64,000 bases of DNA from assembly GCF_009687865.1 (NCBI RefSeq), contig NZ_BLAE01000058.1, positions 1 to 64,000 of the forward strand, written 5' to 3'. Below, one piece after another: positions 1 to 64,000 of the stretch (the stretch's first letter is position 1; every line of letters begins with the position of its first letter). Under the pieces are notes generated by a model. It was not told the origin of the DNA, ran no database searches, and worked only from the letters and a program-made list of their open reading frames with translations. Both the position numbers and the translations under genes were made by a program. The DNA is from Acrocarpospora macrocephala. Its GTDB lineage: Bacteria; Actinomycetota; Actinomycetes; Streptosporangiales; Streptosporangiaceae.

Positions 1-111
1 CCACCCACCCATCCCGTTGTTTACCCTCGGGCCTCGCCCGCCCCCGCCATCCCCGTGAGCACGGAAACATGGCCATAGGCACCCATGACCATGCAAATCA
101 CCACAGGCTCC

Positions 112-267
112 GCCCACCCCCGCTGCCCCCAAGGGCGCGGGAAGCAACGCCACGAACTCGCGGGCAGTTAAGGTCGTGCCGCCGTCCCCCTAAACGCGGG
201 GAACAACGGCACGAACTCGCGTGGCAATCGAGGATGTGCGGCCATCCTCATGAGCCCCAGGGCCAGA
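112..267. repeat. Degenerate 60-bp tandem repeat downstream of ggt
   Basis: The stretch left of ggt has no convincing gene. Two successive 60-base blocks (121-180 and 181-240) align without gaps and share CACGAACTCGCG, a C-run followed by GCGCGGG/GCGGGG, and a closing GTGC. A third, weaker block begins at 241. Each block carries an imperfect C-run/G-run hairpin. Positions 46-72 hold another hairpin (CCGTG-AG-CACGG) out of register. This looks like decayed tandem duplication; function unknown. Confidence 0.4.
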
Positions 268-2076
268 TCAACCGTTCCTGATGACCAGGGCGCTCCCACC
301 ACCTCTGCGTACTGGCTCGGCGACAGCCTGGACCTTGCCTCGGCTCAGGAATTCCAGGCCGGTTGCCGCTCCGATTTCCGGCGTCGATGCGAACACGTGT
401 CCGCGTGCCTCCAGGTCAGCGCCGTACTGGGCGATGAAGGCCGGTTCCGCCTGGGTGGCGGCGATGTTGCGCTGGGACGCGCGGGGCGCGGCGAGGGCCT
501 CTGGTAGGGGCATGCCGAAGTCGAAGCGGTTGACGAGGATCTGCAGGACCGTGGTGATGATGGTCGCGCCGCCGGGTGAACCCACGGCCAGGAGTGGCTT
601 GCCGTTCTTGAGGACGATCGTTGGCGCCATTGATGAGCGGGGGCGTTTGCCGGGGGCGGGCAGGTTGGGGTCGCCGGGGGCGGGGCCGAAGGTGAAGTCA
701 GTCAGTTCGTTGTTGAGGAGGATGCCTCGGCCGGGGACGACGATCCCGCTGCCGCCGGTCTGCTCGATCGTGATGTTGTACGCGGCGACGTTGCCCCACT
801 GGTCGGACACCACCAGATGGGTGGTTTCCGGGCCTTCCGGCTGCTGTTTGGGGTCGGTGGCGGTGGCCGGCGGCGGGCAGGGGCCGTACGAGCCGTCGGG
901 GGAGCCGGGGGCGGCCGGATGCGGGAGGGCGGTGTCGGTGAGCAGGCAGGCGCGTTCCTTGCCGAACTGGGCGGACAGCAGCTCGTTGAGCGGGACGTTC
1001 ACGAATGCGGGGTCGCCCACGTAGGCGTTGCGGTCGGCGAAGGCGAGGCGGGAGGCGTCGAGGTACTCGTGCAGGCCGACGTGGCCGGCGGCGGAGAGGA
1101 TGTTGAGGGCTTCGCCGACCGTGGAGCCGCCGGAGGAGGGTGGGGCCATGCCGTACACGTCGAGGCCGTGGTAGCTGACGTGGGTGGGGGCGGGGGTGAG
1201 GGCGCGGTAGGCGCGCAGGTCGGCGAGTTCCATCAGGCCGGGGCGGACGACTCGGGGCGAACCGGGGGTGACGGGAGGGTTCTTGACGGTGGCGACGATG
1301 TCCTGGCCGAGCTTGCCGCCGTACAGCCAGGAGGGACCGCGGTCGCCGAGTTCGCGGTAGGTGCGGGCCAGGTCGGGGTTGCGGAAGGTCGAGCCGACGG
1401 CGGGCGGCTGGCCGCCGGGCAGGTAGAGGGCGGCGGTGGAGGTGAAATCGGCGAATCTGGCCGCGTTGGCGGCGGTCTGGTCGACGAAGGTCTGGTCGAC
1501 GACGAAGCCCTTGGTGGCCACGTCGATCGCGGGTTTCAGCGCCTGCCGCAGGGATAACGTGCCGTAGCGGCGCAGGGCGAGGTCCCATTGGGCGACGCTG
1601 CCGGGCACGCCCACGGACAGGCCGCTGGTGACGGCGTCCGCGAACGGGATGCCTTCGAAGGTGGCGGCGGTCATCGCGGCGGGTGCGGTCTCGCGGCCGT
1701 CGATTGTCACGACCCGCCCGCGTTTGGCCTCGTAGTAGACGAGGAAACCGCCACCGGCGAGCCCGGCGGAATAGGGTTCGGTCACACCGAGGGTGGCCGC
1801 GCCCGCGACGGCCGCGTCCATGGCGTTTCCGCCCTGTTTGAGCACGTTGAGCGCGGCCTTGCTGGCGTCCAGGTCTACGGTGGCGACCGCTCCACCGTAG
1901 CCCTCCGCCACGGGTTTCTTAGCCTGACCGGCATGCGGAGGGGTCGCGACCAAACCCGCAGCCAGATCGGCATACGCGAGAGTCGCGGGTTTCTTGGTCT
2001 GATCGGCGTGCACGGGAGTCGCGACCAAGCCCGCGGTCACGATGGTGCCGAGCAGGGTTCCGGAGATTCGCCCCAT
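268..2076 (-). CDS. ggt: Gamma-glutamyltransferase (secreted Ntn-hydrolase)
   Basis: Cleaves gamma-glutamyl bonds of glutathione and related compounds outside the membrane; the family self-cleaves into large and small subunits at a threonine. The start at 2076 is chosen because GGAGGTGG lies three bases upstream; an ATG 18 bases earlier has no such site. A signal peptide (MGRISGTLLG, ending near VHA) opens the protein. Visible family motifs are AGGGFLVYY near residue 105, the ETTHL nucleophile segment around residue 415 and the later SPGGATIITT block. Total about 602 residues, usual for the family. Oddity: the segment around the signal cleavage site (AGLVATPVHADQTKKP) is followed at once by a near copy (AGLVATPPHAGQAKKP), so the N-terminal region is duplicated. 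Confidence 0.93.
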   Translation of the reverse strand: MGRISGTLLGTIVTAGLVATPVHADQTKKPATLAYADLAAGLVATPPHAGQAKKPVAEGYGGAVATVDLDASKAALNVLKQGGNAMDAAVAGAATLGVTEPYSAGLAGGGFLVYYEAKRGRVVTIDGRETAPAAMTAATFEGIPFADAVTSGLSVGVPGSVAQWDLALRRYGTLSLRQALKPAIDVATKGFVVDQTFVDQTAANAARFADFTSTAALYLPGGQPPAVGSTFRNPDLARTYRELGDRGPSWLYGGKLGQDIVATVKNPPVTPGSPRVVRPGLMELADLRAYRALTPAPTHVSYHGLDVYGMAPPSSGGSTVGEALNILSAAGHVGLHEYLDASRLAFADRNAYVGDPAFVNVPLNELLSAQFGKERACLLTDTALPHPAAPGSPDGSYGPCPPPATATDPKQQPEGPETTHLVVSDQWGNVAAYNITIEQTGGSGIVVPGRGILLNNELTDFTFGPAPGDPNLPAPGKRPRSSMAPTIVLKNGKPLLAVGSPGGATIITTVLQILVNRFDFGMPLPEALAAPRASQRNIAATQAEPAFIAQYGADLEARGHVFASTPEIGAATGLEFLSRGKVQAVAEPVRRGGGSALVIRNG

Positions 2077-2190
2077 TTGCCACCTCCACCACATAGACGA
2101 TCACCAAGCATGACTCAGCCAGTCAAGCACGTCTAGCCGACAGCAAATTGTTACTGGCAGACGCAGGGTGACCACGTTACGTTACTCACG

Positions 2191-3051
2191 ATGACCGTGG
2201 GTGCGCTGTTCCTCAGTGGTCTGGCCGCCGGGCTGGTGGCCGGGACGGCATCGTGCACGGCCGTGCAGGGCGGCTTTCTCACCGGACTTGAGCGGACTTC
2301 GGTGGGCATGTTCCTGGTCGGGCGATTGATCTGCCACATCATCGTCGGAGCGGCCCTCGGACTGGTCGGCTCCGCAATCCAGCTCGGACCGCAAGCACGC
2401 ACGATCCTGCTGATCACCGCCGGTCTCATCCTGGTATTTTTCGGGATCCGCCAGCTGAAACGCGCCCCACCCTGTCACACCACGAAACGCGGCGGCCTGC
2501 TCCTCGGCCTGGCGACCGTGCTCGTACCCTGCGGAGTGACCCTGAGCATGGAAGTCCTCGCCGTATCCACCGGATCGGCGATAGGAGGCGCTGCGGTCAT
2601 GGCGGGCTTCGTAGTGGGTTCCGCACCCGGATTCGTGGTGCTCGGCCTGCTGATACGCAGGTTAGCCACCAAACTGGTAGCCATCATCGCCATAGCCGCA
2701 GGCATCTTCACGACCTTCTCCGGGTTACGCCTCGGCGGCTGGCTGCCCGATTTCGGCACCCCCGCCGTCGCCGCCACCCCCGGCCCACACGGCACCCAGA
2801 CACTGACCGTCTGGGCCACCCCCAACGGCTTCCGCCCCGGCATCGCCACCGCCAAGCCACACCACCCCATCGACATCACATTCCGCACAGAAGCCAACCA
2901 AGGCTGCACCCGCACCCTCTCCATCAACGGCCACGACCTGGCCCTACCGGAAACCGGCCAGGTCAGCGTCCACGTCCCGCCCCAGCAAGAAGGAACCCTC
3001 CACTACACCTGCGCCACGGGAATGTACGCCGGATTCATCCGCATTCACTGA
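2191..3051 (+). CDS. TauE/SafE-type membrane protein with C-terminal cupredoxin domain
   Basis: About 286 residues. The first 190 form six hydrophobic segments of the TauE/SafE, UreH and CcdA/DsbD-like group, with the paired cysteine motifs TASCTAV near residue 25 and VPCGV near residue 113. Residues 200-286 are soluble and end in a cupredoxin-like copper site: GCTRTL followed by YTCATGMYAGF, a C-x3-M pattern. The domain pairing suggests copper handling or electron transfer to an extracytoplasmic thiol or copper site; no substrate can be named. It is divergent from ggt across 114 bases. The ATG at 2191 has no strong ribosome binding site. Alternative: a general sulfite exporter annotation, which the copper domain makes less likely. 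Confidence 0.8.
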   Translation: MTVGALFLSGLAAGLVAGTASCTAVQGGFLTGLERTSVGMFLVGRLICHIIVGAALGLVGSAIQLGPQARTILLITAGLILVFFGIRQLKRAPPCHTTKRGGLLLGLATVLVPCGVTLSMEVLAVSTGSAIGGAAVMAGFVVGSAPGFVVLGLLIRRLATKLVAIIAIAAGIFTTFSGLRLGGWLPDFGTPAVAATPGPHGTQTLTVWATPNGFRPGIATAKPHHPIDITFRTEANQGCTRTLSINGHDLALPETGQVSVHVPPQQEGTLHYTCATGMYAGFIRIH

Positions 3052-3118
3052 CCCCCTCCGCGTAAGGAACTGGCAATTACGTTCCGTAACAACGCGATCA
3101 CATGCCACCCTGTCCGGC

Positions 3119-4519
3119 ATGACAATCTGGCCAGAGGTGGCGACCGCACCGCCGCCACCCATCCCCCGGCAGCACCGCGCCGGGGCGGGCGAGGCCGACC
3201 TGCTCGCCGACGCGCAAGCGGGGGACGCCCTGGCTGCCCACCGGCTCGGCCGCCTCTACGCGCAGCGCGGCGACCGCGCCGCCGCCCGCCACTGGTGGGA
3301 GCGCGCGGCCGGAGCCGGCAACGTGGACAGCGCGTTCAACCTCGGCATGTGGCACGAGAAACACGGCACCCTGGACGAGGCGATCAGCTGGTACGAGCTC
3401 GCCGCCGGCACCGGGGACGCCGAAGCCGCGGTCAACCTGGCCACCCTGCTGCTGGAGCAGAAGGGCGACGCGCCGGGCGCCCGGCGGTGGTACGAGACGG
3501 CCGCCACCGCCGGCTCCCGCCGCGCCGCCCGCCGCCTGGCGCTGCTCTGCGAGGACGCGGGCGAACTCGGCAAAGCCCGCGACTGGCACCGCCGCGCCGC
3601 CCTCGACGGCGACCTCGCCTCCGCCCACGACCTGGGCTTCCTCGGGTACGCGGCGGGCGAGGAAGGCGAGGCCAGGCACTGGTGGGAGTTCGCCGCGCGC
3701 GGCGGCCACGCCGAGGCCGCCCACCATCTGGGCCTGCTGATGCACGCGCTCCGCGACCCGCAGAGCGCCGAGGTGCTCTACCGGCTGGCCGCCCAGCACG
3801 ACCATCCGGGTTCGGCGTCCCAGCTGGGCGGGATCGCGCTGGCCCGCCGCGACCTGCGGACGGCCAGGGCCTGGTTCGAGCGGGCGGCCCGGGCCGGGCG
3901 GGTGGACGACCAGCGGATGGCCGGGTTCGTCTGCGTCGAGCTGGAGGATTCGGCCGCGGCCAGCCACTGGTTCGGGCGGGCGGCGGCGAGTGGGGACGCC
4001 GAGTCGGCGTACAACTTCGGGCTGCTGCTGATCGCCGAGCACGCCGATCTGAACGGCGGTGAGCACTGGTTCCGGCAGGCCGCGGCGGCCGGGCACTACC
4101 GGGCGGCGCTGGAGCTGGGCACGCTGCTGTCGGTCACCGGCAAGCCCGCCGAGGCCGAGCAGTGGCTGTCGGCCCCGCCGAAACCCTGCTGGGACCGGAG
4201 CGCGGAACCGGAACTGGCGGCCAGGGCGGAGCTGGCGGTGGCCGCGTCCGGGCGGAGGGGCGGCAGCACGCTCACCGTGCCGGAACTGACCGAGATCCTC
4301 GGCACGTGGGACGTGCTTACCCGACGCCTGCGCGAACCGCTCGATCCGGTCACGTGGCTCACCGAGAAAAGCGGGATGCACGCCTCCGCGGTGGAGCACC
4401 TGAGCTCGGTGCGGGCCACGCTGATCCGGCCGGGCACGGCCCCCTGGCCGACCCCGACCGAGATCGAACGTGTCCTGGCCACCGCCCGCGACCTGCGCAA
4501 ACGGCTCGGCCTTAGCTAG
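3119..4519 (+). CDS. Sel1-like/TPR repeat protein
   Basis: A 466-residue soluble protein made of about nine alpha-alpha repeats of roughly 36 residues. They recur as A-x-x-LG-x-L-x-x-x-x-G-x-x-x-A-x-x-W-x-x-x-AA-x-x-G (for example HWWERAAGAGNVDSAFNLG), the Sel1 type of TPR. Residues 365-466 form a different, helical tail without a recognised fold. No signal peptide or membrane segment. Such proteins usually mediate protein contacts; partner unknown. It converges on ald, and the two stop codons overlap by four bases. The ATG lacks a clear ribosome binding site. Confidence 0.8.
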   Translation: MTIWPEVATAPPPPIPRQHRAGAGEADLLADAQAGDALAAHRLGRLYAQRGDRAAARHWWERAAGAGNVDSAFNLGMWHEKHGTLDEAISWYELAAGTGDAEAAVNLATLLLEQKGDAPGARRWYETAATAGSRRAARRLALLCEDAGELGKARDWHRRAALDGDLASAHDLGFLGYAAGEEGEARHWWEFAARGGHAEAAHHLGLLMHALRDPQSAEVLYRLAAQHDHPGSASQLGGIALARRDLRTARAWFERAARAGRVDDQRMAGFVCVELEDSAAASHWFGRAAASGDAESAYNFGLLLIAEHADLNGGEHWFRQAAAAGHYRAALELGTLLSVTGKPAEAEQWLSAPPKPCWDRSAEPELAARAELAVAASGRRGGSTLTVPELTEILGTWDVLTRRLREPLDPVTWLTEKSGMHASAVEHLSSVRATLIRPGTAPWPTPTEIERVLATARDLRKRLGLS

Positions 4520-5631
4520 GCGGCGAGCAGCTTGGCAACCGGCGTGTACGGCAGTGCGTGCGCCACCGCCACCGGCTCGTAGGTGAGCTTGCCCTCATGC
4601 GCGTTGAGCCCGAGCGCGAGCCCGGCGTCCCCGAGCAGGGCGGCCTGCCAGCCGAGGTTGGCCAGCTTGACCACGTACGGCAGGGTGGCGTTGGTCAGCG
4701 CGTAGGTGGAGGTGTTGGCCACCGAGCCCGGCATGTTCGCGACGCAGTAGAAGATCGAGTTGTGCACCGGGAAGGTCGGCTCCGCGTGCGTGGTCGGCCG
4801 CGAGTCCTCGAAGCAGCCGCCCTGGTCGATGGCGATGTCCACCAGCACGGAACCCGGCTTCATCCGGGAGACGAGCTCGTTGGAGACCAGGGTGGGGGCC
4901 TTCGCGCCGGGGATCAGCACCGCGCCGATGACCAGGTCGGCGTCGAGCACGGCCTGCTCGATCGCGTACGCGGTGGAGACCAGCGTCTTCAGCCGCCCCT
5001 GGTAGATGGCGTCGATGAACCGCAGCCGGTCGATGTTGACGTCCAGGATCGTCACCTCGGCGCCCATGCCGACCGCGATCTGCGCCGCGTGCAGCCCGGA
5101 GACGCCGCCGCCGATCACCACGATCTTCGCGGGCGCCACCCCGGGCACGCCGCCGGGCAGCACCCCGCGCCCGCCGTTGAACCGCATCAGGTTGTACGCC
5201 CCGACCTGCGGCGCGAGCCGTCCGGCCACCTCCGACATGGGGGCGAGCAGCGGCAGCGTGTTGCCCACCTGCACGGTCTCGTACGCGATGGCGGTGGTTC
5301 CGCTGTCCAGCAGCGCGTCCGTGCACGGCCGGGACGCGGCCAGGTGCAGGTAGGTGAACAGGATCTGGCCCTTGCGGAGCCGGTGGTATTCCTCCGCGAT
5401 GGGCTCCTTGACCTTGAGCACCATCTCGGATTCGCCCCAGACCTCGTCCGCGGTGTCCAGGATCTTCGCCCCCGCCGCGAGATACTCCTCGTCGCCGATG
5501 TGCGAGCCAAGCCCCGCCCCGCGCTGAACGTGCACGTCATGACCATGCTTGACCAGTTCGTGCACACCCGACGGGGTGGCTGCGACGCGGTACTCGTGGT
5601 TCTTGACCTCGGCAGGCACGCCGATCTTCAT
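4516..5631 (-). CDS. ald: Alanine dehydrogenase
   Basis: Catalyses reversible NAD-dependent oxidative deamination of L-alanine to pyruvate and ammonia in the cytoplasm. Its 371 residues match the family length exactly. Family landmarks: N-terminal [17 protein letters not shown], catalytic lysine and histidine segments (LKVKEP, YLHLAA), the Rossmann glycine motif [13 protein letters not shown] around residue 170 and the [15 protein letters not shown] stretch near 270. Start at 5631 with AAAGGA upstream. It follows a class III aminotransferase on the same strand with a 59-base gap, so the two may be co-transcribed for amino-group metabolism, which is inference. Confidence 0.96.
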
Positions 5632-5690
5632 TAGTTGGGTCCTTTGCTGTGATATGGCCGGGCGCCTTCATCCAGCCAGTGTGATTTGGG

Positions 5691-7070
5691 CTAGAGCCGA
5701 GTCCACGCCTCGGTCAGGACGGAACGCAGGATCGACTCGATCTCGTCGAACTCCTTGGGCCCGGCAATCAGCGGGGGGGCGAGCTGGATGACGGGGTCGC
5801 CGCGGTCGTCGGCACGGCAGTAGAGACCGGCATCGAACAGGGCCTTGGAGAGGAAGCCGCGGAGCAGCCGCTCGGACTCGTCCGCCGAGAACGTCTCCTT
5901 GGTGTTCTTATCCTTGACCAGTTCAATGCCCCAAAAGTACCCGGACCCGCGCACATCTCCAACTATGGGCAGGTCAAGGAGGCGTTCGAGGGTGCCGCGG
6001 AAGACCGATTCGTTGCGGGTCACGTGGCCCAGCAGGTCTTCCCGCTCGAACAAATCGAGGTTGGCCAGCGCCACCGCCGACGACACGGGATGCCCGCCGA
6101 AGGTAAAACCATGGCCGAACATCTCGGTTCCGGTGGCGAACGGCTCGAACAGCCTGTCGCTGCAGATCATCGCGCCGAGTGGGGAATATCCGCTGGTCAG
6201 GCCCTTGGCCGAGGTGATGATGTCGGGCACGTAGCCGAACTTCTGGCCGCCGAACATGGTGCCGAGCCGGCCGTACGCGCAGATGACCTCGTCGGAGACG
6301 AGGAGCACGTCGTAGCGGTCGCAGATCTCGCGCAGGCGCTGGAAGTAGCCGGGCGGCGGCGGGAAGCAGCCGCCGGCGTTCTGCACCGGCTCGACGAAGA
6401 CGGCGGCCACCGTGTCGGGGCCCTCCATCTCGATGGCGGCGGCGACCCGGTCGGCGGCCCACCGGCCGTACTGCTCGGGGGTCAGGCCGGGGAAGCCGCT
6501 GATCTCCTCGGCGCGGTAGTAGTTGGTGTTGGGGACCCGGACCGAGCCGGGCACGAGCGGCTCGAAGGCCTGCTTGAACGGCGGGATGCCGGTGATCGAG
6601 AGGGCGCCGTGCGGGGTGCCGTGGTAGGCGATCTGGCGGCTGATCACCTTGTGCTTGAGGGGCTTGCCGACCAGCTTGAAGTACTGCTTGGCCAGCTTCC
6701 ACGCGGTTTCGACGGCCTCGCCGCCGCCGGTGGTGAAGAAGACCCGGTTCAGGTCGCCGGGGGCGGCTTCGGCCAGCCGCGCGGCCAGCTCGACGGCTTT
6801 GGGATGCGCGTACGACCAGAGGGGGAAGAACGCGAGCTCCTGCGCCTGCTTCGCGGCGGCTTCGGCCAGCTCGGACCGGCCGTGCCCGACCTGCACCACG
6901 AACAGCCCGGCGAGGCCGTCCAGGTAGCGTTTGCCGTGGATGTCGTAGATGTAGGCGCCTTCGCCCCGAACGATCATCGGCACTTCGCCGCCGGCGTAGG
7001 AGCCGTGCCGGGTGAAGTGCATCCAGAGGTGGTCCTGGGCGGCCTTCTGCAGGTCTTCGGCGTTGGTCAT
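5691..7070 (-). CDS. Class III (omega-type) PLP aminotransferase
   Basis: A 459-residue PLP enzyme of the class III family that includes beta-alanine/pyruvate and putrescine transaminases. It shows TTGGGEAVETAWKLAKQY near residue 110 and the LLVSDEVICAYGRLG segment with the PLP-binding aspartate. The Schiff-base lysine lies in ITSAKGLTSGY near residue 285, followed by the FTFGGHPV motif. I start it at 7070 because GAGGGAAG lies just upstream; an in-frame extension to 7196 has non-protein-like composition. The nearby alanine dehydrogenase suggests pyruvate or alanine as amino partner, but the amino donor cannot be told from sequence. Divergent from the M20 peptidase over 221 bases that should hold both promoters. 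Confidence 0.9.
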   Translation of the reverse strand: MTNAEDLQKAAQDHLWMHFTRHGSYAGGEVPMIVRGEGAYIYDIHGKRYLDGLAGLFVVQVGHGRSELAEAAAKQAQELAFFPLWSYAHPKAVELAARLAEAAPGDLNRVFFTTGGGEAVETAWKLAKQYFKLVGKPLKHKVISRQIAYHGTPHGALSITGIPPFKQAFEPLVPGSVRVPNTNYYRAEEISGFPGLTPEQYGRWAADRVAAAIEMEGPDTVAAVFVEPVQNAGGCFPPPPGYFQRLREICDRYDVLLVSDEVICAYGRLGTMFGGQKFGYVPDIITSAKGLTSGYSPLGAMICSDRLFEPFATGTEMFGHGFTFGGHPVSSAVALANLDLFEREDLLGHVTRNESVFRGTLERLLDLPIVGDVRGSGYFWGIELVKDKNTKETFSADESERLLRGFLSKALFDAGLYCRADDRGDPVIQLAPPLIAGPKEFDEIESILRSVLTEAWTRL

Positions 7071-7291
7071 CTCATACTTCCCTCGGGTGGCCTGAGTTCT
7101 CCACAGTGTGCATCGCCCGTTCGGCATTTGCCAAGCGATTGCGTGGCGACAATCTGTCAAGGCTTCGGATTCCGTGACATCGACTTGTAACAGCAACGAA
7201 ATCCGTCAGGAGATTCTTGGGCATCCCCGACCCCCGGCGCGCGTTGTGATGCAATGGGCGGACCGAATGTTGAGATAGTGAGGGATTTGAC

Positions 7292-8632
7292 GTGGCACCA
7301 GAGGAAATCGAGAACGCCGTTCGCGCGGGCATGCCGCAGGCGGTAGAGGACCTCAAACGGCTCGTATCCATCCCGTCCGTGGCGTTTCCCGGACATCCCG
7401 AGGAGCCCGTGCGCGCGGCCGCCGCGCTCGCGGAGGAGCTGCTGCGCTCGGCCGGGCTCCCCCACGTGCGGCAGATCCCGGTGGCGGGCAGCTTCCCCGC
7501 CGTCTACGCCGAAGCCCCCGCGCCGCCCGGCGCCCCCACCGTCCTGCTGTACGCGCACTACGACGTGCAGCCCCCCGGCGCCCCGGCGCTGTGGCGCACC
7601 CCCGCCTTCGAGCCGACCGAGATCGACGGCGCGCTCTACGGGCGCGGCGCCGCCGACGACAAGTCCGGCATCATCCTCCACGTCGCCGCGCTGCGCGCCT
7701 TCAACGGCCGCTTCCCGGTGGGCATCCGCGTCATCCTGGAGGGCCAGGAGGAGTACGCGGGCGAGCGCCTCGAAGCGTTCGTCGAGCACAACCCCGACCT
7801 GATCAGGGCGGACGCGATCGTGGTCGCCGACGCCGGCAACCCGCGCGTGGGCGACCCCGCGCTGACCACCACGCTGCGCGGCATGGGGGCGTTCACCATC
7901 GAGGTGCGCACGCTCCGCGAGGCCGTGCACAGCGGCTCCTTCGGCGGGGCCGCGCCGGACGCGCTGGCCGCGCTGATGCGCATGCTCACCGCGCTGCACG
8001 ACGACAGCGGCGACCTGCGGGTGCCCGGGATGCCGCGCGGGGCCTTCCGCGGGCAGGCCTCCTCGGAGGAGGAGTTCCGGGTCACCGCCGGGGTGCTGGA
8101 CGGCGTGTCGCTGGTGGGTTCCGGCTCGCTGGCCGACCGGCTGTGGGCGTCGTACGCGGTGACGGTGACCGGGCTCGACGTGCCGACCGTGTCCGGGGCG
8201 ATCAACGCGGTGCAGGCGGTGGCGCGGGCCCGGGTGACGATCCGTACCCCTCCGACGGGGGATCCGAAGACGGCGCTCAACGATGTCATGGACTACCTGC
8301 GGCAGGTCGCGCCGTGGGGGGCGCAGGTGTCGTTCTCCGATTACGTGATGGGGTCCGGGTATCTGGCCGAATCCGGCGGGCGGGCGCGGGCCGCGCTGAA
8401 CGGGGCCATGGAGCGCGCCTTCGGGCGGGCGCCCAGGGAGGTCGGGCAGGGCGGGTCGATCCCGCTCGTCTCGACGCTGGCCCGGCAGTTCCCGGCCGCC
8501 GAGATCCTGCTGTACGGCGCGGAGGACGACAACGCCTCGATTCACGCGCCGAACGAGCGGGTGGATCTGGAGGAGCTGCGCCGGGCGGCCACAGCCGAGG
8601 CGCTGTTCCTGGCCGCGTACGGGGAGCTGTGA
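7292..8632 (+). CDS. M20 family metallopeptidase (dipeptidase type)
   Basis: A 446-residue M20/M25/M40 hydrolase. Metal ligands are visible in LLYAHYDVQPP near residue 90 (H and the following D), GRGAADDKSG near 118 and the Glu pair in EGQEEYAGE near 150. The inserted dimerisation domain starts around residue 190, and the closing histidine motif is NASIHAPNERV near 420. Family members cleave dipeptides or acylated amino acids in the cytoplasm. GTG start with AGGGA six bases upstream. After its stop, a perfect 12-base inverted repeat separates it from the next gene. Confidence 0.92.
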   Translation: MAPEEIENAVRAGMPQAVEDLKRLVSIPSVAFPGHPEEPVRAAAALAEELLRSAGLPHVRQIPVAGSFPAVYAEAPAPPGAPTVLLYAHYDVQPPGAPALWRTPAFEPTEIDGALYGRGAADDKSGIILHVAALRAFNGRFPVGIRVILEGQEEYAGERLEAFVEHNPDLIRADAIVVADAGNPRVGDPALTTTLRGMGAFTIEVRTLREAVHSGSFGGAAPDALAALMRMLTALHDDSGDLRVPGMPRGAFRGQASSEEEFRVTAGVLDGVSLVGSGSLADRLWASYAVTVTGLDVPTVSGAINAVQAVARARVTIRTPPTGDPKTALNDVMDYLRQVAPWGAQVSFSDYVMGSGYLAESGGRARAALNGAMERAFGRAPREVGQGGSIPLVSTLARQFPAAEILLYGAEDDNASIHAPNERVDLEELRRAATAEALFLAAYGEL

Positions 8633-8648
8633 TCTGCAACTAACGCAG

Positions 8649-8701
8649 GTCCTTATTCGTCGGAAATCTCAGAGGCAAGGCTGAGATTTCCGGGAGGCCT
8701 G
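8649..8701 (+). promoter_or_regulatory. Perfect inverted repeat abutting the RBS of the VWA gene
   Basis: CGGAAATCTCAG (8661-8672) and its exact complement (8681-8692) flank an 8-base loop. GGGAGG follows directly and a TTG start lies at 8702. No T-run follows, so it is not a classical terminator. Its position suggests a leader hairpin or operator controlling the VWA gene, possibly also ending M20 transcripts. The 12-mer GTCCTTATTCGT just before it (8649-8660) recurs upstream of the LysE gene. Confidence 0.5.
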
Positions 8702-10432
8702 TTGAACCAGCAGCGGCGTCGGCGGGGGTTCGCTCCGGTCATCGTGGCGGTCATTCTCGTGGGCGCGGTCGTGGTGGTTGTCCGTACCGTGTTCGGGGCT
8801 TGTGACGCGACGAAGCTCGTGGTGGCGGCGTCCAGCGAGAAGGCCGAGTTGCTGCGCCAGATCGCGGCCGGGTATCGCGGGTCCTGTGTCGAGGTCGTGG
8901 TGCAGGCCAAGGCGTCCGGGGGTACGATGCAGGCGCTCGCGCGGGGGTGGGACGAGCGGGTGGACGGGCCGCGGCCGGATGTGTGGTCGCCCGCGGGGTC
9001 GGGGTGGATCACGCTGCTGGAGCAGCGGGTCAAGGGGCGCGGGCCGGTGGGGAAGGACAATCCTTCGATCGCCAGCACGCCGCTGGTGATCGCCATGCCG
9101 GAGCCGATGGCGGCGGCGATGGGGTGGCCGCGGAAGAAGCTGGGCTGGTCGGACATCCTGGAGCTCGGGGCGGATCCGGAGGGATGGGCGAGGTACGGCC
9201 ATCCGGAGTGGGGCGCGTTCCGGCTCGGCAAGACGAATCCCAATTTTTCCACATCTGGGTTGAATGCGACGATTGGGGCGTATTTCGCGGCTACCGGGTT
9301 GTCGGGGGATCTGGTGAAGGCGAATGTGACCGATGGGAAGACGCGGGAGTTCGTGCGGGGGGTGGAGCGGTCGATCGTGCACTACGGGGATACGACTCTG
9401 ACCTTCCTGTCGAACCTCCAGCGGGCGGATGATGCGGGCGCGGCGATGTCGTATATATCCGCTGTCACGGTCGAGGAGAAGTCGGTCTGGGACTACAACC
9501 AGGGCAACCCGACGGGGGACCCGAAGACGCTGGGGCAGCATCGCAAGCCGAAGGTTCCGCTGGTGGCGATCTATCCGAAGGAGGGCACGCTCTTCTCCGA
9601 CAATCCCTACGCGGTGCTCTCCTGGGCCGACGACACCAAGCGCGCCGCCGCGGCCGATTTCCTGAAATATCTCCATGAGGACGCCCAGCAGGCCGAGTTC
9701 GCGTCCTTCGCCTTCCGGTCCTACCAGGGCAAGCCCGGGAAACTGATCACCGCGGCCAACGGCCTGGATCCGAAGCAACCCAAGACCCGGCTGAACGTGC
9801 CGCTCCCCGGCGTGCTCGACCAGATCCTGACCAGCTGGGCCACCCTCCGCAAACCCGCCAACGTCCTCCTGGTCATGGACGTCTCCGGCTCGATGTCCGC
9901 CGAGGTCAGCGGCACCGGCAAGACCAAACTCGAACTCGCCAAGCAGGCCGCCATCAACGCCCTCCCCCAGTTCGGCCCCAACGACCGCGTCGGCCTCTGG
10001 ATCTTCTCCACCAAGCAGCGGGGCACCCGCGACTATCGCGAACTCGTCCCCATGGACCGCGGCACCGCACCCGACCTCAAGGCCCGCATCAAATCCCTGA
10101 TCCCCAACGGCGGCACCGGCCTGTACGACACCGCCCTCGCCTCCTACCGCCACGTCCTCACCCACCACACCGACGACGCGATCAACGCCGTCGTCTTCCT
10201 CACCGACGGCAGAAACGAGGACCAGGCCTCCATCGCCCTCGACGACCTCCTCCCCGATCTCCGCAAGGAGCCCGGCCAGGAAACCGTCCGCATGTTCACC
10301 ATCGCCTACGGCGAGGACGCCGACCTCACCGTCCTCCAGCAAATCTCCCAATCCACCAACGCCGCAGCCTACGACTCCCGCGAATCCAACAGCATCGACC
10401 AGATCTTCACCGCGGTCATCTCCAACTTCTAG
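8702..10432 (+). CDS. Membrane-anchored solute-binding plus VWA domain protein
   Basis: About 576 residues. A basic N-terminus and one membrane helix (FAPVIVAVILVGAVVVVV) anchor it. Residues 40-370 form a periplasmic-binding-protein-like domain, beginning VVAASSEKAELL and containing the DVWSPAGSGW-type segment. Residues 385-576 form a von Willebrand A domain with the MIDAS metal motif DVSGSMS near residue 400 and the later FLTDGRNED. This architecture is common in actinomycetes; it presumably binds an extracellular ligand, but the ligand is unknown. The TTG start is supported by GGGAGG four bases upstream. It converges on the dehydratase gene, with stop codons overlapping within CTAG. Confidence 0.85.
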   Translation: MNQQRRRRGFAPVIVAVILVGAVVVVVRTVFGACDATKLVVAASSEKAELLRQIAAGYRGSCVEVVVQAKASGGTMQALARGWDERVDGPRPDVWSPAGSGWITLLEQRVKGRGPVGKDNPSIASTPLVIAMPEPMAAAMGWPRKKLGWSDILELGADPEGWARYGHPEWGAFRLGKTNPNFSTSGLNATIGAYFAATGLSGDLVKANVTDGKTREFVRGVERSIVHYGDTTLTFLSNLQRADDAGAAMSYISAVTVEEKSVWDYNQGNPTGDPKTLGQHRKPKVPLVAIYPKEGTLFSDNPYAVLSWADDTKRAAAADFLKYLHEDAQQAEFASFAFRSYQGKPGKLITAANGLDPKQPKTRLNVPLPGVLDQILTSWATLRKPANVLLVMDVSGSMSAEVSGTGKTKLELAKQAAINALPQFGPNDRVGLWIFSTKQRGTRDYRELVPMDRGTAPDLKARIKSLIPNGGTGLYDTALASYRHVLTHHTDDAINAVVFLTDGRNEDQASIALDDLLPDLRKEPGQETVRMFTIAYGEDADLTVLQQISQSTNAAAYDSRESNSIDQIFTAVISNF

Positions 10433-11373
10433 CCACGCCCCAATTGCGCGATCTCGGCTGGGCCGGCGTTGCCGCCGGTGCAGACTATGGCGACCTTCTT
10501 GCCCGCGAAATCGGCGGGGCGGGCGAGCAGCACGGCCAGGGCGGCGGCTCCGGCGCCCTCCGCGAGAGTGTGCACGTCATTGGCCAGTACGCGCTGGGCG
10601 GCGCGGCAGGCGTCATCGGAGATCAGGACGAAGTCGGTCAATCCGCCACGCATGATGCGCTGTGGCAATTCGAACGCCGATCCTGTGGCCAGGCCGTCGA
10701 CGGTAGTCTTCATCGGTCGGCGGACGAGTTCTCCCAGACGCCAGGAATCGTGGGCTGCCGGAGCTTGGGCGGACTGCACCGCGATCACCTGGCAGCGTGG
10801 CGCCAACGCTCGCGCGACCACGCAGGCTGCGGCGGCCCCCGTGCCGCTCCCCACGGGGACGACGATGACGTCCAGATCAGGTTGCCGGGTGAGCATCTCG
10901 TAGTAGAGCGTCCCCACACCCGCGATGATGTCCGGTTCATCCGCCGGACTCACCAGCCGCCGCCCTTCCTCCTCGGCCAGCGTCCGCGCGTTCTCCCCCG
11001 CCTCGACCATCGTGGCACCCGCCACCACGACGCTCGCCCCAAGCGCCTCGACGGCGGCGACTTTGGCCGGATTCGGGTTCTCCGGCATCACGATCGAACA
11101 CGGCACCCCGAACACCCGCGCCGCATAAGCCACCGACTGCGCATGATTCCCCGTCGAGTACGCCACCACCCCGCGCTCCCGATCGGCCATCCCCGCCAGC
11201 AGCGTGATCCCACCCCGGACCTTGAAAGCCCCGGTCGGCTGCACGTTCTCATGCTTGACATGCACCTCGGCACCGACAAGGCCGTTCAGCACCGGGTAGG
11301 ACCACATGGGCGTCTCAGGCAGATACCCAGCCAGGACTTGCCGAGCCTTGAGCACCTCTCGCATTTCCGTCAT
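10429..11373 (-). CDS. PLP-dependent threonine/serine dehydratase family protein
   Basis: A fold-type II PLP enzyme of about 314 residues, similar to the catalytic domain of threonine dehydratase. PLP lysine lies in QPTGAFKVRGG, the substrate loop in YSTGNHAQSVAYAA, and the phosphate-binding glycine loop is VPVGSGTGAAAA. No C-terminal ACT regulatory domain is present, as in catabolic deaminases and ectoine-utilisation homologues; the exact substrate is therefore open. I use the ATG at 11373, preceded by AGGG; an extension to 11478 looks non-coding. No partner genes adjoin. Confidence 0.85.
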   Translation of the reverse strand: MTEMREVLKARQVLAGYLPETPMWSYPVLNGLVGAEVHVKHENVQPTGAFKVRGGITLLAGMADRERGVVAYSTGNHAQSVAYAARVFGVPCSIVMPENPNPAKVAAVEALGASVVVAGATMVEAGENARTLAEEEGRRLVSPADEPDIIAGVGTLYYEMLTRQPDLDVIVVPVGSGTGAAAACVVARALAPRCQVIAVQSAQAPAAHDSWRLGELVRRPMKTTVDGLATGSAFELPQRIMRGGLTDFVLISDDACRAAQRVLANDVHTLAEGAGAAALAVLLARPADFAGKKVAIVCTGGNAGPAEIAQLGRG

Positions 11374-11447
11374 ATGCACACCCTGGTGCCCACACCGCCC
11401 GTCCGACAAGGTGCACGCCAGCGGTGCTGGGGCGAAGGCTCCGTGTC

Positions 11448-14400
11448 CTATATTCCAGCGTGAATGTGCGCGGCCCACAGGTCAGGACTGTCGGTTGAGT
11501 CCTCGCGGAGCTGGCGAGTGGCGTGATGGAGCGCCCGCGCGGCACGTTCGGTGCGGGGTGCGGCCTGTCCCTCCTCGGTGAGGTAAGTGTAGAAGTCGGC
11601 GGCGATCCTGACGGCGGCGGCGTCATTGATGGGCCACAGAGTGCCGATGACGTGCTGGTATCCGGCGAGCTGGAATGCGGCGGTGATATGCATGGCTTCG
11701 TCGGCCAGACGCTGGTTGCCCGCGGTCGTACTGCACGCGGACAGGTAGGCCAGGACGGCGTGGCTGAGGCGGATCCGGGAGATGGCGGCGACCGTGAACG
11801 GGTTCGTGGCGTGGTCGTGCAGCAACAACCGGCTGGCGGCGGGGGTGACCCAGTCGCTGAGCGCGTGACAGGCCAGATGCACGATCGAGTGCTCCGGCAG
11901 CATGGCCTCGACAGCATCACGGGTCGCCTGCGCGCCGGTGACGGTGCGCGCGCCGGGGAGCAGCCGAGCCAGGAGTGTCGCTTCAGTGTGAGCGCCGGGA
12001 AGCGCAGGAGCAAAGGGGGTGTCGGGCAGCGCGACGATCAGGGCCTGGGTAGGGCTGCTGTCGGATGCGTGGTCCCGCGCGTAACGCAGGGCGCGAATCG
12101 TAGGAGTGTAGGAGGAGATGACCCGATCCAGCACCGTCTGCGGCCTGTGGGAGTGGTGGCCAGCGGCGTGCAACGGGAGAAACGTCATCTCCCCTACCGG
12201 GCACCACCACAGCCGTGGCCAGCTCTGACCCTGTTCCGGCGGACCGGTGAGTCCGAGATCCTGCAGGATTGGCGCCGCGACTTCATCCCATAGCCAGCCC
12301 AGAACGGCGTGAATCTCCTGCTGATTCGCCCGGCGCTGCCGAAGTGGCCCGCTGCCGGCGGCGTTGGTGGCGACGACAAAACGATTCGCCTGCTCGATGA
12401 CGGAGTCATACGTGATGCCGCGTAACTCGACGACCCGTACGGCGGTGCCGGTCGCGAGAATGAGGGCGTCACACCGGAATCTGCTGACATTCACGACCAC
12501 CACCGGGCCGTCGGCCGCCTGCCGCCGAAGCTCCTCGATCGGTGGCGGCAGCAAGAACCCGGAGAAGCCGGGGCGAAGGCGTATCTCCCCCAGCAGGCTT
12601 TCCCATTCCCGCGCCAACCGCCGGCGATCCTCTGCTATCCGCTGGGCGGCCGGACCCGTACCGACGATCCGCGTTTCCGCTGGCTTACCCCAGACGTTCG
12701 AATGATCGGCTGCCTCCATCTCATCGCGCAGGCGGACGAATCTCGCCGCCAGCCCAGGCTCGCGAGTATGGAGTTCGCGCAGATCGCCTCGCGCATCCAT
12801 CGCCTCGGCCAGGAGCACGCCCCGAACCTGTTCCAACAACTCCACCGCACGTTCCGGCCGCCCCGCCTGAACAGCGGCCGATGCGGCCTTGGCGCCCAGC
12901 CCGGCGACCTCCCCGAGGTTGTGTTCACGGTCCGGACGAGACAGGCGGCGCGACGTCGACCTCCCCATCAGCGCGATCGTGTCCTCGAAGGCGGACAGTG
13001 CCGCCTCGGCGTCACCCCCGGTCAGAGCCGCCTTTCCGAGCTCCTCGCCGGCGGTGATCCGTACCAGAGTCCGCGCTTCGACCGAGGCCGCCGCCTCGGC
13101 GAGGGCCGCTCTCGCCTCGGCCAGGGCGTGCGTGTCGGCGGTCTGCTCGTACAGCGTGGTCAGCGCGATACCCAGGGTGACCAGCGTATTGGCACGTGCG
13201 GGATGGCCGGCCGGGATAACCCGGGTCGCGTCCCGACCGGCTCGGACCGCCTCGGCCAGGACATCCAGGTCGTTGTTTCGCCCGAACAACTCCCAGAGGG
13301 TGCTGCTGAGGTTCGACAGATACCTCGCGCTGTCGGGGTGGCCGATGGGGACGGTCGTGACCGCCTCGCGGCTGACCTGGACCGCCTCCGCCAGAATGTC
13401 CGCGTCGCCGGTCTCCTGGCCCTGCGTCCGCAAAGCCGACGCGAGATCGTGCAGGTGTCCGGCGCGGCGCGGATGGTCGGGGGGAACGGCCATGACAGCG
13501 TCCCGGCCGGTATCTATCGCCTTAGCCAGCAGGGTGGGATCTTGGGTGCGCATGAACATCTGAAGGAGAGCCGGGGCGAGGACACCGAGATCGATGTCGC
13601 GCTCGGGATGATCGGCCGGAGTGCGGAGGACCGCGTCCTGGGTGACCTGGATCGCCTCCGCCAGGAAGTCCGCGTCCGTGGTCCGCTCGTACAATCGCAG
13701 TAAGGCCATGCCGAGATTGGCCAGGTACTTGGCGTGCCAGGGATGACCGGCCGGAGTGACGGCGAGCGCGTCACGGGTGACCTGGACCGCCTCCGCCAGG
13801 GTGTCCTCGTCGCCGGTCCTCTCTCCCGAGGCCCGAAGCGCCAGCCCGAGATTGGACAGGTACAGGCCGCGCTCAGGGTGGTCGGCGGGGCTGACCTGGA
13901 CCGCCTCGCGGCTGACCTGCACGGCCTCCGCCAGGATGTCCTCGCCCGAGCCCGCGATGTGCTCGTACGACATCCGGAGAACCAGGCCAAGGCTGGTCAG
14001 ACTCGCGCCAAGGTCCGGGTCATCGGGCAGGGTTGCGGCGCACGCCTCCCGGCAAACCTGGACCGCCTCAGCCAGCTGTTCGGGGTCTCCGGTCGTTTCG
14101 AACATCGCCAGCAGAGCACCGCCGAGAATGGTCAGCGCGGAAGCGTGGATCTCACCGCCGGCAAGGGCCGCAGCGGCTTCACGACTGACCTGGATGCGTT
14201 CGACCAGCAGCGACGGCTCTCCAGAACGGTCGGACAGACGCTTCAGGTTGATACCTGTGAGAAACAGGAAGGCACCGCGATCAGGATGATCGGGCGGAAC
14301 CGAGGCGATCAGCTCCCGGCCCACCTGGACCGCCTCGATCAGCGCCGTCATATCCCCGGTCTGCTCGAACGACGCCATGCGAGCGACCAGCCGCTTCCGT

Positions 14401-14465
14401 TTGGCCCTGGCCTTGAACAAGTCCGTGAGCAGCATCTTCCGCAACCTCACACGCTCCTTGCCCAT
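11448..14465 (-). CDS. Large TPR-repeat protein with C-terminal CHAT protease-like domain
   Basis: About 1005 residues. Residues 20-560 are tandem TPR-like repeats recurring as ADILAEAVQVSREAV-x-x-x-P-x-x-HP, roughly 45 residues each, and residues 720-1005 form a CHAT (caspase-HetF-associated) domain. The presumed catalytic pair is visible: histidine in IVHLACHALS and cysteine in YLSACSTTAG, followed by the GTLWPIND motif usual for CHAT. Known CHAT proteins are peptidases in signalling or defence; here the repeats likely sense a partner. I choose the start at 14465; the extension to 14555 would overlap the divergent LysE gene. The repeats are nearly uniform, so recent tandem expansion is likely. 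No obvious target gene adjoins. Confidence 0.85.
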   Translation of the reverse strand: MGKERVRLRKMLLTDLFKARAKRKRLVARMASFEQTGDMTALIEAVQVGRELIASVPPDHPDRGAFLFLTGINLKRLSDRSGEPSLLVERIQVSREAAAALAGGEIHASALTILGGALLAMFETTGDPEQLAEAVQVCREACAATLPDDPDLGASLTSLGLVLRMSYEHIAGSGEDILAEAVQVSREAVQVSPADHPERGLYLSNLGLALRASGERTGDEDTLAEAVQVTRDALAVTPAGHPWHAKYLANLGMALLRLYERTTDADFLAEAIQVTQDAVLRTPADHPERDIDLGVLAPALLQMFMRTQDPTLLAKAIDTGRDAVMAVPPDHPRRAGHLHDLASALRTQGQETGDADILAEAVQVSREAVTTVPIGHPDSARYLSNLSSTLWELFGRNNDLDVLAEAVRAGRDATRVIPAGHPARANTLVTLGIALTTLYEQTADTHALAEARAALAEAAASVEARTLVRITAGEELGKAALTGGDAEAALSAFEDTIALMGRSTSRRLSRPDREHNLGEVAGLGAKAASAAVQAGRPERAVELLEQVRGVLLAEAMDARGDLRELHTREPGLAARFVRLRDEMEAADHSNVWGKPAETRIVGTGPAAQRIAEDRRRLAREWESLLGEIRLRPGFSGFLLPPPIEELRRQAADGPVVVVNVSRFRCDALILATGTAVRVVELRGITYDSVIEQANRFVVATNAAGSGPLRQRRANQQEIHAVLGWLWDEVAAPILQDLGLTGPPEQGQSWPRLWWCPVGEMTFLPLHAAGHHSHRPQTVLDRVISSYTPTIRALRYARDHASDSSPTQALIVALPDTPFAPALPGAHTEATLLARLLPGARTVTGAQATRDAVEAMLPEHSIVHLACHALSDWVTPAASRLLLHDHATNPFTVAAISRIRLSHAVLAYLSACSTTAGNQRLADEAMHITAAFQLAGYQHVIGTLWPINDAAAVRIAADFYTYLTEEGQAAPRTERAARALHHATRQLREDSTDSPDLWAAHIHAGI

Positions 14466-14514
14466 ACGGTAAATCAGATGCTCGTGGGGCGTCCTTATTC
14501 GTATCGTCTGGGGT

Positions 14515-15147
14515 ATGCCGGATATCACCGCTCTTGCCGTTTTCGCTGGGGCCACCTTGGCCTTGCTTGTCGTTCCGGGGCCCGCTGTGGTCTATATCGT
14601 GACGCGAAGCGTGGCGCAAGGTCGTGCCGCGGGGCTGGTGTCTGTGCTTGGGGTGCACGCGGGGTCCGTCGTGCATGTGGTGGCGGCGGCGCTTGGGCTC
14701 AGCGCGCTGCTGGCGACGTCGGCCACGGCGTTCATGGTGGTCAAGTACCTCGGCGCGGCCTATCTGATCTGGCTCGGCGTGCGTAAGTTGCTGAGCCGGC
14801 CCGGACCCGAGGCGGCAGAGCCCGATGTGGTGTCCTCGTCGCGGTTGTTCGGTGAGGGTTTCGTGGTGAACGTGCTCAATCCGAAGACGGCGATCTTCTT
14901 CCTGGCCTTCCTGCCGCAGTTCGCCGATCCGGCGGCCGGGCCGCTCGCGCCCCAGATCGTGCTGCTGGGGGCGATCTGGATCGTGCTCGGAATGGCGAGT
15001 GACGGGACGTATGTCCTCATCGCCGCATCGCTGGCCGGGCGGATCCGCCGTTCGGCCACGGCACGCCGCCGCCTCGACATCGGCAGCGGCGTGATCTACC
15101 TGGGGCTCGGGGCGGTCGCGGCCCTCACGGGTGAGGGACGTAAGTAG
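14515..15147 (+). CDS. LysE/RhtB family amino acid exporter
   Basis: A 210-residue integral membrane protein with about six hydrophobic segments. It shows the N-terminal family signature VPGPAVVYIVTRSVAQGRAAG near residue 25 and the VNVLNPKTAIFFLAFLPQF motif near residue 118. Exports amino acids or related small solutes; substrate unknown. ATG at 14515 with a weak CTGGGG upstream. The motif GTCCTTATTCGT lies 12 bases before the start and may be promoter sequence. Divergent from the CHAT gene by only 49 bases. Confidence 0.88.
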   Translation: MPDITALAVFAGATLALLVVPGPAVVYIVTRSVAQGRAAGLVSVLGVHAGSVVHVVAAALGLSALLATSATAFMVVKYLGAAYLIWLGVRKLLSRPGPEAAEPDVVSSSRLFGEGFVVNVLNPKTAIFFLAFLPQFADPAAGPLAPQIVLLGAIWIVLGMASDGTYVLIAASLAGRIRRSATARRRLDIGSGVIYLGLGAVAALTGEGRK

Positions 15148-15150
15148 TTC

Positions 15151-16734
15151 CTACTGGGCGGCTTGGGCGGTTTCCTTTGCCCAGCGGTAGTCGGCCTTGC
15201 CGGCGGGAGAGCGCACCATTTCGTCGACGAAGGCGTAGGTGCGGGGGACTTTGTAGCCCGACAGTTTCGCGCGGCAGTGGGCGTCCAGGGTCTCGGCTGT
15301 CGGGGTTGTTCCGTCGCGAGGTTCGATCACGGCGGCCACCCTGAAACCCCAGCGGTCGTCGGGGATGCCGGTGACGACGGCGTCGAAGACGTCGGGGTGG
15401 CCTTTGAGGACGGCTTCGACCTCTTCGGGGAAGACCTTTTCGCCGCCGGTGTTGATGCACTGGGAGCCGCGGCCGAAGACGCGCATCGTGCCGTCCTCCT
15501 CGACCACCGCCAGGTCTCCGGTCAGCAGCCACTTCACGCCGTCGGCGTCGGTGACGAAGGTCTGTTCCGTCTTCTCGGGGTCGTTGTAGTACGCGAAGGC
15601 GATCCGGCCGGTTTTCGCCACAGTGCCCATCTCGCCCGTACCAGGCTGAACAGGTTTGAGATCGGCGTCCAGGATGGCCATGGTCGCGTTGGCGTTGGGC
15701 TGGTATTTGAGGCCGGTTTCGGGGGACGAGCCGGACACGGCGGAGGCGGTGTAGCCGGATTCGGTGGAGCCGAAACTGTCCATGATCATCTTGTCCGGGA
15801 GCAGGGCCTGCAAACGGTCGCGGACCGAGCCGGTCAGGATCGCGCCGGTCGAGCTGACCACGAACAGCGAGGATAAATCGTATTCGCCGGTCGCGATCGC
15901 GTCGGCCAGCGGCTGGGCCATCGCGTCGCCGGTGATGTTGATGGTGAAGACCTTCTCGCGTTCGATCGCGGTGAGCACCGCGCGGGCGTCGAACTTCGGG
16001 ACGTACACCATGGTCCCGCCCATCCACCAGGCGATGAACGTCCCCATCTGAGCGGCTCCGTGCATCAGCGGCGCGGCGGCCATCATGATCATCGGCCCGG
16101 AGTTGCGGGCCTGCTCGATCACCGCTTCGGGCGAGGACAGCGGAGCGCCGTAGGGGTTCCCACCCCCGAACGCCATGAACAGATCCTCGACGTGCCACAT
16201 GACGCCCTTCGGCATCCCCGTCGTGCCGCCGGTATAAATGATGTAAATGTCCTGCCCGGACCGGGTCTCGAACCCGCGCGCGTCCGACGATTCCGCCAGT
16301 GCCCGCCGGTACGGCACCGCCCCCGGAACCCGCGACTCCCCACCCACCGCGATCAGGTGACGAAGCAACGGCACCCCCGGCACGACCGCCGCCACCCGCT
16401 CGTCGAACTCCACGTCGTAGATGAGCGCCACCATGTCCGAGTCGTTGTACAGATAGAGCAACTCCGCCTCGACATAGCGGTAGTTCACGTTCACCGCCAC
16501 CGCCCGGATCTTCAGCGCGGCCAGGATCGCGGTGATGTACTCGATCCCGTTGTACAGATGAATCCCGACATGTTGCCCCGCCCGCACCCCCTGCGCGGCC
16601 AGATGGTGCGCGAGCCGGTTCGCCAGCGCGTCCAGTTCGGCATACGTCACCCGCTCGTCCCCGCAGATGACGGCGACGCGGTCCCCGATCGTGTCCGCGA
16701 GTCCTTCGAACAGGTCGGCATGGTTGAACTCCAT
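15151..16734 (-). CDS. Acyl-CoA ligase resembling steroid-CoA ligase FadD19
   Basis: Activates a carboxylic acid to its CoA thioester through an acyl-AMP. 527 residues, with ATP loop YTGGTTGMPKG at 167-177, the DSFGSTESGY acyl-AMP motif around 315 and the hinge/lysine C-terminus RSPAGKADYRW. Several stretches (RVAVICGDE, YLYNDSDMVAL, GYKVPR, SPAGK-DYRWAKE) match what I remember of mycobacterial FadD19, which activates the C26/C27 carboxyl of sterol side chains; this is recollection, not a search. AAGGAG is four bases from the ATG. Last gene of a four-gene operon with two thiolase-like genes and a tandem DUF35 gene; the gap to its upstream neighbour is 9 bases. Confidence 0.85.
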   Translation of the reverse strand: MEFNHADLFEGLADTIGDRVAVICGDERVTYAELDALANRLAHHLAAQGVRAGQHVGIHLYNGIEYITAILAALKIRAVAVNVNYRYVEAELLYLYNDSDMVALIYDVEFDERVAAVVPGVPLLRHLIAVGGESRVPGAVPYRRALAESSDARGFETRSGQDIYIIYTGGTTGMPKGVMWHVEDLFMAFGGGNPYGAPLSSPEAVIEQARNSGPMIMMAAAPLMHGAAQMGTFIAWWMGGTMVYVPKFDARAVLTAIEREKVFTINITGDAMAQPLADAIATGEYDLSSLFVVSSTGAILTGSVRDRLQALLPDKMIMDSFGSTESGYTASAVSGSSPETGLKYQPNANATMAILDADLKPVQPGTGEMGTVAKTGRIAFAYYNDPEKTEQTFVTDADGVKWLLTGDLAVVEEDGTMRVFGRGSQCINTGGEKVFPEEVEAVLKGHPDVFDAVVTGIPDDRWGFRVAAVIEPRDGTTPTAETLDAHCRAKLSGYKVPRTYAFVDEMVRSPAGKADYRWAKETAQAAQ

Positions 16735-16743
16735 GGGACTCCT

Positions 16744-17892
16744 TCAGGGCTTGTCGGCTCCGACGATCCACATGGCGAAGAACTGCGCGCCTCCGCCGTA
16801 CGCGTGTCCGAGGGCTTTCCTGGCGCCCTCGACCTGGTGTTCTCCGGCCATCCCGCGCACCTGGAGCGCCGCCTCGGCGAACCGGATCAGCCCGGAGGCC
16901 CCGATCGGGTTGCTGCTGAGCACGCCGCCGGAGGCGTTCCAGGGGGTGTCGCCGTCCAGGGCCGTACAGCCGGCTTCGGTCAGCTTCCAGCCTTCGTTCT
17001 CGGCGGCGAAGCCCAGGTTCTCCAGCCACATCGGCTCATACCAGGAGAACGGCACATACACCTCGGCGACGTCGATCTCGCGGCGCGGGTCGGTGATCCC
17101 GGCCTGCCGGTAGACGTCGGCGGCGCAGTCCTTGCCGCCCTGCGGGTTCACCGTGTCGCGGCCGGCCCGGAATATCGGTTCCGAACGCATGGCCGTACCG
17201 TGCACCCAGGCCGGGCGGCCGGTCACCGCGTGTTCGGCGGCGAGCACCATCGCGCAGGCGCCGTCCGAGGACGGGCAGGTCTCCAGGTAGCGGATCGGCT
17301 CCCAGAGCATGGGCGTGGACTCGACCATGGCCCGGTCGATGCCGGGGATCTTCAGGTGCGCGTAGGGGTTCTTCAGCGCGTTCTGCCGGTCCTTGACCGC
17401 GACCAGCGTGCCGATGTGGCCGGGCGCGCCGGAACGGCGCATGTACTCCCGGATGTGCGGCGCGAAATAGCCGCCCGCGCCGACCACCAGCGAGGCGTTG
17501 TACGGCAGATGCGTGGAAAGCGCCCAGGTCGCATTGGACTCCGACTGCTTCTCGTACGCGACGACCAGCACCCGTTCGTGCACCCCGCCCTGGATCAGCG
17601 ACGCCCCCACCAGAGCGGTCGACCCGCCCACGGAACCGGCGGTGTGCACCCGCGTCATCGGCTTGCCCGCCGCCCCGAGCGCGTCCGCCAGGTACGCCTC
17701 CGGCATCATCACGCCCTCGAACAGGTCGGGCGCCTTGCCGATCACGACGGCGTCGATGTCCTTGAAGGTGAGCCCGGCGTCCGCCAGCGCGCGCAGCGCG
17801 GCCTCCCGGACCAGACCGGCCATGGAGACGTCGCGGCGTTTGGTCGTGTAGTGGGTCTGGCCGATTCCGATGATCGCGCAGCGGTTGCCCAT
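16744..17892 (-). CDS. Thiolase-fold lipid-transfer protein (Ltp3-like)
   Basis: A 382-residue thiolase-superfamily protein beginning CAIIGIGQTHYTTK. The usual nucleophilic cysteine position is occupied by VHTAGSVGGS, so ordinary thiolysis is unlikely; the family includes steroid side-chain retro-aldolases that work with a DUF35 partner. The C-terminal NPIGASGLIRF and GHAYGGGAQFF motifs complete the fold. Its start overlaps the stop of the upstream thiolase in TGATG, so translation is coupled. Gene order (tandem DUF35, shorter thiolase, longer thiolase) matches my recollection of Rv3521, ltp4 and ltp3 of Mycobacterium tuberculosis. Confidence 0.82.
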   Translation of the reverse strand: MGNRCAIIGIGQTHYTTKRRDVSMAGLVREAALRALADAGLTFKDIDAVVIGKAPDLFEGVMMPEAYLADALGAAGKPMTRVHTAGSVGGSTALVGASLIQGGVHERVLVVAYEKQSESNATWALSTHLPYNASLVVGAGGYFAPHIREYMRRSGAPGHIGTLVAVKDRQNALKNPYAHLKIPGIDRAMVESTPMLWEPIRYLETCPSSDGACAMVLAAEHAVTGRPAWVHGTAMRSEPIFRAGRDTVNPQGGKDCAADVYRQAGITDPRREIDVAEVYVPFSWYEPMWLENLGFAAENEGWKLTEAGCTALDGDTPWNASGGVLSSNPIGASGLIRFAEAALQVRGMAGEHQVEGARKALGHAYGGGAQFFAMWIVGADKP

Positions 17893-18893
17893 CAGACCTC
17901 GCTCGATAGGACGGCGACCAGGTTGTGCTGGAGGCAGGGACCGCTGGTGGCGTGCGCGACGGCGCGGCGGGCGGTGCCGTCGAGGACGCGCTGGGCGGCT
18001 TCGCCGATGCGGATCAGGCCGGTGGCCATGACGGGGTTGGCGGCGAGGGGGCCGCCGGAGGGGTTGATCACGGTGTCCTCGGGGAGTCCGAGGGCTTCGC
18101 GGAGGATTGGCTCTTCGTGGCTGAATTGGGTGTGCAGTTCGGCCACGTCGACAGGGCCCTTGCCGACTCCCGCGGCTGTCGCGGCGTCGGCGGTGGAGGT
18201 CGATTGGGCGAGGTTTCGCATGCCCAGGTAGTGGGGCTCGATGCGATGGGCGATGCCGGTGATGTAGGCCGGGCGGGGATATTTCGTGATTTCCTCCCCC
18301 GCGACGAGGACGATGGCCGCGGCTCCGTCGGTGATCGGGGCGACGTGGCCGTCGTCTTCCTCGGTGGGATCGGGGAGATTGAGCGCGTATGGGTTGGCTC
18401 GTCCGTCGGCTCTGCTCCGGCGGACTATCGCGTCCAGCTCAGCGCGATCGGCGCCTCGGGCGCTGGCCTGGAGCCCGGCGAAAGAGATCTGATCCAATCC
18501 CAATGGGGCTAAATAGTATGGATCAAGCTGCAATGTCATGATTTCTCGGAGATCGCTCATGGAGGTCTTGCCGAAGCCGTACACGAGGGCGGAGTCGACG
18601 TCGCCGTGCTGGAGGCGGACCCATGCCTCGTACAGGGCGAAAGCGCCGTCCATTTCGACGTGACTTTCCGAGATGGGCGGCCAGGCGCCCAGCGAGTCCA
18701 GGGCCGACACGAACGAGAACGGGGCTCCGGCCAGGTAGTCGCAGCTGCCCGAGCAGGTGAAACCGAACCTTCTCAGGCCCGACTTGGCCCTTACCTCCTC
18801 GATCACCGGCTGCAGGAGCTCCGGTTCGGTCAGGCCGGCGTCGTGGTCGGTGTGCACGGTCTGGGCGAACGCGACGATCGCCACCTCACGCAT
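17892..18893 (-). CDS. Thiolase-fold lipid-transfer protein (Ltp4-like)
   Basis: A 333-residue thiolase-superfamily protein starting MREVAIVAFAQTVHTDHD. Its core again lacks a clear catalytic cysteine in the first-half motif (TCSGSCDYLAGAPF holds cysteines in an unusual context). The C-terminal half has the family pattern NPSGGPLAANPVMATGLIRI and TSGPCLQHN. Paired with the downstream longer paralog it may form a heteromeric aldolase or thiolase. The true start is 18893, where ATG shares a base with the stop of the DUF35 gene (TGATG). A longer frame running to 19562 overlaps that gene and is spurious. Confidence 0.82.
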   Translation of the reverse strand: MREVAIVAFAQTVHTDHDAGLTEPELLQPVIEEVRAKSGLRRFGFTCSGSCDYLAGAPFSFVSALDSLGAWPPISESHVEMDGAFALYEAWVRLQHGDVDSALVYGFGKTSMSDLREIMTLQLDPYYLAPLGLDQISFAGLQASARGADRAELDAIVRRSRADGRANPYALNLPDPTEEDDGHVAPITDGAAAIVLVAGEEITKYPRPAYITGIAHRIEPHYLGMRNLAQSTSTADAATAAGVGKGPVDVAELHTQFSHEEPILREALGLPEDTVINPSGGPLAANPVMATGLIRIGEAAQRVLDGTARRAVAHATSGPCLQHNLVAVLSSEV

Positions 18894-19798
18894 CAGTTCT
18901 CCAGCTCGGCGTCGGGCTCTCCGGTGGGAGCGAACCATTTGATGTTGGTCATCGCGAGGGTGCGTTCCGACTCGGGGAGCCAGACCGCGCGGACGCGCAT
19001 GCCTTGCCGTACCTCGTGGGCGGGCACGTCGCCGACCAGGGCGATCATCGGGGTGTCGGCGCCGTCCAGCAGGATGTACGCGGAGACGAAGGGCACCTGG
19101 GGGGCGCGGGGGTCGGGCAGGTTGTTGATGGCGAATGTGGTGATCGTCCCGGTGTCGGAGACCTGGCGTTCCGCCGCGATCAGGGAGCCGCATTCGGGGC
19201 AGGAGATGCGGTAAGGGACGTAGACCTTGTCGCAGGTCGCGCAGTGTCCCGCGAGGAAGACGCCGTCGCGCACGCCTTCCAGGAAGCGGGTGAGCGCCCG
19301 GCCGGGTGTGATCGTGTATTCGGCGCGGACCGGGGAGACGATCATCGTGACGTCGGGGACGAAGCATTCGATGTCGGTGATCTGGCCGATTCGTTCGGCG
19401 CGCCAGCGGGGGCGCACGCGGAGTCCTGGGCGCATCGCCTTCTTGTGGCCCGCGTCCACCGCGTGCACCAGGGTGGTGTCGGCGCCGTCGAGTTTGATCA
19501 ATGCCCAGGCGAAGGGGCGGTCGAGGGGGTGGTTCTTGCGCGGCGCCTGCACCCAGACCCATTCGGCGACCGTCCCCGCCGGGCCGACCTGGACGAATTC
19601 CTCGGTTACCGGGTCGCCGGTGTGGGGGTCGTATTCCAGCGGGGGGACGAGGGTGCGCTGGTCGGCGGTCCGTACGCCCACGATCCTGGCGTCGCGTAAT
19701 TCGGTCAGGAAACGGCCGATCACCGGTCCCGTGGTCCTGGTGTAGCCGCCGGGGAACTCCAGGACGTAAGTCGCTGACAGTTCAGATTCCGTGGTCAT
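18893..19798 (-). CDS. Tandem DUF35 OB-fold protein, partner of thiolase-like proteins
   Basis: 301 residues holding two OB-fold DUF35 units. The first (about 25-150) has lost its zinc ribbon; the second (about 170-290) keeps it as GHCATCDKVYVPY with a following SCPECGS, four cysteines in C-x2-C pairs. DUF35 proteins bind CoA thioesters and complex with Ltp-type thiolases, as in the Ltp2/ChsH2 aldolase. First gene of the operon that continues through both thiolase-like genes to the FadD19-like ligase, with TGATG coupling to the next gene. Upstream lies a block of 18-base tandem repeats. Confidence 0.85.
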   Translation of the reverse strand: MTTESELSATYVLEFPGGYTRTTGPVIGRFLTELRDARIVGVRTADQRTLVPPLEYDPHTGDPVTEEFVQVGPAGTVAEWVWVQAPRKNHPLDRPFAWALIKLDGADTTLVHAVDAGHKKAMRPGLRVRPRWRAERIGQITDIECFVPDVTMIVSPVRAEYTITPGRALTRFLEGVRDGVFLAGHCATCDKVYVPYRISCPECGSLIAAERQVSDTGTITTFAINNLPDPRAPQVPFVSAYILLDGADTPMIALVGDVPAHEVRQGMRVRAVWLPESERTLAMTNIKWFAPTGEPDAELEN

Positions 19799-19810
19799 GT
19801 TTGGAGCGCC

Positions 19811-19890
19811 TTCACGTTAGATGCCGCGTTCACGTCGGGTGCCGCATTCACGCCAGACCTACATTCACGCCAGATGCCGCGTACACGCAA
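19811..19890. repeat. 18-bp degenerate tandem repeat upstream of the DUF35 operon
   Basis: Four to five head-to-tail copies of a unit near TTCACGYCAGATGCCGCG start at 19811, 19829, 19847, 19864 and 19882; the third copy is one base short. They occupy most of the 116 bases between the second ligase gene and the start of the DUF35 operon, so they sit in that operon's leader or promoter. A further half-match (GTCACGTCAGATGGCA) lies near 19909. Could be repeated operator sites or simple slippage. Confidence 0.55.
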
Positions 19891-19914
19891 GGACCCGCCG
19901 TTGGCGTGGTCACG

Positions 19915-21459
19915 TCAGATGGCACGGTCACGGCCTTCCCAGTAGGGCGCCCGGAGTTTGCGTTTGAGCAGCTTGCCGTTGGGCTCGCGGGGCATCTCGT
20001 CGATGAAGTCGATTGTCTTGGGCCATTTCATCCTGGACAGGCGTCCTTGCAAAGAGCCCAAGATTTCGTCGGCGAGTTCGGGGCCGGGGGTCGCGCCAGG
20101 AGCGGCCTCGATGATGGCCTTGATCTGCTCGCCCCATTCGTCATCCGGAATGCCGAAAACGGCGACATCGGCGACTTTGGGGTGGATGAGTAGTTCGTTC
20201 TCGATCTCGGCAGGATAGATGTTGGTTCCGCCGGAGATGATCATGTCGGCTTTGCGGTCGCAGAGGAACAGGAAGCCGTCCTGGTCCAGGTAGCCGATGT
20301 CGCCGACGGTGAAGTAGTCGCGCAGGCGGTTCGCCTCGGTTTTGGCGGGGTCGCCTTTGTACTCGAAGCGGAGGCCCATCATCTTCATGTAGATCGTGCC
20401 GGGTGTGCCGGTGGAGACCTCTTCGAGCTCTTCGTCCACGATGAGGAGTTCGCTGATCGGCCAGGCCTTGCCGACGGTTCCCGGGTGTTTCTTCCAGTCC
20501 TGCGGGCTGGCGATGGTTCCGCCGCCTTCGGTGGCCGCGTAGTACTCGTACACGACATCGCCCCACCAATCGAGCATCTGCTGCTTGACCGGGACAGGGC
20601 ACGGCGCGGCGGCGTGGATCATCCAGCGCAGCGAGGAGAGGTCGTAGTGGTGCCTGACCTCCTCGGGGAGGGATAACAGCCGTTTGAAGTGGGTGGGGAC
20701 CATGTGGGAGTTGGTGACCCGGTAACGCTCGCACAGGCGGAGGGTCTCTTCGGCGTCCCACTTGTCCATGTAGACGAGGGTGTGGCCCATGTGCAGGGCG
20801 GTGCCGCCGAACTGGGTGACGGCGGTGTGGTAGTTCGGGGAGGTGACCAGGTGGGCGTTGGGCCTGCCGGGGGTCATGCCGAACAGGGTGAGCAGGAAGG
20901 TCATCAGCTCCGCGCCCTCATCCGGATCCAGACCGCTGAGCGGGCGGCGTACGCCCTTCGGTTTGCCGGTTGTGCCGGATGTGTAGTGCATGCTCGCGCC
21001 TGCCGTACGATCCGGCGGCAGCGTGTCCGGGCGGCCCTCGGTCAGGTCCGCGACCGGGCGGAAACCGTCAACCGCGCCGAAAGCGAATCGTCGTTCCGGG
21101 GCCAGATCCCCCGCGCCGCGCGTGCCCTCCTCGGCGTAACGTTCATGCACGAAGTACGCCTTCGCCTCGCTGTCGGCCACGATGTAGGCGATCTCCGGAC
21201 CGGTGAGATGCCAGTTGATCGGCGTGTAATACCAGCCCGCCTGCAGGGCCGCCAGATACAGGACGAGACCGTCCACCCCGTTCGGCACCAGCCCGCAGAT
21301 GCCATCCCCCGGCCGCAGCCCGAACTCGCGCAGCCCGTGCACGAGACGATTGGCCCGGGACAGCAGCTCACCCGCCGAATGCTCCGTCCCATCCGGATCG
21401 ACGGCCGCGATCCATTCGGGATCGGCCTGTGCGAGCCTCCAGAATCCGAGCGAACCCAT
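19915..21459 (-). CDS. Acyl-CoA synthetase (FadD family)
   Basis: A 514-residue ANL-superfamily ligase. It shows the P-loop HYTSGTTGKPKGVRR near residue 165, the YEYYAATEGGG motif around 310, the GDIGYLDQDGFLFLCDR hinge near 405 and the C-terminal PNGKLLKRKLR with the catalytic lysine. Soluble, no signal. AAGGGAG lies six bases before the ATG at 21459, which I prefer over the in-frame ATG at 21489. It probably activates a fatty or sterol-derived acid; the divergent enoyl-CoA hydratase and the KstR-like palindromes between them suggest joint control. Confidence 0.88.
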   Translation of the reverse strand: MGSLGFWRLAQADPEWIAAVDPDGTEHSAGELLSRANRLVHGLREFGLRPGDGICGLVPNGVDGLVLYLAALQAGWYYTPINWHLTGPEIAYIVADSEAKAYFVHERYAEEGTRGAGDLAPERRFAFGAVDGFRPVADLTEGRPDTLPPDRTAGASMHYTSGTTGKPKGVRRPLSGLDPDEGAELMTFLLTLFGMTPGRPNAHLVTSPNYHTAVTQFGGTALHMGHTLVYMDKWDAEETLRLCERYRVTNSHMVPTHFKRLLSLPEEVRHHYDLSSLRWMIHAAAPCPVPVKQQMLDWWGDVVYEYYAATEGGGTIASPQDWKKHPGTVGKAWPISELLIVDEELEEVSTGTPGTIYMKMMGLRFEYKGDPAKTEANRLRDYFTVGDIGYLDQDGFLFLCDRKADMIISGGTNIYPAEIENELLIHPKVADVAVFGIPDDEWGEQIKAIIEAAPGATPGPELADEILGSLQGRLSRMKWPKTIDFIDEMPREPNGKLLKRKLRAPYWEGRDRAI

Positions 21460-21493
21460 CCGGAACTCCCTTGTCCGCGCGGGAAACACAAAC

Positions 21494-21507
21494 GAGAATC
21501 TGTTCTA
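21494..21507. promoter_or_regulatory. Weak KstR-like operator near the ligase start
   Basis: GAGAATCTGTTCTA fits the KstR consensus TNNAACNNGTTNNA at all but two of the fixed positions. It lies 35 bases upstream of the ligase start in the 310-base divergent region. A second, better match lies at 21636. Confidence 0.4.
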
Positions 21508-21543
21508 CCTTGCGGCAGATTAACCCGGTCGAGCATCGTCGAA

Positions 21544-21553
21544 CAAGCGCTTG
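21544..21553. promoter_or_regulatory. KstR2-like palindrome CAAGCGCTTG
   Basis: A perfect 10-base palindrome matching the core CAAGNNCTTG of the KstR2 operator, with one flanking mismatch. It lies between the two KstR-like sites in the same divergent promoter region. The core is short, so chance or another TetR regulator is possible. Confidence 0.35.
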
Positions 21554-21635
21554 GGTCATGCGCATGGCCACGTGCACGGACGGCGGCGACTGCCGCGAAG
21601 ATGGACGTCTCGCGGCGGATGTCGCCGCCGCGAGA

Positions 21636-21649
21636 CAGAACGGGTTCTA
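21636..21649. promoter_or_regulatory. KstR-like operator before the enoyl-CoA hydratase gene
   Basis: CAGAACGGGTTCTA contains the palindrome AGAAC-GG-GTTCT and matches TNNAACNNGTTNNA except the outermost T. It lies about 120 bases before the hydratase start. Two 18-base near-identical repeats (GGTCGCCTGGTCGGCGGC at 21688 and a copy at 21721) follow it in the leader. Confidence 0.55.
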
Positions 21650-21769
21650 CTAACAGGAGCGTCGTGAGCTGGACAGCCGCAACGGCGGGTCGCCTGGTCG
21701 GCGGCCAGGACGCGATGCCAGGTCGTCTGGTCGGCGGCTGTCTACGCTTGGTTGCCTGAGGAGGCATTC

Positions 21770-22579
21770 GTGGAACTTCTGCCCATCAGCACCCCCCACT
21801 GCCGGGTGGAACGCGACGGCCGTCTCGTCATCGTCACCATGGATCGCCCAGAAGCCAGGAACGCCCTCTCCACCGACATGCTCATCGGCATGGCCGAAGC
21901 CTGGGCCTACATCTCCGCCGAACCCGGCGTCCGCGTCGGCATCCTCACCGGCGCGAACAACACCTTCTGCGCGGGCGCCGACCTCAAAGCCATGGGCGCC
22001 CCCTCCACCGACGACCGCGTCCGCCAGCGCGCCGCCGAAATCCCCAACTTCCACTGGAAGGGCCTCCTCCGCGAGGACATGCCCACCAAACCCATCATCA
22101 GCGCCATCGAAGGCTACGCCGTGGCCGGCGGCACCGAACTCCTCGTCGGCACCGACCTCCGCGTCGTCGCCGAATCCGCCACCCTCGGCCTCTTCGAGGC
22201 CAAACGCGCCCTCTTCCCCATGGGCGGCAGCGCCGTCCGCCTCCCCCGCCAGATCCCGTACGCCTTCGCCATGGACCTCCTCCTCACCGGCCGCGCCATC
22301 ACGGCCCCCGAGGCGTACCGCATGGGCCTGATCAACCAGATCGTCCCCGACGGCCAAGCCCTCCCCAAAGCCATCGAACTAGCCGAAGACATAGCCTCCT
22401 CCGGCCCTCTCGCCGTCCAAGCCATCCTCCGCACCTACCGCGAAACCCTCGCCCTCCCCGAAGAGGAAGCCCTAAAAATCTCCGACAACCTCGGCTGGCC
22501 AGTAATCGCCTCAGAAGACGCCAAAGAGGGCTCCCGCGCCTTCCGCGAAAAGCGCCCCCCACGCTACGAAGGCGCCTAA
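21770..22579 (+). CDS. Enoyl-CoA hydratase/isomerase family protein
   Basis: A crotonase-fold protein of 269 residues that hydrates or isomerises enoyl-CoA in beta-oxidation. The oxyanion motif TFCAGADLKAMG lies near residue 65. Both catalytic glutamates appear kept: one in VAGGTELL, one in LGLFEAKRALF. GTG at 21770 is chosen because GAGGAGG lies eight bases upstream; an in-frame TTG 18 bases earlier has none. Divergent from the acyl-CoA synthetase and preceded by KstR-like palindromes, so it likely belongs to the same lipid regulon. It converges on the HipA gene with stop codons overlapping by four bases. Confidence 0.9.
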   Translation: MELLPISTPHCRVERDGRLVIVTMDRPEARNALSTDMLIGMAEAWAYISAEPGVRVGILTGANNTFCAGADLKAMGAPSTDDRVRQRAAEIPNFHWKGLLREDMPTKPIISAIEGYAVAGGTELLVGTDLRVVAESATLGLFEAKRALFPMGGSAVRLPRQIPYAFAMDLLLTGRAITAPEAYRMGLINQIVPDGQALPKAIELAEDIASSGPLAVQAILRTYRETLALPEEEALKISDNLGWPVIASEDAKEGSRAFREKRPPRYEGA

Positions 22580-23781
22580 CGCCGGGTGATCAGCGGCAAT
22601 GACTTGAGGCGGTGATCGATGTGGTCGCGCACGAACGCGGGAACCGGAGTATCGCGCTTGACCTGCGGCCAGGTGTCCAGAAGAGCCGTGACAGTTTGGG
22701 TCACAACGCCACTGACCCGTTCCACGTCAAGTTCGGCACGGTTGGCGAGATGACGGAAATTGTCCAGGCTCACGAGCTTGGCGATCTTCCCGCCGTTCAC
22801 CGGAAAGGCTAGTTCCTCGGTCCTGAACTCGCTGTAGGCGGAAACGGAGACGAAGTCGTACGCGGGCGAGAGACGTGCGGTCCGACCGTCGGGGTAGCGC
22901 AATGTCCAGTTCTTCAGGTGCGCGTCAAGGTTGCCGATCACGACGATGGTGGTCAGCCTGCGAATGTACTCGTCGATGTCCTGCGGGCATACCGCTCGGA
23001 TGACTCGAGCCAATCCCACATAAGTGGCATTGTCATATTTGGCCTCCACGGAAACTTCGCGGACCTGAGCGAAGTCTTCCTGATGGACGCGGCCCTCGGA
23101 GGTTCTGTCGAAACGGCGCACGGCGAACGCCATCTCCTCCGCGGAGATCAGCTCGTCGGGCAGGCCGGAAAGTTCCGCTCCCACGAGAAGCTTGATATCG
23201 GGCACGTCCACACCGGCGAGTTTGGCCCAGCTGAGCATGGCATATTCGTTGGCGGGCACCTCGGGAAAGCGCCGATCGGGAAGCTTCACGATCCAATCAC
23301 CGCCCTGGCCCGACATTGGCAGAACCAGACCTTTGCCCTCCCATCTCATGGAGAACTTCACCTGCGCACCGGCCAACGAGAATCGCACCCTCCCGAGCCG
23401 GTCGCGGTCAGTCCCCTCGGTCAGTTCAGGGAGCGTGAACGTGTCGGACTCAGGAACGACGCGGACCGCTCCGGGCAGGTCCTCGCCAGGGAAAGTGAGG
23501 ATTTGAAAGTCATGGGGATTGGTCCGCCCAAGTTCCTGGGCAATGAGGTTCCGCAACCCGCTCCCCGGCTCGGGTAGCAGGTTGGCGAACCACTTGGGAA
23601 CCGTCCCGCTCGCCCTCCTCCGCCGCACAGGATTCGTCTCGAACCCTTGCCCCAGAACGGGATGTGTCGGCTCGATGTCCTCGTAGTCGAACCAAGTGTT
23701 CCCGTCAAGATAGCCCAGCGTTCCCACGCGGCGATCACCCAGAAAGACTCCAGCGGTCGCGCGGCTAACCAAGTTCTTCAT
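22576..23781 (-). CDS. HipA-like serine/threonine kinase (toxin family)
   Basis: A 401-residue HipA-family protein. The N-terminal subdomain reads GVFLGDRRVGTLGY; the kinase core shows FSLAGAQVKFSM with ATP-binding lysine near residue 147, the catalytic loop VIGNLDAHLKNW near residue 285 and the metal-binding SPAYDF near residue 305. HipA toxins phosphorylate glutamyl-tRNA synthetase or other targets and are normally neutralised by a HipB helix-turn-helix antitoxin encoded just upstream. Here only a 56-codon frame with no visible HTH precedes it. The ATG at 23781 has only a weak GAGG next to it. Confidence 0.88.
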   Translation of the reverse strand: MKNLVSRATAGVFLGDRRVGTLGYLDGNTWFDYEDIEPTHPVLGQGFETNPVRRRRASGTVPKWFANLLPEPGSGLRNLIAQELGRTNPHDFQILTFPGEDLPGAVRVVPESDTFTLPELTEGTDRDRLGRVRFSLAGAQVKFSMRWEGKGLVLPMSGQGGDWIVKLPDRRFPEVPANEYAMLSWAKLAGVDVPDIKLLVGAELSGLPDELISAEEMAFAVRRFDRTSEGRVHQEDFAQVREVSVEAKYDNATYVGLARVIRAVCPQDIDEYIRRLTTIVVIGNLDAHLKNWTLRYPDGRTARLSPAYDFVSVSAYSEFRTEELAFPVNGGKIAKLVSLDNFRHLANRAELDVERVSGVVTQTVTALLDTWPQVKRDTPVPAFVRDHIDHRLKSLPLITRR

Positions 23782-23830
23782 CCTCGTCGAATAGCGCTGC
23801 CATCCAGCCCGTCGCGGAATCTCCGCAAGA

Positions 23831-24001
23831 TTAGAAGGCCGTTGTCGGACCGAACGTCCAGGTCAGGATGCGGCCGTGTTCGATGCCCACCACCACGCGG
23901 CTTGCGTCGCGTGGTTGCTCAGTTCGTACAAGGAGAGGCTGCGGATGCTCACCGCGAGCACCCGGCGGCAGGCCGAGGCGGACCAGATCGGATGTAGTCA
24001 T
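23831..24001 (-). CDS. Small unknown protein upstream of hipA-like gene
   Basis: A 56-codon frame starting MTTSDLVRLGLPPGARGEH and ending TWTFGPTTAF. It sits where a HipB antitoxin gene would be but shows no helix-turn-helix and is far shorter than HipB. The 50 bases between its stop and the hipA-like ATG include an in-frame fragment encoding a run of acidic residues (AALFDEDEELG) that ends in a TAG overlapping the hipA start, as HipB reading frames often do, but a TAA interrupts it upstream. It may be unrelated, or part of a decayed antitoxin. I do not recognise it. Confidence 0.3.
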   Translation of the reverse strand: MTTSDLVRLGLPPGARGEHPQPLLVRTEQPRDASRVVVGIEHGRILTWTFGPTTAF

Positions 24002-24079
24002 CAGTGCATTGTCTGCGTCATCCTGCCCTCATGATCACGGAATGTTCAGATCCACAGATACACAGCCGTGCTTATGTGA

Positions 24080-25192
24080 CTAATCCTCTGTTATCCGACC
24101 GAGCCGGTCCATTGCCTCTACATAGCCTTCGACCATCTCGAACACGACCTGGCGGGCGGACTTGACCTGGTTCATCGTGCCGATGATCTGGCCGGCCGGG
24201 AAGGTTGCCAGTTCGGCTGCGTCGGAGCGGCCGATGCGGCGCAGAGCGTCGGAGACGAGCATGAATTGCAGGGGCATGGGGAGGGTGCCTGGGGAGTCGG
24301 TTGCCTCCCAGGCGTCGGTCCATTCGTTTTTGAGGAGGCGGGCGGGTTTGCCGGTCCAGGAGCGGGAGCGGACGGTGTCGCGGGAGGTGGCGGCGAGGAT
24401 GCGTTGTCTGGCCATTTCGGGGGTGTCGGCTTCCTCGACGGTGAGCCAGATCGAGCCGGTCCAGACGCCCTCGGCGCCGAGGGCCATGCCCGCTGCCATC
24501 TGGCGGCCGTCGCCGATTCCGCCGGCGGCCAGCACCGGCACGTCCACCGCGTCGACGACCTGCGGGATCAGCACCATGGTGGAGATCTCGCCGGTGTGGC
24601 CGCCCGCCTCGGTTCCTTGGGCGACGACCACATCCACCCCGACTTCGACCTGCTTGATCGCGTGTCTAGGCGTGGACGCGAGCGCGGCCACCTTGACCCC
24701 TTTGGCATGCGCCTGCTCGACCACATCAGCCGGAGGCGGGCCGAGCGCGTTGGCCAGCAGGGCGATCGGATGCCGCAAAGCCACCTCAACCTGGGGGCGC
24801 GCGGTCGCGTCGGTCCACCCGAGTAGTGCCCGTCCGGCGTCGTCCCCGCTCAAAGCAGGTACGCCGTGCTTCTCCAGCAGGTCATCCACGAACGCCCGAT
24901 GCCCGGCGGGAATCATCCCCTGCAGCCGCCCCAGCAGATCCTCAGGCGAGTCCACCCCGAGATCTGCCCCTTCGTACGACGCGGGCATGACGACATCCAC
25001 CCCGTACGGCATGCCCCCCACATGTTCGTCGATCCACTTCAGCTCGGTCTCCAGTTCCTCCGGCGTGAAGTAGAGCGCCCCGAGCACCCCCATTCCCCCG
25101 GCCCGGCTGACCGCCGCGACCACGTCCCGGCAATGGCTGAAGGCGAAAATCGGAAACTCGATCCCGAACATGTCCGTGACCCGCGTTCGCAT
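24080..25192 (-). CDS. Nitronate monooxygenase/2-nitropropane dioxygenase family flavoprotein
   Basis: A 370-residue FMN TIM-barrel protein. It begins with the domain segment FGIEFPIFAFSHCRDVVAAV. Family motifs include AQGTEAGGHTGEISTMVL near residue 190 with the catalytic-type histidine, the phosphate-binding AAGGIGDGRQMAAGMALGA, and VRSRSWTGKPARLL near 275. Its sequence recalls mycobacterial Rv1533; related flavoproteins act as dehydrogenases in sterol-ring degradation (IpdC), so nitronate need not be the substrate. A perfect KstR-type palindrome lies 32 bases upstream of its start, tying it to the neighbouring lipid genes. Confidence 0.86.
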   Translation of the reverse strand: MRTRVTDMFGIEFPIFAFSHCRDVVAAVSRAGGMGVLGALYFTPEELETELKWIDEHVGGMPYGVDVVMPASYEGADLGVDSPEDLLGRLQGMIPAGHRAFVDDLLEKHGVPALSGDDAGRALLGWTDATARPQVEVALRHPIALLANALGPPPADVVEQAHAKGVKVAALASTPRHAIKQVEVGVDVVVAQGTEAGGHTGEISTMVLIPQVVDAVDVPVLAAGGIGDGRQMAAGMALGAEGVWTGSIWLTVEEADTPEMARQRILAATSRDTVRSRSWTGKPARLLKNEWTDAWEATDSPGTLPMPLQFMLVSDALRRIGRSDAAELATFPAGQIIGTMNQVKSARQVVFEMVEGYVEAMDRLGRITED

Positions 25193-25223
25193 GCCCTAAC
25201 CGTACGAGGCAAACAATGAAAAC

Positions 25224-25237
25224 TGCAACGCGTTCTA
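25224..25237. promoter_or_regulatory. KstR-type operator, full consensus match
   Basis: TGCAACGCGTTCTA matches TNNAACNNGTTNNA at every fixed position. It lies 32 bases upstream of the flavoprotein start, where bound repressor would block its promoter. It is followed by CTCTAGAAC, a further half-site. Confidence 0.65.
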
Positions 25238-25253
25238 CTCTAGAACCTTTGCT

Positions 25254-27449
25254 CTACTTGCCCGGCTCCGGATCGCGGGGAAGGCCGAGCATACGTTCGG
25301 CGATGATGTTGAGCTGTACTTCCGTGGTGCCTCCGTAGATCGTCATCGCGCGAGTGGCGAGGATGGCGCGGTTCCAGTACCCGGCGTCGCCCAGCTTCCA
25401 GTCGGCGGCCGTCACGGCGGCGGAGCCGACCAGATCCACCGCGCATTCCGCGACATGCTGCGCATGCGAGGTGGACAGCCACTTGCGCACCGAGGCGTCC
25501 GCGCCAGGTTCGGTGCCCGCCAACTGCTTGAGCGTCACCCGCAGCGACAGAGCGTTGATGGAATGACCTTCGGCGACCACGTGCGCCAGAGCCTGCCGTT
25601 CCACCGGGTTCAGGTCGCGGCCGAGCCGACCGGCGAGCCCGAGCAGATCGGGCACAGAAGAACCGGTTCCACCCGCGCCGGAGGACAGGGACACGCGCTC
25701 ATTGGAGAGGGTGTTCCTGGCCACCTTCCACCCCTGGTTGACCTCCCCGACCACGAGATCGTCCCCGATGAAGACATCGTCCAGGAAAACCTCGTTGAAC
25801 AGGTTCTCCCCGGTCATCTCCGTCAGCGGCCGCACGCTCACCCCGGGCGCTTTCATGTCGACGAGAAAATAGGTGATGCCATCGTGCTTGGGCCCTTCAT
25901 TGGACGACCGCGCGATACAGATCCCCCACTCGGCGACATGCGCCACCGACGTCCAGGTCTTCTGTCCGTTGAGCCGCCAGCCCCCTTCAACACGTTCCGC
26001 TTTCATCTGTACGGACGCGAGATCGGACCCCGCCCCCGGCTCCGAGAACAGCTGGCACCACATGATCTCCCCGCTGAGCGTCTTGGGGAGGAATCGTTCC
26101 TGCTGCTCCGCAGTGCCGTACGTGGCGATGGACGGCACCACCCACGCACCGATGATCATCACAGGCAGTTTGATGCCCGCCGCCTTGAGCTCCTGCTGGA
26201 TGATGATCTGCTCCAGCGGCTTGGCGTCGCGCCCCCACGGCCGGCCCAGATGCGGCATCACGAACCCGGCGGCGGCCAGCGCACGCTTCTGCTCGACGCC
26301 CTCAAGCGCCCCGATCTCCGCGAGTTCGCCCCGAATGCGCTCCCGCAGCGGTTCGGCGTCCTCGGGCAACTCCAGCCGCATCTCCCGCGAAACACCGGAC
26401 AAAGCCAGCGAAGCCACCCGCTCAGCCCATTCCGCGGAGACACCGAGCAGTGCCCGGATTGTCAGCGCCCGGCGGAAGTAGAGATGCGCGTCATGCTCGA
26501 ACGTGTACCCGATACCGCCAAAAGTCTGGATCGCGTCCTTGGCGCACTGAACGGCCGCGTCCGGGGCGACCTGCCCGGCGATCGCCGCCGCGAAGGCACG
26601 CTCCTCCCCTTCGGCCCGGGTCGCGTCCCACACGGTCGCCCGCGCCTGCTCCAACGCGACCAGCATCCGGGACAACTTATGCTTGATCCCCTGGAACTGC
26701 CCGATCGGCCGCCCGAACTGCACGCGCACCTTCGCGTACTCCGCCGCCGCCCGCACGCACCACTGCGCGACCCCGGCCGCGTCCGCCCCGAGCAGCACCG
26801 CGGCCAACTCCCGCACGGCCGCCAGGTCCAGCCCGTCCAGCACCCTTTCGCCCGGTACGGCTACCGCCGCCAGCTCCACCCGAGCCACCCCGCGGGTCAG
26901 GTCGAGCGCCTTGATCGGCGTGACCGTGGCGAGCGTGGCGTCGATCACCACCCACTCCTGCCCCCGCTCCGTGACCACCGGCAACACCAGCACGTCGGCC
27001 AGCGTCCCGCCCAGCACGGGCTCGGCCGACCCGGACACGGTCAGCACGCCATCGGCCCACACACCGCTGAGCTCCCCGTCGAGGGCGACCGCGCCGGTCA
27101 GGGTGCCGTCCGCGAGGCCGGGCAGCAGCTCCGCCTGTGCTTTCCCGTCCGCAGCCAAGATCGACGCGCTGGCCAGAACGGTCGGGACGATGGGCCCGGG
27201 CACGATCCGCTCGGACAGGGCTTCGATGGCGACGGCGGCCTCCAGCAGGCCGTACCCGGAACCGCCGTGTTCCTCCGGCACGTGCAGGCCGAGCAGTCCC
27301 TGGTCGGCGAGGGCCAGCCAGAACGCGGGACGCTCCTCCGCTTCGGCGCCGACGGCGTGACGGACGACGTCAGCGGGGACGAACCGATCCGCCCAGCCGG
27401 CCACCGACTCCCGGAGTGCCTCGTGCTCCTCGCTCAGCCCGATCGCCAT
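25254..27449 (-). CDS. Double-length acyl-CoA dehydrogenase (FadE34-like)
   Basis: About 731 residues, twice the usual length, made of two fused acyl-CoA dehydrogenase units. The N-terminal unit (about 1-370) ends with the FGGIGYTFEHDAHLY motif normally at the C-terminus of single enzymes. The C-terminal unit (about 375-731) has the FAD/substrate segment MWCQLFSEPGAGSDLAS, the NGQKTWTS motif and a terminal TIYGGTTEVQLNII with the usual ending. Double-length forms such as FadE34 oxidise bulky sterol side-chain thioesters in mycobacteria; the neighbourhood supports that reading. GGAGGG four bases before the ATG at 27449 sets the start over an ATG 18 bases upstream. Confidence 0.88.
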   Translation of the reverse strand: MAIGLSEEHEALRESVAGWADRFVPADVVRHAVGAEAEERPAFWLALADQGLLGLHVPEEHGGSGYGLLEAAVAIEALSERIVPGPIVPTVLASASILAADGKAQAELLPGLADGTLTGAVALDGELSGVWADGVLTVSGSAEPVLGGTLADVLVLPVVTERGQEWVVIDATLATVTPIKALDLTRGVARVELAAVAVPGERVLDGLDLAAVRELAAVLLGADAAGVAQWCVRAAAEYAKVRVQFGRPIGQFQGIKHKLSRMLVALEQARATVWDATRAEGEERAFAAAIAGQVAPDAAVQCAKDAIQTFGGIGYTFEHDAHLYFRRALTIRALLGVSAEWAERVASLALSGVSREMRLELPEDAEPLRERIRGELAEIGALEGVEQKRALAAAGFVMPHLGRPWGRDAKPLEQIIIQQELKAAGIKLPVMIIGAWVVPSIATYGTAEQQERFLPKTLSGEIMWCQLFSEPGAGSDLASVQMKAERVEGGWRLNGQKTWTSVAHVAEWGICIARSSNEGPKHDGITYFLVDMKAPGVSVRPLTEMTGENLFNEVFLDDVFIGDDLVVGEVNQGWKVARNTLSNERVSLSSGAGGTGSSVPDLLGLAGRLGRDLNPVERQALAHVVAEGHSINALSLRVTLKQLAGTEPGADASVRKWLSTSHAQHVAECAVDLVGSAAVTAADWKLGDAGYWNRAILATRAMTIYGGTTEVQLNIIAERMLGLPRDPEPGK

Positions 27450-27476
27450 CTGACCCTCCACATTCATACGATGCGC

Positions 27477-27489
27477 AGAATCATATTCT
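27477..27489. promoter_or_regulatory. AGAAT-N3-ATTCT palindrome upstream of acyl-CoA dehydrogenase
   Basis: AGAATCATATTCT lies 27 bases before the dehydrogenase start. It resembles the outer arms of the KstR-like sites but has a three-base spacer and T for C in the core, so it is either a degenerate operator or a site for a different repressor. Confidence 0.35.
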
Positions 27490-27515
27490 AGAAGAAGCTT
27501 CGTGAATGGCTAGGT

Positions 27516-27624
27516 CTCGGCCGCGCCTGTGTCTGGACTGAGGAACGCAGGTCGCGGAGCGGCCGGAGAGACGAGGGAAGACACAGGCTCAGGAGCGGCC
27601 GAGCCCGCCGCGCCGGAGGCGCGG
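27516..27624. terminator. Long inverted repeat and GC hairpin between divergent/tandem genes
   Basis: CTCGGCCGCGCCTGTGTCT at 27516-27534 pairs with 27579-27603 apart from a short bulge. A compact hairpin CCGCGCC-GGA-GGCGCGG follows at 27608-27624, just beyond the stop of the membrane-protein gene on the minus strand. No T-run is present. The compact hairpin probably ends that gene's transcript; the long arms may form a cruciform. Confidence 0.45.
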
Positions 27625-27629
27625 CCATG

Positions 27630-28484
27630 TCACAGCGGACGGAGGGTCCAGACGAGCATGTTCAGGTCGTGGTGGAGTTCGGGCTTGGTGCCGGGGACCG
27701 AGGCGAACAGCATCGCGGGCTTGTTTCCGCCGGTCTCCACCAGCGCGACGATCGCCTCCGACGTACGCTTCTCGCCTTCGACCTGGTAGGTCACGCGGTA
27801 GCCGAGCAGCCAGCCGTTGCCGTACCGGACGGGTTGGGAGGCGGTCCAGCGGAGTGTGCTGCCTTCTGGCTGGTAGCGCAGGGTCCAGCGGGCGGCGCGG
27901 GTGGCGACCTTGCGGTAGTCGGCCTGGTCGCGGAGGGGGCCGGGGTCGGCGCCGGGGAGCGGGCCCGAGGCGATGATGGCGTCGCCCGATTTCTGCCGGA
28001 ACTGGAACGGGTCGGGCTTCACCGACCGCCAAGGCGCGCCGAACTTGGCGTAGGAGATGCCGGACTTCTCGTCGGTGATGAGCGAGGCGATCGTGGTGCC
28101 GGAGCCGGGGAACACGGTCATGCTGCGGGACGCCGGAACCCGGGGCAGCGTGATCGGGGTGGCGCTCGGCGACGGGCTGATCGTGGCGGACGCGGGCGCG
28201 GACGGGGTGGCCTGGGCGGCGCGCTGGACCTCGACCGTGCCGGGGGGCTGGTCGTCGGCGCCCAGGGCGTGCACGAACACGACCACGGCGAGGCCGATGC
28301 TGACCGCGCAGACGACATACACGATTCGCATGGGAATGTCGCCGAAGCTGCGGCGCGGGGGCGGCTGCCGCTCCGGGAACGCGAGCCGCCGCAACTCCTC
28401 CGGACTGACCTTCGGAAGTGGCGTCGTCGGCGCGTCGTAGGAACGGATGAACGGCCGCCGCGGGCTGCCCTGTTCGTCCGTCAT
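27630..28484 (-). CDS. Single-pass membrane protein of unknown function
   Basis: 284 residues, not recognised. A cytoplasmic proline- and arginine-rich head (1-50) precedes one membrane helix (IVYVVCAVSIGLAVVVFVHAL, about 53-73). A Pro/Ser/Ala/Thr-rich linker to about residue 115 follows, then a soluble extracellular domain of about 165 residues with evenly spaced tryptophans and a beta-rich look (GNGWLLGYRVTYQVEG). The layout is that of actinomycete surface proteins. It is divergent from the HtrA-type protease gene, with 104 bases between them, and both act outside the membrane; a link is speculation. Confidence 0.6.
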   Translation of the reverse strand: MTDEQGSPRRPFIRSYDAPTTPLPKVSPEELRRLAFPERQPPPRRSFGDIPMRIVYVVCAVSIGLAVVVFVHALGADDQPPGTVEVQRAAQATPSAPASATISPSPSATPITLPRVPASRSMTVFPGSGTTIASLITDEKSGISYAKFGAPWRSVKPDPFQFRQKSGDAIIASGPLPGADPGPLRDQADYRKVATRAARWTLRYQPEGSTLRWTASQPVRYGNGWLLGYRVTYQVEGEKRTSEAIVALVETGGNKPAMLFASVPGTKPELHHDLNMLVWTLRPL

Positions 28485-28588
28485 GTCCGCAGATTACGCC
28501 AGAAGTCATGATCGTGCCCTCACGTTGTCACGCTCCATCACGACGTGGTTCCTGGCATCCCAGGACGCACCTGGATAGACAGTCCGAC

Positions 28589-29698
28589 ATGAGAATCTCA
28601 CCGGTGATCACCCAGGTGACGGCCAGGTCGACGGGGCCCCTGGCGCTGGTCCTGGTGGTCGCCACGGCAGCCTGTACCGCGCCGTCGCACACCACCGGGG
28701 CGACCCCCGCGAGCCCTGCCGTCAGTGCCCCGAGTCAGAACCACAGTCAGGGCGTGCGCCCGCCCGCCGCCGCGGTGGCGATGGAATCCGCCTACGAACA
28801 GGTCATCAAGCGGGTCCTCCCGTCCATTGTCCAGATCACCACCGGAACCGGTCTCGGCTCCGGCGTGGTCTTCGACACCCACGGTCATATCGTGACAAAT
28901 GCCCATGTAGTGGGCCAGGCCCGCGAGTTTCAGGTGACGCTTGCCACCGGCGGGCAGGCCAGGTCCGCGACGCTGGTCGGCACGTTCTCGGCCGGGGATC
29001 TCGCGGTGATCAAGGTCGCCGACGATCACGGGCTGGCGCCGGCCGCGTTCGGTGACTCGGCGAATCTGCGGGTCGGGCAGATGGTGCTGGCCATGGGCAA
29101 CCCGCTGGGCTTCTCCGGCACGGTGACGCAGGGCATCGTGTCCGCCCTGGGCCGTACCGTATCGGGGCAGGACGACGACGGCGCGCCGGGCGCGACGATC
29201 GCGGACGCGATCCAGACCTCGGCGGCGATCAACCGGGGCAACAGCGGCGGCGCGCTGGTGGACCTGTCCGGCCGGGTGGTCGGCATCCCGACCCTGGCCG
29301 CCACCGACCCGAAGCTCGGCGCGGCCAACGGGATCGGCTTCGCCATCCCGAGCGCCACCGCGAGCGACATCGCCAACCAGCTCATCAGGCAGGGCAAGGT
29401 GGTCAACACCCACCGCGCCGCCCTCGGCGTCCGGGTCGGTACGGCAATCGGCGAAGACGGTGAACCCATCGGCGTCGCGGTCGGCGCGATCACCCCCGGC
29501 GGCGGCGCGGCGAAGGCCGGAATCAGGCCCGGTGACGTGATACTCAGCGTCAACGGCTCCCCGACTCCCACCACGACCGCGCTCGCCCAGGTGCTCGCCA
29601 CCCTCAGCCCGGGCAAGCAGGTCAAGGTGGAATACCTGGGCGAGACCGGCGAGAGAACGGTGACGGTGACCCTCAGCGAGCTCCCCGGCGGAAGCTAA
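28589..29698 (+). CDS. HtrA/DegP-type S1C serine protease with PDZ domain
   Basis: About 369 residues. A signal sequence ends in ATAAC, a plausible lipobox, followed by a low-complexity Ser/Pro/Thr linker. The trypsin-like domain (about 70-275) has the triad histidine in VTNAHVV, aspartate in GDLAVIKV and serine in GNSGGALVD. A PDZ domain fills the last 90 residues (GIRPGDVILSVNGSPTP). Such proteases degrade or process misfolded proteins outside the membrane. The exact start is uncertain; a frame opens earlier at 28508 but the signal peptide begins at 28589. Confidence 0.9.
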   Translation: MRISPVITQVTARSTGPLALVLVVATAACTAPSHTTGATPASPAVSAPSQNHSQGVRPPAAAVAMESAYEQVIKRVLPSIVQITTGTGLGSGVVFDTHGHIVTNAHVVGQAREFQVTLATGGQARSATLVGTFSAGDLAVIKVADDHGLAPAAFGDSANLRVGQMVLAMGNPLGFSGTVTQGIVSALGRTVSGQDDDGAPGATIADAIQTSAAINRGNSGGALVDLSGRVVGIPTLAATDPKLGAANGIGFAIPSATASDIANQLIRQGKVVNTHRAALGVRVGTAIGEDGEPIGVAVGAITPGGGAAKAGIRPGDVILSVNGSPTPTTTALAQVLATLSPGKQVKVEYLGETGERTVTVTLSELPGGS

Positions 29699-29752
29699 CA
29701 TCTTCATGTCAGAAATTAGCCGGTACGCCGTGCTGATTGTTACCGTCGGGCG

Positions 29753-30793
29753 ATGACCACCGATCTCACGGAGTTCATCGCCGGACTCCCGAAAGCCGAG
29801 CTGCACGTGCATCACGTCGGCTCGGCTTCCCCCCGCATCGTCGCCGAACTGGCCGCCCGCCACGAGGGCTCCACCGTCGTCCCGGCCGACCCGGAGCAGC
29901 TCGCCGCCTTCTTCGACTTCCGCGACTTCGCGCACTTCATCGAGGTGTATACCTCGGTGGTGCATCTGGTCAGGGATCCCGAGGACCTCTGGACGCTGAT
30001 CCACGGGGTGGGCGTCGACCTGGCCGCCCAGAATGTGCGCTACGCCGAGCTCACCGTCACGCCTTACATCCACCTGCTCAACGGCATCCCCGACGCGCAG
30101 TTCTGCGAGGTCATCGAGGACGCCCGACGGCGCGTCGAAGCCGATCACGGCACGGTTCTGCGCTGGTGTTTCGACATTCCCGGCGAGATCGGGGTCTCCG
30201 GGGAGCGCACCCTGCGCATCGCCCTCGACCAGCGTCCCGACGGCCTGGTCAGCTTCGGCCTGGGCGGCCCGGAAGCGGGCGTCTCCCGAGCCCAGTTCGC
30301 CCCGTTCTTCGACCAGGCCCGCGCCGCCGGACTTCACTCCGTCCCGCACGCCGGCGAGACCACCGGCCCGGACACGATCTGGGACGCCATCAACCACCTC
30401 GGCGCGGAACGCATCGGCCACGGCATCTCCAGCGCCCAGGACCCGAAACTCCTCACCTACCTCGCGGAACACGCCATCCCCCTGGAGATCTGCCCAACCT
30501 CCAACGTCTGCACGAAGGCCGTCCCCTCCCTCGCCGAACACCCACTCCCAACCATCGTCGCGGCCGGGGTCCCGGTGACGATCAACTCCGACGACCCACC
30601 CATGTTCGGCACCACCCTCAACCAGGAGTACGCCGTCGCCGCCCAACTCCTCCACCTCGACCCCAACGGCATCGCAGACCTGGCCAAAAACGCAGTCCAC
30701 GCCTCCTTCCTCGACCCCCAAGGCAAATCAACCCTGCTCCACGAAATCGACACTTACACCAGTAAGTGGCTCTCCCACCCACCCTCCCTTTAG
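29753..30793 (+). CDS. Adenosine deaminase family amidohydrolase
   Basis: A 346-residue zinc amidohydrolase. Metal ligands appear in ELHVHHVGSAS near residue 18 (first two histidines), HAGETTG near 198 and NSDDPPMFGT near 278 (the aspartate pair); ERIGHGISSA carries another active-site histidine. True adenosine deaminases usually read HLEG or HLDG after the metal histidines; here it is HHVGSASPRIV, a variant I associate with aminodeoxyfutalosine deaminase of menaquinone synthesis. So the substrate may be adenosine or aminodeoxyfutalosine. ATG start; no obvious operon partner. Confidence 0.85.
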   Translation: MTTDLTEFIAGLPKAELHVHHVGSASPRIVAELAARHEGSTVVPADPEQLAAFFDFRDFAHFIEVYTSVVHLVRDPEDLWTLIHGVGVDLAAQNVRYAELTVTPYIHLLNGIPDAQFCEVIEDARRRVEADHGTVLRWCFDIPGEIGVSGERTLRIALDQRPDGLVSFGLGGPEAGVSRAQFAPFFDQARAAGLHSVPHAGETTGPDTIWDAINHLGAERIGHGISSAQDPKLLTYLAEHAIPLEICPTSNVCTKAVPSLAEHPLPTIVAAGVPVTINSDDPPMFGTTLNQEYAVAAQLLHLDPNGIADLAKNAVHASFLDPQGKSTLLHEIDTYTSKWLSHPPSL

Positions 30794-30796
30794 AAC

Positions 30797-31040
30797 GCTG
30801 GCGCTGGGCCTACCGCGTCGCTGGCGCTCGGCTCCACACAGTCGCACGTCGCTGGCGCTCGGCTCCACGCAGTCGCACGTCGCTCGGCTCCACGCAGTCA
30901 CGCGTCGCTGGCGCTCGGCCCCACCAACGACAGCGCTGGTGCTCGGACCCATCAGCCACGCGTCGCTGCTCACGGCTCCAACCGACCACACGTCGCTGGC
31001 GCTCGGCGCTTCCCAGCCGCGCGTGCACCAGTCACACGAA
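30797..31040. repeat. Degenerate ~30-bp tandem repeat array
   Basis: After the deaminase stop, the unit CGTCGCTGGCGCTCGGCTCC followed by ACGCAGTCGCA recurs about eight times with decay, beginning near 30815, 30847, 30878, 30903, 30932, 30960 and 30990. Both strands are open in some frames, but the translations are low-complexity and not gene-like. The rest up to 31141 holds no feature I can name. The array may be an intergenic repeat family of the genome. Confidence 0.6.
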
Positions 31041-31141
31041 AGATCCCTAAGTAGTTCGAGCGGGTGACGGAGCGGGGACTACGTGGCCGAGTTGAATGCC
31101 TGGCGCTTCGCTGGGGCTGGCCGGACAGGTGTGGTGCGCGC

Positions 31142-32245
31142 TCAGCGGGGCGGCGTGAGGTCGAGTTCGAGCCAGTGAGACAGATCCTTGATCTCGCGAT
31201 CGATTGCAGCGGTCATGGTCTTGGTGAAGGGGATGTCCTGGTGGATCGCGTCGATCCGCAGTACTCCGGCCTTTCGGTCGGCGGTGGCGTCGAGTTTGCC
31301 CACCAGTTGGTCGGCGTACAGGATCGGTAGGGCGAAGTAGCCCCAGCGGCGCTTGGCAGCGGGCTTGTACATCTCCAGTTGGTAGTCGAAGCCGAAGAGT
31401 TCAAGGGTGCGCTTGCGGTCGTGGATGAGCCGGTCGAAAGGTGACAACAATGCCGCGCGCCCGGAGAACGGCTGGCTCAGCAGGGTTGGGTCGACTCGCC
31501 ATGTGCCCTTGACCCCCGCGACCACGGCGGGCTCGCCGGCCTCGCTCACGTCCATGGGTTCAACCGGACATTCCGGCCCTCGGGCGCGGGCGATGCCCAG
31601 CGCGCGCAGCCGCCGTTGGTCGCGAATGCGGACCGCCTCCTCGGCGGGGACTACCGGCTCATCGGGGTAGACCCGCGTCGCCAGGTCCCACAGCCGGTCG
31701 CGACCGCTGCGTCCGGCGATGGCGACCTCGCCTCGCAGCACCATGAACTCCAGCAGCTGCGTGACGTTGCGGTTGTTGGTCCACCCGGTCGATTTCCACG
31801 GCACCTTGCACGTGTCCGGAAGATCGCGCGACGGCAGCGGCCCCGAGGAACCGAGCCGATCGAGAATGTCCAGACGGCACGCGTCGTTGGCGCGCACCCA
31901 GTCGCGACGGAACTCCTGCCAAGGAAGCAGTTGTCCGGGTCCGAGCCACTCGGCCATCTCGGCGCGATACAGGGCGAGATCCTCACTGGGCCGGATCATC
32001 GCTCGTAGCTCCAGCAACGTCCGGTTCTCCAGCGCCGCGCTTAAGTCAGCCGGTGCGTACGACGACCCGAGGCGACTCCACGCCACAAGGTCCGCACTCG
32101 GCGCGATGGCGGCGATCGGGTCGATCTGCAACAGCGTCAGACGGCGCACCACATCAAGCAGCTCAACCGGCCGCGAACTGTCCAAGAGCTGCGCGCGCAC
32201 AGCAATGCGACGCGCGTCGACAGGAGAAAGCTCGTGAACGACCAC
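31142..32245 (-). CDS. YcaQ/AlkX-type DNA glycosylase (winged-helix HTH_42 family)
   Basis: 367 residues of the DUF1006/HTH_42 family. Members AlkZ and YcaQ/AlkX excise alkylated or cross-linked bases. The catalytic Q-x-D signature is visible as LLQIDPIAAIAPS near residue 40; the family splits into QxQ enzymes specialised for antibiotic cross-links and QxD enzymes of general range, and this is QxD. Further family landmarks are FGFDYQLEMYKPAAKRRWGYF and ILYADQLVGKLD in the last third. In actinomycetes these genes often accompany DNA-damaging natural products, but none is nearby. Start at 32245. Confidence 0.82.
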   Translation of the reverse strand: MVVHELSPVDARRIAVRAQLLDSSRPVELLDVVRRLTLLQIDPIAAIAPSADLVAWSRLGSSYAPADLSAALENRTLLELRAMIRPSEDLALYRAEMAEWLGPGQLLPWQEFRRDWVRANDACRLDILDRLGSSGPLPSRDLPDTCKVPWKSTGWTNNRNVTQLLEFMVLRGEVAIAGRSGRDRLWDLATRVYPDEPVVPAEEAVRIRDQRRLRALGIARARGPECPVEPMDVSEAGEPAVVAGVKGTWRVDPTLLSQPFSGRAALLSPFDRLIHDRKRTLELFGFDYQLEMYKPAAKRRWGYFALPILYADQLVGKLDATADRKAGVLRIDAIHQDIPFTKTMTAAIDREIKDLSHWLELDLTPPR

Positions 32246-32472
32246 GACACGAGGCTAGGGGAGCAATCCAGCCGGTATCCACCCACCTGAGGACAATCTC
32301 CTCCGGAATTCGGCGCGCAACGTCACCAGATCGGCCGCCAACGTCCGCGCCGCGAAGAGCTCCTGCAGCGGATATGGTTACGCCCCCGCATGATGGACAC
32401 TGGCCGACGACGAGGGCAACGAGGCTGACGTGGCCACCTGAATGGGCCGCGACTGAGGGCAACGGAGGCGCC

Positions 32473-32898
32473 ATGCTGAGGAAGCTGAGGAAGCTGAGGA
32501 AAACGACTCTTCATCAACCCCTGGAGCGCCTTCTGACGACTCGTGCTCGGCGGGCGCTGTACCTGGCCGAGCAGGAGGCAAGGGCTCTAGGCCATGACCG
32601 TGTTACCGCCGATCACCTGCTGATGGGCCTTACCCGCCTGGATGAGGGCGTGGCCGTAATGACACTCAACAGCCTTGGCGTCGACCTCGGCAGCACGCGC
32701 ACCCGAGCGATAAACGCAGACCTCGTCCACCTCACGGAGCTGGCCCGCCGTGAGGCGGCCGGGCTCGGACACCGGTATGTCGGCACCGAGCATCTCCTGC
32801 TCGGCCTCCTACATATGGATGGAACAGAGGCTCTGGGTGTCGGCCTGCAACAGGTCCGCGATCAGGTCATCAAGGTCCTCCACGGCGACGTCCTCTGA
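32473..32898 (+). CDS. Stand-alone Clp N-terminal domain protein
   Basis: 141 residues. After a basic start in which a 9-base unit (GCTGAGGAA) repeats three times, giving RKLRKLRKT, two Clp-N repeats follow: RRALYLAEQEARALGHDRVTADHLLMG and ARREAAGLGHRYVGTEHLLLG. The latter signature is that of ClpC/ClpA N-domains, which bind adaptors and substrates. No ATPase domain follows, so it may be an adaptor or decoy for ClpC. GGAGG lies five bases before the ATG at 32473. A longer frame from 32053 is not supported. Confidence 0.8.
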   Translation: MLRKLRKLRKTTLHQPLERLLTTRARRALYLAEQEARALGHDRVTADHLLMGLTRLDEGVAVMTLNSLGVDLGSTRTRAINADLVHLTELARREAAGLGHRYVGTEHLLLGLLHMDGTEALGVGLQQVRDQVIKVLHGDVL

Positions 32899-32979
32899 AC
32901 TTGCTCCAGGTGAGAAGCCGCCTTCTCACTTCCTACGCGTGAGGAGGAACGTCTGTGCGTCACGCAGCGATGATCGGTC

Positions 32980-33852
32980 ATGCGTCTTCCTGTGCTCGTC
33001 ACCGTGACAGTCATAGCGATCATCGCGGTGTTCCTCGGATCTCTTGCATTCCTGCCAACCTGGCTTGTCCAGCACTCCCTCGGTGATCACACCGCGTCGG
33101 CGCTCGCCGCGGCCGATCGGCTCCGGGCGGAGAACGATGTGCGCTCGACCCTGCTCCAGGGGCTCGGCGGCCTTCTGGCCCTCGGGGGCATCGCGCTCGG
33201 CGCGGTGGTGACGATGCGGCAGGTCAGCACCAGCAGGGAGGGTCAGTTCATCGACTTGTTCACCAAGGCCATCGAGCACTTGGCCAGCGAAAAGACCAGC
33301 GTCCGGCATGGCGGGGTATATGCGATGGAGCAGATCGCCGAGACCGCGCCGCACTACCGCGGACACGTCGCGGCGCTCCTGGCCTCCTTCATCCGGCAGC
33401 AGGCGCCATGGCCGCCATCCGAGCCCGCGCATACCGACGCTGAGCGGGCCTCTCGCCATGGCGAGCTTCGTGACGATGTGGCCGGGGCGATCGCGGTCTT
33501 GGCCCGTCGCACCATGGTGGAGCCCGGATACAGCATCGCATTGGAGCAGGTAGACCTACGCGGCGCGGACCTGACCGGCTTCGACCTGAGCCGATTCTGC
33601 TTCGTCGGCGCCAATCTCGACAACGCACTACTCGCCGGATGCGACTTGACCCATACGACGTTCTCCAACGCCAGTCTGAGGGGAGCCGACCTGACCGGGG
33701 CCCGGCTCACCGAAGCCGACCTGCGCGGCGCGGACCTGACCGGCGCCGACCTCGCCGACGTCGTCGACCTGGAAACCGCCATGACCGATGGCACCACCAA
33801 GGGCTTACCTGTCACCGAGAGCGATCCGCCCCCGGCGGCGCGGGCCAAGTAG
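32980..33852 (+). CDS. Membrane-anchored pentapeptide-repeat protein
   Basis: 290 residues. Two membrane helices lie in the first 75 (VLVTVTVIAIIAVFLGSLAFL and a second near GLGGLLALGGIALGAVV). A helical region of about 110 residues follows, then about 13 pentapeptide repeats from residue 185 (VDLRG ADLTG FDLSR and so on, A(D/N)LxG pattern), which fold into a right-handed beta-helix. The repeats face the cytoplasm if the topology is N-in. Function not known; some pentapeptide proteins protect gyrase, but nothing here shows that. Confidence 0.8.
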   Translation: MRLPVLVTVTVIAIIAVFLGSLAFLPTWLVQHSLGDHTASALAAADRLRAENDVRSTLLQGLGGLLALGGIALGAVVTMRQVSTSREGQFIDLFTKAIEHLASEKTSVRHGGVYAMEQIAETAPHYRGHVAALLASFIRQQAPWPPSEPAHTDAERASRHGELRDDVAGAIAVLARRTMVEPGYSIALEQVDLRGADLTGFDLSRFCFVGANLDNALLAGCDLTHTTFSNASLRGADLTGARLTEADLRGADLTGADLADVVDLETAMTDGTTKGLPVTESDPPPAARAK

Positions 33853-33864
33853 TCGTGCTCGTAA

Positions 33865-34330
33865 TCAAAGGTTGCCGCCCCCCGAGTTAACGGTCACCAT
33901 GACACGCTCATCGTCCGGAACCCCGGATGGGCTCGTCCGGGTTTGGCGCAGGCGCGCGGCCAGGCTCGGGACGGCCAGCGCGGCGGCGAGGCAGGCCATC
34001 GGGATCGCGGGCAGCACGTAGCGGTGGTCGAAGTCCAGTGCGGCGACGGGTGCGACCAGCAGGAACGCGGCCGTCGTCCACGGCAGCAGCGCCGCCCGCC
34101 GCCGCCCGATCGAGCCGAGGCCGCCCAGCAGCAGCATGACGCCGAGTAGCGGGCCGTGCAGCACGGCGGACGGCGGTGTCCAGGTAGGTGAAGGAGTCGT
34201 ACCAGTAGAGCTGGGCGGTGTCGTACCCCAGCATGACGAGGCAGCGAAGCGCGGCCGCGAGGACGAGCACGATGGCGAAGATCCCGTGGGTGAAGGGCGG
34301 TCTGCCCTGGTCCACGGTGGAGACAAGCAT
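33865..34330 (-). pseudogene. Decayed polytopic glycosyltransferase-like membrane protein
   Basis: Two frames carry the two ends of one protein. An N-terminal piece in one frame (MLVSTVDQGRPPFTHGIFAI to YWYDSFTYLDTAV) is joined near 34170 to a C-terminal piece in the next frame (LHGPLLGVMLLLGGLGS to DFDHRYVLPAIPMACLAAAL). The ends resemble those of dolichyl-phosphate-mannose-type glycosyltransferases of about 500 residues, so some 300 residues have been lost, with a frameshift at the joint. Confidence 0.55.
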
Positions 34331-34383
34331 GGTGGAGCCCCCGATCAGGGCGCCGGGCGGGTCCCGTCGCCGTGAGGGGCAGT

Positions 34384-34439
34384 CCAGCGATCGCTGGATA
34401 ACCTTGGCGTGACCGAATCCGGTTATGTCCGCGTTATGC
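34384..34439 (+). promoter_or_regulatory. 16-bp palindrome and OmpR-type direct repeat
   Basis: TCCAGCGATCGCTGGA (34384-34399) is a perfect palindrome. GTTATG at 34423 and again at 34434 are 11 bases apart, the helical spacing at which OmpR/PhoB regulators bind as tandem dimers. Both lie just upstream of a truncated response-regulator gene and may be remains of its autoregulated promoter. Confidence 0.45.
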
Positions 34440-34481
34440 CGCCTCTGGCAGGCTGGCGCGATCCAAGATCAGGGGGCTGTC

Positions 34482-35384
34482 GTGCGGGTGCTGGTCGCCG
34501 AGGACGAGCGCATGCTCGCCGACTCCATCGGTGAGGGCTTACGTGGCGAGGCACTCGCCGTCGACATCGCCTACGACGGCGAGTCGGCGCTGGAGCGGCT
34601 GCGCGTGCACGACTACGACGTGCTCATCCTGGACCGCGATCTGCCGGGCATGCACGGGGACGACGTGTGCCGGGCCCTGGTCGCCGACGGCACCCTGGTG
34701 CGCGTCATCATGCTCACCGCGTCAGGCGACGTACGCTCCCGGGTAGCGGGCCTGTCCCTCGGCGCCGACGACTACCTGCCGAAGCCTTTCGCCTTCGAGG
34801 AGCTGGTCGCCCGCGTCCACGCCCTGGGCCGCAGGGTACGGCCCGCCGATCCGCCCATGCTGGAGCGAGCCGGCATCCGCCTGGACTGGGCGCACCGGCA
34901 GGTGTTCCGGGACCGCTCGTACGACGGCCAGCGGCGCTTCATCGCCAACGCCTCGCACGAGCTGCGCACCCCGCTCACCATCAACCGCACCCTCGTGGAC
35001 GTGGCGGTCCGCCGGCCGGACGCGACCGAGGACGTCAGGCGCCTCGGCGAGTCGCTGCTGGTGGTCAACGCCAGGCACGAGCGCCTGATCGACGCGCTGC
35101 TCGCCTTGTCGGAAGGCGAGCGCACCATCCTTGACCGGCGTCCCTTCGACCTGGCCGACGTGGTCGAGCACGTGCTGGACCAGGCCGCCAAGGAGGCCGG
35201 CGACAGCGAGGTCACCGTCCACCGGCTCCTGGATCCCGCGCCGACCGCCGGTGAGGCGGTGCTGATCGAGCGGCTCGCGCAGAACCTCGTGGAGAACGGC
35301 ATCCGGCACAACCACCCCGGCGGCGAGATATGGGTGACCACCCGTAGCTTGACGGTTCGGGATTGTGAGTGTCTAATCAGTCAC
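34482..35384 (+). pseudogene. Chimeric response regulator/histidine kinase remnant
   Basis: From a GTG at 34482 (AGGGGG upstream) the frame encodes an OmpR-type receiver domain: acidic pocket VAEDE, phospho-acceptor in VLILDRDLPG, lysine in YLPKPFAFEEL. Its winged helix stops after about ten residues, and the frame moves straight into a histidine-kinase dimerisation helix (FIANASHELRTPLT, the H-box) and an ATPase N-box (NLVENGIRHNHPGG). There it breaks off before the G-boxes. The frame has no stop and runs on into the TetR gene. The best reading is an internal deletion that fused a regulator gene to its cognate kinase gene and trimmed the rest. Confidence 0.7.
35370..35383. promoter_or_regulatory. 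TetR autoregulatory operator (second copy)
   Basis: TGTCTAATCAGTCA ends one base before the TetR ATG and matches 12 of 14 bases of the perfect palindrome at 35995-36008. Position and match suggest autorepression. Confidence 0.55.
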
Positions 35385-35939
35385 ATGACACCTGGTGCGC
35401 CCCGATCCACCGCCGAGGACCAGCGCGCGAAGATCGTGTCCCGTGCCGTGGCGGCGTTCGCTCATGCCGGTTACCACGCCACTCCCGTCTCCGAGGTCGC
35501 CGAGGCGGCGGAGGTGTCGCCCGCCTACGTGTTCCGCCTGTTCCCCGGCAAGCTTGGACTTTTCGTCGCGACGGTCGATCACTGCTATGAGCAGGTCGCC
35601 GCCACGCTCGTCAAGGGCGGCGAGGCCGCGGGGTTCTCCGCCCCCGACGATGTGCTGGCCGCGATGTCAGCCGCATACGTGGAGTTGATTCGCGATCGAA
35701 ATCTGATCATGTTGCAGGTGCACGCCCAGAGCGCCTGCGACGTCCCGGAGATCCGGGACGCCGTTCGCCGCGGCGTCGCGAAAATCGTCAACGCCGTCTC
35801 GCGGGTGTCCGGTGCGGACCCGACCGCGGTGCAACGCTTCCTCGCGTACGGCCAGCTCTGCCACCTCATCGTCCAAGCCGACCTCGGTGCCGTCGACGAG
35901 AGCTGGGCGCGCACGGTAAGCGCCGGAATCAGCCACTGA
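35385..35939 (+). CDS. TetR family transcriptional repressor
   Basis: 184 residues. The N-terminal helix-turn-helix (KIVSRAVAAFAHAGYHATPVSEVAEAAEVSPAYVFRLFPGKLGLF, split here by the reader at the turn after EAAEV) is canonical TetR; the rest is an alpha-helical ligand domain with one cysteine (SACDVPE). Written in shorter motifs: AFAHAGYHATPV, EVAEAAEVS, AYVFRLFPGK. An upstream pseudogene frame reads into it without a stop, but the ATG at 35385 sits exactly after an operator-like palindrome, so I take that as start. The same palindrome precedes the downstream oxidoreductase, its likely target. Confidence 0.85.
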   Translation: MTPGAPRSTAEDQRAKIVSRAVAAFAHAGYHATPVSEVAEAAEVSPAYVFRLFPGKLGLFVATVDHCYEQVAATLVKGGEAAGFSAPDDVLAAMSAAYVELIRDRNLIMLQVHAQSACDVPEIRDAVRRGVAKIVNAVSRVSGADPTAVQRFLAYGQLCHLIVQADLGAVDESWARTVSAGISH

Positions 35940-35994
35940 CGCCCCCTGACTAACGCGCCGTCGGCTCGCGACGGCGATATTTTTGCCATCAAAG

Positions 35995-36008
35995 TGACTG
36001 ATCAGTCA
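35995..36008. promoter_or_regulatory. TetR operator before the oxidoreductase
   Basis: TGACTGATCAGTCA is a perfect 14-base palindrome 25 bases upstream of the oxidoreductase start. A 12/14 copy lies before the TetR gene. Confidence 0.6.
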
Positions 36009-36032
36009 GTAACTTCCAGAACGGAGAGTGCG

Positions 36033-37055
36033 ATGAACACCAAGAGGGTCGTTCTACCCGGTCTCGTCGAACCCGAGGGCTTAGTGATCGAAAGCGGTCC
36101 GCTGGACGCCCCCGGGCCGGGTCAACTCGTCGTCGCCGTCGAGGCGACCGGCATCTCGTACGCCGAGCAGGCGATGCGCCGGGGCCGTTACTTCGGGCAA
36201 CCGAAGTTCCCCTTCGTCCCGGGATACGACCTGGTCGGCACCGTCCTTCAGGTCGGCCCTCAGGGGGACGCCGCACTCGTCGGCAAGAGGGTCGCGACGT
36301 TGACGAAGACCGGCGGCTGGGCCAGCCATGCGGTGGTCGAGGCGCGCGACAGCGTCATCGTGCCGGACGGCATCGATCCGGCCGACGCGGAGACCGTCGT
36401 GGTCAACGGCGTGACCGCATGGCAGATGCTGCACCGGGCCGCGCGCGTCAAGCCCGGTCAGACCATCCTCGTGCACGGTGCCAACGGCGGCGTGGGCGGA
36501 ATCCTCATCCAGCTGGCACACCACGCCGGACTCCGCGTCATCGGGGCAGCGTCCCCTCGACACCACGACGCGCTCAGAGCGGCCGGCGTCGACCCCGTCG
36601 ACTACAACGATCCGGAACTCGCCGACCGTGTCAGGGAGCTGTCCCCCCGGGGCGTGGACGCGGTGTTCGACAACATCGGCGGGCCGATGATGCGCGTCTC
36701 CTACGGGTTGCTGGCACCGCGCGGGGCTCTTGTCTGTTACGCCATCATCGCCGGGGTCAGCGACACCGGCGGCTTGGTGCTGCCGTTCGTGAAAGCCCTC
36801 AGCCGGGTGCTGCTGTGGAACGCGCTGCCGAACGGGCACCGGGCGACGTTCTACAACATCTGGTCAGGGCGCAAGAGCCGGCCGGTCCGGTTTCGCGAGC
36901 ACCTCGAGGAAGACCTCGGACACGTGTTCGCGCTGCTCGCCGAGGGCAGCCTGAAGGCCAACATCGCCGCGCGCTTCCCCCTCGACGAGGTGGCCGCGGC
37001 GCTGACCCTCGCCGAATCCCGCACGGTCAACGGCAAAGTGATCCTGCTGCCATGA
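36033..37055 (+). CDS. Medium-chain zinc-free quinone oxidoreductase-like reductase
   Basis: About 340 residues of the MDR superfamily. The GroES-like N-terminal half has YFGQPKFPFVPGYDLVG near residue 60 but no catalytic zinc cysteines. The Rossmann half has the NADPH motif ILVHGANGGVGGILIQLA near 150. Family members reduce quinones or activated double bonds; substrate unknown. GGAGAG six bases before the ATG at 36033 fixes the start. It lies 93 bases after a TetR gene with a shared operator, so it is probably derepressed by a toxic or lipophilic compound. Confidence 0.86.
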   Translation: MNTKRVVLPGLVEPEGLVIESGPLDAPGPGQLVVAVEATGISYAEQAMRRGRYFGQPKFPFVPGYDLVGTVLQVGPQGDAALVGKRVATLTKTGGWASHAVVEARDSVIVPDGIDPADAETVVVNGVTAWQMLHRAARVKPGQTILVHGANGGVGGILIQLAHHAGLRVIGAASPRHHDALRAAGVDPVDYNDPELADRVRELSPRGVDAVFDNIGGPMMRVSYGLLAPRGALVCYAIIAGVSDTGGLVLPFVKALSRVLLWNALPNGHRATFYNIWSGRKSRPVRFREHLEEDLGHVFALLAEGSLKANIAARFPLDEVAAALTLAESRTVNGKVILLP

Positions 37056-37061
37056 AGGGTG

Positions 37062-39014
37062 TCAGCCGACATGCACGAGGGGGCGGCGGGCCGCGTCGGG
37101 TTCGGCCTGGCGGAGGACCTCGCGGGTGAGTGGGGGAATGTCGCCGCCGCCGAAAACGAGGTAGCGGAGGAGCGCGCCGATCGGGTTGCCCTCGGCGGCC
37201 CAGTGGAAGTAGACGTGCGGGATCATGCCGGTCTCGTCGCGCAGATGCAGGAGCAGGGCGGCGATGGAGTTGGCGACCGTGGGGCTTTCCATGCGCAGGA
37301 TGCGGAACCCGTGGCGTTCCTCGCCTGTGACGTGCAACTCACCCGCGAACTCGGAGGCGTCCGGGACGGTCACTTCCAGGAAGAGCAGGCTTTCTGCGCT
37401 GCGCAGGCGGTGTAATTCCCAGGCCTCGCGCGCCTTGTCGACATATTCCTTCTGGTCGCGCGCGTGGGGTTCGTTGGCTATCAGGCGGATCTCGCCGCCG
37501 TGCTGGACGAACCGCAGGGCCTGGTCGTCGAGCGTGATGCGGGTGACCCTCAGCTCGGTGGAGCGAGTGGCGCGGGAGATCAGCGAGGTGACCACGATGG
37601 CCAGGACGAACAGCAGGGCGATGACCAGGCCGTCGGGGCGTTCGATGATGTTGGCGACAGTGGCGTACCCGAGAATCAACGACACCGTCCCGAAGAAACC
37701 GGCGGCTCGGGTGCGACGGCTGATCCAGGCGGAGAGGGTGACCGCGACCGCCGCTGAAAGAATCAGCGCGAGAACTCCCGTGGCGTACGCGCCGCCCTGA
37801 GACTCCACGTCAGCGCCGAAGACGATGGTGATGAGAAAGGAGACCCCGGTGAAGACGAGGACCATCGGGCGGGCCGCGCGGGTCCAATCCGGGGCCATGC
37901 CATATCGGGGCAGGTAGCGCGGCACGATGTTGAGCAGCCCCGCCAGCGCCGACGCGCCCGCGAACCACAGAATGGCGATCGTGCTCACGTCGTAGGCGGT
38001 GCCGAACCAGTCGCCCAGATGCTCGTGCGCCAGATAAGCCAGCGCGCGCCCGTTGGCGGACCCGCCTTCGGCGAATTCCCCGGCGGGAATGAGCACGGTC
38101 GTGACGAAACTCGACGCGATCAGGAAGACGCTCATAATGAGCGCGGCGGTCGTCAAGAGCTTACGAGCGCCCTTGATCCGTTCCGCCAGATCACCCTTGA
38201 CCAGCGACATCACCGCGACACCCGTCTCGAACCCGGACAGGCCGAGGGCGAGTTTGGGCATGACATACAGCGAGACCGCGATCATCGCGATCGGACTGGA
38301 GTAATCGCTCGCCAGCAGATCCTGCCAGTCGCCGACCTTGACCGGCTCAGCCAGCACATGCTGTACGCCGGTCACCAGCACCACCACATTCAGCAGCAGA
38401 TAAACCGCGACCAGCACCACCGCGATCGAGATCGCCTCGCTGAACCCCGCCAGGAACACCCCGCCCAGCGCGGCGACCAGCACGAGCGTGACCGGGACCT
38501 GCCACCCCTCCAGGAACGCCGGAACAAAGGGATTGTGCAGGATGTGCGCGGTGGCGTCGGCCGCCGACAAGGTGATGGTCACGATGAAAGCGGTGGCCAC
38601 GAACCCGAGCAGGAACAGCACCAGCAGCTTGCCGCTCCACCCCGGCATCAGCCGCTCCAGCATGGCCAGCGACCCGAGCCCATGCGGGCTCTCCCCCGCC
38701 ACCGCCCGATAGGTCGGCAACGCCCCGAACAGCGTCAACGCCACGAGCAGCAACGTGGCCACCGGACTGAGCGCCCCCGCGGCCAGAGCCGCGATCCCCG
38801 GCTGATACCCCAACGTGGAGAAGTAGTCCACGCCTGTCAGGCACATCACCTGCCACCAGGAATGCTGATGCTCAGGCGCCTCCTCATGGTACGGAGAGTC
38901 GCCCCCGCCCTCACTCCGCTTCAGCCCTTTGAGCAGCCACTCCCGCACCCGCTCCGGCGCCGATGCACCACCCACAACGTCACCCCACCGAAGCCGGTTC
39001 TTCCGGCTGCTCAT
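37062..39014 (-). CDS. APC superfamily transporter with C-terminal cytosolic domain
   Basis: About 650 residues. A charged head of about 55 residues precedes 12 hydrophobic segments (first near [22 protein letters not shown], with the broken-helix glycine motif of APC carriers). A soluble C-terminal domain of about 150 residues follows from around residue 500. Annotated homologues are amino acid permeases; the large cytosolic tail and the first-helix sequence also recall KimA-type potassium importers, so the solute is open. The start is set at 39014; the frame extends to 39155 without gene-like sequence. Confidence 0.8.
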
Positions 39015-39180
39015 GCTGCCCCAAGATCCGCCGAACCACCAACGGCCGTTGGCTGACAAATCGGGTGGGACTGGCAGGTGCCGGGCTCCTGGAGTTGGAG
39101 CTGCAGCCTGGCGGCGGCGCCAGCGCGATGGCGACCTCGATCCTGTCCTGAGCACTTGCCTGACAGCAAAGAGTCGAGGG

Positions 39181-39966
39181 TTATCGGTTCTTAGCGATCC
39201 ATGTGGTGGCGAAGTCCACGAGTGGGCGCTGGGGCATCAGGCGGGCGGTGGCATTGCCGACGTGTCCGATCGATACGGGAGACGATTCTTCGAAGGCTGC
39301 GCCGAGTTGTTCGAAGTCGCTTTCGTCTTCGAGGACGTCGGTCCAGGTGACCCAACGACTGGTTCCGTCGGGTTGGCGGATGGAGGCGCCATGCGGGCCG
39401 CGCGGCGGTGAGTCCTGGCGCCATTCGCCCAGATGTAGGGACGTGTTGGAGTCGTGGCCGACACCCAGGAGCAGGACTTTTCCGTCGAGCCGGTAGATGG
39501 CCCCGAGTGGGGATTTGTCGCCCAGCGCGTCGTCCAGTTGGTGCTCAGCGGTGATCACGTCGGCGTTCTTCCCAAGGGCCGCGAACGACAGCCAAGGATG
39601 GGCGCTGCGTTTGGCTCCTGGCCAGGTTCTCACCGTCTCCGGAATGATTCCCATCCACTGGCTCGGCGTACGGGACGGGTCGTAGCCCGGCGATTCCTCC
39701 CGAATGACCGGCCACCAGTCCGCGGGCACCGGCGGATTGCGCCAACCGGACGGATCGCTGTTGTCGCCGGTCTGGGTCGGCACCACGAGTGTCCCCTCGG
39801 GACCCAGGGCGTCGAGCAATGCCTGGACGACCGCCTGCACACCGCCGACCACATACCCAAGGCTCTTCAACGACGAGTGCACGATCACCACGTCTCCAGG
39901 CTCAACCCCGAGCCCACGAAGATCCGAACTCAACGACCGCACAGTATGCGGTGCCAATTGATCCAT
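39181..39966 (-). CDS. AAC(3)-type aminoglycoside N-acetyltransferase family
   Basis: 261 residues of the antibiotic_NAT family, the usual length. It shows [16 protein letters not shown] near residue 30, the acetyl-CoA segment [15 protein letters not shown] near 55, [12 protein letters not shown] near 100 and [15 protein letters not shown] near 170, whose histidine and glutamate fit the active site. The family acetylates the 3-amino group of 2-deoxystreptamine antibiotics using acetyl-CoA; chromosomal actinomycete copies are often cryptic or act on other amines. It ends 166 bases before the APC gene on the same strand. Confidence 0.87.
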
Positions 39967-40110
39967 CGACGCCCGCCACCTCGGTGATCAATCCCATTAC
40001 ACCCGGAATCTTAGGCTAATCATTGCTTTGGTGACAATTAGTCCACCTTCGATAGCGGTATGTAACTATTCGGAGTCGTGCCGCGACGGAGCCTTCCAGG
40101 GAGAGACGCA

Positions 40111-41190
40111 ATGACGTTCACCACGCCGCAGATGAACGCGCAGATGGCGCAAGGACAGATGCCACCGCAATACGGCCAGGCCCAGTACGGCCAGCCTCTC
40201 CAGCAGGGCGTGTCTCCGATGGGAATCGGCGGCGGCATGGCCGGCGCCTTCGCCGGTCACGAGATCGGCAAGGCGGTCGGCGGCGACGAAGGCGGGGCGA
40301 TCGGAACCGTCCTCGGCACCATCCTCGGCGCCATTCTCCCGTTGCAAGCGCAGCAGCAGATGCCACAACAGCAGCAGCGCTACCCGTGGGACCAGATGAT
40401 GCCGCCCGCCATGACCGGCTACTACGGCAACCCGCTGCAGACATTCCAAACACAGCAGCAGCCCATGCCGATGGGCGGAATCCTCGGGCCGACACTGGGC
40501 GGCCCGTTCTCCGGGATCGACCCCGAACTGCTCCGCAAATGGCAAGCCTTCCTGACCCAGATGGGCATCCCCGCGCAGCAAGGCCAGCAGGGCGTGGCAC
40601 CGATGGGCTTCGTCGGCAGCCAGCTCGGCCGCGCCGCCGGTCGCGAGGTCGGCCAGGCGTTCGGCGGCAGCTCGGGCGCATCCATCGGAGCGGCGCTCGG
40701 CGACCTCCTGGGCAAGCTGATCCCCCTCGGCATGCAAACCCCAAGCCCCCAGGACATCGCCGCCGCGTACTTCGCTCAACGGGGCATCCCCTTCGACCCG
40801 GTCCAGCCGATGCAGTACGGCCAGCAGAGCGTTTCCCCCGCGAGCTTCGGCGCGATGTTCCCCACGATGCCCCCCAATGTCCAGGAGATCCTCGCGAAGA
40901 TCGCGCAGACAACGGGGCAGCCGATGCTGTCCACCTTCCAAGCTGGGCAGGGCGGGCAAATCTCTCCGATGGAGCACATGGTCAGTCCAATGAGCTTCTG
41001 GAGCAAGGTGGCCCAGCACGGCATGCAGTACGGCCTTCCCATGGTCCGCCAGATCCTCGCCAACATCCCGGACCAACCGATGCCGATGCCGCAGCCCATG
41101 CCACAGCCGATGCCGATGCCGATGCCCATGCCGCAGCCGATGCAGCCCATGCCCATGCAGCCTGGTCAGGCGCCCGGCGGGATCAGGTAG
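40111..41190 (+). CDS. Met/Gln/Pro-rich glycine-zipper protein of unknown function
   Basis: 359 residues, not recognised. A core phrase recurs four times: QQGVSPM at 31-37, QQGVAPM at 159-165, then QQSVSPA and EHMVSPM. The first two are each followed by a glycine-zipper helix of about 38 residues (GMAGAFAGHEIGKAVGG and SQLGRAAGREVGQAFGG) ending in ILP/LIP. Linkers are very rich in Q, M and P, and the C-terminus is a PMPMPQ tract of about 35 residues. No signal peptide or cysteine. Glycine zippers assemble helices, so self-assembly or membrane insertion is likely. AGGGAGAG precedes the ATG. First gene of a four-gene run with a subtilisin; an A/T-richer promoter-like stretch lies at 40010-40075. 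Confidence 0.75.
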   Translation: MTFTTPQMNAQMAQGQMPPQYGQAQYGQPLQQGVSPMGIGGGMAGAFAGHEIGKAVGGDEGGAIGTVLGTILGAILPLQAQQQMPQQQQRYPWDQMMPPAMTGYYGNPLQTFQTQQQPMPMGGILGPTLGGPFSGIDPELLRKWQAFLTQMGIPAQQGQQGVAPMGFVGSQLGRAAGREVGQAFGGSSGASIGAALGDLLGKLIPLGMQTPSPQDIAAAYFAQRGIPFDPVQPMQYGQQSVSPASFGAMFPTMPPNVQEILAKIAQTTGQPMLSTFQAGQGGQISPMEHMVSPMSFWSKVAQHGMQYGLPMVRQILANIPDQPMPMPQPMPQPMPMPMPMPQPMQPMPMQPGQAPGGIR

Positions 41191-41200
41191 GAGCGACGAC

Positions 41201-41494
41201 ATGGGACCGACAGTCGGCCAGGGACAGTGGCCGGACATGAGAACCGCCGTACCAGGCATGGGCGCGCCGCCGGCGGGACCGGCGCAGATGCAGTGCGCGG
41301 CGGCACTGCAACGGCTGTACGGATGGCTGCAAGCGGTCCTCCCGCAAGCGCCCCAGTACACCGGCGCCGTACCCCTGGCAGTCGAGGCCGTGCGCCTGTA
41401 CCGGAACGGCCACTTCGACGCGTGCCTGGCACAGATCCAGCAGGTGGCCGACTTCATCGGCAGAGGCGGCCAGCCCTACCTGCCGACACAGTGA
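41201..41494 (+). CDS. Small unknown protein in subtilisin operon
   Basis: 97 residues, not recognised. A Gly/Pro/Met-rich head (about 1-28, similar in style to the preceding protein) leads into a helical part with the segments CAAALQRLYGWLQAVLPQAP and AVEAVRLYRNGHFDACLAQI. It has two cysteines. AGGAG lies seven bases before the ATG. It ends in a GTGA overlap with the next gene, so both are translated together. It may bridge the glycine-zipper protein and the protease; that is a guess from context. Confidence 0.65.
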   Translation: MGPTVGQGQWPDMRTAVPGMGAPPAGPAQMQCAAALQRLYGWLQAVLPQAPQYTGAVPLAVEAVRLYRNGHFDACLAQIQQVADFIGRGGQPYLPTQ

Positions 41495-41736
41495 CCGGGC
41501 CATACGACCCCGGCCGGGTGCCGTACATGATCGGCGGTCCGGACCCGTCGTTGCTCGCGGAGCTGGCGGGGCAGCTCCGCGACGATCCCGAGGTGACGAT
41601 CCGGCGGATCGTGGGCCCACCGGACCGGCCGAGCCTCCTCGCCGTGGACATGCCCCCCGCCCGCGCCGGCGCCCTCCAGGCGCAATACGGGACGCGCCTG
41701 ACGATCGAGCCGGACGCCCCCATCGAGCTGTTCTGA
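41491..41736 (+). CDS. Stand-alone prodomain-like protein (putative protease inhibitor/chaperone)
   Basis: 81 residues from a GTG overlapping the previous stop. The part LRDDPEVTIRRIVGPPDRP then SLLAVDMPPARAGALQAQY then TIEPDAPIEL lines up with the N-terminal domain of the next gene's protease (LLERDPKVEVRRRVEAPER, GTLAVGG, MTQEHAAALSRQL, VHIERDRLL). So this is a free copy of the subtilisin prodomain region, of the I9-like type that acts as folding chaperone or inhibitor. The alignment was made by eye. No signal peptide. Confidence 0.65.
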   Translation: MTGPYDPGRVPYMIGGPDPSLLAELAGQLRDDPEVTIRRIVGPPDRPSLLAVDMPPARAGALQAQYGTRLTIEPDAPIELF

Positions 41737-41760
41737 CCCACCGACAGGAATCGAGACGCC

Positions 41761-43569
41761 ATGAGCGGCAACGGTAATGCCAGGAACGCGGACAAGCCGC
41801 CACGACCCCGTCCGACCTCCCGTGCCAGGGCGAAGCAGGAGCCGGTGCAACAGCGGGCTCGGCGTTATATGGCGGCGGTGCTGCCCCAGCCGTACCTGCA
41901 GGCGAAAGGCATCACGGCCCCGGATCTGGACGCCGCGGCCCTGCACGATCTGCTGGAACGTGACCCCAAGGTGGAGGTACGCAGGCGGGTGGAGGCACCG
42001 GAGCGGATGGGCACGCTGGCCGTGGGCGGCGTGTCGCTGGGCGGTGTGACGGTCGCCGACATGACCCAGGAGCACGCGGCGGCGCTGAGCCGGCAGCTGC
42101 CCCAGGTGCACATCGAGCGCGACCGCCTGCTCACCTACACCGCCGTGTCCCAGACGCCGCGCCGGGAGGCCCGCCACCAGCTGGTCCTGCCGGTCGGCGT
42201 GGACGCGAGTTTCACCTTCCTGGTCATGGACACCGACGGCAAGCCCATTCCCGACGCCTCCATCCTGGTCAACGGCTACCTGTGGCCCGCCCAGGTGGTC
42301 ACGGGACCGGATGGCCGGGGCACGGTCACGATGACCGGGGAGACGCCCGAGTCCATCGCCAGCGTGCAGGTGAAACCGGCGGGCGGGCACTGGAGCCAGC
42401 TGGCCGTCCGGCCCGCCCTGAAGAAGAACGGCGACAATCTCATCGTCCTGAAGAAACTCTCGGACACCCTGCCCGACTTCCCCGACAAGCAGGTGTTCGG
42501 CTGGGGCCAGCAGGCCATGCAGCTGCACCGGCTGCCCCCGAACTTCCGCGGGGCGGGCGCCAAGATCGCCATCGTCGACTCGGGCGCCGACGTCGATCAC
42601 CCGGACCTGGCCGGCCGGGTGAACGCCGGAGTCGACCTGTCCGATCGCAAGCAAACCGGGTGGAAGGTCGACACCGTCCATCACGGCTCCCACTGCGCCG
42701 GGATCGTCACCGGCGCCGACACGGGCCGGGGCATCGTCGGCTTCGCCGTCGAGGCGGAGGTGCACGCCTGCAAGATCTTCCCCGGCGGCCGGCTCAGCGA
42801 TCTCATCGAGGCGCTGGACTACTGCATCGACAAGGAGATCGATGTCATCAACCTGAGCCTGGGCACCAAGGAGTTCTCCCCGCTCGTCGCGGCCAAGCTC
42901 GAAGAAGCCCGCAACGCGGGCGTCGCGTGCATCGTCGCGGCCGGAAACGACGGCGGGCCGGTCAACTTTCCCGGCAACATGCCCACGGTGCTCGCGGTGG
43001 CGGCGATCGGCAGGACCGACACGTTTCCTTCCGACAGCGCGCACGCCGACGTGATCCGCCCACCGCAAACCGCCGAGGGATACTTCTCCCCCGCGTTCAC
43101 CTGTTTCGGGCCCGAGATCGACCTGTGCGCCCCAGGCGTGGCGATCCTGTCGGCGATCCCCCCGGACGAGTACGCGGCCTGGGACGGCACCTCCATGGCC
43201 GCTCCGCACGTCACCGGCCTGGCCGCGCTGATCGTGGCCCATCACGGCGACTTCCAGGGCCAGTACAGAACCAGGGACGCCCGGCGGGTCGAGCGCCTGT
43301 TCGACATCCTCAAATCCAGCTGTACGCCCCTGAACCTCGGCGACCCGTACCGAACAGGAGCGGGGCTGCCCGACGCGATGCGCGCGCTCGCGCCCGCGCT
43401 CAACGGTGTCGCGGCGCAGTCGCCACTGGACCAGCTCACCCAGGAGATGCTGGCCGCCGGTCTGCTCACCACCTTCACGCAGGACACCACCGCCGTGGCC
43501 GCGCTGGCCCGGCTCTACGCGGAGATGGTCGCGGCAGGCCTCATCGGCGCCGGCATGCCCGTCCGGTGA
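41761..43569 (+). CDS. Cytoplasmic-type S8 (subtilisin) serine protease
   Basis: 602 residues without a signal peptide. In order: a basic Pro/Arg head (1-35), a prodomain-like part (38-126), an Ig-like or carboxypeptidase-regulatory beta unit (145-232), the S8 catalytic domain (about 265-490) and a helical tail to 602. The triad is visible: Asp273 in IVDSGAD, His311 in HHGSHCAG, Ser478 in DGTSMAAPH; oxyanion Asn396 lies in AAGNDGGP. All residues are intact, so it should be active. Last gene of the operon with the glycine-zipper protein, a 97-residue protein and a free prodomain copy. The second S8 gene at 53604-55253 shares the catalytic fold but not the flanking domains. Confidence 0.9.
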   Translation: MSGNGNARNADKPPRPRPTSRARAKQEPVQQRARRYMAAVLPQPYLQAKGITAPDLDAAALHDLLERDPKVEVRRRVEAPERMGTLAVGGVSLGGVTVADMTQEHAAALSRQLPQVHIERDRLLTYTAVSQTPRREARHQLVLPVGVDASFTFLVMDTDGKPIPDASILVNGYLWPAQVVTGPDGRGTVTMTGETPESIASVQVKPAGGHWSQLAVRPALKKNGDNLIVLKKLSDTLPDFPDKQVFGWGQQAMQLHRLPPNFRGAGAKIAIVDSGADVDHPDLAGRVNAGVDLSDRKQTGWKVDTVHHGSHCAGIVTGADTGRGIVGFAVEAEVHACKIFPGGRLSDLIEALDYCIDKEIDVINLSLGTKEFSPLVAAKLEEARNAGVACIVAAGNDGGPVNFPGNMPTVLAVAAIGRTDTFPSDSAHADVIRPPQTAEGYFSPAFTCFGPEIDLCAPGVAILSAIPPDEYAAWDGTSMAAPHVTGLAALIVAHHGDFQGQYRTRDARRVERLFDILKSSCTPLNLGDPYRTGAGLPDAMRALAPALNGVAAQSPLDQLTQEMLAAGLLTTFTQDTTAVAALARLYAEMVAAGLIGAGMPVR

Positions 43570-43572
43570 GCG

Positions 43573-44448
43573 CTACGACACCGCCACCTCGCTGCCGCGG
43601 CGGACCGCATAGCCGAACACCAGCGTGGTGAGGAACATCAGGACGCCGTAGACGGCGGCGGGGATGGCGATGGTGGAGTTGTTCAGCAGGGTGGGGCTGA
43701 GGGCGATGGTGATGGCCAGCGTGCTGTTGTGGATGCCGATCTCCATGCCGGAGGCGATGGCCTGGCGGCGTTCGACCTGGAACAGGCGCGGGAGCCAGTA
43801 GCCGATGGTGAGGCTGATGGCGCTGAACAGGAGGGCGACCAGGCCGACGGAGGCGAGGTAGTCGAGGATGCGGTCGCGTTCCTGGATGATGGCGCCGACG
43901 ATGACGGCGGCCAGCACGACGGCGGAGAGGATGCGGACGGGCTTCTCCATGCGGTCGGCGAACTCGAGTCGCCAGCGGCGGATGAGCATGCCGACGGCGA
44001 CGGGGATGAGCACGATCGCGAAGACCTGCAGGACCTTCCCGGCTTGCAGGCCGATGTCCTGGGTGCCGCCGACGAAGTGGTCCAGGGACAGGTTGACCAC
44101 GACCGGCAGGGTGAACGCCGCCAGCACCGAGTTGACGGCGGTGAGGCTGATGTTGAGCGCCACATCACCGCCGAAGAGGTGGCTGTAGAGGTTGGCGGTG
44201 GTGCCGCCGGGGGAGGCCGCCAGCAGCATCATGCCGACGGCCAGCAGGGGGTCCAGGCCGAGCACGCTGACCAGCCCGAAGCAGATCGCGGGCAGCAGGA
44301 TCACCTGGGCGAACAAGGCGATCGCCACGGCTTTCGGGCGGGTCAGGACGTTGCTGAAGTCGGCCACGGCGAGGGATAAACCCAGGCCGAGCATGATGAG
44401 GCCGAGCGCGGCAGGAAGCAGAATGGTGGTGAGGACCGACTCTTGCAT
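43573..44448 (-). CDS. Bile acid:sodium symporter (BASS) family transporter
   Basis: 291 residues with about nine membrane helices. BASS landmarks: LLAASPGGTTANLYSHLFGGD near residue 80, LTAVNSVLAAF, and SGMEIGIHNSTLAITIAL near 225. The family carries organic anions such as bile acids, pantoate or keto acids with sodium. AAGGG before the ATG at 44448. Its stop converges on the S8 protease gene end, three bases apart. No functional link to its neighbours is evident. Confidence 0.87.
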   Translation of the reverse strand: MQESVLTTILLPAALGLIMLGLGLSLAVADFSNVLTRPKAVAIALFAQVILLPAICFGLVSVLGLDPLLAVGMMLLAASPGGTTANLYSHLFGGDVALNISLTAVNSVLAAFTLPVVVNLSLDHFVGGTQDIGLQAGKVLQVFAIVLIPVAVGMLIRRWRLEFADRMEKPVRILSAVVLAAVIVGAIIQERDRILDYLASVGLVALLFSAISLTIGYWLPRLFQVERRQAIASGMEIGIHNSTLAITIALSPTLLNNSTIAIPAAVYGVLMFLTTLVFGYAVRRGSEVAVS

Positions 44449-44487
44449 GGGGGAACCCTTCAGGAGCAGGGTAAGCAACCGCTGACT

Positions 44488-44507
44488 TTGTCTAACAGGT
44501 GAGACAA
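44488..44507. promoter_or_regulatory. Inverted repeat TTGTCT-N8-AGACAA
   Basis: TTGTCT (44488-44493) and AGACAA (44502-44507) form a symmetric site in the 158-base divergent region between the BASS transporter and the kinase-like operon. The spacing suits a dimeric repressor. Regulator unknown. Confidence 0.4.
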
Positions 44508-44606
44508 CGCCGATCAAGGACGAAGGCCGGAAGGATACTGTCCTGAAATACCGGCATTCTTCCGACATACTTATCCGCCTACCGTGTGATCGGAGGACGG
44601 TCGGTA

Positions 44607-46490
44607 ATGCCGGAACGTATAGGGGATTACTCGCTGACCAGCGTGCTCGCGGAGGATGACCACAGCACGGTGTACGCGGCGACCTCACCGGCCGGGGCAC
44701 GGGTCGCCATCACCCTGTTCAAGACCAGGTTGCGCGACCCGGACGAGTTTCTCACCAGGATCGAGAACCTCCAGTCGGGCCCGGCCTACCATTCCGCCTC
44801 GATCGTCGACGCGGGTACGTCGGGCGGCATGCCGTACGTGGTGAGCGAGTTCGTCGAAGGCCCTTCGCTGGCCGCGCACGTCGCCGAGCACGGGCCGCTG
44901 ACCGGGGCCGCGCTGCACCGGCTGGCCATCGCCACGATGACCGCGCTGGTTCCCGTGCATCAGGCGGGTGACGCGCACGGCGCGCTGCGACCGGCGGCGG
45001 TGCTGCTGGGGCCTGACGGTCCCCGGGTCACCGGAGCCGGGCTGGCCAGGGCGGTGGACGAGTCCGCCAAGGACGAGGAGTGGGTGCGGGCCTACACCAC
45101 GCAGAAAGTGCGCTCGCCCGCGTTCGAGGCGCCCGAGCAGTTCCGCGGCGAACCGGCGGGCCAGGCGGCCGACATGTTCTCGTGGGCGGCCATGATGGCG
45201 TTCGCCGCGACGGGCAGATCCCCGTTCGAGGGCGGATCCCCATCCGCGACGATGAACCAGGTCCTGCACGGCGAACCGGATTTATCCGGATTACCCGAGC
45301 CGCCTAGGGAGGTGGTCGCCGACTGCCTGGCCAAGGAGCCCGGCGCCCGCCCGACCGCGAGCCAGGCGTTGATGCGCCTGGTCGGGCACGCGCCGCTCAC
45401 CATCGAACGCGACGACATCCCGACGCCCCCACCGGCGCCGGCGCCCCCACCGCCGAAGCAGCCGCGCAGGTTCGGGCTGCTGATCGGCGCGGCGGCGGTC
45501 GCGATCGTGGTGCTGGCGGGCGGCGGCGGGCACGTGATCGCCCGCTCCACCACCCCCGTGACGACGCGCGTGGCGAGCGCGGCCACCGCCCCCGGGGTGA
45601 GCACGGTCTCCGCCTCCGCGGAACCCACCCCGCCGCCCGAGCCGACCTCCCGCGTCAAGGTTCCCGGCGTGGACATGACGCTGCTGGAGCACCCGTCCGA
45701 CGTGACCACGCTCACCGCCTACCGGAAAGGCGAGGACACCTACGTCAGGAACGGCCCTCTCGGCGAGTTCACCAAACTTCCCAGCAAGAACGGCGAACCG
45801 GTGCTCTCCCCCGACGGCCGCACGCTGGCCGTCTTCACTCCCGCCGCGGTCGCGTTCACCGGCGACCGGCCGTTCACCGTCTCGCTCGAACCCTACGGAA
45901 CGACCGAACGCCCGACCTGGTCGAGGGACGGCAAGCAGCTCCTGCTGACCGCCCTGAGCGACGGGAAGCCGTCCGGTTTCGTGCTGATCGACATGGCCAC
46001 CCAGCGGGCCACCCTGGTGGACACCGACGACGAGACCACCGGCGGCGAGGTCGGCTACGCCTGGCTGCCCGACGGCGCCGGCGTGGCGGTCGGCTACCAG
46101 CCGGAACGCGACGGCAAGACCGGCCACGGGGTCCGGTTCCGTGGCCTGGACGGCGCCGAACGAAAGAGCATGCACTGGGTCGGCGAGATGTACGGGCGCC
46201 GCATGTACTCCCCCTCCGGCCGGCATTTCGTGACGTACTGCCCCAGCGGCGGCACCTTCTGCGTGTGGGACAGCGCGACCGGCGTGCGCCTGGCCTCCAT
46301 CGGCATCTTCTACGAAGACAGTTTCCTGAGCGGCTGGTACGACGACGCCCACCTGATCGTGGCCGACCCGCGCGAGAAGACACACAAGATCGTGGCCATG
46401 GACCTGCGTGGCCGTTCCCCCCGTGTCCTGGCCGAGATCTCCGCCAAGGACGACACCGATGATCTGCTGCTGTACTACACCAGGAGCTGA
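44607..46490 (+). CDS. Membrane-anchored pseudokinase with extracellular propeller-like domain
   Basis: About 627 residues. The N-terminal 270 have the fold of PknB-type Ser/Thr kinases but lack catalysis: the glycine loop is gone (SVLAEDDHSTVYAA), the HRD-K-x-x-N loop reads AHGALRPAAV and DFG reads TGAG. One lysine (ITLFKTR) survives. A proline-rich linker, one membrane helix (FGLLIGAAAVAIVVLAGG, about 300-318) and a WD40/TolB-like extracellular part (LLTALSDGKPSGFVLID, YMYSPSGRHFVTYC) follow. First of three adjacent paralogs; the ATG at 44607 has GGAGG about ten bases upstream. Probably a receptor subunit working with the active paralog. Confidence 0.82.
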   Translation: MPERIGDYSLTSVLAEDDHSTVYAATSPAGARVAITLFKTRLRDPDEFLTRIENLQSGPAYHSASIVDAGTSGGMPYVVSEFVEGPSLAAHVAEHGPLTGAALHRLAIATMTALVPVHQAGDAHGALRPAAVLLGPDGPRVTGAGLARAVDESAKDEEWVRAYTTQKVRSPAFEAPEQFRGEPAGQAADMFSWAAMMAFAATGRSPFEGGSPSATMNQVLHGEPDLSGLPEPPREVVADCLAKEPGARPTASQALMRLVGHAPLTIERDDIPTPPPAPAPPPPKQPRRFGLLIGAAAVAIVVLAGGGGHVIARSTTPVTTRVASAATAPGVSTVSASAEPTPPPEPTSRVKVPGVDMTLLEHPSDVTTLTAYRKGEDTYVRNGPLGEFTKLPSKNGEPVLSPDGRTLAVFTPAAVAFTGDRPFTVSLEPYGTTERPTWSRDGKQLLLTALSDGKPSGFVLIDMATQRATLVDTDDETTGGEVGYAWLPDGAGVAVGYQPERDGKTGHGVRFRGLDGAERKSMHWVGEMYGRRMYSPSGRHFVTYCPSGGTFCVWDSATGVRLASIGIFYEDSFLSGWYDDAHLIVADPREKTHKIVAMDLRGRSPRVLAEISAKDDTDDLLLYYTRS

Positions 46491-46496
46491 CCCACG

Positions 46497-48392
46497 ATGT
46501 CCCCCGTTCTCCCGTTGGAACCGCAGGAGCGGCTCGGGCCTTACAACCTGGTCGCCCGGCTGGCCGACGACCGCGTCTTCCTGGCCGAGTCCCCGACCGG
46601 CGAGCAGGTCGTGCTGCGGCGGCTGACCAGGCCCATGGACAGCAGGGCCAGGGACGCGGTGGCCCGGATCTGGGAAACCGCCGCCGTCGGCACCGCGCAC
46701 ATCCTGGACGTCGGCCGCGACTACGTGGTCACCGAATACGTCCAGGGCCCGACCCTGGAGGAGGAGATCGCCAATCGCGGCCCGCTGACCGGCACCGCCC
46801 TGCACCGCCTGGCCATCGCCACCGCGACCGCGCTCGCCTCCCTGCACCGCGCCTCCCTCCACCACGGCCGGGTACGGCCCAGCAAGGTCGTGCTCGGCTC
46901 CGACGGCCCCCGCCTGCTCAACCCCGACCGGACCCGGCCGGTCACCGCGTTCGACGAGGACCGGTGGCGCCGCCCGGAAGAGGAGGAAGGCCCCGCCGCG
47001 GACGTCTTCGCCTGGGCGGCCGTAGTCGTGTTCGCCGCCACCGGCAGGCCGCCCTTCGACGCGGACGCCGACCGCCGCCGCTCGTACGGCGCGGCCGACC
47101 TCGGCCCGATGACCGGCCCGCTGCGCGACCTGGTGGCCGACTGCCTGGCCGAGGAACCAGAAGACCGGCCGACCGCCGAGGAAGCGCTGCTCCGCCTGCT
47201 CGGCCACTCCGGCACCCTGGACACGGCCATCCCGGACGGCACCGCGCCCCGGACCGCCCCGTCCCCCATCCGGCGGACCCGCTCCCGGCTGCCGCTGCTG
47301 ATCGGCGGCGCGGTGGCGCTCGCGCTGGTGGCCGGGGCGACCGGCTACTTCGCCACCCCGCGCACCCCCCGGACGGTCACGGTCGCCGCCCCCACCCCCA
47401 CTACGCCGGTGGCGTCGGCTCCCTCGGTCCGTCCCCCCACCCCGATCCCGACGACCGGCCTGTCGGCGATCAGCCTGCCCGACGACGTGGGCACCGTCTT
47501 CGAGCACCCCGACGACCCCATCCAGCTCTCGTCGTTCCAGATCACCACGGCGGACGACCAACGCATTCCGTACGCGAGAACCGGCCAGGGATACACCAAG
47601 ACGGGCGACCACTACGACCTGTCGGTGCTCTCCCCCGACGGCCGCTGGCTGGCCACGATGAACGAGTTCTACCTGGCGCGGCAGAACCAGATGGACATCA
47701 CGTTCACCGACCGGAAGAGCAACGCCACCTTCACGCTGCCCACGGTGAACTCCCCGATCACCGCCCACTACCCCGTCTGGTCCCCCGACAGTCGCACCCT
47801 GCTGCTGAGCCTCTGGTACACCGAAGACTCCGACAAGACCTACCCGAACGGCTTCATGAAGATCGACCCCGTGGCCCGCACGACCACGGTGGTCGAGACG
47901 TTCAACCGCGACGACATCGCCCAGTTCCTCACGCTGCCCGCGAACCTCCGCACCGAGTCCATGGCCGCCTACACGTGGACCCCCGACGGGCAGGGCGTCG
48001 CCTCCGCCTACCTCACCCCCCTGGAGACGTTCGGCCTGCGGCTGTTCGACACCGATGGACGGGTGCTGCGGAGCCTGCACTGGGTGGGCAGGGTCTCGGG
48101 GCAGGACTGGTTCTCGCCGTCCGGCGACCTGCTGGTGACCACCGGCTGCGAGACGAAATTCGCCGCCTGCGTGTGGGACGCGGGCACCGGCGAGCGGCGC
48201 GGCAGCGTGCCCGCGCGCGAGGGCCAGAACCTGCTCGGCTGGTTCGACGAGACGCATCTGATCACCGCACGGAAGGACGGTGACACCTACGTGGCCGAGG
48301 TGGTGGACATGACCGGGAAGGCGGTCCGGGTGCTGGCCGAGCTGCACAGCAAAAAGGGCGGGGTCAGCCAGCTGTTCTTCACGCCGAAGTAG
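46497..48392 (+). CDS. Second membrane-anchored pseudokinase with propeller-like domain
   Basis: 631 residues, same layout as the preceding gene. The kinase-like part (1-245) has RLADDRVFLAES for the glycine loop, arginine in place of the ATP lysine (VVLRRLTR), HHGRVRPSKVVL for the catalytic loop and NPDRT for DFG, so it cannot transfer phosphate by the usual chemistry. One membrane helix (LPLLIGGAVALALVAGAT) and an extracellular propeller-like domain (LSPDGRWLATMNE, WSPDSRTLLLSLW, WTPDGQGVASAYL) follow. It lies six bases after the first pseudokinase with AGGAG before its ATG, and six bases before the third gene, so one operon. Confidence 0.82.
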   Translation: MSPVLPLEPQERLGPYNLVARLADDRVFLAESPTGEQVVLRRLTRPMDSRARDAVARIWETAAVGTAHILDVGRDYVVTEYVQGPTLEEEIANRGPLTGTALHRLAIATATALASLHRASLHHGRVRPSKVVLGSDGPRLLNPDRTRPVTAFDEDRWRRPEEEEGPAADVFAWAAVVVFAATGRPPFDADADRRRSYGAADLGPMTGPLRDLVADCLAEEPEDRPTAEEALLRLLGHSGTLDTAIPDGTAPRTAPSPIRRTRSRLPLLIGGAVALALVAGATGYFATPRTPRTVTVAAPTPTTPVASAPSVRPPTPIPTTGLSAISLPDDVGTVFEHPDDPIQLSSFQITTADDQRIPYARTGQGYTKTGDHYDLSVLSPDGRWLATMNEFYLARQNQMDITFTDRKSNATFTLPTVNSPITAHYPVWSPDSRTLLLSLWYTEDSDKTYPNGFMKIDPVARTTTVVETFNRDDIAQFLTLPANLRTESMAAYTWTPDGQGVASAYLTPLETFGLRLFDTDGRVLRSLHWVGRVSGQDWFSPSGDLLVTTGCETKFAACVWDAGTGERRGSVPAREGQNLLGWFDETHLITARKDGDTYVAEVVDMTGKAVRVLAELHSKKGGVSQLFFTPK

Positions 48393-48397
48393 GCCGC

Positions 48398-50206
48398 GTG
48401 GAGCCGAGGGAGATCGGCGGCTACCCGATCGTGCGCACGCTCGGGGCCGGCGGCCAGGGGGTGGTCTACCTGGCGGACGCGCCGACCGGGCGGCAGGTCG
48501 CGATCAAGGTGCTGCACGCGGTGTCCGACACGACAGCGGTGAGCCGGTTCCTGCGTGAGGCCGAGGTGCTGCCGGAGGTGGCGTCGTTCTGCACCGCGCA
48601 GGTGCTGGAGACGGGTACGGCGGACGGGGTGCCGTACATCGTCAGCGAGTATGTGGACGGGCCGACCCTGCACCAGGCGGTGCGGGAGCGAGGGCCGCTG
48701 CGCGGGGGCGAGTTGCGGCGGCTGGCGACAGGGACGATGACGGCGCTGGTCGCGATCCACAAGGCCGGGGTGGTGCATCGGGACTTCAAGCCGGGCAACG
48801 TGCTGCTGAGCCGGGACGGGCCGCGGGTGATCGATTTCGGTATCGCGTTCACGGTGGGGGCGGAGGCGACGTCGGCGGGGCCGCTGGGGACTCCCTCGTA
48901 CATGTCGCCCGAGCAGCTCGCCGATGAGCGTCCTGGGCCGGCGGCGGACATGTTCGCGTGGGCGTCGACGATGGTGTTCGCGGCGTCGGGGTATCCGGCG
49001 TTCGGGGCGGATACCCTGCCTGCCGTACTCAATCGGATCATGCACGCGGAGCCGGATCTGGGTGGTCTTGAGGGTGATCTGCGGGAGCTGGTCGCCGAGT
49101 GTCTGGCCAAGGATCCTGGTGCGCGGCCCAAGGCGGAAGAGGTGTTGCTGCGGCTGCTTGGGGCCGGTCCGGCGGCGCGGCCGCGGGTGCGGTGGTGGCG
49201 GGTGGCGGTGGCCGGGGGGATCGCGCTGGCGGCGGTGGCGACGACGGTGGCGGTGCTGCGGCTGAACGCGGCCCCGGCGCAGGTTCCGCCCGCCGTGGCG
49301 CCGCCAACGGTCGCGTTGCGGCTGTCGGGGGCGCCCGCGCGGGACACCAGGGAGATTCGGGTGCCGGAATTGAAGGCGGTCTTTCACGAGCATCCGTCGG
49401 ATCCCGTCAAGCTGGCGTCGTTCCTGGTCAGGGAGGGGATGTTGCGGGAGCCCGCGTATGTGCGGACGCCGGGGAAGGAGACGTTCGAGCGGCTGGAGGA
49501 GTTTCGCGATCCGGTGGTTTCGCCGGACGGGCGGTTCGTGGCATCCATCTACCGGTTCAACAGCACCGTGGGGGCTGCGGCCAACGACGTGCAGTTCACT
49601 GATCGAGAGACGGGCGCGAGTTTCTCGGTGCCCACCGTCGCGAAGCCGATGCTGATTCGGCAGCCCGTCTGGGCGGACGATAATCGGCGGCTGCTGCTGA
49701 CCTTGCACCAGGAGGACAAGGTGCGCGGATTCGCGATCGTGGACATGCTGGCCAGAACGTCGACGACCGTCACCCTCGATCTGGACGGCTATCAGAACTT
49801 CAGCTGGGCACCCGATGACACCGTGATGGCCGCCACTGCCGACGGCCTGCACTTCCACCGCCTCGACGGCAGCGAATTACGCACCCTAGACATGCTCCGG
49901 GTGGTCAATCCATCAGCGGCCGGTTTCTCCCCATCTGGACGTCTCACCGCAGCACTGTGCGCCAAACCCACCCGCTCGGTATGCGTGGTGGACACCACCA
50001 CGGGCGAGGAACGCTCACGCTTCCCCCTGCCCACAGGCGCACATCTCTGGACCTGGTTCAACGAGGACCACCTCATCATCTTCAACAACACCCCAGACCC
50101 ATGGACCGTCACCATCGTCAACCTCACCGGCCAAACCATCCGCCCATTCGCCGAAATATCCGGCACAGACGACACCTTCTGGCTCCTCCACTGGAGCCAG
50201 CGTTAG
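48398..50206 (+). CDS. Active PknB-type Ser/Thr kinase with extracellular propeller-like domain
   Basis: 602 residues. Unlike its two upstream paralogs it keeps every kinase element: LGAGGQGVVYLAD, the lysine in VAIKVLHA, HRDFKPGNVLL, IDFGIAF and the activation segment GTPSYMSPEQLA. A membrane helix (VAVAGGIALAAVATTVAVL, about 268-286) and a WD40/TolB-like extracellular domain follow. It starts at GTG 48398, five bases after the second pseudokinase; no strong RBS is seen, so it probably relies on coupling. The stop overlaps that of the convergent LanC-like gene by four bases. The three proteins may form a heteromeric receptor in which only this subunit phosphorylates. Confidence 0.9.
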   Translation: MEPREIGGYPIVRTLGAGGQGVVYLADAPTGRQVAIKVLHAVSDTTAVSRFLREAEVLPEVASFCTAQVLETGTADGVPYIVSEYVDGPTLHQAVRERGPLRGGELRRLATGTMTALVAIHKAGVVHRDFKPGNVLLSRDGPRVIDFGIAFTVGAEATSAGPLGTPSYMSPEQLADERPGPAADMFAWASTMVFAASGYPAFGADTLPAVLNRIMHAEPDLGGLEGDLRELVAECLAKDPGARPKAEEVLLRLLGAGPAARPRVRWWRVAVAGGIALAAVATTVAVLRLNAAPAQVPPAVAPPTVALRLSGAPARDTREIRVPELKAVFHEHPSDPVKLASFLVREGMLREPAYVRTPGKETFERLEEFRDPVVSPDGRFVASIYRFNSTVGAAANDVQFTDRETGASFSVPTVAKPMLIRQPVWADDNRRLLLTLHQEDKVRGFAIVDMLARTSTTVTLDLDGYQNFSWAPDDTVMAATADGLHFHRLDGSELRTLDMLRVVNPSAAGFSPSGRLTAALCAKPTRSVCVVDTTTGEERSRFPLPTGAHLWTWFNEDHLIIFNNTPDPWTVTIVNLTGQTIRPFAEISGTDDTFWLLHWSQR

Positions 50207-51597
50207 TCCTGGGCGGTGTCGATGACGTCGCGTTCGGCGTATTCGACGTCTTCGATTTGGTTCAGGGTGGTCAGGGCTGAATCGACGTCGACGTCTGGAG
50301 GGATGCGGAGGAGGGCGCGGCCGTGTGGGGATACTCGTTCTACCTGGCAGCCGGGGACGGCGGCGCGGAGGCGGTCTACGCGGAGGCGTAGGTCCTCGGG
50401 GTCCGGGGAACGGCTGAGTTGCACGATCACACGGGTTGTCATGGTTCTTCCAGCATAGGCGAGTGCGGTGGAAGGGATCTGGGGGTGCTGGGCTCGGAGT
50501 AAGGCGGTGCCGATTCCGGCCAGGCCCAGGAACAGGCTCGGGTTCTCGTCGCCGCCGGGGATTCCGCATGGCCATGAGCCGTCGCCTACAAGATCGATAG
50601 CGATGGCGGCGGCGTCGCGGGCCGCCTCGCGGAGCACTGGCTGGCCGAAGGTGGTCGCGGCGTCGAGGAGGAGTTCGATCGCGCCGGACAGGCCGTGGCA
50701 GAGGGACAGATCTGGCTTTCCGTTGGCCATGGCGGCGATCAGGCGGAGTGCCGCGTCCACCGCGACCCCGGCCTCGGCGGCGTAGATCTGGTGTCCGGTC
50801 ACGTCGTACTGCCGGAGCCTGGCCTGGCCGATTCCGAGCGCACCATGACACCAGTAGATCGGCCAGGAGCGCTTTTCTCGCAGGTCAGGCCAGTTGCCCT
50901 GGTCGGCGGAGAACCAGGCACGTTCGAAGTCCGCCGCTTCTGCGGCCAGGCGTAGGCCGTCTGGTTTGCCCCATTCGGTGAGGGCGAGGGCAACGCCGGA
51001 GGCGCCGTGCGCGAGACCGCAGAGTGGGGGTGTGTCGATGTCGGATGGCCAGCAGGTGCCGCGTACCGGGCCCGGGCGGGCGTCGTCGATCAAGCTCTGG
51101 GCGAGAGTGTCGGCGGTTGTCGCCGCGAGTTCGGCTTCGGGGCCGCTTCGGGACAGATGGAGCAGGGCGAGCAGGGTTCCGGCCCGGCCGCAGATCAGGT
51201 CGACCGCCTGAGGGATCCGCTGGCACGTCAGGCGGGTGAGGCGGGTTGCGGTTTCCATCAGGCGGTCGTCGGCCAGGAGTTCGGCGGCTTCGAGGGTGGC
51301 GGTGGCGACGCCTGCCGTACCAGAGAGGAGTGCGCCGTCCGGGCGGGTGCGTCTGACCCAGTTGGCGGCGTGGGCCAGGGCGCCGCGGGCCGTGCGGGCC
51401 GCTTCGGTGTCGCCGCTGATCGCCGCATATCGGGCCAGGTAGAGACCGATGCCCGCCGTGCCGCCATAAAGATCGCCGTCGACCGCGCGGTAGACGACCG
51501 TGCCCTCGCCGGAAGGTGACGGCACACATTCGTCGCCGAACCAGGTGGCATGCTCGCCATCCCACAGCGCCTCTTTGACCAGTTTCTCCGCGATCAC
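50203..51597 (-). CDS. LanC-like lanthionine cyclase with C-terminal prodomain-like extension
   Basis: 464 residues. Residues 1-385 form the LanC alpha/alpha barrel with a complete zinc site: His197 in CGLAHGAS, Cys250 in YWCHGALG, Cys300-His301 in LCHGLSG. LanC enzymes add cysteine thiols to dehydroalanine or dehydrobutyrine to make (methyl)lanthionine rings. Residues 386-464 are an extra domain (TTRVIVQLSRSPDPEDL to VEYAERDVIDTAQ) whose end closely resembles the prodomain end of the operon's own subtilisin (IEYVEPDVVDRAQ). An in-frame ATG with GGAAG upstream opens this domain at 50442. GTG start overlapping the previous stop (GTGA). Last gene of the five-gene minus-strand operon. Confidence 0.88.
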   Translation of the reverse strand: MIAEKLVKEALWDGEHATWFGDECVPSPSGEGTVVYRAVDGDLYGGTAGIGLYLARYAAISGDTEAARTARGALAHAANWVRRTRPDGALLSGTAGVATATLEAAELLADDRLMETATRLTRLTCQRIPQAVDLICGRAGTLLALLHLSRSGPEAELAATTADTLAQSLIDDARPGPVRGTCWPSDIDTPPLCGLAHGASGVALALTEWGKPDGLRLAAEAADFERAWFSADQGNWPDLREKRSWPIYWCHGALGIGQARLRQYDVTGHQIYAAEAGVAVDAALRLIAAMANGKPDLSLCHGLSGAIELLLDAATTFGQPVLREAARDAAAIAIDLVGDGSWPCGIPGGDENPSLFLGLAGIGTALLRAQHPQIPSTALAYAGRTMTTRVIVQLSRSPDPEDLRLRVDRLRAAVPGCQVERVSPHGRALLRIPPDVDVDSALTTLNQIEDVEYAERDVIDTAQD

Positions 51598-52478
51598 GGG
51601 GAGGCCTCCAGCAGGTGAGGACGAATCGGATCGATTCCCGCGGCCTTGAACCCGTTCACGATCGCCTGAGTGACAACCGTGGGATCACGACGCGCCTGAG
51701 GCGCCATTTCCCGCCATATCCGCTCAAGCACCTGACACCTCGCCGCGCCAAAACTGTCCCCGTCGAGCGACCCTTCCGCCTGCCCAACCCCCGGCGCGAT
51801 CGCCGCACAGAATCGCGGCCGCGCAGGTCGCAACACATCACACAATTCCCGGACAGCCGCCCGCAGCTCCCCATCCAGCGCCACCGCATCAGGCGCACCC
51901 AAATACAACACGATCGCATCAGCCCGCCCCTCATGCTCCAGCGGCGTCTTGAGCTGGTACGAAACCCCACGATGCTTACCCAACAACCCCGTGAGAACCT
52001 CAACCGCCCGAGGCACATCATCCGGGGCCACATTCAGATATGTCCGCATCAACCGATCCGCCCCCGGCGGCGGCCACACCCCCTGCCGCGTGTACCAAAA
52101 CCCATGCTCAGCGTCACACCAGGTCCAAGCCGCCCGCGCCAACAACGCATCTCCCTCCCGCGCCGCCAACCCAGGCCGAGCCGGTACGACATACGCCCCT
52201 CGCCCCAAATACCTCCTGAACTCCCCCTTACACGCGACGACTCCCCCCATACCAACCACCGACTCCACCCGCCACCCACCCACGAACCGGGTGGCGTCAG
52301 CATGCGCGGCATCGAGAACCCCAGCCAGGTTGACATCCACAGGCGTAGGCCCACCTACCCTCACGGGAAGCGGCGTCATCGCCAGATACCAGGAGTAAAG
52401 CGCCTCCTCCACATCCGGCTTATCGGCAGGGAAGCCCGCCAGCAGCGCCCCCGCGCGGGGAATGTCGGGATGAATCAT
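51594..52478 (-). CDS. HopA1-domain protein (LanY-type lyase)
   Basis: 294 residues of the HopA1/T3-effector-like family, which in class V lanthipeptide clusters removes phosphate from phospho-Ser/Thr to give dehydro residues. Family features: RTYLNVAPDDVPRAVEVL near residue 150, YQLKTPLEHEGRADAIVLYL near 180, APGVGQAEGSLDGDSFGAARC near 250. The ATG at 52478 overlaps the stop of the small upstream frame (ATGA), with GGAGG nearby. The opening MIHPDIPRAG repeats with changes twice in the 190 bases before it. The HopA1 assignment is by pattern; phosphothreonine lyase activity is inferred from the neighbouring kinase and LanC-like cyclase. Confidence 0.8.
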   Translation of the reverse strand: MIHPDIPRAGALLAGFPADKPDVEEALYSWYLAMTPLPVRVGGPTPVDVNLAGVLDAAHADATRFVGGWRVESVVGMGGVVACKGEFRRYLGRGAYVVPARPGLAAREGDALLARAAWTWCDAEHGFWYTRQGVWPPPGADRLMRTYLNVAPDDVPRAVEVLTGLLGKHRGVSYQLKTPLEHEGRADAIVLYLGAPDAVALDGELRAAVRELCDVLRPARPRFCAAIAPGVGQAEGSLDGDSFGAARCQVLERIWREMAPQARRDPTVVTQAIVNGFKAAGIDPIRPHLLEASP

Positions 52479-52678
52479 CCTTCGACCTCCCGAGACCAGA
52501 TCTTCCATTCACGAATGCCGAGAGAATTCACCCAGCCACTGCCTACATCCACCGAAGCCTCCGACCAGCTCCCCCGTGGGGAAATATCGGGATAAACCAC
52601 ACGGCCACCTCCAGCGTCCGCCGAGGCGCACGACCGCCCGCCCCACACGGAAATATCCGGATAAATCACGCAGCCACC
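52457..52678 (-). repeat. Three direct copies of a translation-start module
   Basis: On the minus strand, GGAGGTGGC followed after a few bases by GTG and TTTATCCSGATATTTCC occurs at about 52678-52645 and 52607-52574. A third, diverged copy (GGAGGTCGAAGGATG then ATTCATCCCGACATTCC) at about 52490-52457 is the actual start of the HopA1 gene. Each copy bears an RBS, a start codon and codons for (I/V)(Y/H)PDI. Confidence 0.65.
52475..52669 (-). CDS. Small frame with duplicated YPDIS start, between kinase and HopA1 gene
   Basis: 64 codons from a GTG with GGAGGTG at ideal distance; the GTG overlaps the kinase gene's last codons and the stop overlaps the HopA1 ATG. The product begins MIYPDISVWGGRSCASADAG, contains a second VVYPDISPRGSW, and has one cysteine. 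It could be a translated peptide, even a RiPP precursor, but composition and repeat structure fit better with a tandemly copied 5' end of the HopA1 gene that keeps translation coupled. I do not assign a function. Confidence 0.4.
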   Translation of the reverse strand: MIYPDISVWGGRSCASADAGGGRVVYPDISPRGSWSEASVDVGSGWVNSLGIREWKIWSREVEG

Positions 52679-53598
52679 TCCTGCGTCAGGACCTCTCGTG
52701 CCAGTGCCCGGTGGCGGGCGACTTCGGTTGTGGCGTCGTCCAGCCAGGTGGTGAGTTGGAGCGCCCGTACCAGCAAGCGGCAGGCCACGAAGGCGGCCAG
52801 GTGCGGAAGATCAACTGGTCGGCTGGTGGCGTACCCGTCGAGGAAAGCGCGGACCGTGGTCGAAGGGGGGTGGAAGCTGGCGCCGGAGCTGAGGTACTCC
52901 TGGATTCCTCCGGCCACGTCCCAGCGGGAATCGCCCGCCCCGGCGGATTCCCAGTCGATCAGGACGGCGTCGCCGCCGGGGCGGATGAGGACGTTGCTGA
53001 ATCGGACGTCGCCGTGGACGGTGGTGTCGCAGGCCCAGGCCGTACCGACGGTGGAGAGGGCGGTGCGGTGGGCGGGGTCGGCGAGGATGTCGGCGGTGAG
53101 GGAGCTGAGGCGTTCGTGGCGGTTCAGGACCGGGAGGCGGGACGGGCCGTCGAGGTCGAGCAGCCAGGGGCGGGCGGGTTTCAGGGGCAGGCCGGCCGCC
53201 AGGTGGTGCCAGGCGCCGAGCGTGCGGCCGAACACCGCGGCCCAGCGCGGGTCGAGCGGATCGTGCGGCGCGGCGAGCCGATCCAGCCGCCGCGCCGCGA
53301 TCACACCTTCCAGGACGAGCAGCCCCGCGTCGGGATCGTGCAGCTCCAGCCGGGGCAGCATGGCAGTGCCACCCGCGACCTGATAGAGCGCGATCTCCCG
53401 TTCCGGCTCGCCCTGGCCGCCCTCCCGCGGCGTGCCCACGTCCTTGACGGCGAAGCCCTGGCCGTTGCCGAGTTCGACCAGGATGACACCGTTGGACTCG
53501 GAGACGTCACGCGCGCTGAGGCCGTAGCGGTGCACGTCGGCGGCGTGCACCAGGCCGCTGTCGAGCAGCAGCCTTACGGCCCGGCGGGAGAGGCTCAT
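52666..53598 (-). CDS. APH-fold kinase (LanK-type) for peptide/protein Ser/Thr
   Basis: 310 residues of the aminoglycoside-phosphotransferase-like kinase fold. ATP lysine Lys52 lies in FAVKDVG, the catalytic loop HGDVRFSN at 195-202 and the metal-binding IDWE at 214-217; all key residues are present. It lies between a subtilisin with a Cys/Ser-rich tail and HopA1 plus LanC-like genes. That three-enzyme set is used by class V lanthipeptide systems, where such a kinase phosphorylates Ser/Thr before elimination. So the substrate is probably a peptide segment, not an antibiotic. It starts five bases after the protease stop with GAGG upstream. Confidence 0.82.
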   Translation of the reverse strand: MSLSRRAVRLLLDSGLVHAADVHRYGLSARDVSESNGVILVELGNGQGFAVKDVGTPREGGQGEPEREIALYQVAGGTAMLPRLELHDPDAGLLVLEGVIAARRLDRLAAPHDPLDPRWAAVFGRTLGAWHHLAAGLPLKPARPWLLDLDGPSRLPVLNRHERLSSLTADILADPAHRTALSTVGTAWACDTTVHGDVRFSNVLIRPGGDAVLIDWESAGAGDSRWDVAGGIQEYLSSGASFHPPSTTVRAFLDGYATSRPVDLPHLAAFVACRLLVRALQLTTWLDDATTEVARHRALAREVLTQEVAA

Positions 53599-53603
53599 CG
53601 GGG

Positions 53604-55253
53604 TCAGACCTCGTGGACTTCGCCGTCGTCGTCCACGTAGAACCAATCGCCTTGACTCGCGGACGATTCGCCCGACATGCGGCGCTCCAGTTCCTCCAGT
53701 CGTCCCACGATCTCGTGCAGGACGGGATCGACCGGCGGACGAACGGGGATGTTCGGGTCGCACAGCTCCGACCTGCAGCCCAGGCTCGACTGGCAGCCGT
53801 CGACCACCGAGGGACAGCGCAGGCCGCTGACGCAGCCCGTGCCGAGCCGCGTCGTCTGGCACAGGATCGGCAGCCTCGACGGGCAGTTGACCTGCAAGAA
53901 GGTACGGCAGATGGTGAGCGTGGACGGCTCGCACAGCACGATCCGGCTCCGGCACGGCCCGATCCTGGTGACCGGAATGATGAGATCACCGCAGGTCAGC
54001 GCCGCCCGCGCGGCCACCCGCCCGTGACCCCAGCTGTTGTCGAACGCCGCCGCCCCCAGCTTGACCGCGCTGTCCTGCAAGCACTGCTTGATCTTGGCGT
54101 TGGTGTGGCCGGGATGCCTGCTCCACATCAGCGCCGCCAGCCCTGTCACCAGCGGCGTCGCCATGGACGTGCCGCTCAGCGAGCCGTAGTTGAGCGGCAG
54201 CGTCGGGCTGACACTATAGGTCGGCAGCGTGGACAGAATGTTCCGGCCCGGCGCGACGACCGTCACCTCGGGTCCGATGTTGGAGAAGCTGGAGATCACG
54301 TCACCCGGATCGGTCGACCCGACCGCGACCACGCCCGGAATGCTCGTCGAGTACGCGGCCGGCCAGATCACCGGCCCTCCGTTGTCGTTCCCGGCGGCGG
54401 CGATCACGAGCATGCCGCGGTCGGAGGCGTACTGGCAGGCCTGCTGCTTGGTGTTGTTCGCCGGGCCGCCGCCGGAATAGTTGATGACCGCCTTCAGCCC
54501 GCGCGCCACCGCGTAGTCGGTGATCTCCTCGACCGCGTCCGCGAAGTCCGCCGACCCGCCGTTCCCGCTCGCGTCCAGGGTCCGACAGATGTAGACCGGC
54601 GACCCCCAGTTCATCCCCGCGATCCCCGTCGCGTTGTTGCCCGCCGCCGTGGCGATCCCCGCCACATGCGTGCCGTGCCCGTTCAGATCCCGCGGCGTCC
54701 CCCCGTCCACGAAGTCCGTCCCGAGCGTGGTCCTGGCCGCGTCCCGGAGATCGTCGTGATCGAGCACGTCCGCGCTCATCGAGATCCCCGAGTCGATGAT
54801 CCCGATCAGCACGTTGCCCGCGCCCGTCTCGAGATCCCAGGCCGCCTCCGCGCCCACCGCGGTCGGCCCCCACTGCTGCGCGAACCTCGGATCATTCGGC
54901 ACGATCTGCGCCCGATCAACGACGTCCGGCTCCACATACTCGATAGCGGACGTCGTCTCCGCGACCCCCACATTCGCCAGCACCGTGTCCGCCGCCGAAC
55001 CCACCTCCGGCAACAAGACCACGAGCCGACCGGTCGCGCTGGGCCCCCGTACGACGGTGGTCCCCTCCGGCAGCGCCGCCAGCGCCGCACTCACCCGCGC
55101 CGCGACCCCCTCCTCGCCGGCGACCTCCTCGCCAGCGGCCCCTTCCGCCAGCTGCACAATGAGCCGCCGCGCCACAAACCGCACCGCCTCATCCCGGAAC
55201 TCCCCCGCCACCACCTCAAGCCCCGTGTTCTCCGCGGGATTCTCCTCCAGCAT
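53604..55253 (-). CDS. S8 serine protease with C-terminal Cys/Ser/Thr-repeat tail (putative lanthionine substrate)
   Basis: 549 residues, no signal peptide. Prodomain-like part (about 24-117, ending IEYVEPDVVDRAQ), S8 catalytic domain (about 145-420) with Asp154, His196 (NGHGTHVAG), Asn289 (AAAGNDNGG) and Ser363 (SGTSMATP), all intact. Then residues 421-498 hold eleven cysteines (421, 434, 441, 449, 457, 465, 474, 480, 487, 493, 498). Between them Ser or Thr sits one to three residues after each Cys and two to six before the next, as in CRSRIVLCEPSTLTIC. The last 48 residues are a helical/acidic end (DWFYVDDDGEVHEV). GGAGGAGGGG before the ATG. First gene of the operon with kinase, HopA1 lyase and LanC-like cyclase. 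Confidence 0.88.
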   Translation of the reverse strand: MLEENPAENTGLEVVAGEFRDEAVRFVARRLIVQLAEGAAGEEVAGEEGVAARVSAALAALPEGTTVVRGPSATGRLVVLLPEVGSAADTVLANVGVAETTSAIEYVEPDVVDRAQIVPNDPRFAQQWGPTAVGAEAAWDLETGAGNVLIGIIDSGISMSADVLDHDDLRDAARTTLGTDFVDGGTPRDLNGHGTHVAGIATAAGNNATGIAGMNWGSPVYICRTLDASGNGGSADFADAVEEITDYAVARGLKAVINYSGGGPANNTKQQACQYASDRGMLVIAAAGNDNGGPVIWPAAYSTSIPGVVAVGSTDPGDVISSFSNIGPEVTVVAPGRNILSTLPTYSVSPTLPLNYGSLSGTSMATPLVTGLAALMWSRHPGHTNAKIKQCLQDSAVKLGAAAFDNSWGHGRVAARAALTCGDLIIPVTRIGPCRSRIVLCEPSTLTICRTFLQVNCPSRLPILCQTTRLGTGCVSGLRCPSVVDGCQSSLGCRSELCDPNIPVRPPVDPVLHEIVGRLEELERRMSGESSASQGDWFYVDDDGEVHEV

Positions 55254-55564
55254 CGCTACCCCTCCTCCACCGCCAGGTCCGCTTTCGACCGTAAGCAGAG
55301 CAATGCGAAGCGTCACCCCGGGAATGTCCCTAGTCCCACCTGTCCCCCAACCCAGGGTCGCCAGCCTCTTATCGGGGCCAGAGCCACGTCCAGGTCTCGC
55401 GCCTGGGCCAGCCGCTGGTCAAGTCGGCACCCTCTTATCGAGGTCAGAGCCAGCCGCATCAGGGATACGCGTGAATCGAACTGAAGTAGATTGCCGGGTT
55501 AGGGTGCGGACCCCTCGATTCCGGGTCGGCATCCATCCCGCCAGCCAGACGCAGGAGATCACCC
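55254..55564. repeat. Divergent promoter region with 22-bp direct repeat
   Basis: The 311 bases between the subtilisin operon and the reductase gene carry no gene. CCTCTTATCGGGGCCAGAGC with CA following (55365-55386) recurs at 55431-55452 with two changes, 66 bases apart. The copies could be regulator sites serving either operon. Confidence 0.45.
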
Positions 55565-56404
55565 GTGACCATCGCCGCAGCGCCCACCGTCCGCCTGCTC
55601 CATGGCGCCGACATGCCGCAGCTCGGGCTGGGCACCTCCCCCATGGGCAACACCCAAACCGAACGCGCCGTCGCCACCGCGATCGAGGCCGGCTACCGCC
55701 TGATCGACACCGCCGAGGCGTACGGCAACGAACTCGGCGTCGGCCGCGGCATCAAAGCCTCCGGAATCGCCCGCGAGGAGCTGTTCATCACCACCAAGTT
55801 CGACCGCCACTGGCACGGCCGCGACCTCGCCGCCCAGGGCTACCAAGCCAGCCTGGACCGCCTCGGCCTGGACTACGCCGACCTGCTCCTCATCCACTGG
55901 CCCAACCCGCAGCTGGACCGCTACGTCCAAGCCTTCCAGGGCCTGGCCGACCTGCTGGACGCCGGACGCCTCAAAGCCATCGGCACCTCCAACTTCAAAC
56001 CCACCCACCTGGACCGGATCATCTCCGAAACCGGCGTAGTCCCCGACGTCAACCAGATCCAGCTCAGCCCCGCCGTCACCCGCGACCAGTCCCGCGCCTA
56101 CCACCACGAACACGGCATCGTGACCGAGTCATGGTCCCCCCTCGGCGGCCAGGGCACCGCCGTCCTAAACCAGCCCGTCATCCTCAACATCGCCAAAGAA
56201 ACCAACCGCACCCCCGCCCAAGTCATCCTTCGCTGGAACATCGAACTCGGCCTCGTCACGATCCCAAAGTCCTCCAACCCCCAACGAATCCACGAAAACA
56301 TCAACATCTTCGACTTCACCCTCACCCCCCAACAAATCACCGCCATCTCCGCCCTCGACCAAGGCGAATCAACCGCCGTAGACTCCGACAAGTTCGGCCA
56401 CTGA
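55565..56404 (+). CDS. Aldo/keto reductase
   Basis: 279 residues of the NADPH-dependent AKR family (2,5-diketogluconate reductase type). Catalytic Asp and Tyr in YRLIDTAEAYGNE near residue 48, Lys in FITTKFD near 76, His in LLIHWPNPQ near 109; the cofactor motif is IPKSSNPQRIHEN near 240. GTG start. Length and motifs are intact, so functional. Its last 30 codons and the following 250 bases are duplicated at 58109-58469, where the copy is not part of a reductase. Confidence 0.9.
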   Translation: MTIAAAPTVRLLHGADMPQLGLGTSPMGNTQTERAVATAIEAGYRLIDTAEAYGNELGVGRGIKASGIAREELFITTKFDRHWHGRDLAAQGYQASLDRLGLDYADLLLIHWPNPQLDRYVQAFQGLADLLDAGRLKAIGTSNFKPTHLDRIISETGVVPDVNQIQLSPAVTRDQSRAYHHEHGIVTESWSPLGGQGTAVLNQPVILNIAKETNRTPAQVILRWNIELGLVTIPKSSNPQRIHENINIFDFTLTPQQITAISALDQGESTAVDSDKFGH

Positions 56405-56659
56405 CCTACCCGAACCGAACTCACCCCGACGACAGGCGGGATTCATGCCTTCGTTCCGCTGAGCGCGCGAAAGCCTCTAGTTCTCCAACTCCCGATGCAC
56501 GGCCGATTCGACATCCGCACCATGTGCCATGGCGCCCAGGACGGCACGAAACAACCGGCCCGTCGTCTGGAAGCTTCGCGGCGAAGACGAGAGCTCGCTG
56601 TAGACGCCGCGGTCTACCCGGAGCGAACCTGCCGGCACATCGAATCCGGACGGCTGCTC
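56315..56659. repeat. Segmental duplication, copy 1
   Basis: About 345 bases from within the reductase 3' end (TTCACCCTC) to within the immunity-like gene (GGCTGCTC), matching 58109-58469 at roughly 90 percent with a few small indels. Copy 1 is probably the original because it lies in two intact genes. Confidence 0.85.
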
Positions 56660-56983
56660 CAGCAAGCCGCAGAGAAGCGGCCTGGCGAATTCCATCGGCA
56701 GGCCAGCCCTTGTCACTGGGGCCTGCAAATCGGTCTCGACATCCGTGGAGACGTGTAGGTCGATAACAAGAGAGCCGCCGCGATCTGGTGTGAATTCGCC
56801 ACCGACCACTGCGTATGGCACCGTGCCAAAGAACCTCGTCAACTCCACCAGAGCCCTGATCGGTGCGACCGAATCACGCGACTCCCGCGGCCGAGTAGAA
56901 GTAAGAAAGTCAATCACATCGAATCTGGCAGACGGACGATCGCGTTCGACGACCACACGATAACGCCGATTCTCTATCGTCAT
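56477..56983 (-). CDS. Immunity-like protein of unknown family
   Basis: 168 residues starting MTIENRRYRVVVERDRPSA; soluble, not recognised. It directly follows a 127-residue frame on the same strand (TGAGG then ATG), the arrangement of toxin tail and cognate immunity protein. Its C-terminal 60 residues (SGFDVPAGSLRVDRGVYSEL to ESAVHRELEN) recur, fused to an RHS fragment, at 58287-58469. Role as immunity protein is inferred from context only. Confidence 0.5.
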   Translation of the reverse strand: MTIENRRYRVVVERDRPSARFDVIDFLTSTRPRESRDSVAPIRALVELTRFFGTVPYAVVGGEFTPDRGGSLVIDLHVSTDVETDLQAPVTRAGLPMEFARPLLCGLLEQPSGFDVPAGSLRVDRGVYSELSSSPRSFQTTGRLFRAVLGAMAHGADVESAVHRELEN

Positions 56984-56985
56984 CC

Positions 56986-57369
56986 TCACGGGAGCCCCCA
57001 AGCATCACGCCAAGGTCCGCTGAACCATTCAGAATGCTCTTGAATCACTTCGGGATCATAGTTCTTGAACATGGGATGTAGTTTCAGTGCCTCCTCGTGC
57101 GCCTCATCGTAGGCCGAGGCACCATTCGCCCTGGTCTCGTGGGACCGGGGCAGGATCTCCTCGATCGGGCCGAGGGGCTCGGGGTTGGTGGTGCAGACGA
57201 CAGCGTCGGGATCGGTGTCCCAGGTGCTTTCGGGACGGATGTCGTCGGGAATTGGGTCCGGGTCCCATCGCACGTGTAAGCGAAAGTTGCCCGCGTGGTC
57301 CGGAAGAGGGGAACACAGATGAGGCCCATATGGGACCTCGCCGTGCTCCCTATCCTGTGCCATCATCAC
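56986..57369 (-). CDS. Unknown protein, possible polymorphic-toxin tail
   Basis: 127 residues with many Pro, Asp and Trp (WDPDPIPDDIRPESTWDTDP), ending DPEVIQEHSEWFSGPWRDAW. No RHS repeat or signal is left. Its place before an immunity-like gene suggests the C-terminal part of a truncated toxin, but it may be complete: its ATG at 57369 lies near the point where an unrelated transposase-like remnant begins on the other strand. Not recognised. Confidence 0.4.
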   Translation of the reverse strand: MMMAQDREHGEVPYGPHLCSPLPDHAGNFRLHVRWDPDPIPDDIRPESTWDTDPDAVVCTTNPEPLGPIEEILPRSHETRANGASAYDEAHEEALKLHPMFKNYDPEVIQEHSEWFSGPWRDAWGLP

Positions 57370-57373
57370 TAAC

Positions 57374-57478
57374 GACGATTTCGACCATTATTGGCGGTTC
57401 CACACCCTCATGGAATACGAACGCGTCCACCAAACCCGCTATCGGCACAACCCCGACACACTTGCTCTTGCCGCATGA
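57374..57478 (+). mobile_element. Possible transposase C-terminal remnant
   Basis: An open stretch of 34 codons before a stop reads DDFDHYWRFHTLMEYERVHQ and then TRYRHNP. It resembles the C-termini I remember for ISKra4-type transposases (YW-x-x-H ... EHQR-x-H-x-x-RY). No start, no terminal repeats found. The window from here to 57528 shows nothing else. Confidence 0.3.
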
Positions 57479-57528
57479 TCAACTCACTGCACGAGAGCCA
57501 CACCCAATCCCATAGGGCCACCCCCGAA

Positions 57529-57918
57529 TCATTCGTAGCCTTGCGTTTCGTCGAGAAATATTCGCCAAGCCGTTTTATCCCGATCGACCAGGGCGTCATG
57601 ATGACCTATATCACGGATCAACGTGGGATACCCCCAGAGAGCCCTAACGCTACTGCCCTCGATGCCGACCGTCGTGAACTCCCAGTCGTCGGGAATCGAT
57701 CCGTCGACCACATCGAAGAGCTCGATGGGCTTCCAGTTCGGCCGATCGTTGTCATCGACGATCAGCACTGTCAGCCCGTTCGCCCACAGGGCCATCGCCC
57801 TCGCCACGTACTCGCGCCCAACGGTGACGTTGAATCGCGAGAACCGCGTGTTCCCGGAACCCTCCAGCGTACGAGCAGGCAGATCGCTCCCGGTGGTTCC
57901 AATACAGGAAAGCCTCAA
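57529..57918 (-). CDS. Immunity-like protein paired with toxin tail
   Basis: About 129 residues from a TTG one base after the stop of the toxin-tail frame; AAGGACAGG lies upstream. Soluble, with the pattern VGREYVARAMALWANGLTV then LIVDDNDRPNWKPIELFDVV. Not recognised by family. Close coupling to the toxin tail supports an immunity role. An upstream in-frame extension to 58029 belongs to the toxin gene in another frame. Confidence 0.5.
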   Translation of the reverse strand: MRLSCIGTTGSDLPARTLEGSGNTRFSRFNVTVGREYVARAMALWANGLTVLIVDDNDRPNWKPIELFDVVDGSIPDDWEFTTVGIEGSSVRALWGYPTLIRDIGHHDALVDRDKTAWRIFLDETQGYE

Positions 57919-57919
57919 C

Positions 57920-58108
57920 TTAGTCCATCCTGTCCTTGAACTTGAAGTAGGCCACCTCCCCAGTATAAGTATTACACACATAGCGAATTTCAACCCCGTT
58001 GATTTCCATCTCCATCTTTTTCCAGCCATCCTCGGCAGGCCATCGCGGATCCTTCATGATGGTAGGGAGTTCCGCCTCGTACTCAGGATTTTCGTTCGCA
58101 TATTCCAT
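57920..58108 (-). pseudogene. 5'-truncated polymorphic-toxin C-terminus
   Basis: The frame reads EYANENPEYEAELPTIMKDP, then RWPAEDGWKKMEMEINGVEI, and ends YFKFKDRMD. This looks like a C-terminal toxin domain from an RHS-type protein. Upstream it is cut exactly where the duplicated reductase/immunity segment begins (58109), so the rest of the gene has been lost. Base composition is clearly richer in A/T than the core genes. Confidence 0.55.
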
Positions 58109-58469
58109 TTCACCCTCGCCCCCCAACAAATCACCGCTATCTCCACCCTCGACCACGGCGAATCAACCGCCGTAGACTCCGACCAAGTTCGGCCCACTGA
58201 CCTACCTGAACCGAACTCACCCCCGCAAACGACGGGCGGGAAGAACCGCTACATCACGCCTTCGTTCCGCTGAGCGCGCGAAGCCTCTATTTCTCCAGCT
58301 CCTGATGCACGGCCGATTCGACATCCGCACCGTGTGCCATGGCGCCAAGGACGGCGCGAAACAGCCGACCCGTCGTCTGGAAGCTTCGCGGCGAAGACGA
58401 GAGCTCGCTGTAGACGCCGCGGTCTACCTGGAGAGAACCTGCCGGCACATCGAATCCGGACGGCTGCTC
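58109..58469. repeat. Segmental duplication, copy 2
   Basis: About 361 bases matching 56315-56659. Here the left edge truncates a toxin tail and the right edge fuses the immunity-gene 3' end in frame to an RHS fragment, so this is the inserted copy. Confidence 0.85.
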
Positions 58470-58946
58470 GCCCTCCACGAGGTGACCCGCTGCGTCGTAG
58501 CGGAGCAGCGTGGTGTGGTCGATGCGAGTGGCGCCTGCTTCGTTGCCGCACGGCGGAGTGACCTCCTTGACCAGGCCGCAGTCGTCGTAGGTCCAGGTGG
58601 TGATCAGGTCGGTGGCACCGTTCTCAACCATCGATCTGGTCGGCTGGTCGGCGGAGTCGTACTCGAAAGACAGGCTCTCGGTGCGGGCGGTCCCAGTCGT
58701 GGTGCGAGTCGCGGTGGTGATGTTGGTGTTGGCGTCGTAGGAGTAGGCGGTCTTGCGGGCCAGTCCGGCCGGGTCGGGGAAGGACAGGGCCGAGGCGGAG
58801 TTGCGGCGGGCCAATGATCGGGCGACCAGGATGGCGCGTATGTCGGGCCGCAGAACATCAACCAGATCATGGGACCGGTGCGACGGCCGGGTCGTGGGTG
58901 AGGTAGGCAGGCAGGCTCTGACGACGATTTTCAGATTCTTCGGCAT
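58287..58946 (-). pseudogene. RHS-repeat fragment fused to immunity-gene 3' end
   Basis: The middle of the frame encodes RHS/YD repeats (YSYDANTNITTATRT, FEYDSADQPTRSM, TWTYDDCGLVKEV, LRYDAAGHLVEG). At the duplication edge it continues in frame as SGFDVPAGSLQVDRGVYSEL, the last 60 residues of the immunity-like protein at 56477. The opening 50 codons do not look like RHS. A chimera made by recombination; unlikely to be functional. Confidence 0.6.
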
Positions 58947-58970
58947 ACTCGCCGTCGTCGCGAAGGATCT

Positions 58971-59318
58971 TCAAACGAAGACAGCTACTAGTCGTCCCGA
59001 CGCGACAAGACGAGGTCCTTCCAGAACAAGGATCTGGGCACCGTCATGTAGCCAAGGCCGGGCCAGATCGGGTACCAGGAAGCCGACAAGGCAACGCCAT
59101 CGCCCGTCATCCAGCACCTCCACTCGCTGGATCAACACACTGAACACCTCTGCCGAGGCTGGCCACCCAGGCTGAACCTCGCTCTCGTCCCCGTACGCGA
59201 GCGTGGCTGTGGACATGTAAACAGCGGCCGTGGGTGGGCCCGTCCGCCGCCCACCCTCTTCGGGGCCGAGCCAACGGATCACGGCCTCCGCCATCGGCTC
59301 CTCAATCTGCTGCATCAT
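58971..59318 (-). CDS. Immunity-like protein following toxin tail
   Basis: 115 residues; the ATG at 59318 overlaps the stop of the toxin-tail frame (ATGA). The product (MAEAVIRWLGPEEGG, then VFSVLIQRVEVLDDGRWRCL) is soluble and beta-rich in appearance. I do not recognise the family. The overlap with the toxin frame supports an immunity role. Confidence 0.5.
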   Translation of the reverse strand: MMQQIEEPMAEAVIRWLGPEEGGRRTGPPTAAVYMSTATLAYGDESEVQPGWPASAEVFSVLIQRVEVLDDGRWRCLVGFLVPDLARPWLHDGAQILVLEGPRLVASGRLVAVFV

Positions 59319-59848
59319 GGCCAAACGTTGATTCCACTCATCTCCTGATTTATCTGCTCAAGCTGCTCGGCGTCTGCGTAATACGCAGGTCCAATTCCGT
59401 CTAGTTTGCCTTCGTGGTGATGGAGTTGATCCGCCAGAGACCTGGTGCTGTCATCACCGTTAAGGATCTCGCCCCACCGATCAGCGTGCGCTCCTTCCGT
59501 GGCGAACCACTCACCATCCGGAGCTGCCGTCTCCCACTTTGACGTGTCGACCCGCACCGCAACGGGCACCGGATCGAAACGCCCCTCCAGCGGCAACGCG
59601 GTCTTCGGGCGTTTGGCCTCCGAACGCGGCCCATCGATCTTGACGGCCGACCGGGTGACCGACGGGTCGACCAGATGAGACAGACCCGCCGCCGAACCGT
59701 CCAGCTGCACCGGAGTGGGGACAGCCTCTGGAGCTGCCGATCCATGGCCGTGCGCGCCATCCGCGTGTGCAGCATCGGCTACATACGCTGGTCCACGTCC
59801 CTTGGCTTCGTCTGCTCGGTGCTCAGGTACGGCTGCGCCAGTGAGCAT
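59315..59848 (-). pseudogene. Polymorphic-toxin C-terminal region, 5' truncated
   Basis: 177 codons reading PAYVADAAHADGAHGHGSAA, DPVPVAVRVDTSKWETAAPD and LHHHEGKLDGIGPAYYAD, ending NQEMSGINVWP. A variable linker followed by a toxin-like domain is what is seen at the end of RHS or similar proteins, but the expected large N-terminal part is missing: right upstream is the terminator of the NYN gene. The ATG at 59848 may be fortuitous. Confidence 0.45.
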
Positions 59849-59849
59849 A

Positions 59850-59877
59850 AGAAAACCCGGCCCACAAGGAGCCGGGT
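59850..59877 (-). terminator. Rho-independent terminator of the NYN gene
   Basis: On the minus strand ACCCGGC, a 9-base loop and GCCGGGT are followed by TTTTCTT. The hairpin lies 54 bases beyond the NYN stop. It is the clearest intrinsic terminator in the window. Confidence 0.75.
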
Positions 59878-59930
59878 GGTATGTGCTTTCAGCCTATCAG
59901 GTGAGCCCGGAAACATACGGCCAATCGTCG

Positions 59931-60662
59931 TCACCAGCCCGGCGGCCGGGTGTAGGCACCGACGATCGCGGAGAGTTGGCACTTCATGAGATCCCCCACG
60001 GTCAGTTGGTACCACCAGTGTCGTCCCACACCATCGGAAGCCTGTCCACGCAACGCGCCCGCGAGGTAGTTTCCGCTGGGGTTGACTACTCCGACGGGGA
60101 CCCGCTGACGAGCCTGTTCGATGGGAAAACGCAGATCACTGTCGTTGGAGAAGACAACCGCAGCATCGATGACGCCGGTAAAGACGTCGAGCAGGAGATG
60201 TGAGGCCACGTTCACGTCGGAGCCCTTCTCCTCGCGGTAGGCGTACGAGATCATGAAGCTAGCGTCCGGCACGGGAGCACCGGAGGAGTCGCAGACTTGT
60301 ACCGGCCAGGCGGAGCGCGCGAGCACAGGTCGACCCGTTCGATCCCGTAGAGCCAGCGGCGCATACTTCACTCGGGAGACGTAGTAGCCGAACTCGATGT
60401 GATCAACGCTGCCGCTGGCTCGCAGGGCATTGAGGTAGACGCTCTGGTCACGCTGGCCATCTGGATTCTCCGCTCCATCGATACGGGCGGTGCAGTACAC
60501 GATCCGCTCGACGTGTCCGCCATGCCAATTGGTCCGCCGGGCGACCAGATCGGCCGCCAGCGTACGAAGATCGAGCCAGCGCCAGCCTGGCGTGCCCCGC
60601 CCACACAAACCCCGAGCCCCGTAATAGAGGTTGTAACCGTCCACGTAGATTCCGACCCGCAT
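59931..60662 (-). CDS. NYN-domain (PIN-like) putative RNase
   Basis: 243 residues of the NYN/LabA-DUF88 family, whose members are metal-dependent RNases. The acidic site is visible: Asp in [11 protein letters not shown] near residue 8, [18 protein letters not shown] near 155 and [16 protein letters not shown] near 178. No extra domain. The family occurs in RNA decay and in phage-defence islands; the nearby SIR2/STAND pair makes the latter possible. Followed by a good terminator. Start ATG at 60662 without a strong RBS. The 120 bases before the STAND gene hold nothing recognised. Confidence 0.85.
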
Positions 60663-60782
60663 GTGGGCGACCGTACCCGAACCGCCTACTTTCCGTAGTC
60701 GAATCTAGACAAGATGTCAGCTCCCTGAGGGAATGGTCGAGTGGTGCCTTCCTATGCGGAGCCTCACCCGGGAATACCCCTA

Positions 60783-62630
60783 TCAGCGGATTCGGGCTGC
60801 CCTTTCCTGGACGCGCGGACTATCTGGGGCGAGGCGCTGGGCCAGTTCAATGGCGGTCCGTGCCTCGTCAGCGCGGTCCAGTTCCATCAGTGCGATGGCA
60901 CGGGCCGAATGTACGTCAGCCTCGTCCTCGGATTCGAGGGTGTGGCCGAGTGCCTGGTCGAGATCGAGGAGTGCGCGGTCGTAGAGCCGTAGGTCTACTC
61001 TGACCTGGCCGCGGCCGGCCAGGGCTCGGCCGGTGGAGCGGCCGGTGGCCAATGCTTGGGTGAAGAAGGCTTCGGCGTCGGCGGGGGAGCCCAGGTTCCA
61101 TAGGGCCTGGGCGTAGCCGAGGAGCGCCTCGGCGTCTGCGCGGTTGCGTTCCACCGCCTGCCGGTACAGGTCGGCTGCGGCCTGATGGTCTCCGCTGGTG
61201 GCCAGCACGCTCGCCAGGGCGGACATCGATTTCGCAGTGGACACCTGATCGGCCAGGGACTCGAAGCCGTTGAGCGCCTCCCGGAAGCTCTCTCCGGCGG
61301 TTCGCAGATCGCCTTCGATCAAGGCGATCTCGCCGTGCAGCGCCATCGCCTGGGCTTGCCTGCGGGTGTCGCCGTCGGCCGCGAACCGGGACGCCGCGAC
61401 GGACGCCAGCCGCCGGGCCCCGGGAAAATCGCCGGCGCCGAAGGCGCTCTCGGCCGCGTCGGCGAAATCCGCCGGGCGGATCTCCTCGGGCTCGGCGGGG
61501 CGCGGGACCGCGAACCAGGCGGCGTTGGACTGGCGGACCGCGTCGATCATCAGATCCTGGCTGAGCTGATACCAGGTGCTCCGCAGGCGGGAGCGTGCCG
61601 TCAGCACGTGCCGTTCGGCCAGGGCGTCGGCGAGGGCGTTCGGCATGTCCGCGGTGCTGGCCAGGCCGCGGAGTTTGGTGCCGCGGGTGCCGTACTCGGT
61701 GATGAAGGCGGACTCGATCCACCGTCGCACGCCGTCCTCGGAGATCCCGGTCTCCAGCGCGGCCGCGCGCACGGCCCGCTCGTAGAAGCGTGCGATCGCG
61801 TGGCGCACGTCGAGCGTGGCGGCCTGGTCGGGGTCTTCCCAGAGCTCGGAACAGACGATCTGCAGGTGCAACGGCTCGACCAGCGGCGTGGTGATGGTGG
61901 CGGTGTTGCCGAGCAGGTCGGTGTAGGTGCTGGCGCGCAGCCGGTCGATGATCTCGCGTACGGTCTCCGGCGCCCATTCGTGGGACGTGCCCCTGGTCGG
62001 GCCCTGAATGGCTTCGCTCGCCGCCGGTTCGTCGAGCGCGTCCAGCCGCCGGTACGTGAAGGGCATCCGGAACAGGCTCTCGCAGGCCGTCACCGAAGCC
62101 AGGTGATCGTCTCGGACCAGCAGCAGCAGGTTGAGCGCGGGAATCGCGCGAAGCGCGTCGGCCAGCTGGCTCAGCAGGCCGGTGCGCTCGGCCAGCCTGG
62201 TGGGGAAGGCGGCGAAGACCTCCTCGAACTGGTCGATCGCTCCGAGTAGTCGGCCGGCGGGTCCCAGGCCGCCCGCCCGGTCGGCGAGGAACTCCGAGAC
62301 CGTGCTGCCGGGCCGGGGCAGCACGCCACCGGCCCAGTCGCTCAGCACGGTGTAGACGTAGCCGTTGTGCGGCGGCGCGGCCAGCGGGCGGGCCGGTAGC
62401 GAGACCCGGCTGGGTGGCAGCGCGACCACCTGGAGTTCCTGCTCCATCGGCGGCAGCACACCGGCATTGAGCAGCGACGTCTTCCCCACCGCCGCGGAAC
62501 CGTGCAGGACGGTCACCCGATCGGCCAGCCAATCGAACTGCACGCTGCGCGCCTCCGCCTCGCGCCCGAAAAAGAGCCGGGCTTCCGACCGGAGGAACGG
62601 ACGGGGACCGACGTACGGTGAACCGTTCAT
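60783..62630 (-). CDS. STAND ATPase (nSTAND1-type) with TPR repeats, defence candidate
   Basis: 615 residues. After the opening SPYVGPRPFLRSEARLFFGR, typical of nSTAND1 proteins, come Walker A (GSAAVGKTS, 44-52) and the Walker B-like AIDQFEEVF near 140. The helical winged region leads to about seven TPR-like repeats (390-610). STAND proteins oligomerise on sensing a trigger and activate a partner. The ATG overlaps the stop of the SIR2 gene (ATGA), so the two are made together: the SIR2 protein is the likely effector and this the sensor. A longer frame to 62777 overlaps SIR2 and is rejected. Confidence 0.86.
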   Translation of the reverse strand: MNGSPYVGPRPFLRSEARLFFGREAEARSVQFDWLADRVTVLHGSAAVGKTSLLNAGVLPPMEQELQVVALPPSRVSLPARPLAAPPHNGYVYTVLSDWAGGVLPRPGSTVSEFLADRAGGLGPAGRLLGAIDQFEEVFAAFPTRLAERTGLLSQLADALRAIPALNLLLLVRDDHLASVTACESLFRMPFTYRRLDALDEPAASEAIQGPTRGTSHEWAPETVREIIDRLRASTYTDLLGNTATITTPLVEPLHLQIVCSELWEDPDQAATLDVRHAIARFYERAVRAAALETGISEDGVRRWIESAFITEYGTRGTKLRGLASTADMPNALADALAERHVLTARSRLRSTWYQLSQDLMIDAVRQSNAAWFAVPRPAEPEEIRPADFADAAESAFGAGDFPGARRLASVAASRFAADGDTRRQAQAMALHGEIALIEGDLRTAGESFREALNGFESLADQVSTAKSMSALASVLATSGDHQAAADLYRQAVERNRADAEALLGYAQALWNLGSPADAEAFFTQALATGRSTGRALAGRGQVRVDLRLYDRALLDLDQALGHTLESEDEADVHSARAIALMELDRADEARTAIELAQRLAPDSPRVQERAARIR

Positions 62631-63649
62631 CTCTCCTCCGCGAGCCGCTCTTCGAGTTTGGTGGTGAATTGCTCCAGCGACATCCAGAAGATCTGGATCT
62701 GCTGGCGTCCCAGCCGCCGTTCCAGATAGTCGCGGACGCTGGCTTTCCGCCGGATCGCCGGATCCAGTTGCAGGCACACATGCGTGCTGCGCTGGCCGTC
62801 GTGCAGGCCGAGCATGACCGACTTGAACAGCGTCCAGAATGTGCTGTCCCGCAGGCTGTAGCCGACGAACAGCAAGGGAGCCCGACGCAGCCGGGCCCGC
62901 ACGTACGACGGAATGATCGAGGAACGGTCGTCGGCGGGGGTCAGCCCTTTGCGCATGCCGTCTCGGACATGCTTGACATGGAAGTCGATGTAGTCGTCTT
63001 CGGTCAGCACCATCGAATGCGGAATGGTGTAGCGGCCATGGATGTGGAAAACCAAAGGCTGCTGACTCGTGGGTTCGCGCTCGGGAAGCGGCGGCCGGCG
63101 CTCGTCGTCATCGTCCACCCCGGAGGAGTACCACGGACTCACGTTCCAGGATGGGCTTTTCCCATTACGCCGAAGCGCTTCCACCATGAATCCGTCATAA
63201 TTGGTGGTCAGATAAAGCGGCAGGTCACAACGGGCCAGCAGGTGGTGGATATCCAGCTGATCCGTGGTCAACGCGGCCTGCGCGAAAACGGTCCTGGCCA
63301 GCTCGCGCTTGAGACGGTTCGCGTCATGCTGGAACTCCATCACCACCGCGTACTGCATCACCCCGGCCAGATTATCCACATCCGGGTACGGGTACCGGAT
63401 GCGTTCCGCCCAATCCTTGGCCAGTGCCGTACCGGTGGGAAGTCCTTGGCTCACGCCCGCGCCGAGAAAGGGGACACACACTTTGTCGGCTACGGAGTCG
63501 ACCAAATTACGCCAGTCCCTTTCGCTACGTCCGCCCAGGGATCTTGTATGGCCCACGCCCCGCACCGTCCCGCCCGCCCCGTTATCCCGAATAATAGTCG
63601 TAGATATCGGCATATTGGGCGTTGCGTCAACAGCGCTGAAGTCAACCAT
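62627..63649 (-). CDS. SIR2-family NAD hydrolase-like protein
   Basis: 340 residues of the SIR2-like group found in defence systems. NAD-binding pieces: VPFLGAGVSQGLPTG near residue 58, LTTNYDGFMVEAL near 148, and the presumed catalytic histidine in FHIHGRYTIPHSM near 205; a closing APLLFVGYSLRDSTF near 265. Such proteins deplete NAD on phage infection. GGAG lies five bases before the ATG at 63649. Translationally coupled to the STAND/TPR gene. Promoter region (63650-63788) is shared with a divergent NB-ARC-type gene. Confidence 0.86.
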   Translation of the reverse strand: MVDFSAVDATPNMPISTTIIRDNGAGGTVRGVGHTRSLGGRSERDWRNLVDSVADKVCVPFLGAGVSQGLPTGTALAKDWAERIRYPYPDVDNLAGVMQYAVVMEFQHDANRLKRELARTVFAQAALTTDQLDIHHLLARCDLPLYLTTNYDGFMVEALRRNGKSPSWNVSPWYSSGVDDDDERRPPLPEREPTSQQPLVFHIHGRYTIPHSMVLTEDDYIDFHVKHVRDGMRKGLTPADDRSSIIPSYVRARLRRAPLLFVGYSLRDSTFWTLFKSVMLGLHDGQRSTHVCLQLDPAIRRKASVRDYLERRLGRQQIQIFWMSLEQFTTKLEERLAEER

Positions 63650-63788
63650 CTCGCTCCGATGCCGTGCCTGGCCAGAGAGAACGTGTGTCCGCGGATACCA
63701 TTGAAGCTTGGCGCAGCGAGTCGTTCAATGCGCCCAAAAAGCCGATTGCCGGACATATCAGACAGTCTGAATAAACAAGGCGGTTCGC

Positions 63789-64000
63789 GTGACGCACGCT
63801 ACGTCCGAAGATGGGGCGAAAGCCCACTTCACGGCATGGAGCAAGGAGATTCCATTCCGTAATCATCATTTCACCGGACGTGTCGCGGAGATGGAGCGGC
63901 TCCGCAGCGGACTGTTCCGGGAAAGCGCGGCGGTGATCGACCAGCCCCCTCAGGCGCTGTTCGGCCTTGGCGGGGTGGGCAAGACCGAAATCGCCGCGGA
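63789..64000 (+). CDS. NB-ARC/STAND ATPase N-terminus (partial, runs off window)
   Basis: From a GTG with AAGGCGG upstream the frame reads MTHATSEDGAKAHFTAWSKE, then FRNHHFTGRVAEMERLRSGL and FGLGGVGKTEIAA, a P-loop of NB-ARC type, and is still open at the end of the window. The FRNHHFTGR approach to the P-loop is typical of actinomycete NB-ARC/TPR proteins. It is divergent from the SIR2/STAND operon and may belong to the same defence locus. Confidence 0.75.
   Translation, partial: MTHATSEDGAKAHFTAWSKEIPFRNHHFTGRVAEMERLRSGLFRESAAVIDQPPQALFGLGGVGKTEIAA

Follow-up and report, generated by a model that had tools for sequence, protein, structure and literature searches.

Lanthionine synthetases are known as enzymes that act on small peptides. 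Proteusin/NHLP precursors carry a large, folded, enzyme-derived leader and in this respect resemble the case described here. This leader is not known to be a protease, whereas in our case catalytic triads are intact in proteases of two folds. Proteusin leaders are described as not short and unstructured (PMC10858898). In borosins (omphalotin type), the core forms the C-terminal part of an enzyme and is modified in cis (PMC7878506, PMC8429565). There, the fused enzyme is the modifying N-methyltransferase itself, whereas here it is a protease accompanied by three separate modifying enzymes; a borosin identity was rejected, as the fused enzyme is a protease and no alpha-N-methyltransferase. LanCL proteins exemplify a LanC fold active on whole proteins instead of peptides: they catalyse the intermolecular addition of glutathione and clear electrophilic residues from the proteome (PMC9934072). 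Sets of LanK, LanY and LanC are termed class Vb in a review (PMC12328550). Like the SmoC/SpcC type of this class, our locus encodes a stand-alone kinase, a HopA1-type lyase and a LanC cyclase. This means, the enzyme set itself is already known and not new. As described in the review, class Vb enzymes act on a precursor peptide (PMC12328550), whereas the candidate substrate here is a 549 aa protease. Also unlike in class Vb, LanC bears a prodomain-like domain. This fusion is new in this analysis. Among the listed matches from titles and abstract beginnings of open-licence PMC papers, neither a protease-borne lanthipeptide substrate nor a LanC-prodomain fusion was found.

The window, i.e. the whole stretch of DNA analysed, comprises 64,000 nt of Acrocarpospora macrocephala (contig NZ_BLAE01000058.1, positions 1 to 64,000). 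An operon of four genes, all on the - strand, spans 50203-55253. The first gene (53604..55253, -) starts with an ATG preceded by a GGAGGAGG-like site and encodes an S8 (subtilisin-like) protease with a C-terminal Cys/Ser/Thr array. Its stop codon is separated by 5 nt from the start of a gene for a LanK/LxmK-like APH-fold kinase (52666..53598, -; 310 aa). After a gap of 157 nt follows the gene for a HopA1-family (LanY-type) phospho-Ser/Thr lyase (51594..52508, -; an alternative start may be located at 52478, MIHPDIP), which overlaps by 4 nt the gene for a LanC-type zinc cyclase with a C-terminal extension (50203..51597, -). The coordinates and the Pfam/NCBIfam matches agree with the original prediction of a coupled operon composed of an S8 protease, an APH-fold kinase, a HopA1 protein and a LanC. 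Pfam matches were obtained for the protease (Peptidase_S8, E 9.5e-48), the lyase (HopA1, E 2e-18) and the cyclase (LANC_like, E 6.8e-50). Those for the kinase are weak, and NCBIfam LxmK was matched at E 2e-13 with 50 bits versus an equivalog cut-off of 315. PADLOC yielded only a general subtilase match for the protease, and a mycosin identity (type VII secretion) was rejected (TIGR03921, 152.7 bits versus a cut-off of 278.75). The kinase and HopA1 genes are separated by a small ORF (52475-52669) with one Cys; it has no counterpart in the related genome G209, where these two genes overlap.

The catalytic residues of the window protease are D154/H193/N289/S363, and the triads are intact in 9/9 array-bearing proteases (S8 and trypsin type, see below). 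In the kinase, they are D197/N202/D215. HGD...N and DxE-type motifs, which we take to be the catalytic motifs of LanK-type kinases, are present in 8/8 aligned sequences. The active site of the lyase (R155/K187/R195/Y202) corresponds in order and spacing to R187/K219/R229/Y236 of CaoY, with the same R-K spacing of 32 (PMC9486802). All eight array-bearing operons with a readable LanY encode this R, K, R and Y. The LanC zinc ligands, which had been reported as intact, were found as C250, C300 and H301. WCHG and xCHG motifs occur in 8/8 aligned LanCs, and the protein can be aligned with the LicM2 cyclase (6st5). In two other genomes, G669 and G997, HopA1-LanC pairs without a kinase match have lost the zinc Cys and the lyase Lys/Tyr; no Cys-array protease was seen beside these pairs.

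The window protease is composed of a presumed N-terminal prodomain (residues 22-116; 54906..55190, -), assigned by alignment and by comparing its profile with that of the LanC C-terminus, the S8 catalytic domain (residues 117-420; 53994..54905, -), the array of presumed (methyl)lanthionine sites (residues 422-498; 53760..53990, -) and a C-terminal follower (residues 499-549; 53607..53759, -), which ends with WFYVDDDGEVHEV. This motif is kept in 6/6 S8-type proteases, and the conserved follower is possibly a recognition element. The Cys/Ser/Thr-rich tail that had been noticed before is indeed present, with 10 Cys within 77 residues. Each of these Cys is preceded, at a distance of 3-7 residues, by a Ser/Thr of the same segment, and 9/10 are followed by x(1-2)-Ser/Thr, a spacing far from chance. 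Array bounds were set by us, and one Cys at the end of the catalytic domain was omitted in several proteins; when it is counted, the window scores 10/11. Pooling of seven arrays yielded 59/59 Cys with Ser/Thr at -3 to -7 inside their own segment, versus a mean of 24.1 and a maximum of 36 for shuffled arrays (n=5000). The rule had been fixed before the arrays of G923 and G1082 turned up, which fit it in 17/17 cases; the short array of G219 is weak alone (P 0.017). The proteases of the window and of G004 are 94% identical, and the sole gap between their arrays corresponds to one complete unit (one Thr and one Cys). In pairwise comparisons of the arrays of four Acrocarpospora-type tails, Cys were conserved at 57/57 positions, Ser/Thr (either) at 81/90 and all other residues at 234/294. 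Single-Cys units are gained or lost between arrays, and the number of Cys is sometimes odd.

The orthologous operon was found in six genomes of one family, in G003 divided between two contigs. The tail was matched strongly (E < 1e-19) in 6/342 genomes, and LanY at E < 1e-100 is encoded by the same six among 345 genomes. Co-occurrence of tail and enzymes, which had been proposed as a check, was therefore confirmed, and none of the strong tail matches represents an S8-type tail lacking the modifying enzymes. In 15 more genomes, the tail was matched weakly (E 4.6e-4 to 0.01), and G003 yielded one more weak match; these were taken as chance. Within the fetched stretches, no flanking gene is common to both genera, and the conserved unit contains neither a transporter nor a separate leader peptidase. 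Three Ser/Thr kinase genes adjoin the operon in four Acrocarpospora genomes. They were rejected as members of the unit, because they are not located beside it in G209 and G210. To find a separate precursor, we screened six loci for ORFs encoding 20-140 aa with two or more Cys and two or more Ser/Thr near the end, over a maximum of 2.5 kb ahead of the protease gene and 1.5 kb behind LanC (G003: protease side only). Outside of the operon begin 54 candidate ORFs, and three pairs of them match. In each pair, one ORF is from the window and the other from its near copy G004, and all are located within the neighbouring kinase gene (48398-50206). A small precursor common to the six loci was not found in the searched flanks. 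This upholds the view that an ordinary Cys-rich precursor gene is lacking; after this comparison of flanking ORFs, a small precursor of the ordinary kind within the locus was rejected.

In three further genomes, the gene directly ahead of LanK encodes a Cys-array protease with a different fold (Nal1/trypsin type). In G219 and G923, it is accompanied by the complete kinase-HopA1-LanC set, in G1082 by the kinase, after which the contig ends. LanK adjoins 3/3 Cys-array proteases of this family versus 0/38 array-free ones in a sample of 41 loci fetched of 59 matches (48 in 40/342 genomes with 30 loci fetched, and 11 in 10/66 genomes, all fetched). Hence, in this second fold, too, the array tail was encountered only with modifying enzymes. 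In the HopA1 tree, S8-type and trypsin-type operons are grouped (100/99), and in the LanC tree, which carries long-branch warnings, the LanCs of S8-type operons instead join LanCs from conventional clusters (99/97). The two trees thus conflict over a single origin of both protease types. A search of the taxonomic order (15 regions) revealed a Cys-array protease in G219 only, and a search of the phylum (five more genomes fetched) in G923 only. No further one was found in 17 regions from other genomes or contigs after a class search (21/394 genomes matched) or in one additional region of the window's own genome; genes in all these regions were called by a simple program that overlooks some of them, for the class search mostly within 3-11.5 kb of each region.

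A feature missed in the earlier work on this DNA is the subtilisin-prodomain-like domain at the C-terminus of LanC (residues 386-464; 50206..50442, -). The window LanC matches PF22148 (Fervidolysin_NPro-like) at E 6e-4 with 20.5 bits, the gathering score being 21. The C-termini of 6/6 S8-type orthologues match this family at E up to 0.1, with 1.6e-5 as best value. Comparison of the LanC C-terminus with the S8 prodomain by hhalign yielded E 1.2e-6 and a profile score of 35.1 versus a shuffled maximum of 24.4 (n=200), with shallow profiles of about 1.5 effective sequences. Plain BLASTP detected only a 13-residue match (E 0.003), and no meaningful match to the LanC C-terminus was found in the PDB. 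Subtilisin prodomains are located at the N-terminus of the protease, whereas this domain is located at the C-terminus of the cyclase. It is present in 6/6 S8-type LanCs versus 0/10 other scanned LanCs, which include two trypsin-type partners and near copies (L043-L045 and L048, L050, L051). Since, among those scanned, only S8-type LanCs carry the domain, LanC probably uses it to dock on its protease substrate.

Sequence comparison thus suggests that the three enzymes quite probably modify the protease tail in cis, while it is still attached to the protease. As a tail resembling ring sites coincides with three ring-forming enzyme types, it is apparently the whole enzyme in which the rings are formed. 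LanC would recruit the protease by docking of its prodomain-like domain on the catalytic domain, and the conserved C-terminal end of the protease would be a likely second recognition element. The LanC domain ends about where the protease prodomain appears to end, so that the active site would probably be blocked until modification is completed. The kinase would phosphorylate Ser/Thr residues of the tail, from which the HopA1-type lyase would eliminate the phosphate to yield Dha/Dhb, and the zinc-dependent LanC would add the following Cys to Dha/Dhb. The product would be a series of small (methyl)lanthionine rings that do not overlap, with about ten rings in this protein and between 4 and 14 in its relatives. 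The original prediction placed the bridges in a full-length protease. The comparative tests support modification of the whole protein, whereas the end product need not be a full-length protease, since the tail might be removed afterwards. For the fate of the tail, we favour over release, at a chance almost even, that it is kept as a rigid stalk indigestible to the protease. More tentatively, we propose a working enzyme permanently bearing tandem lanthionine rings, which are installed by a synthetase of its own, the cyclase acting at the same time as a prodomain-type inhibitor, in at least two protease folds.

A serious possibility, albeit well short of even, is the release of the tail as a free lanthipeptide. 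Here, maturation protease and precursor would be fused, with the protease as leader and leader peptidase together, and the tail would be modified in cis and then cut free, in cis or in trans, as a multi-ring lanthipeptide. This would fit two protease folds in the same position and the invariably intact triads, and S8 leader peptidases such as NisP and LicP are known (PMC10885120). In addition, clusters L046 and L048 combine ordinary short precursors with the same enzyme types. However, the conserved segment past the array would remain on the product unless it is also cut, and the conserved unit does not comprise an exporter. Cys-rich tails are frequent in secreted proteases, and the protease tail is only a candidate substrate. 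Therefore, an ordinary disulfide-rich or metal-binding domain has to be considered, with the substrate of the enzymes encoded elsewhere. We regard this as very unlikely: a hydropathy scan found no strongly hydrophobic N-terminal segment in 6/6 S8-type proteases or in that of G219, and disulfides are unlikely if the protease is cytoplasmic. Furthermore, odd Cys numbers, variable single-Cys units, the positions of Ser/Thr and the co-occurrence of the enzymes with two protease folds argue against it.

It is hardly probable, either, that the S8 protease serves only as a LanP leader peptidase for an unlinked precursor and that its tail is incidental. S8 proteases are standard lanthipeptide leader peptidases (PMC10885120), and S8 fold and catalytic triad, by which a LanP is recognized, are both present. 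But no conserved precursor was found in the searched flanks of the loci, and the array, the whole-unit gap and the prodomain of LanC would be left unexplained. Moreover, NisP and LicP are secreted (PMC10885120), whereas the window protease displays no sign of a signal peptide in hydropathy. Least probable is a decorated tail without cross-links, in which Ser/Thr are dehydrated and LanC joins external thiols, as human LanCL does with glutathione on Dha/Dhb in whole proteins (PMC9934072): Every array Cys has its own Ser/Thr at ring distance, as intramolecular addition requires.

If the rings are permanently kept on the working enzyme, lanthionine stapling would be a post-translational modification of functional proteins and not a route to peptide natural products. 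A protease-borne substrate in two folds with the same enzyme set would widen the use of this chemistry and demonstrate substrate recognition through a folded enzyme. LanC with a subtilisin prodomain would represent a natural enzyme targeted to a protein substrate by a borrowed inhibitor domain, and this architecture would be a useful model for the stapling of proteins of choice. Such clusters would be overlooked by genome-mining tools that rely on the presence of a short precursor gene.

Carriage on plasmids or phages was rejected, with no S8 match at E 1e-60 (plasmids) or 1e-30 (phages). For LanY, two weak plasmid matches were obtained, and a protease relative is encoded on one Paenibacillus plasmid, where the gene, as annotated, leaves no room for an array. 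A neighbouring gene at locus L153 (4920-6617) encodes 5 Cys within the last 150 residues. In three distant actinobacteria, one with the array and two with degenerate relatives of the enzymes, the locus is located beside CHAT and S8 protease genes.

The operon comprises four genes on the − strand (55253 to 50203) that encode an S8 protease, an APH-fold kinase, a HopA1-family protein and a LanC. Catalytic motifs were found in all four proteins. The HopA1 protein is 96% identical to that of A. pleiomorpha NBRC 16267 and 76% identical to that of A. phusangensis NBRC 108782, the nearest named relatives. The protease gene starts with an ATG at 55253 preceded by a good ribosome-binding site. Its product is composed of a presumed prodomain, the subtilisin catalytic domain, a Cys/Ser/Thr array and a conserved end, WFYVDDDGEVHEV. 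A hydropathy scan of the protease revealed neither a strongly hydrophobic N-terminal nor a membrane-like segment. The array has 10 Cys in 77 residues, and the Cys/Ser/Thr-rich tail noted originally is indeed present. The kinase (52666–53598) shows a weak match to TCAD9 (ternary complex associated domain 9; E 3e-4, below the cut-off).

By family chemistry, kinase and lyase would dehydrate Ser and Thr residues of the tail, for which CaoK and CaoY are models (PMC9486802). LanC would close each dehydrated residue onto its Cys by the zinc mechanism (PMC9934072). We infer that the protease tail is quite likely the substrate of all three enzymes. As had been claimed, these are class V lanthipeptide enzyme types: Class V sets with a LanC have been reported (class Vb in the review PMC12328550), so the enzyme set is of a known kind. 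Since a short precursor is missing, the operon is not class V in the strict sense; it would work like one. In the open-licence literature, mostly among the matches listed, neither a protein as lanthionine substrate nor a LanC prodomain was found. Borosins also have their core fused to an enzyme, but enzyme and modification are different. Comparison clusters are available: Kinase, HopA1 and LanC sets with short Cys-rich ORFs resembling ordinary precursors occur in the fetched loci L046 (6470–10246) and L048 to L051, the latter with HopA1 and LanC fused into one protein. The window's own genome contains a separate HopA1/kinase cluster (contig C47, locus L113, 5719–8310), whose short ORFs, e.g. 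MPTDLLIEGADAYTSLAEI..., look like conventional class V precursors.

Of the 10 Cys in the window array, 9 precede x(1-2)-Ser/Thr, and all 10 have in their own inter-Cys segment a Ser or Thr at positions −3 to −7. This upstream rule is obeyed by 59 of 59 Cys in seven arrays (window, G003, G210 and G209 as well as the trypsin-type G219, G923 and G1082; G004 and G002, being near copies, were excluded) with the array start placed after the last catalytic-domain Cys; including that Cys, the values are 10/11 for the window and 4/5 for G219. When each array was shuffled, such Cys numbered 24.1 on average and at most 36 in 5000 rounds. Taken singly, the G219 array is weak (P 0.017). The rule was set on the S8 tails and G219 before G923 and G1082 were known, and in these two later arrays 17 of 17 Cys conform to it. 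Each segment of the G209 array contains exactly one Ser and lacks Thr, which makes seven Ser for seven Cys. Compared to the window, the G004 array lacks exactly one unit, which holds one Thr and one Cys, and the G003 array has four additional Cys units. Some arrays have an odd number of Cys (7, 9). A row of small thioether rings agrees with these features better than disulfides do.

LanC itself carries a prodomain-like domain. Residues 386–464 of the window's LanC match the fervidolysin-type prodomain family (E 6e-4, just below the gathering score). The match recurs in all six LanC orthologues at E up to 0.1 (best 1.6e-5); it was not found at E 1 in 10 other LanCs, which include two trypsin-type partners and some near copies. 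Comparison of the shallow profiles of the LanC C-terminus and the partner-protease prodomains aligned 76 columns (E 1.2e-6, probability 91%); BLASTP alone aligned 13 residues (E 0.003). When the profile comparison was repeated, the score was 35.1; 200 column-shuffled controls averaged 11.7 and did not exceed 24.4. Segments overlapping the prodomain scored 23–25, those elsewhere on the protease at most 12. The LanC end DVIDTAQD was aligned within one residue of DVVDRAQ, the protease segment just before the catalytic domain. In the simplest reading, this domain would dock LanC on its protease substrate and block the protease meanwhile.

A HopA1 search of 345 genomes of the window's order (E 1e-5) yielded matches in 22, among them six with E <1e-100, all in the window's family. 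The complete four-gene set is present in identical order in the window and in four of the other five. In G003, the protease gene and the beginning of the kinase gene sit at the end of one contig, and the remaining operon lies at the start of a separate contig. Strong tail matches (E <1e-19, 342 genomes searched) were confined to the same six genomes, so that tail and modifying enzymes co-occur; 15 further genomes had weak tail matches (E 4.6e-4 to 0.01). G001, a fifth genome of the window's genus, has neither a HopA1 nor a tail match of this kind. Within the fetched stretches, no flanking gene is common to Acrocarpospora and the second genus; therefore, the conserved unit consists of the four genes only. 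It includes neither an exporter nor a second protease. In the flanks (2.5 kb ahead of the operon and 1.5 kb behind it), small Cys-containing ORFs are common only to the window and its near copy, in line with the absence of an ordinary precursor gene noted originally.

A second protease fold stands in the same place. In G219, a member of the window's family, a kinase-HopA1-LanC set (32–36% identical to the window's, tblastn) is located behind a Nal1/trypsin-type protease that ends in a Cys array. A phylum-wide search gave matches in 8 of 396 genomes. One of them, G923, is outside the window's class and encodes a protease 52% identical to the G219 type, with VTRDPxxC repeats at its end; kinase, HopA1 and LanC genes come next. 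In G923's class, where 66 genomes were searched, G1082 was added: an array protease, a kinase directly behind it, then the contig end. This search and one of 342 genomes together returned 59 matches to this protease family. Among the 41 loci fetched, three proteases bear arrays (5, 9 and 9 C-terminal Cys); all three adjoin a kinase and share the end [FY]WxGYx[AT]ALE. The other 38 have at most two C-terminal Cys, and their fetched flanks (up to ~1.5 kb) gave matches to none of kinase, HopA1 and LanC.

What would happen to the tail after modification can be weighed from these data. We lean toward its retention on the protease as a digestion-proof stalk, at nearly an even chance. The main rival, that the protease frees the tail and releases a multi-ring peptide, appears somewhat improbable. 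The occurrence of two protease folds is compatible with release and equally with retention, and the conserved segment beyond the array favours retention.

In a tree of 22 HopA1-type proteins, the S8-type, two trypsin-type and the G669 proteins form one group (support 100/99); the other groups were named class V, thioamitide-like and conventional by visual inspection. The LanC tree (14 rows, with long-branch warnings) sets trypsin-type and G669 apart and places the S8-type with conventional LanCs (99/97). The two trees disagree, so one origin of both protease types is no more than possible. The HopA1-LanC pairs of the distant actinobacteria G669 (L097, 5761–7898) and G997 (L153, 7069–9014; similar to the former and absent from both trees) serve as a natural control; they have no kinase match in ~15 kb. 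Both have lost the zinc Cys of LanC and the catalytic Lys and Tyr of the lyase. No Cys-array protease was seen beside either pair, so in what was examined, arrays accompany intact enzymes. Beside the HopA1/LanC genes, three distant actinobacterial genomes, G923 (L152, 5–5167; trypsin-type operon intact), G669 (L097, 8154–13526) and G997 (L153, 9019–13928), each encode an S8 protease together with a CHAT-domain protein. A sigma-70 region 2 match is over the cut-off in G923 and just below it in G669. These neighbours might indicate a connection with a regulated protease response.

Further genes in the window deserve mention. Three tandem Ser/Thr kinase genes (44586–50206) run toward the operon. 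Two exceed the Pfam protein kinase cut-off, the middle one is just below, and two have a WD40-like (PD40) match. Four Acrocarpospora genomes retain them; in G209 and G210 the operon lacks these neighbours. A second S8 protease gene (41761–43569) is directly preceded by a small ORF (41491–41736) that by eye resembles a stand-alone subtilisin propeptide and has no Pfam match. At 60783–63361, a SIR2-like gene next to an nSTAND1-TPR gene looks like a candidate defence pair.
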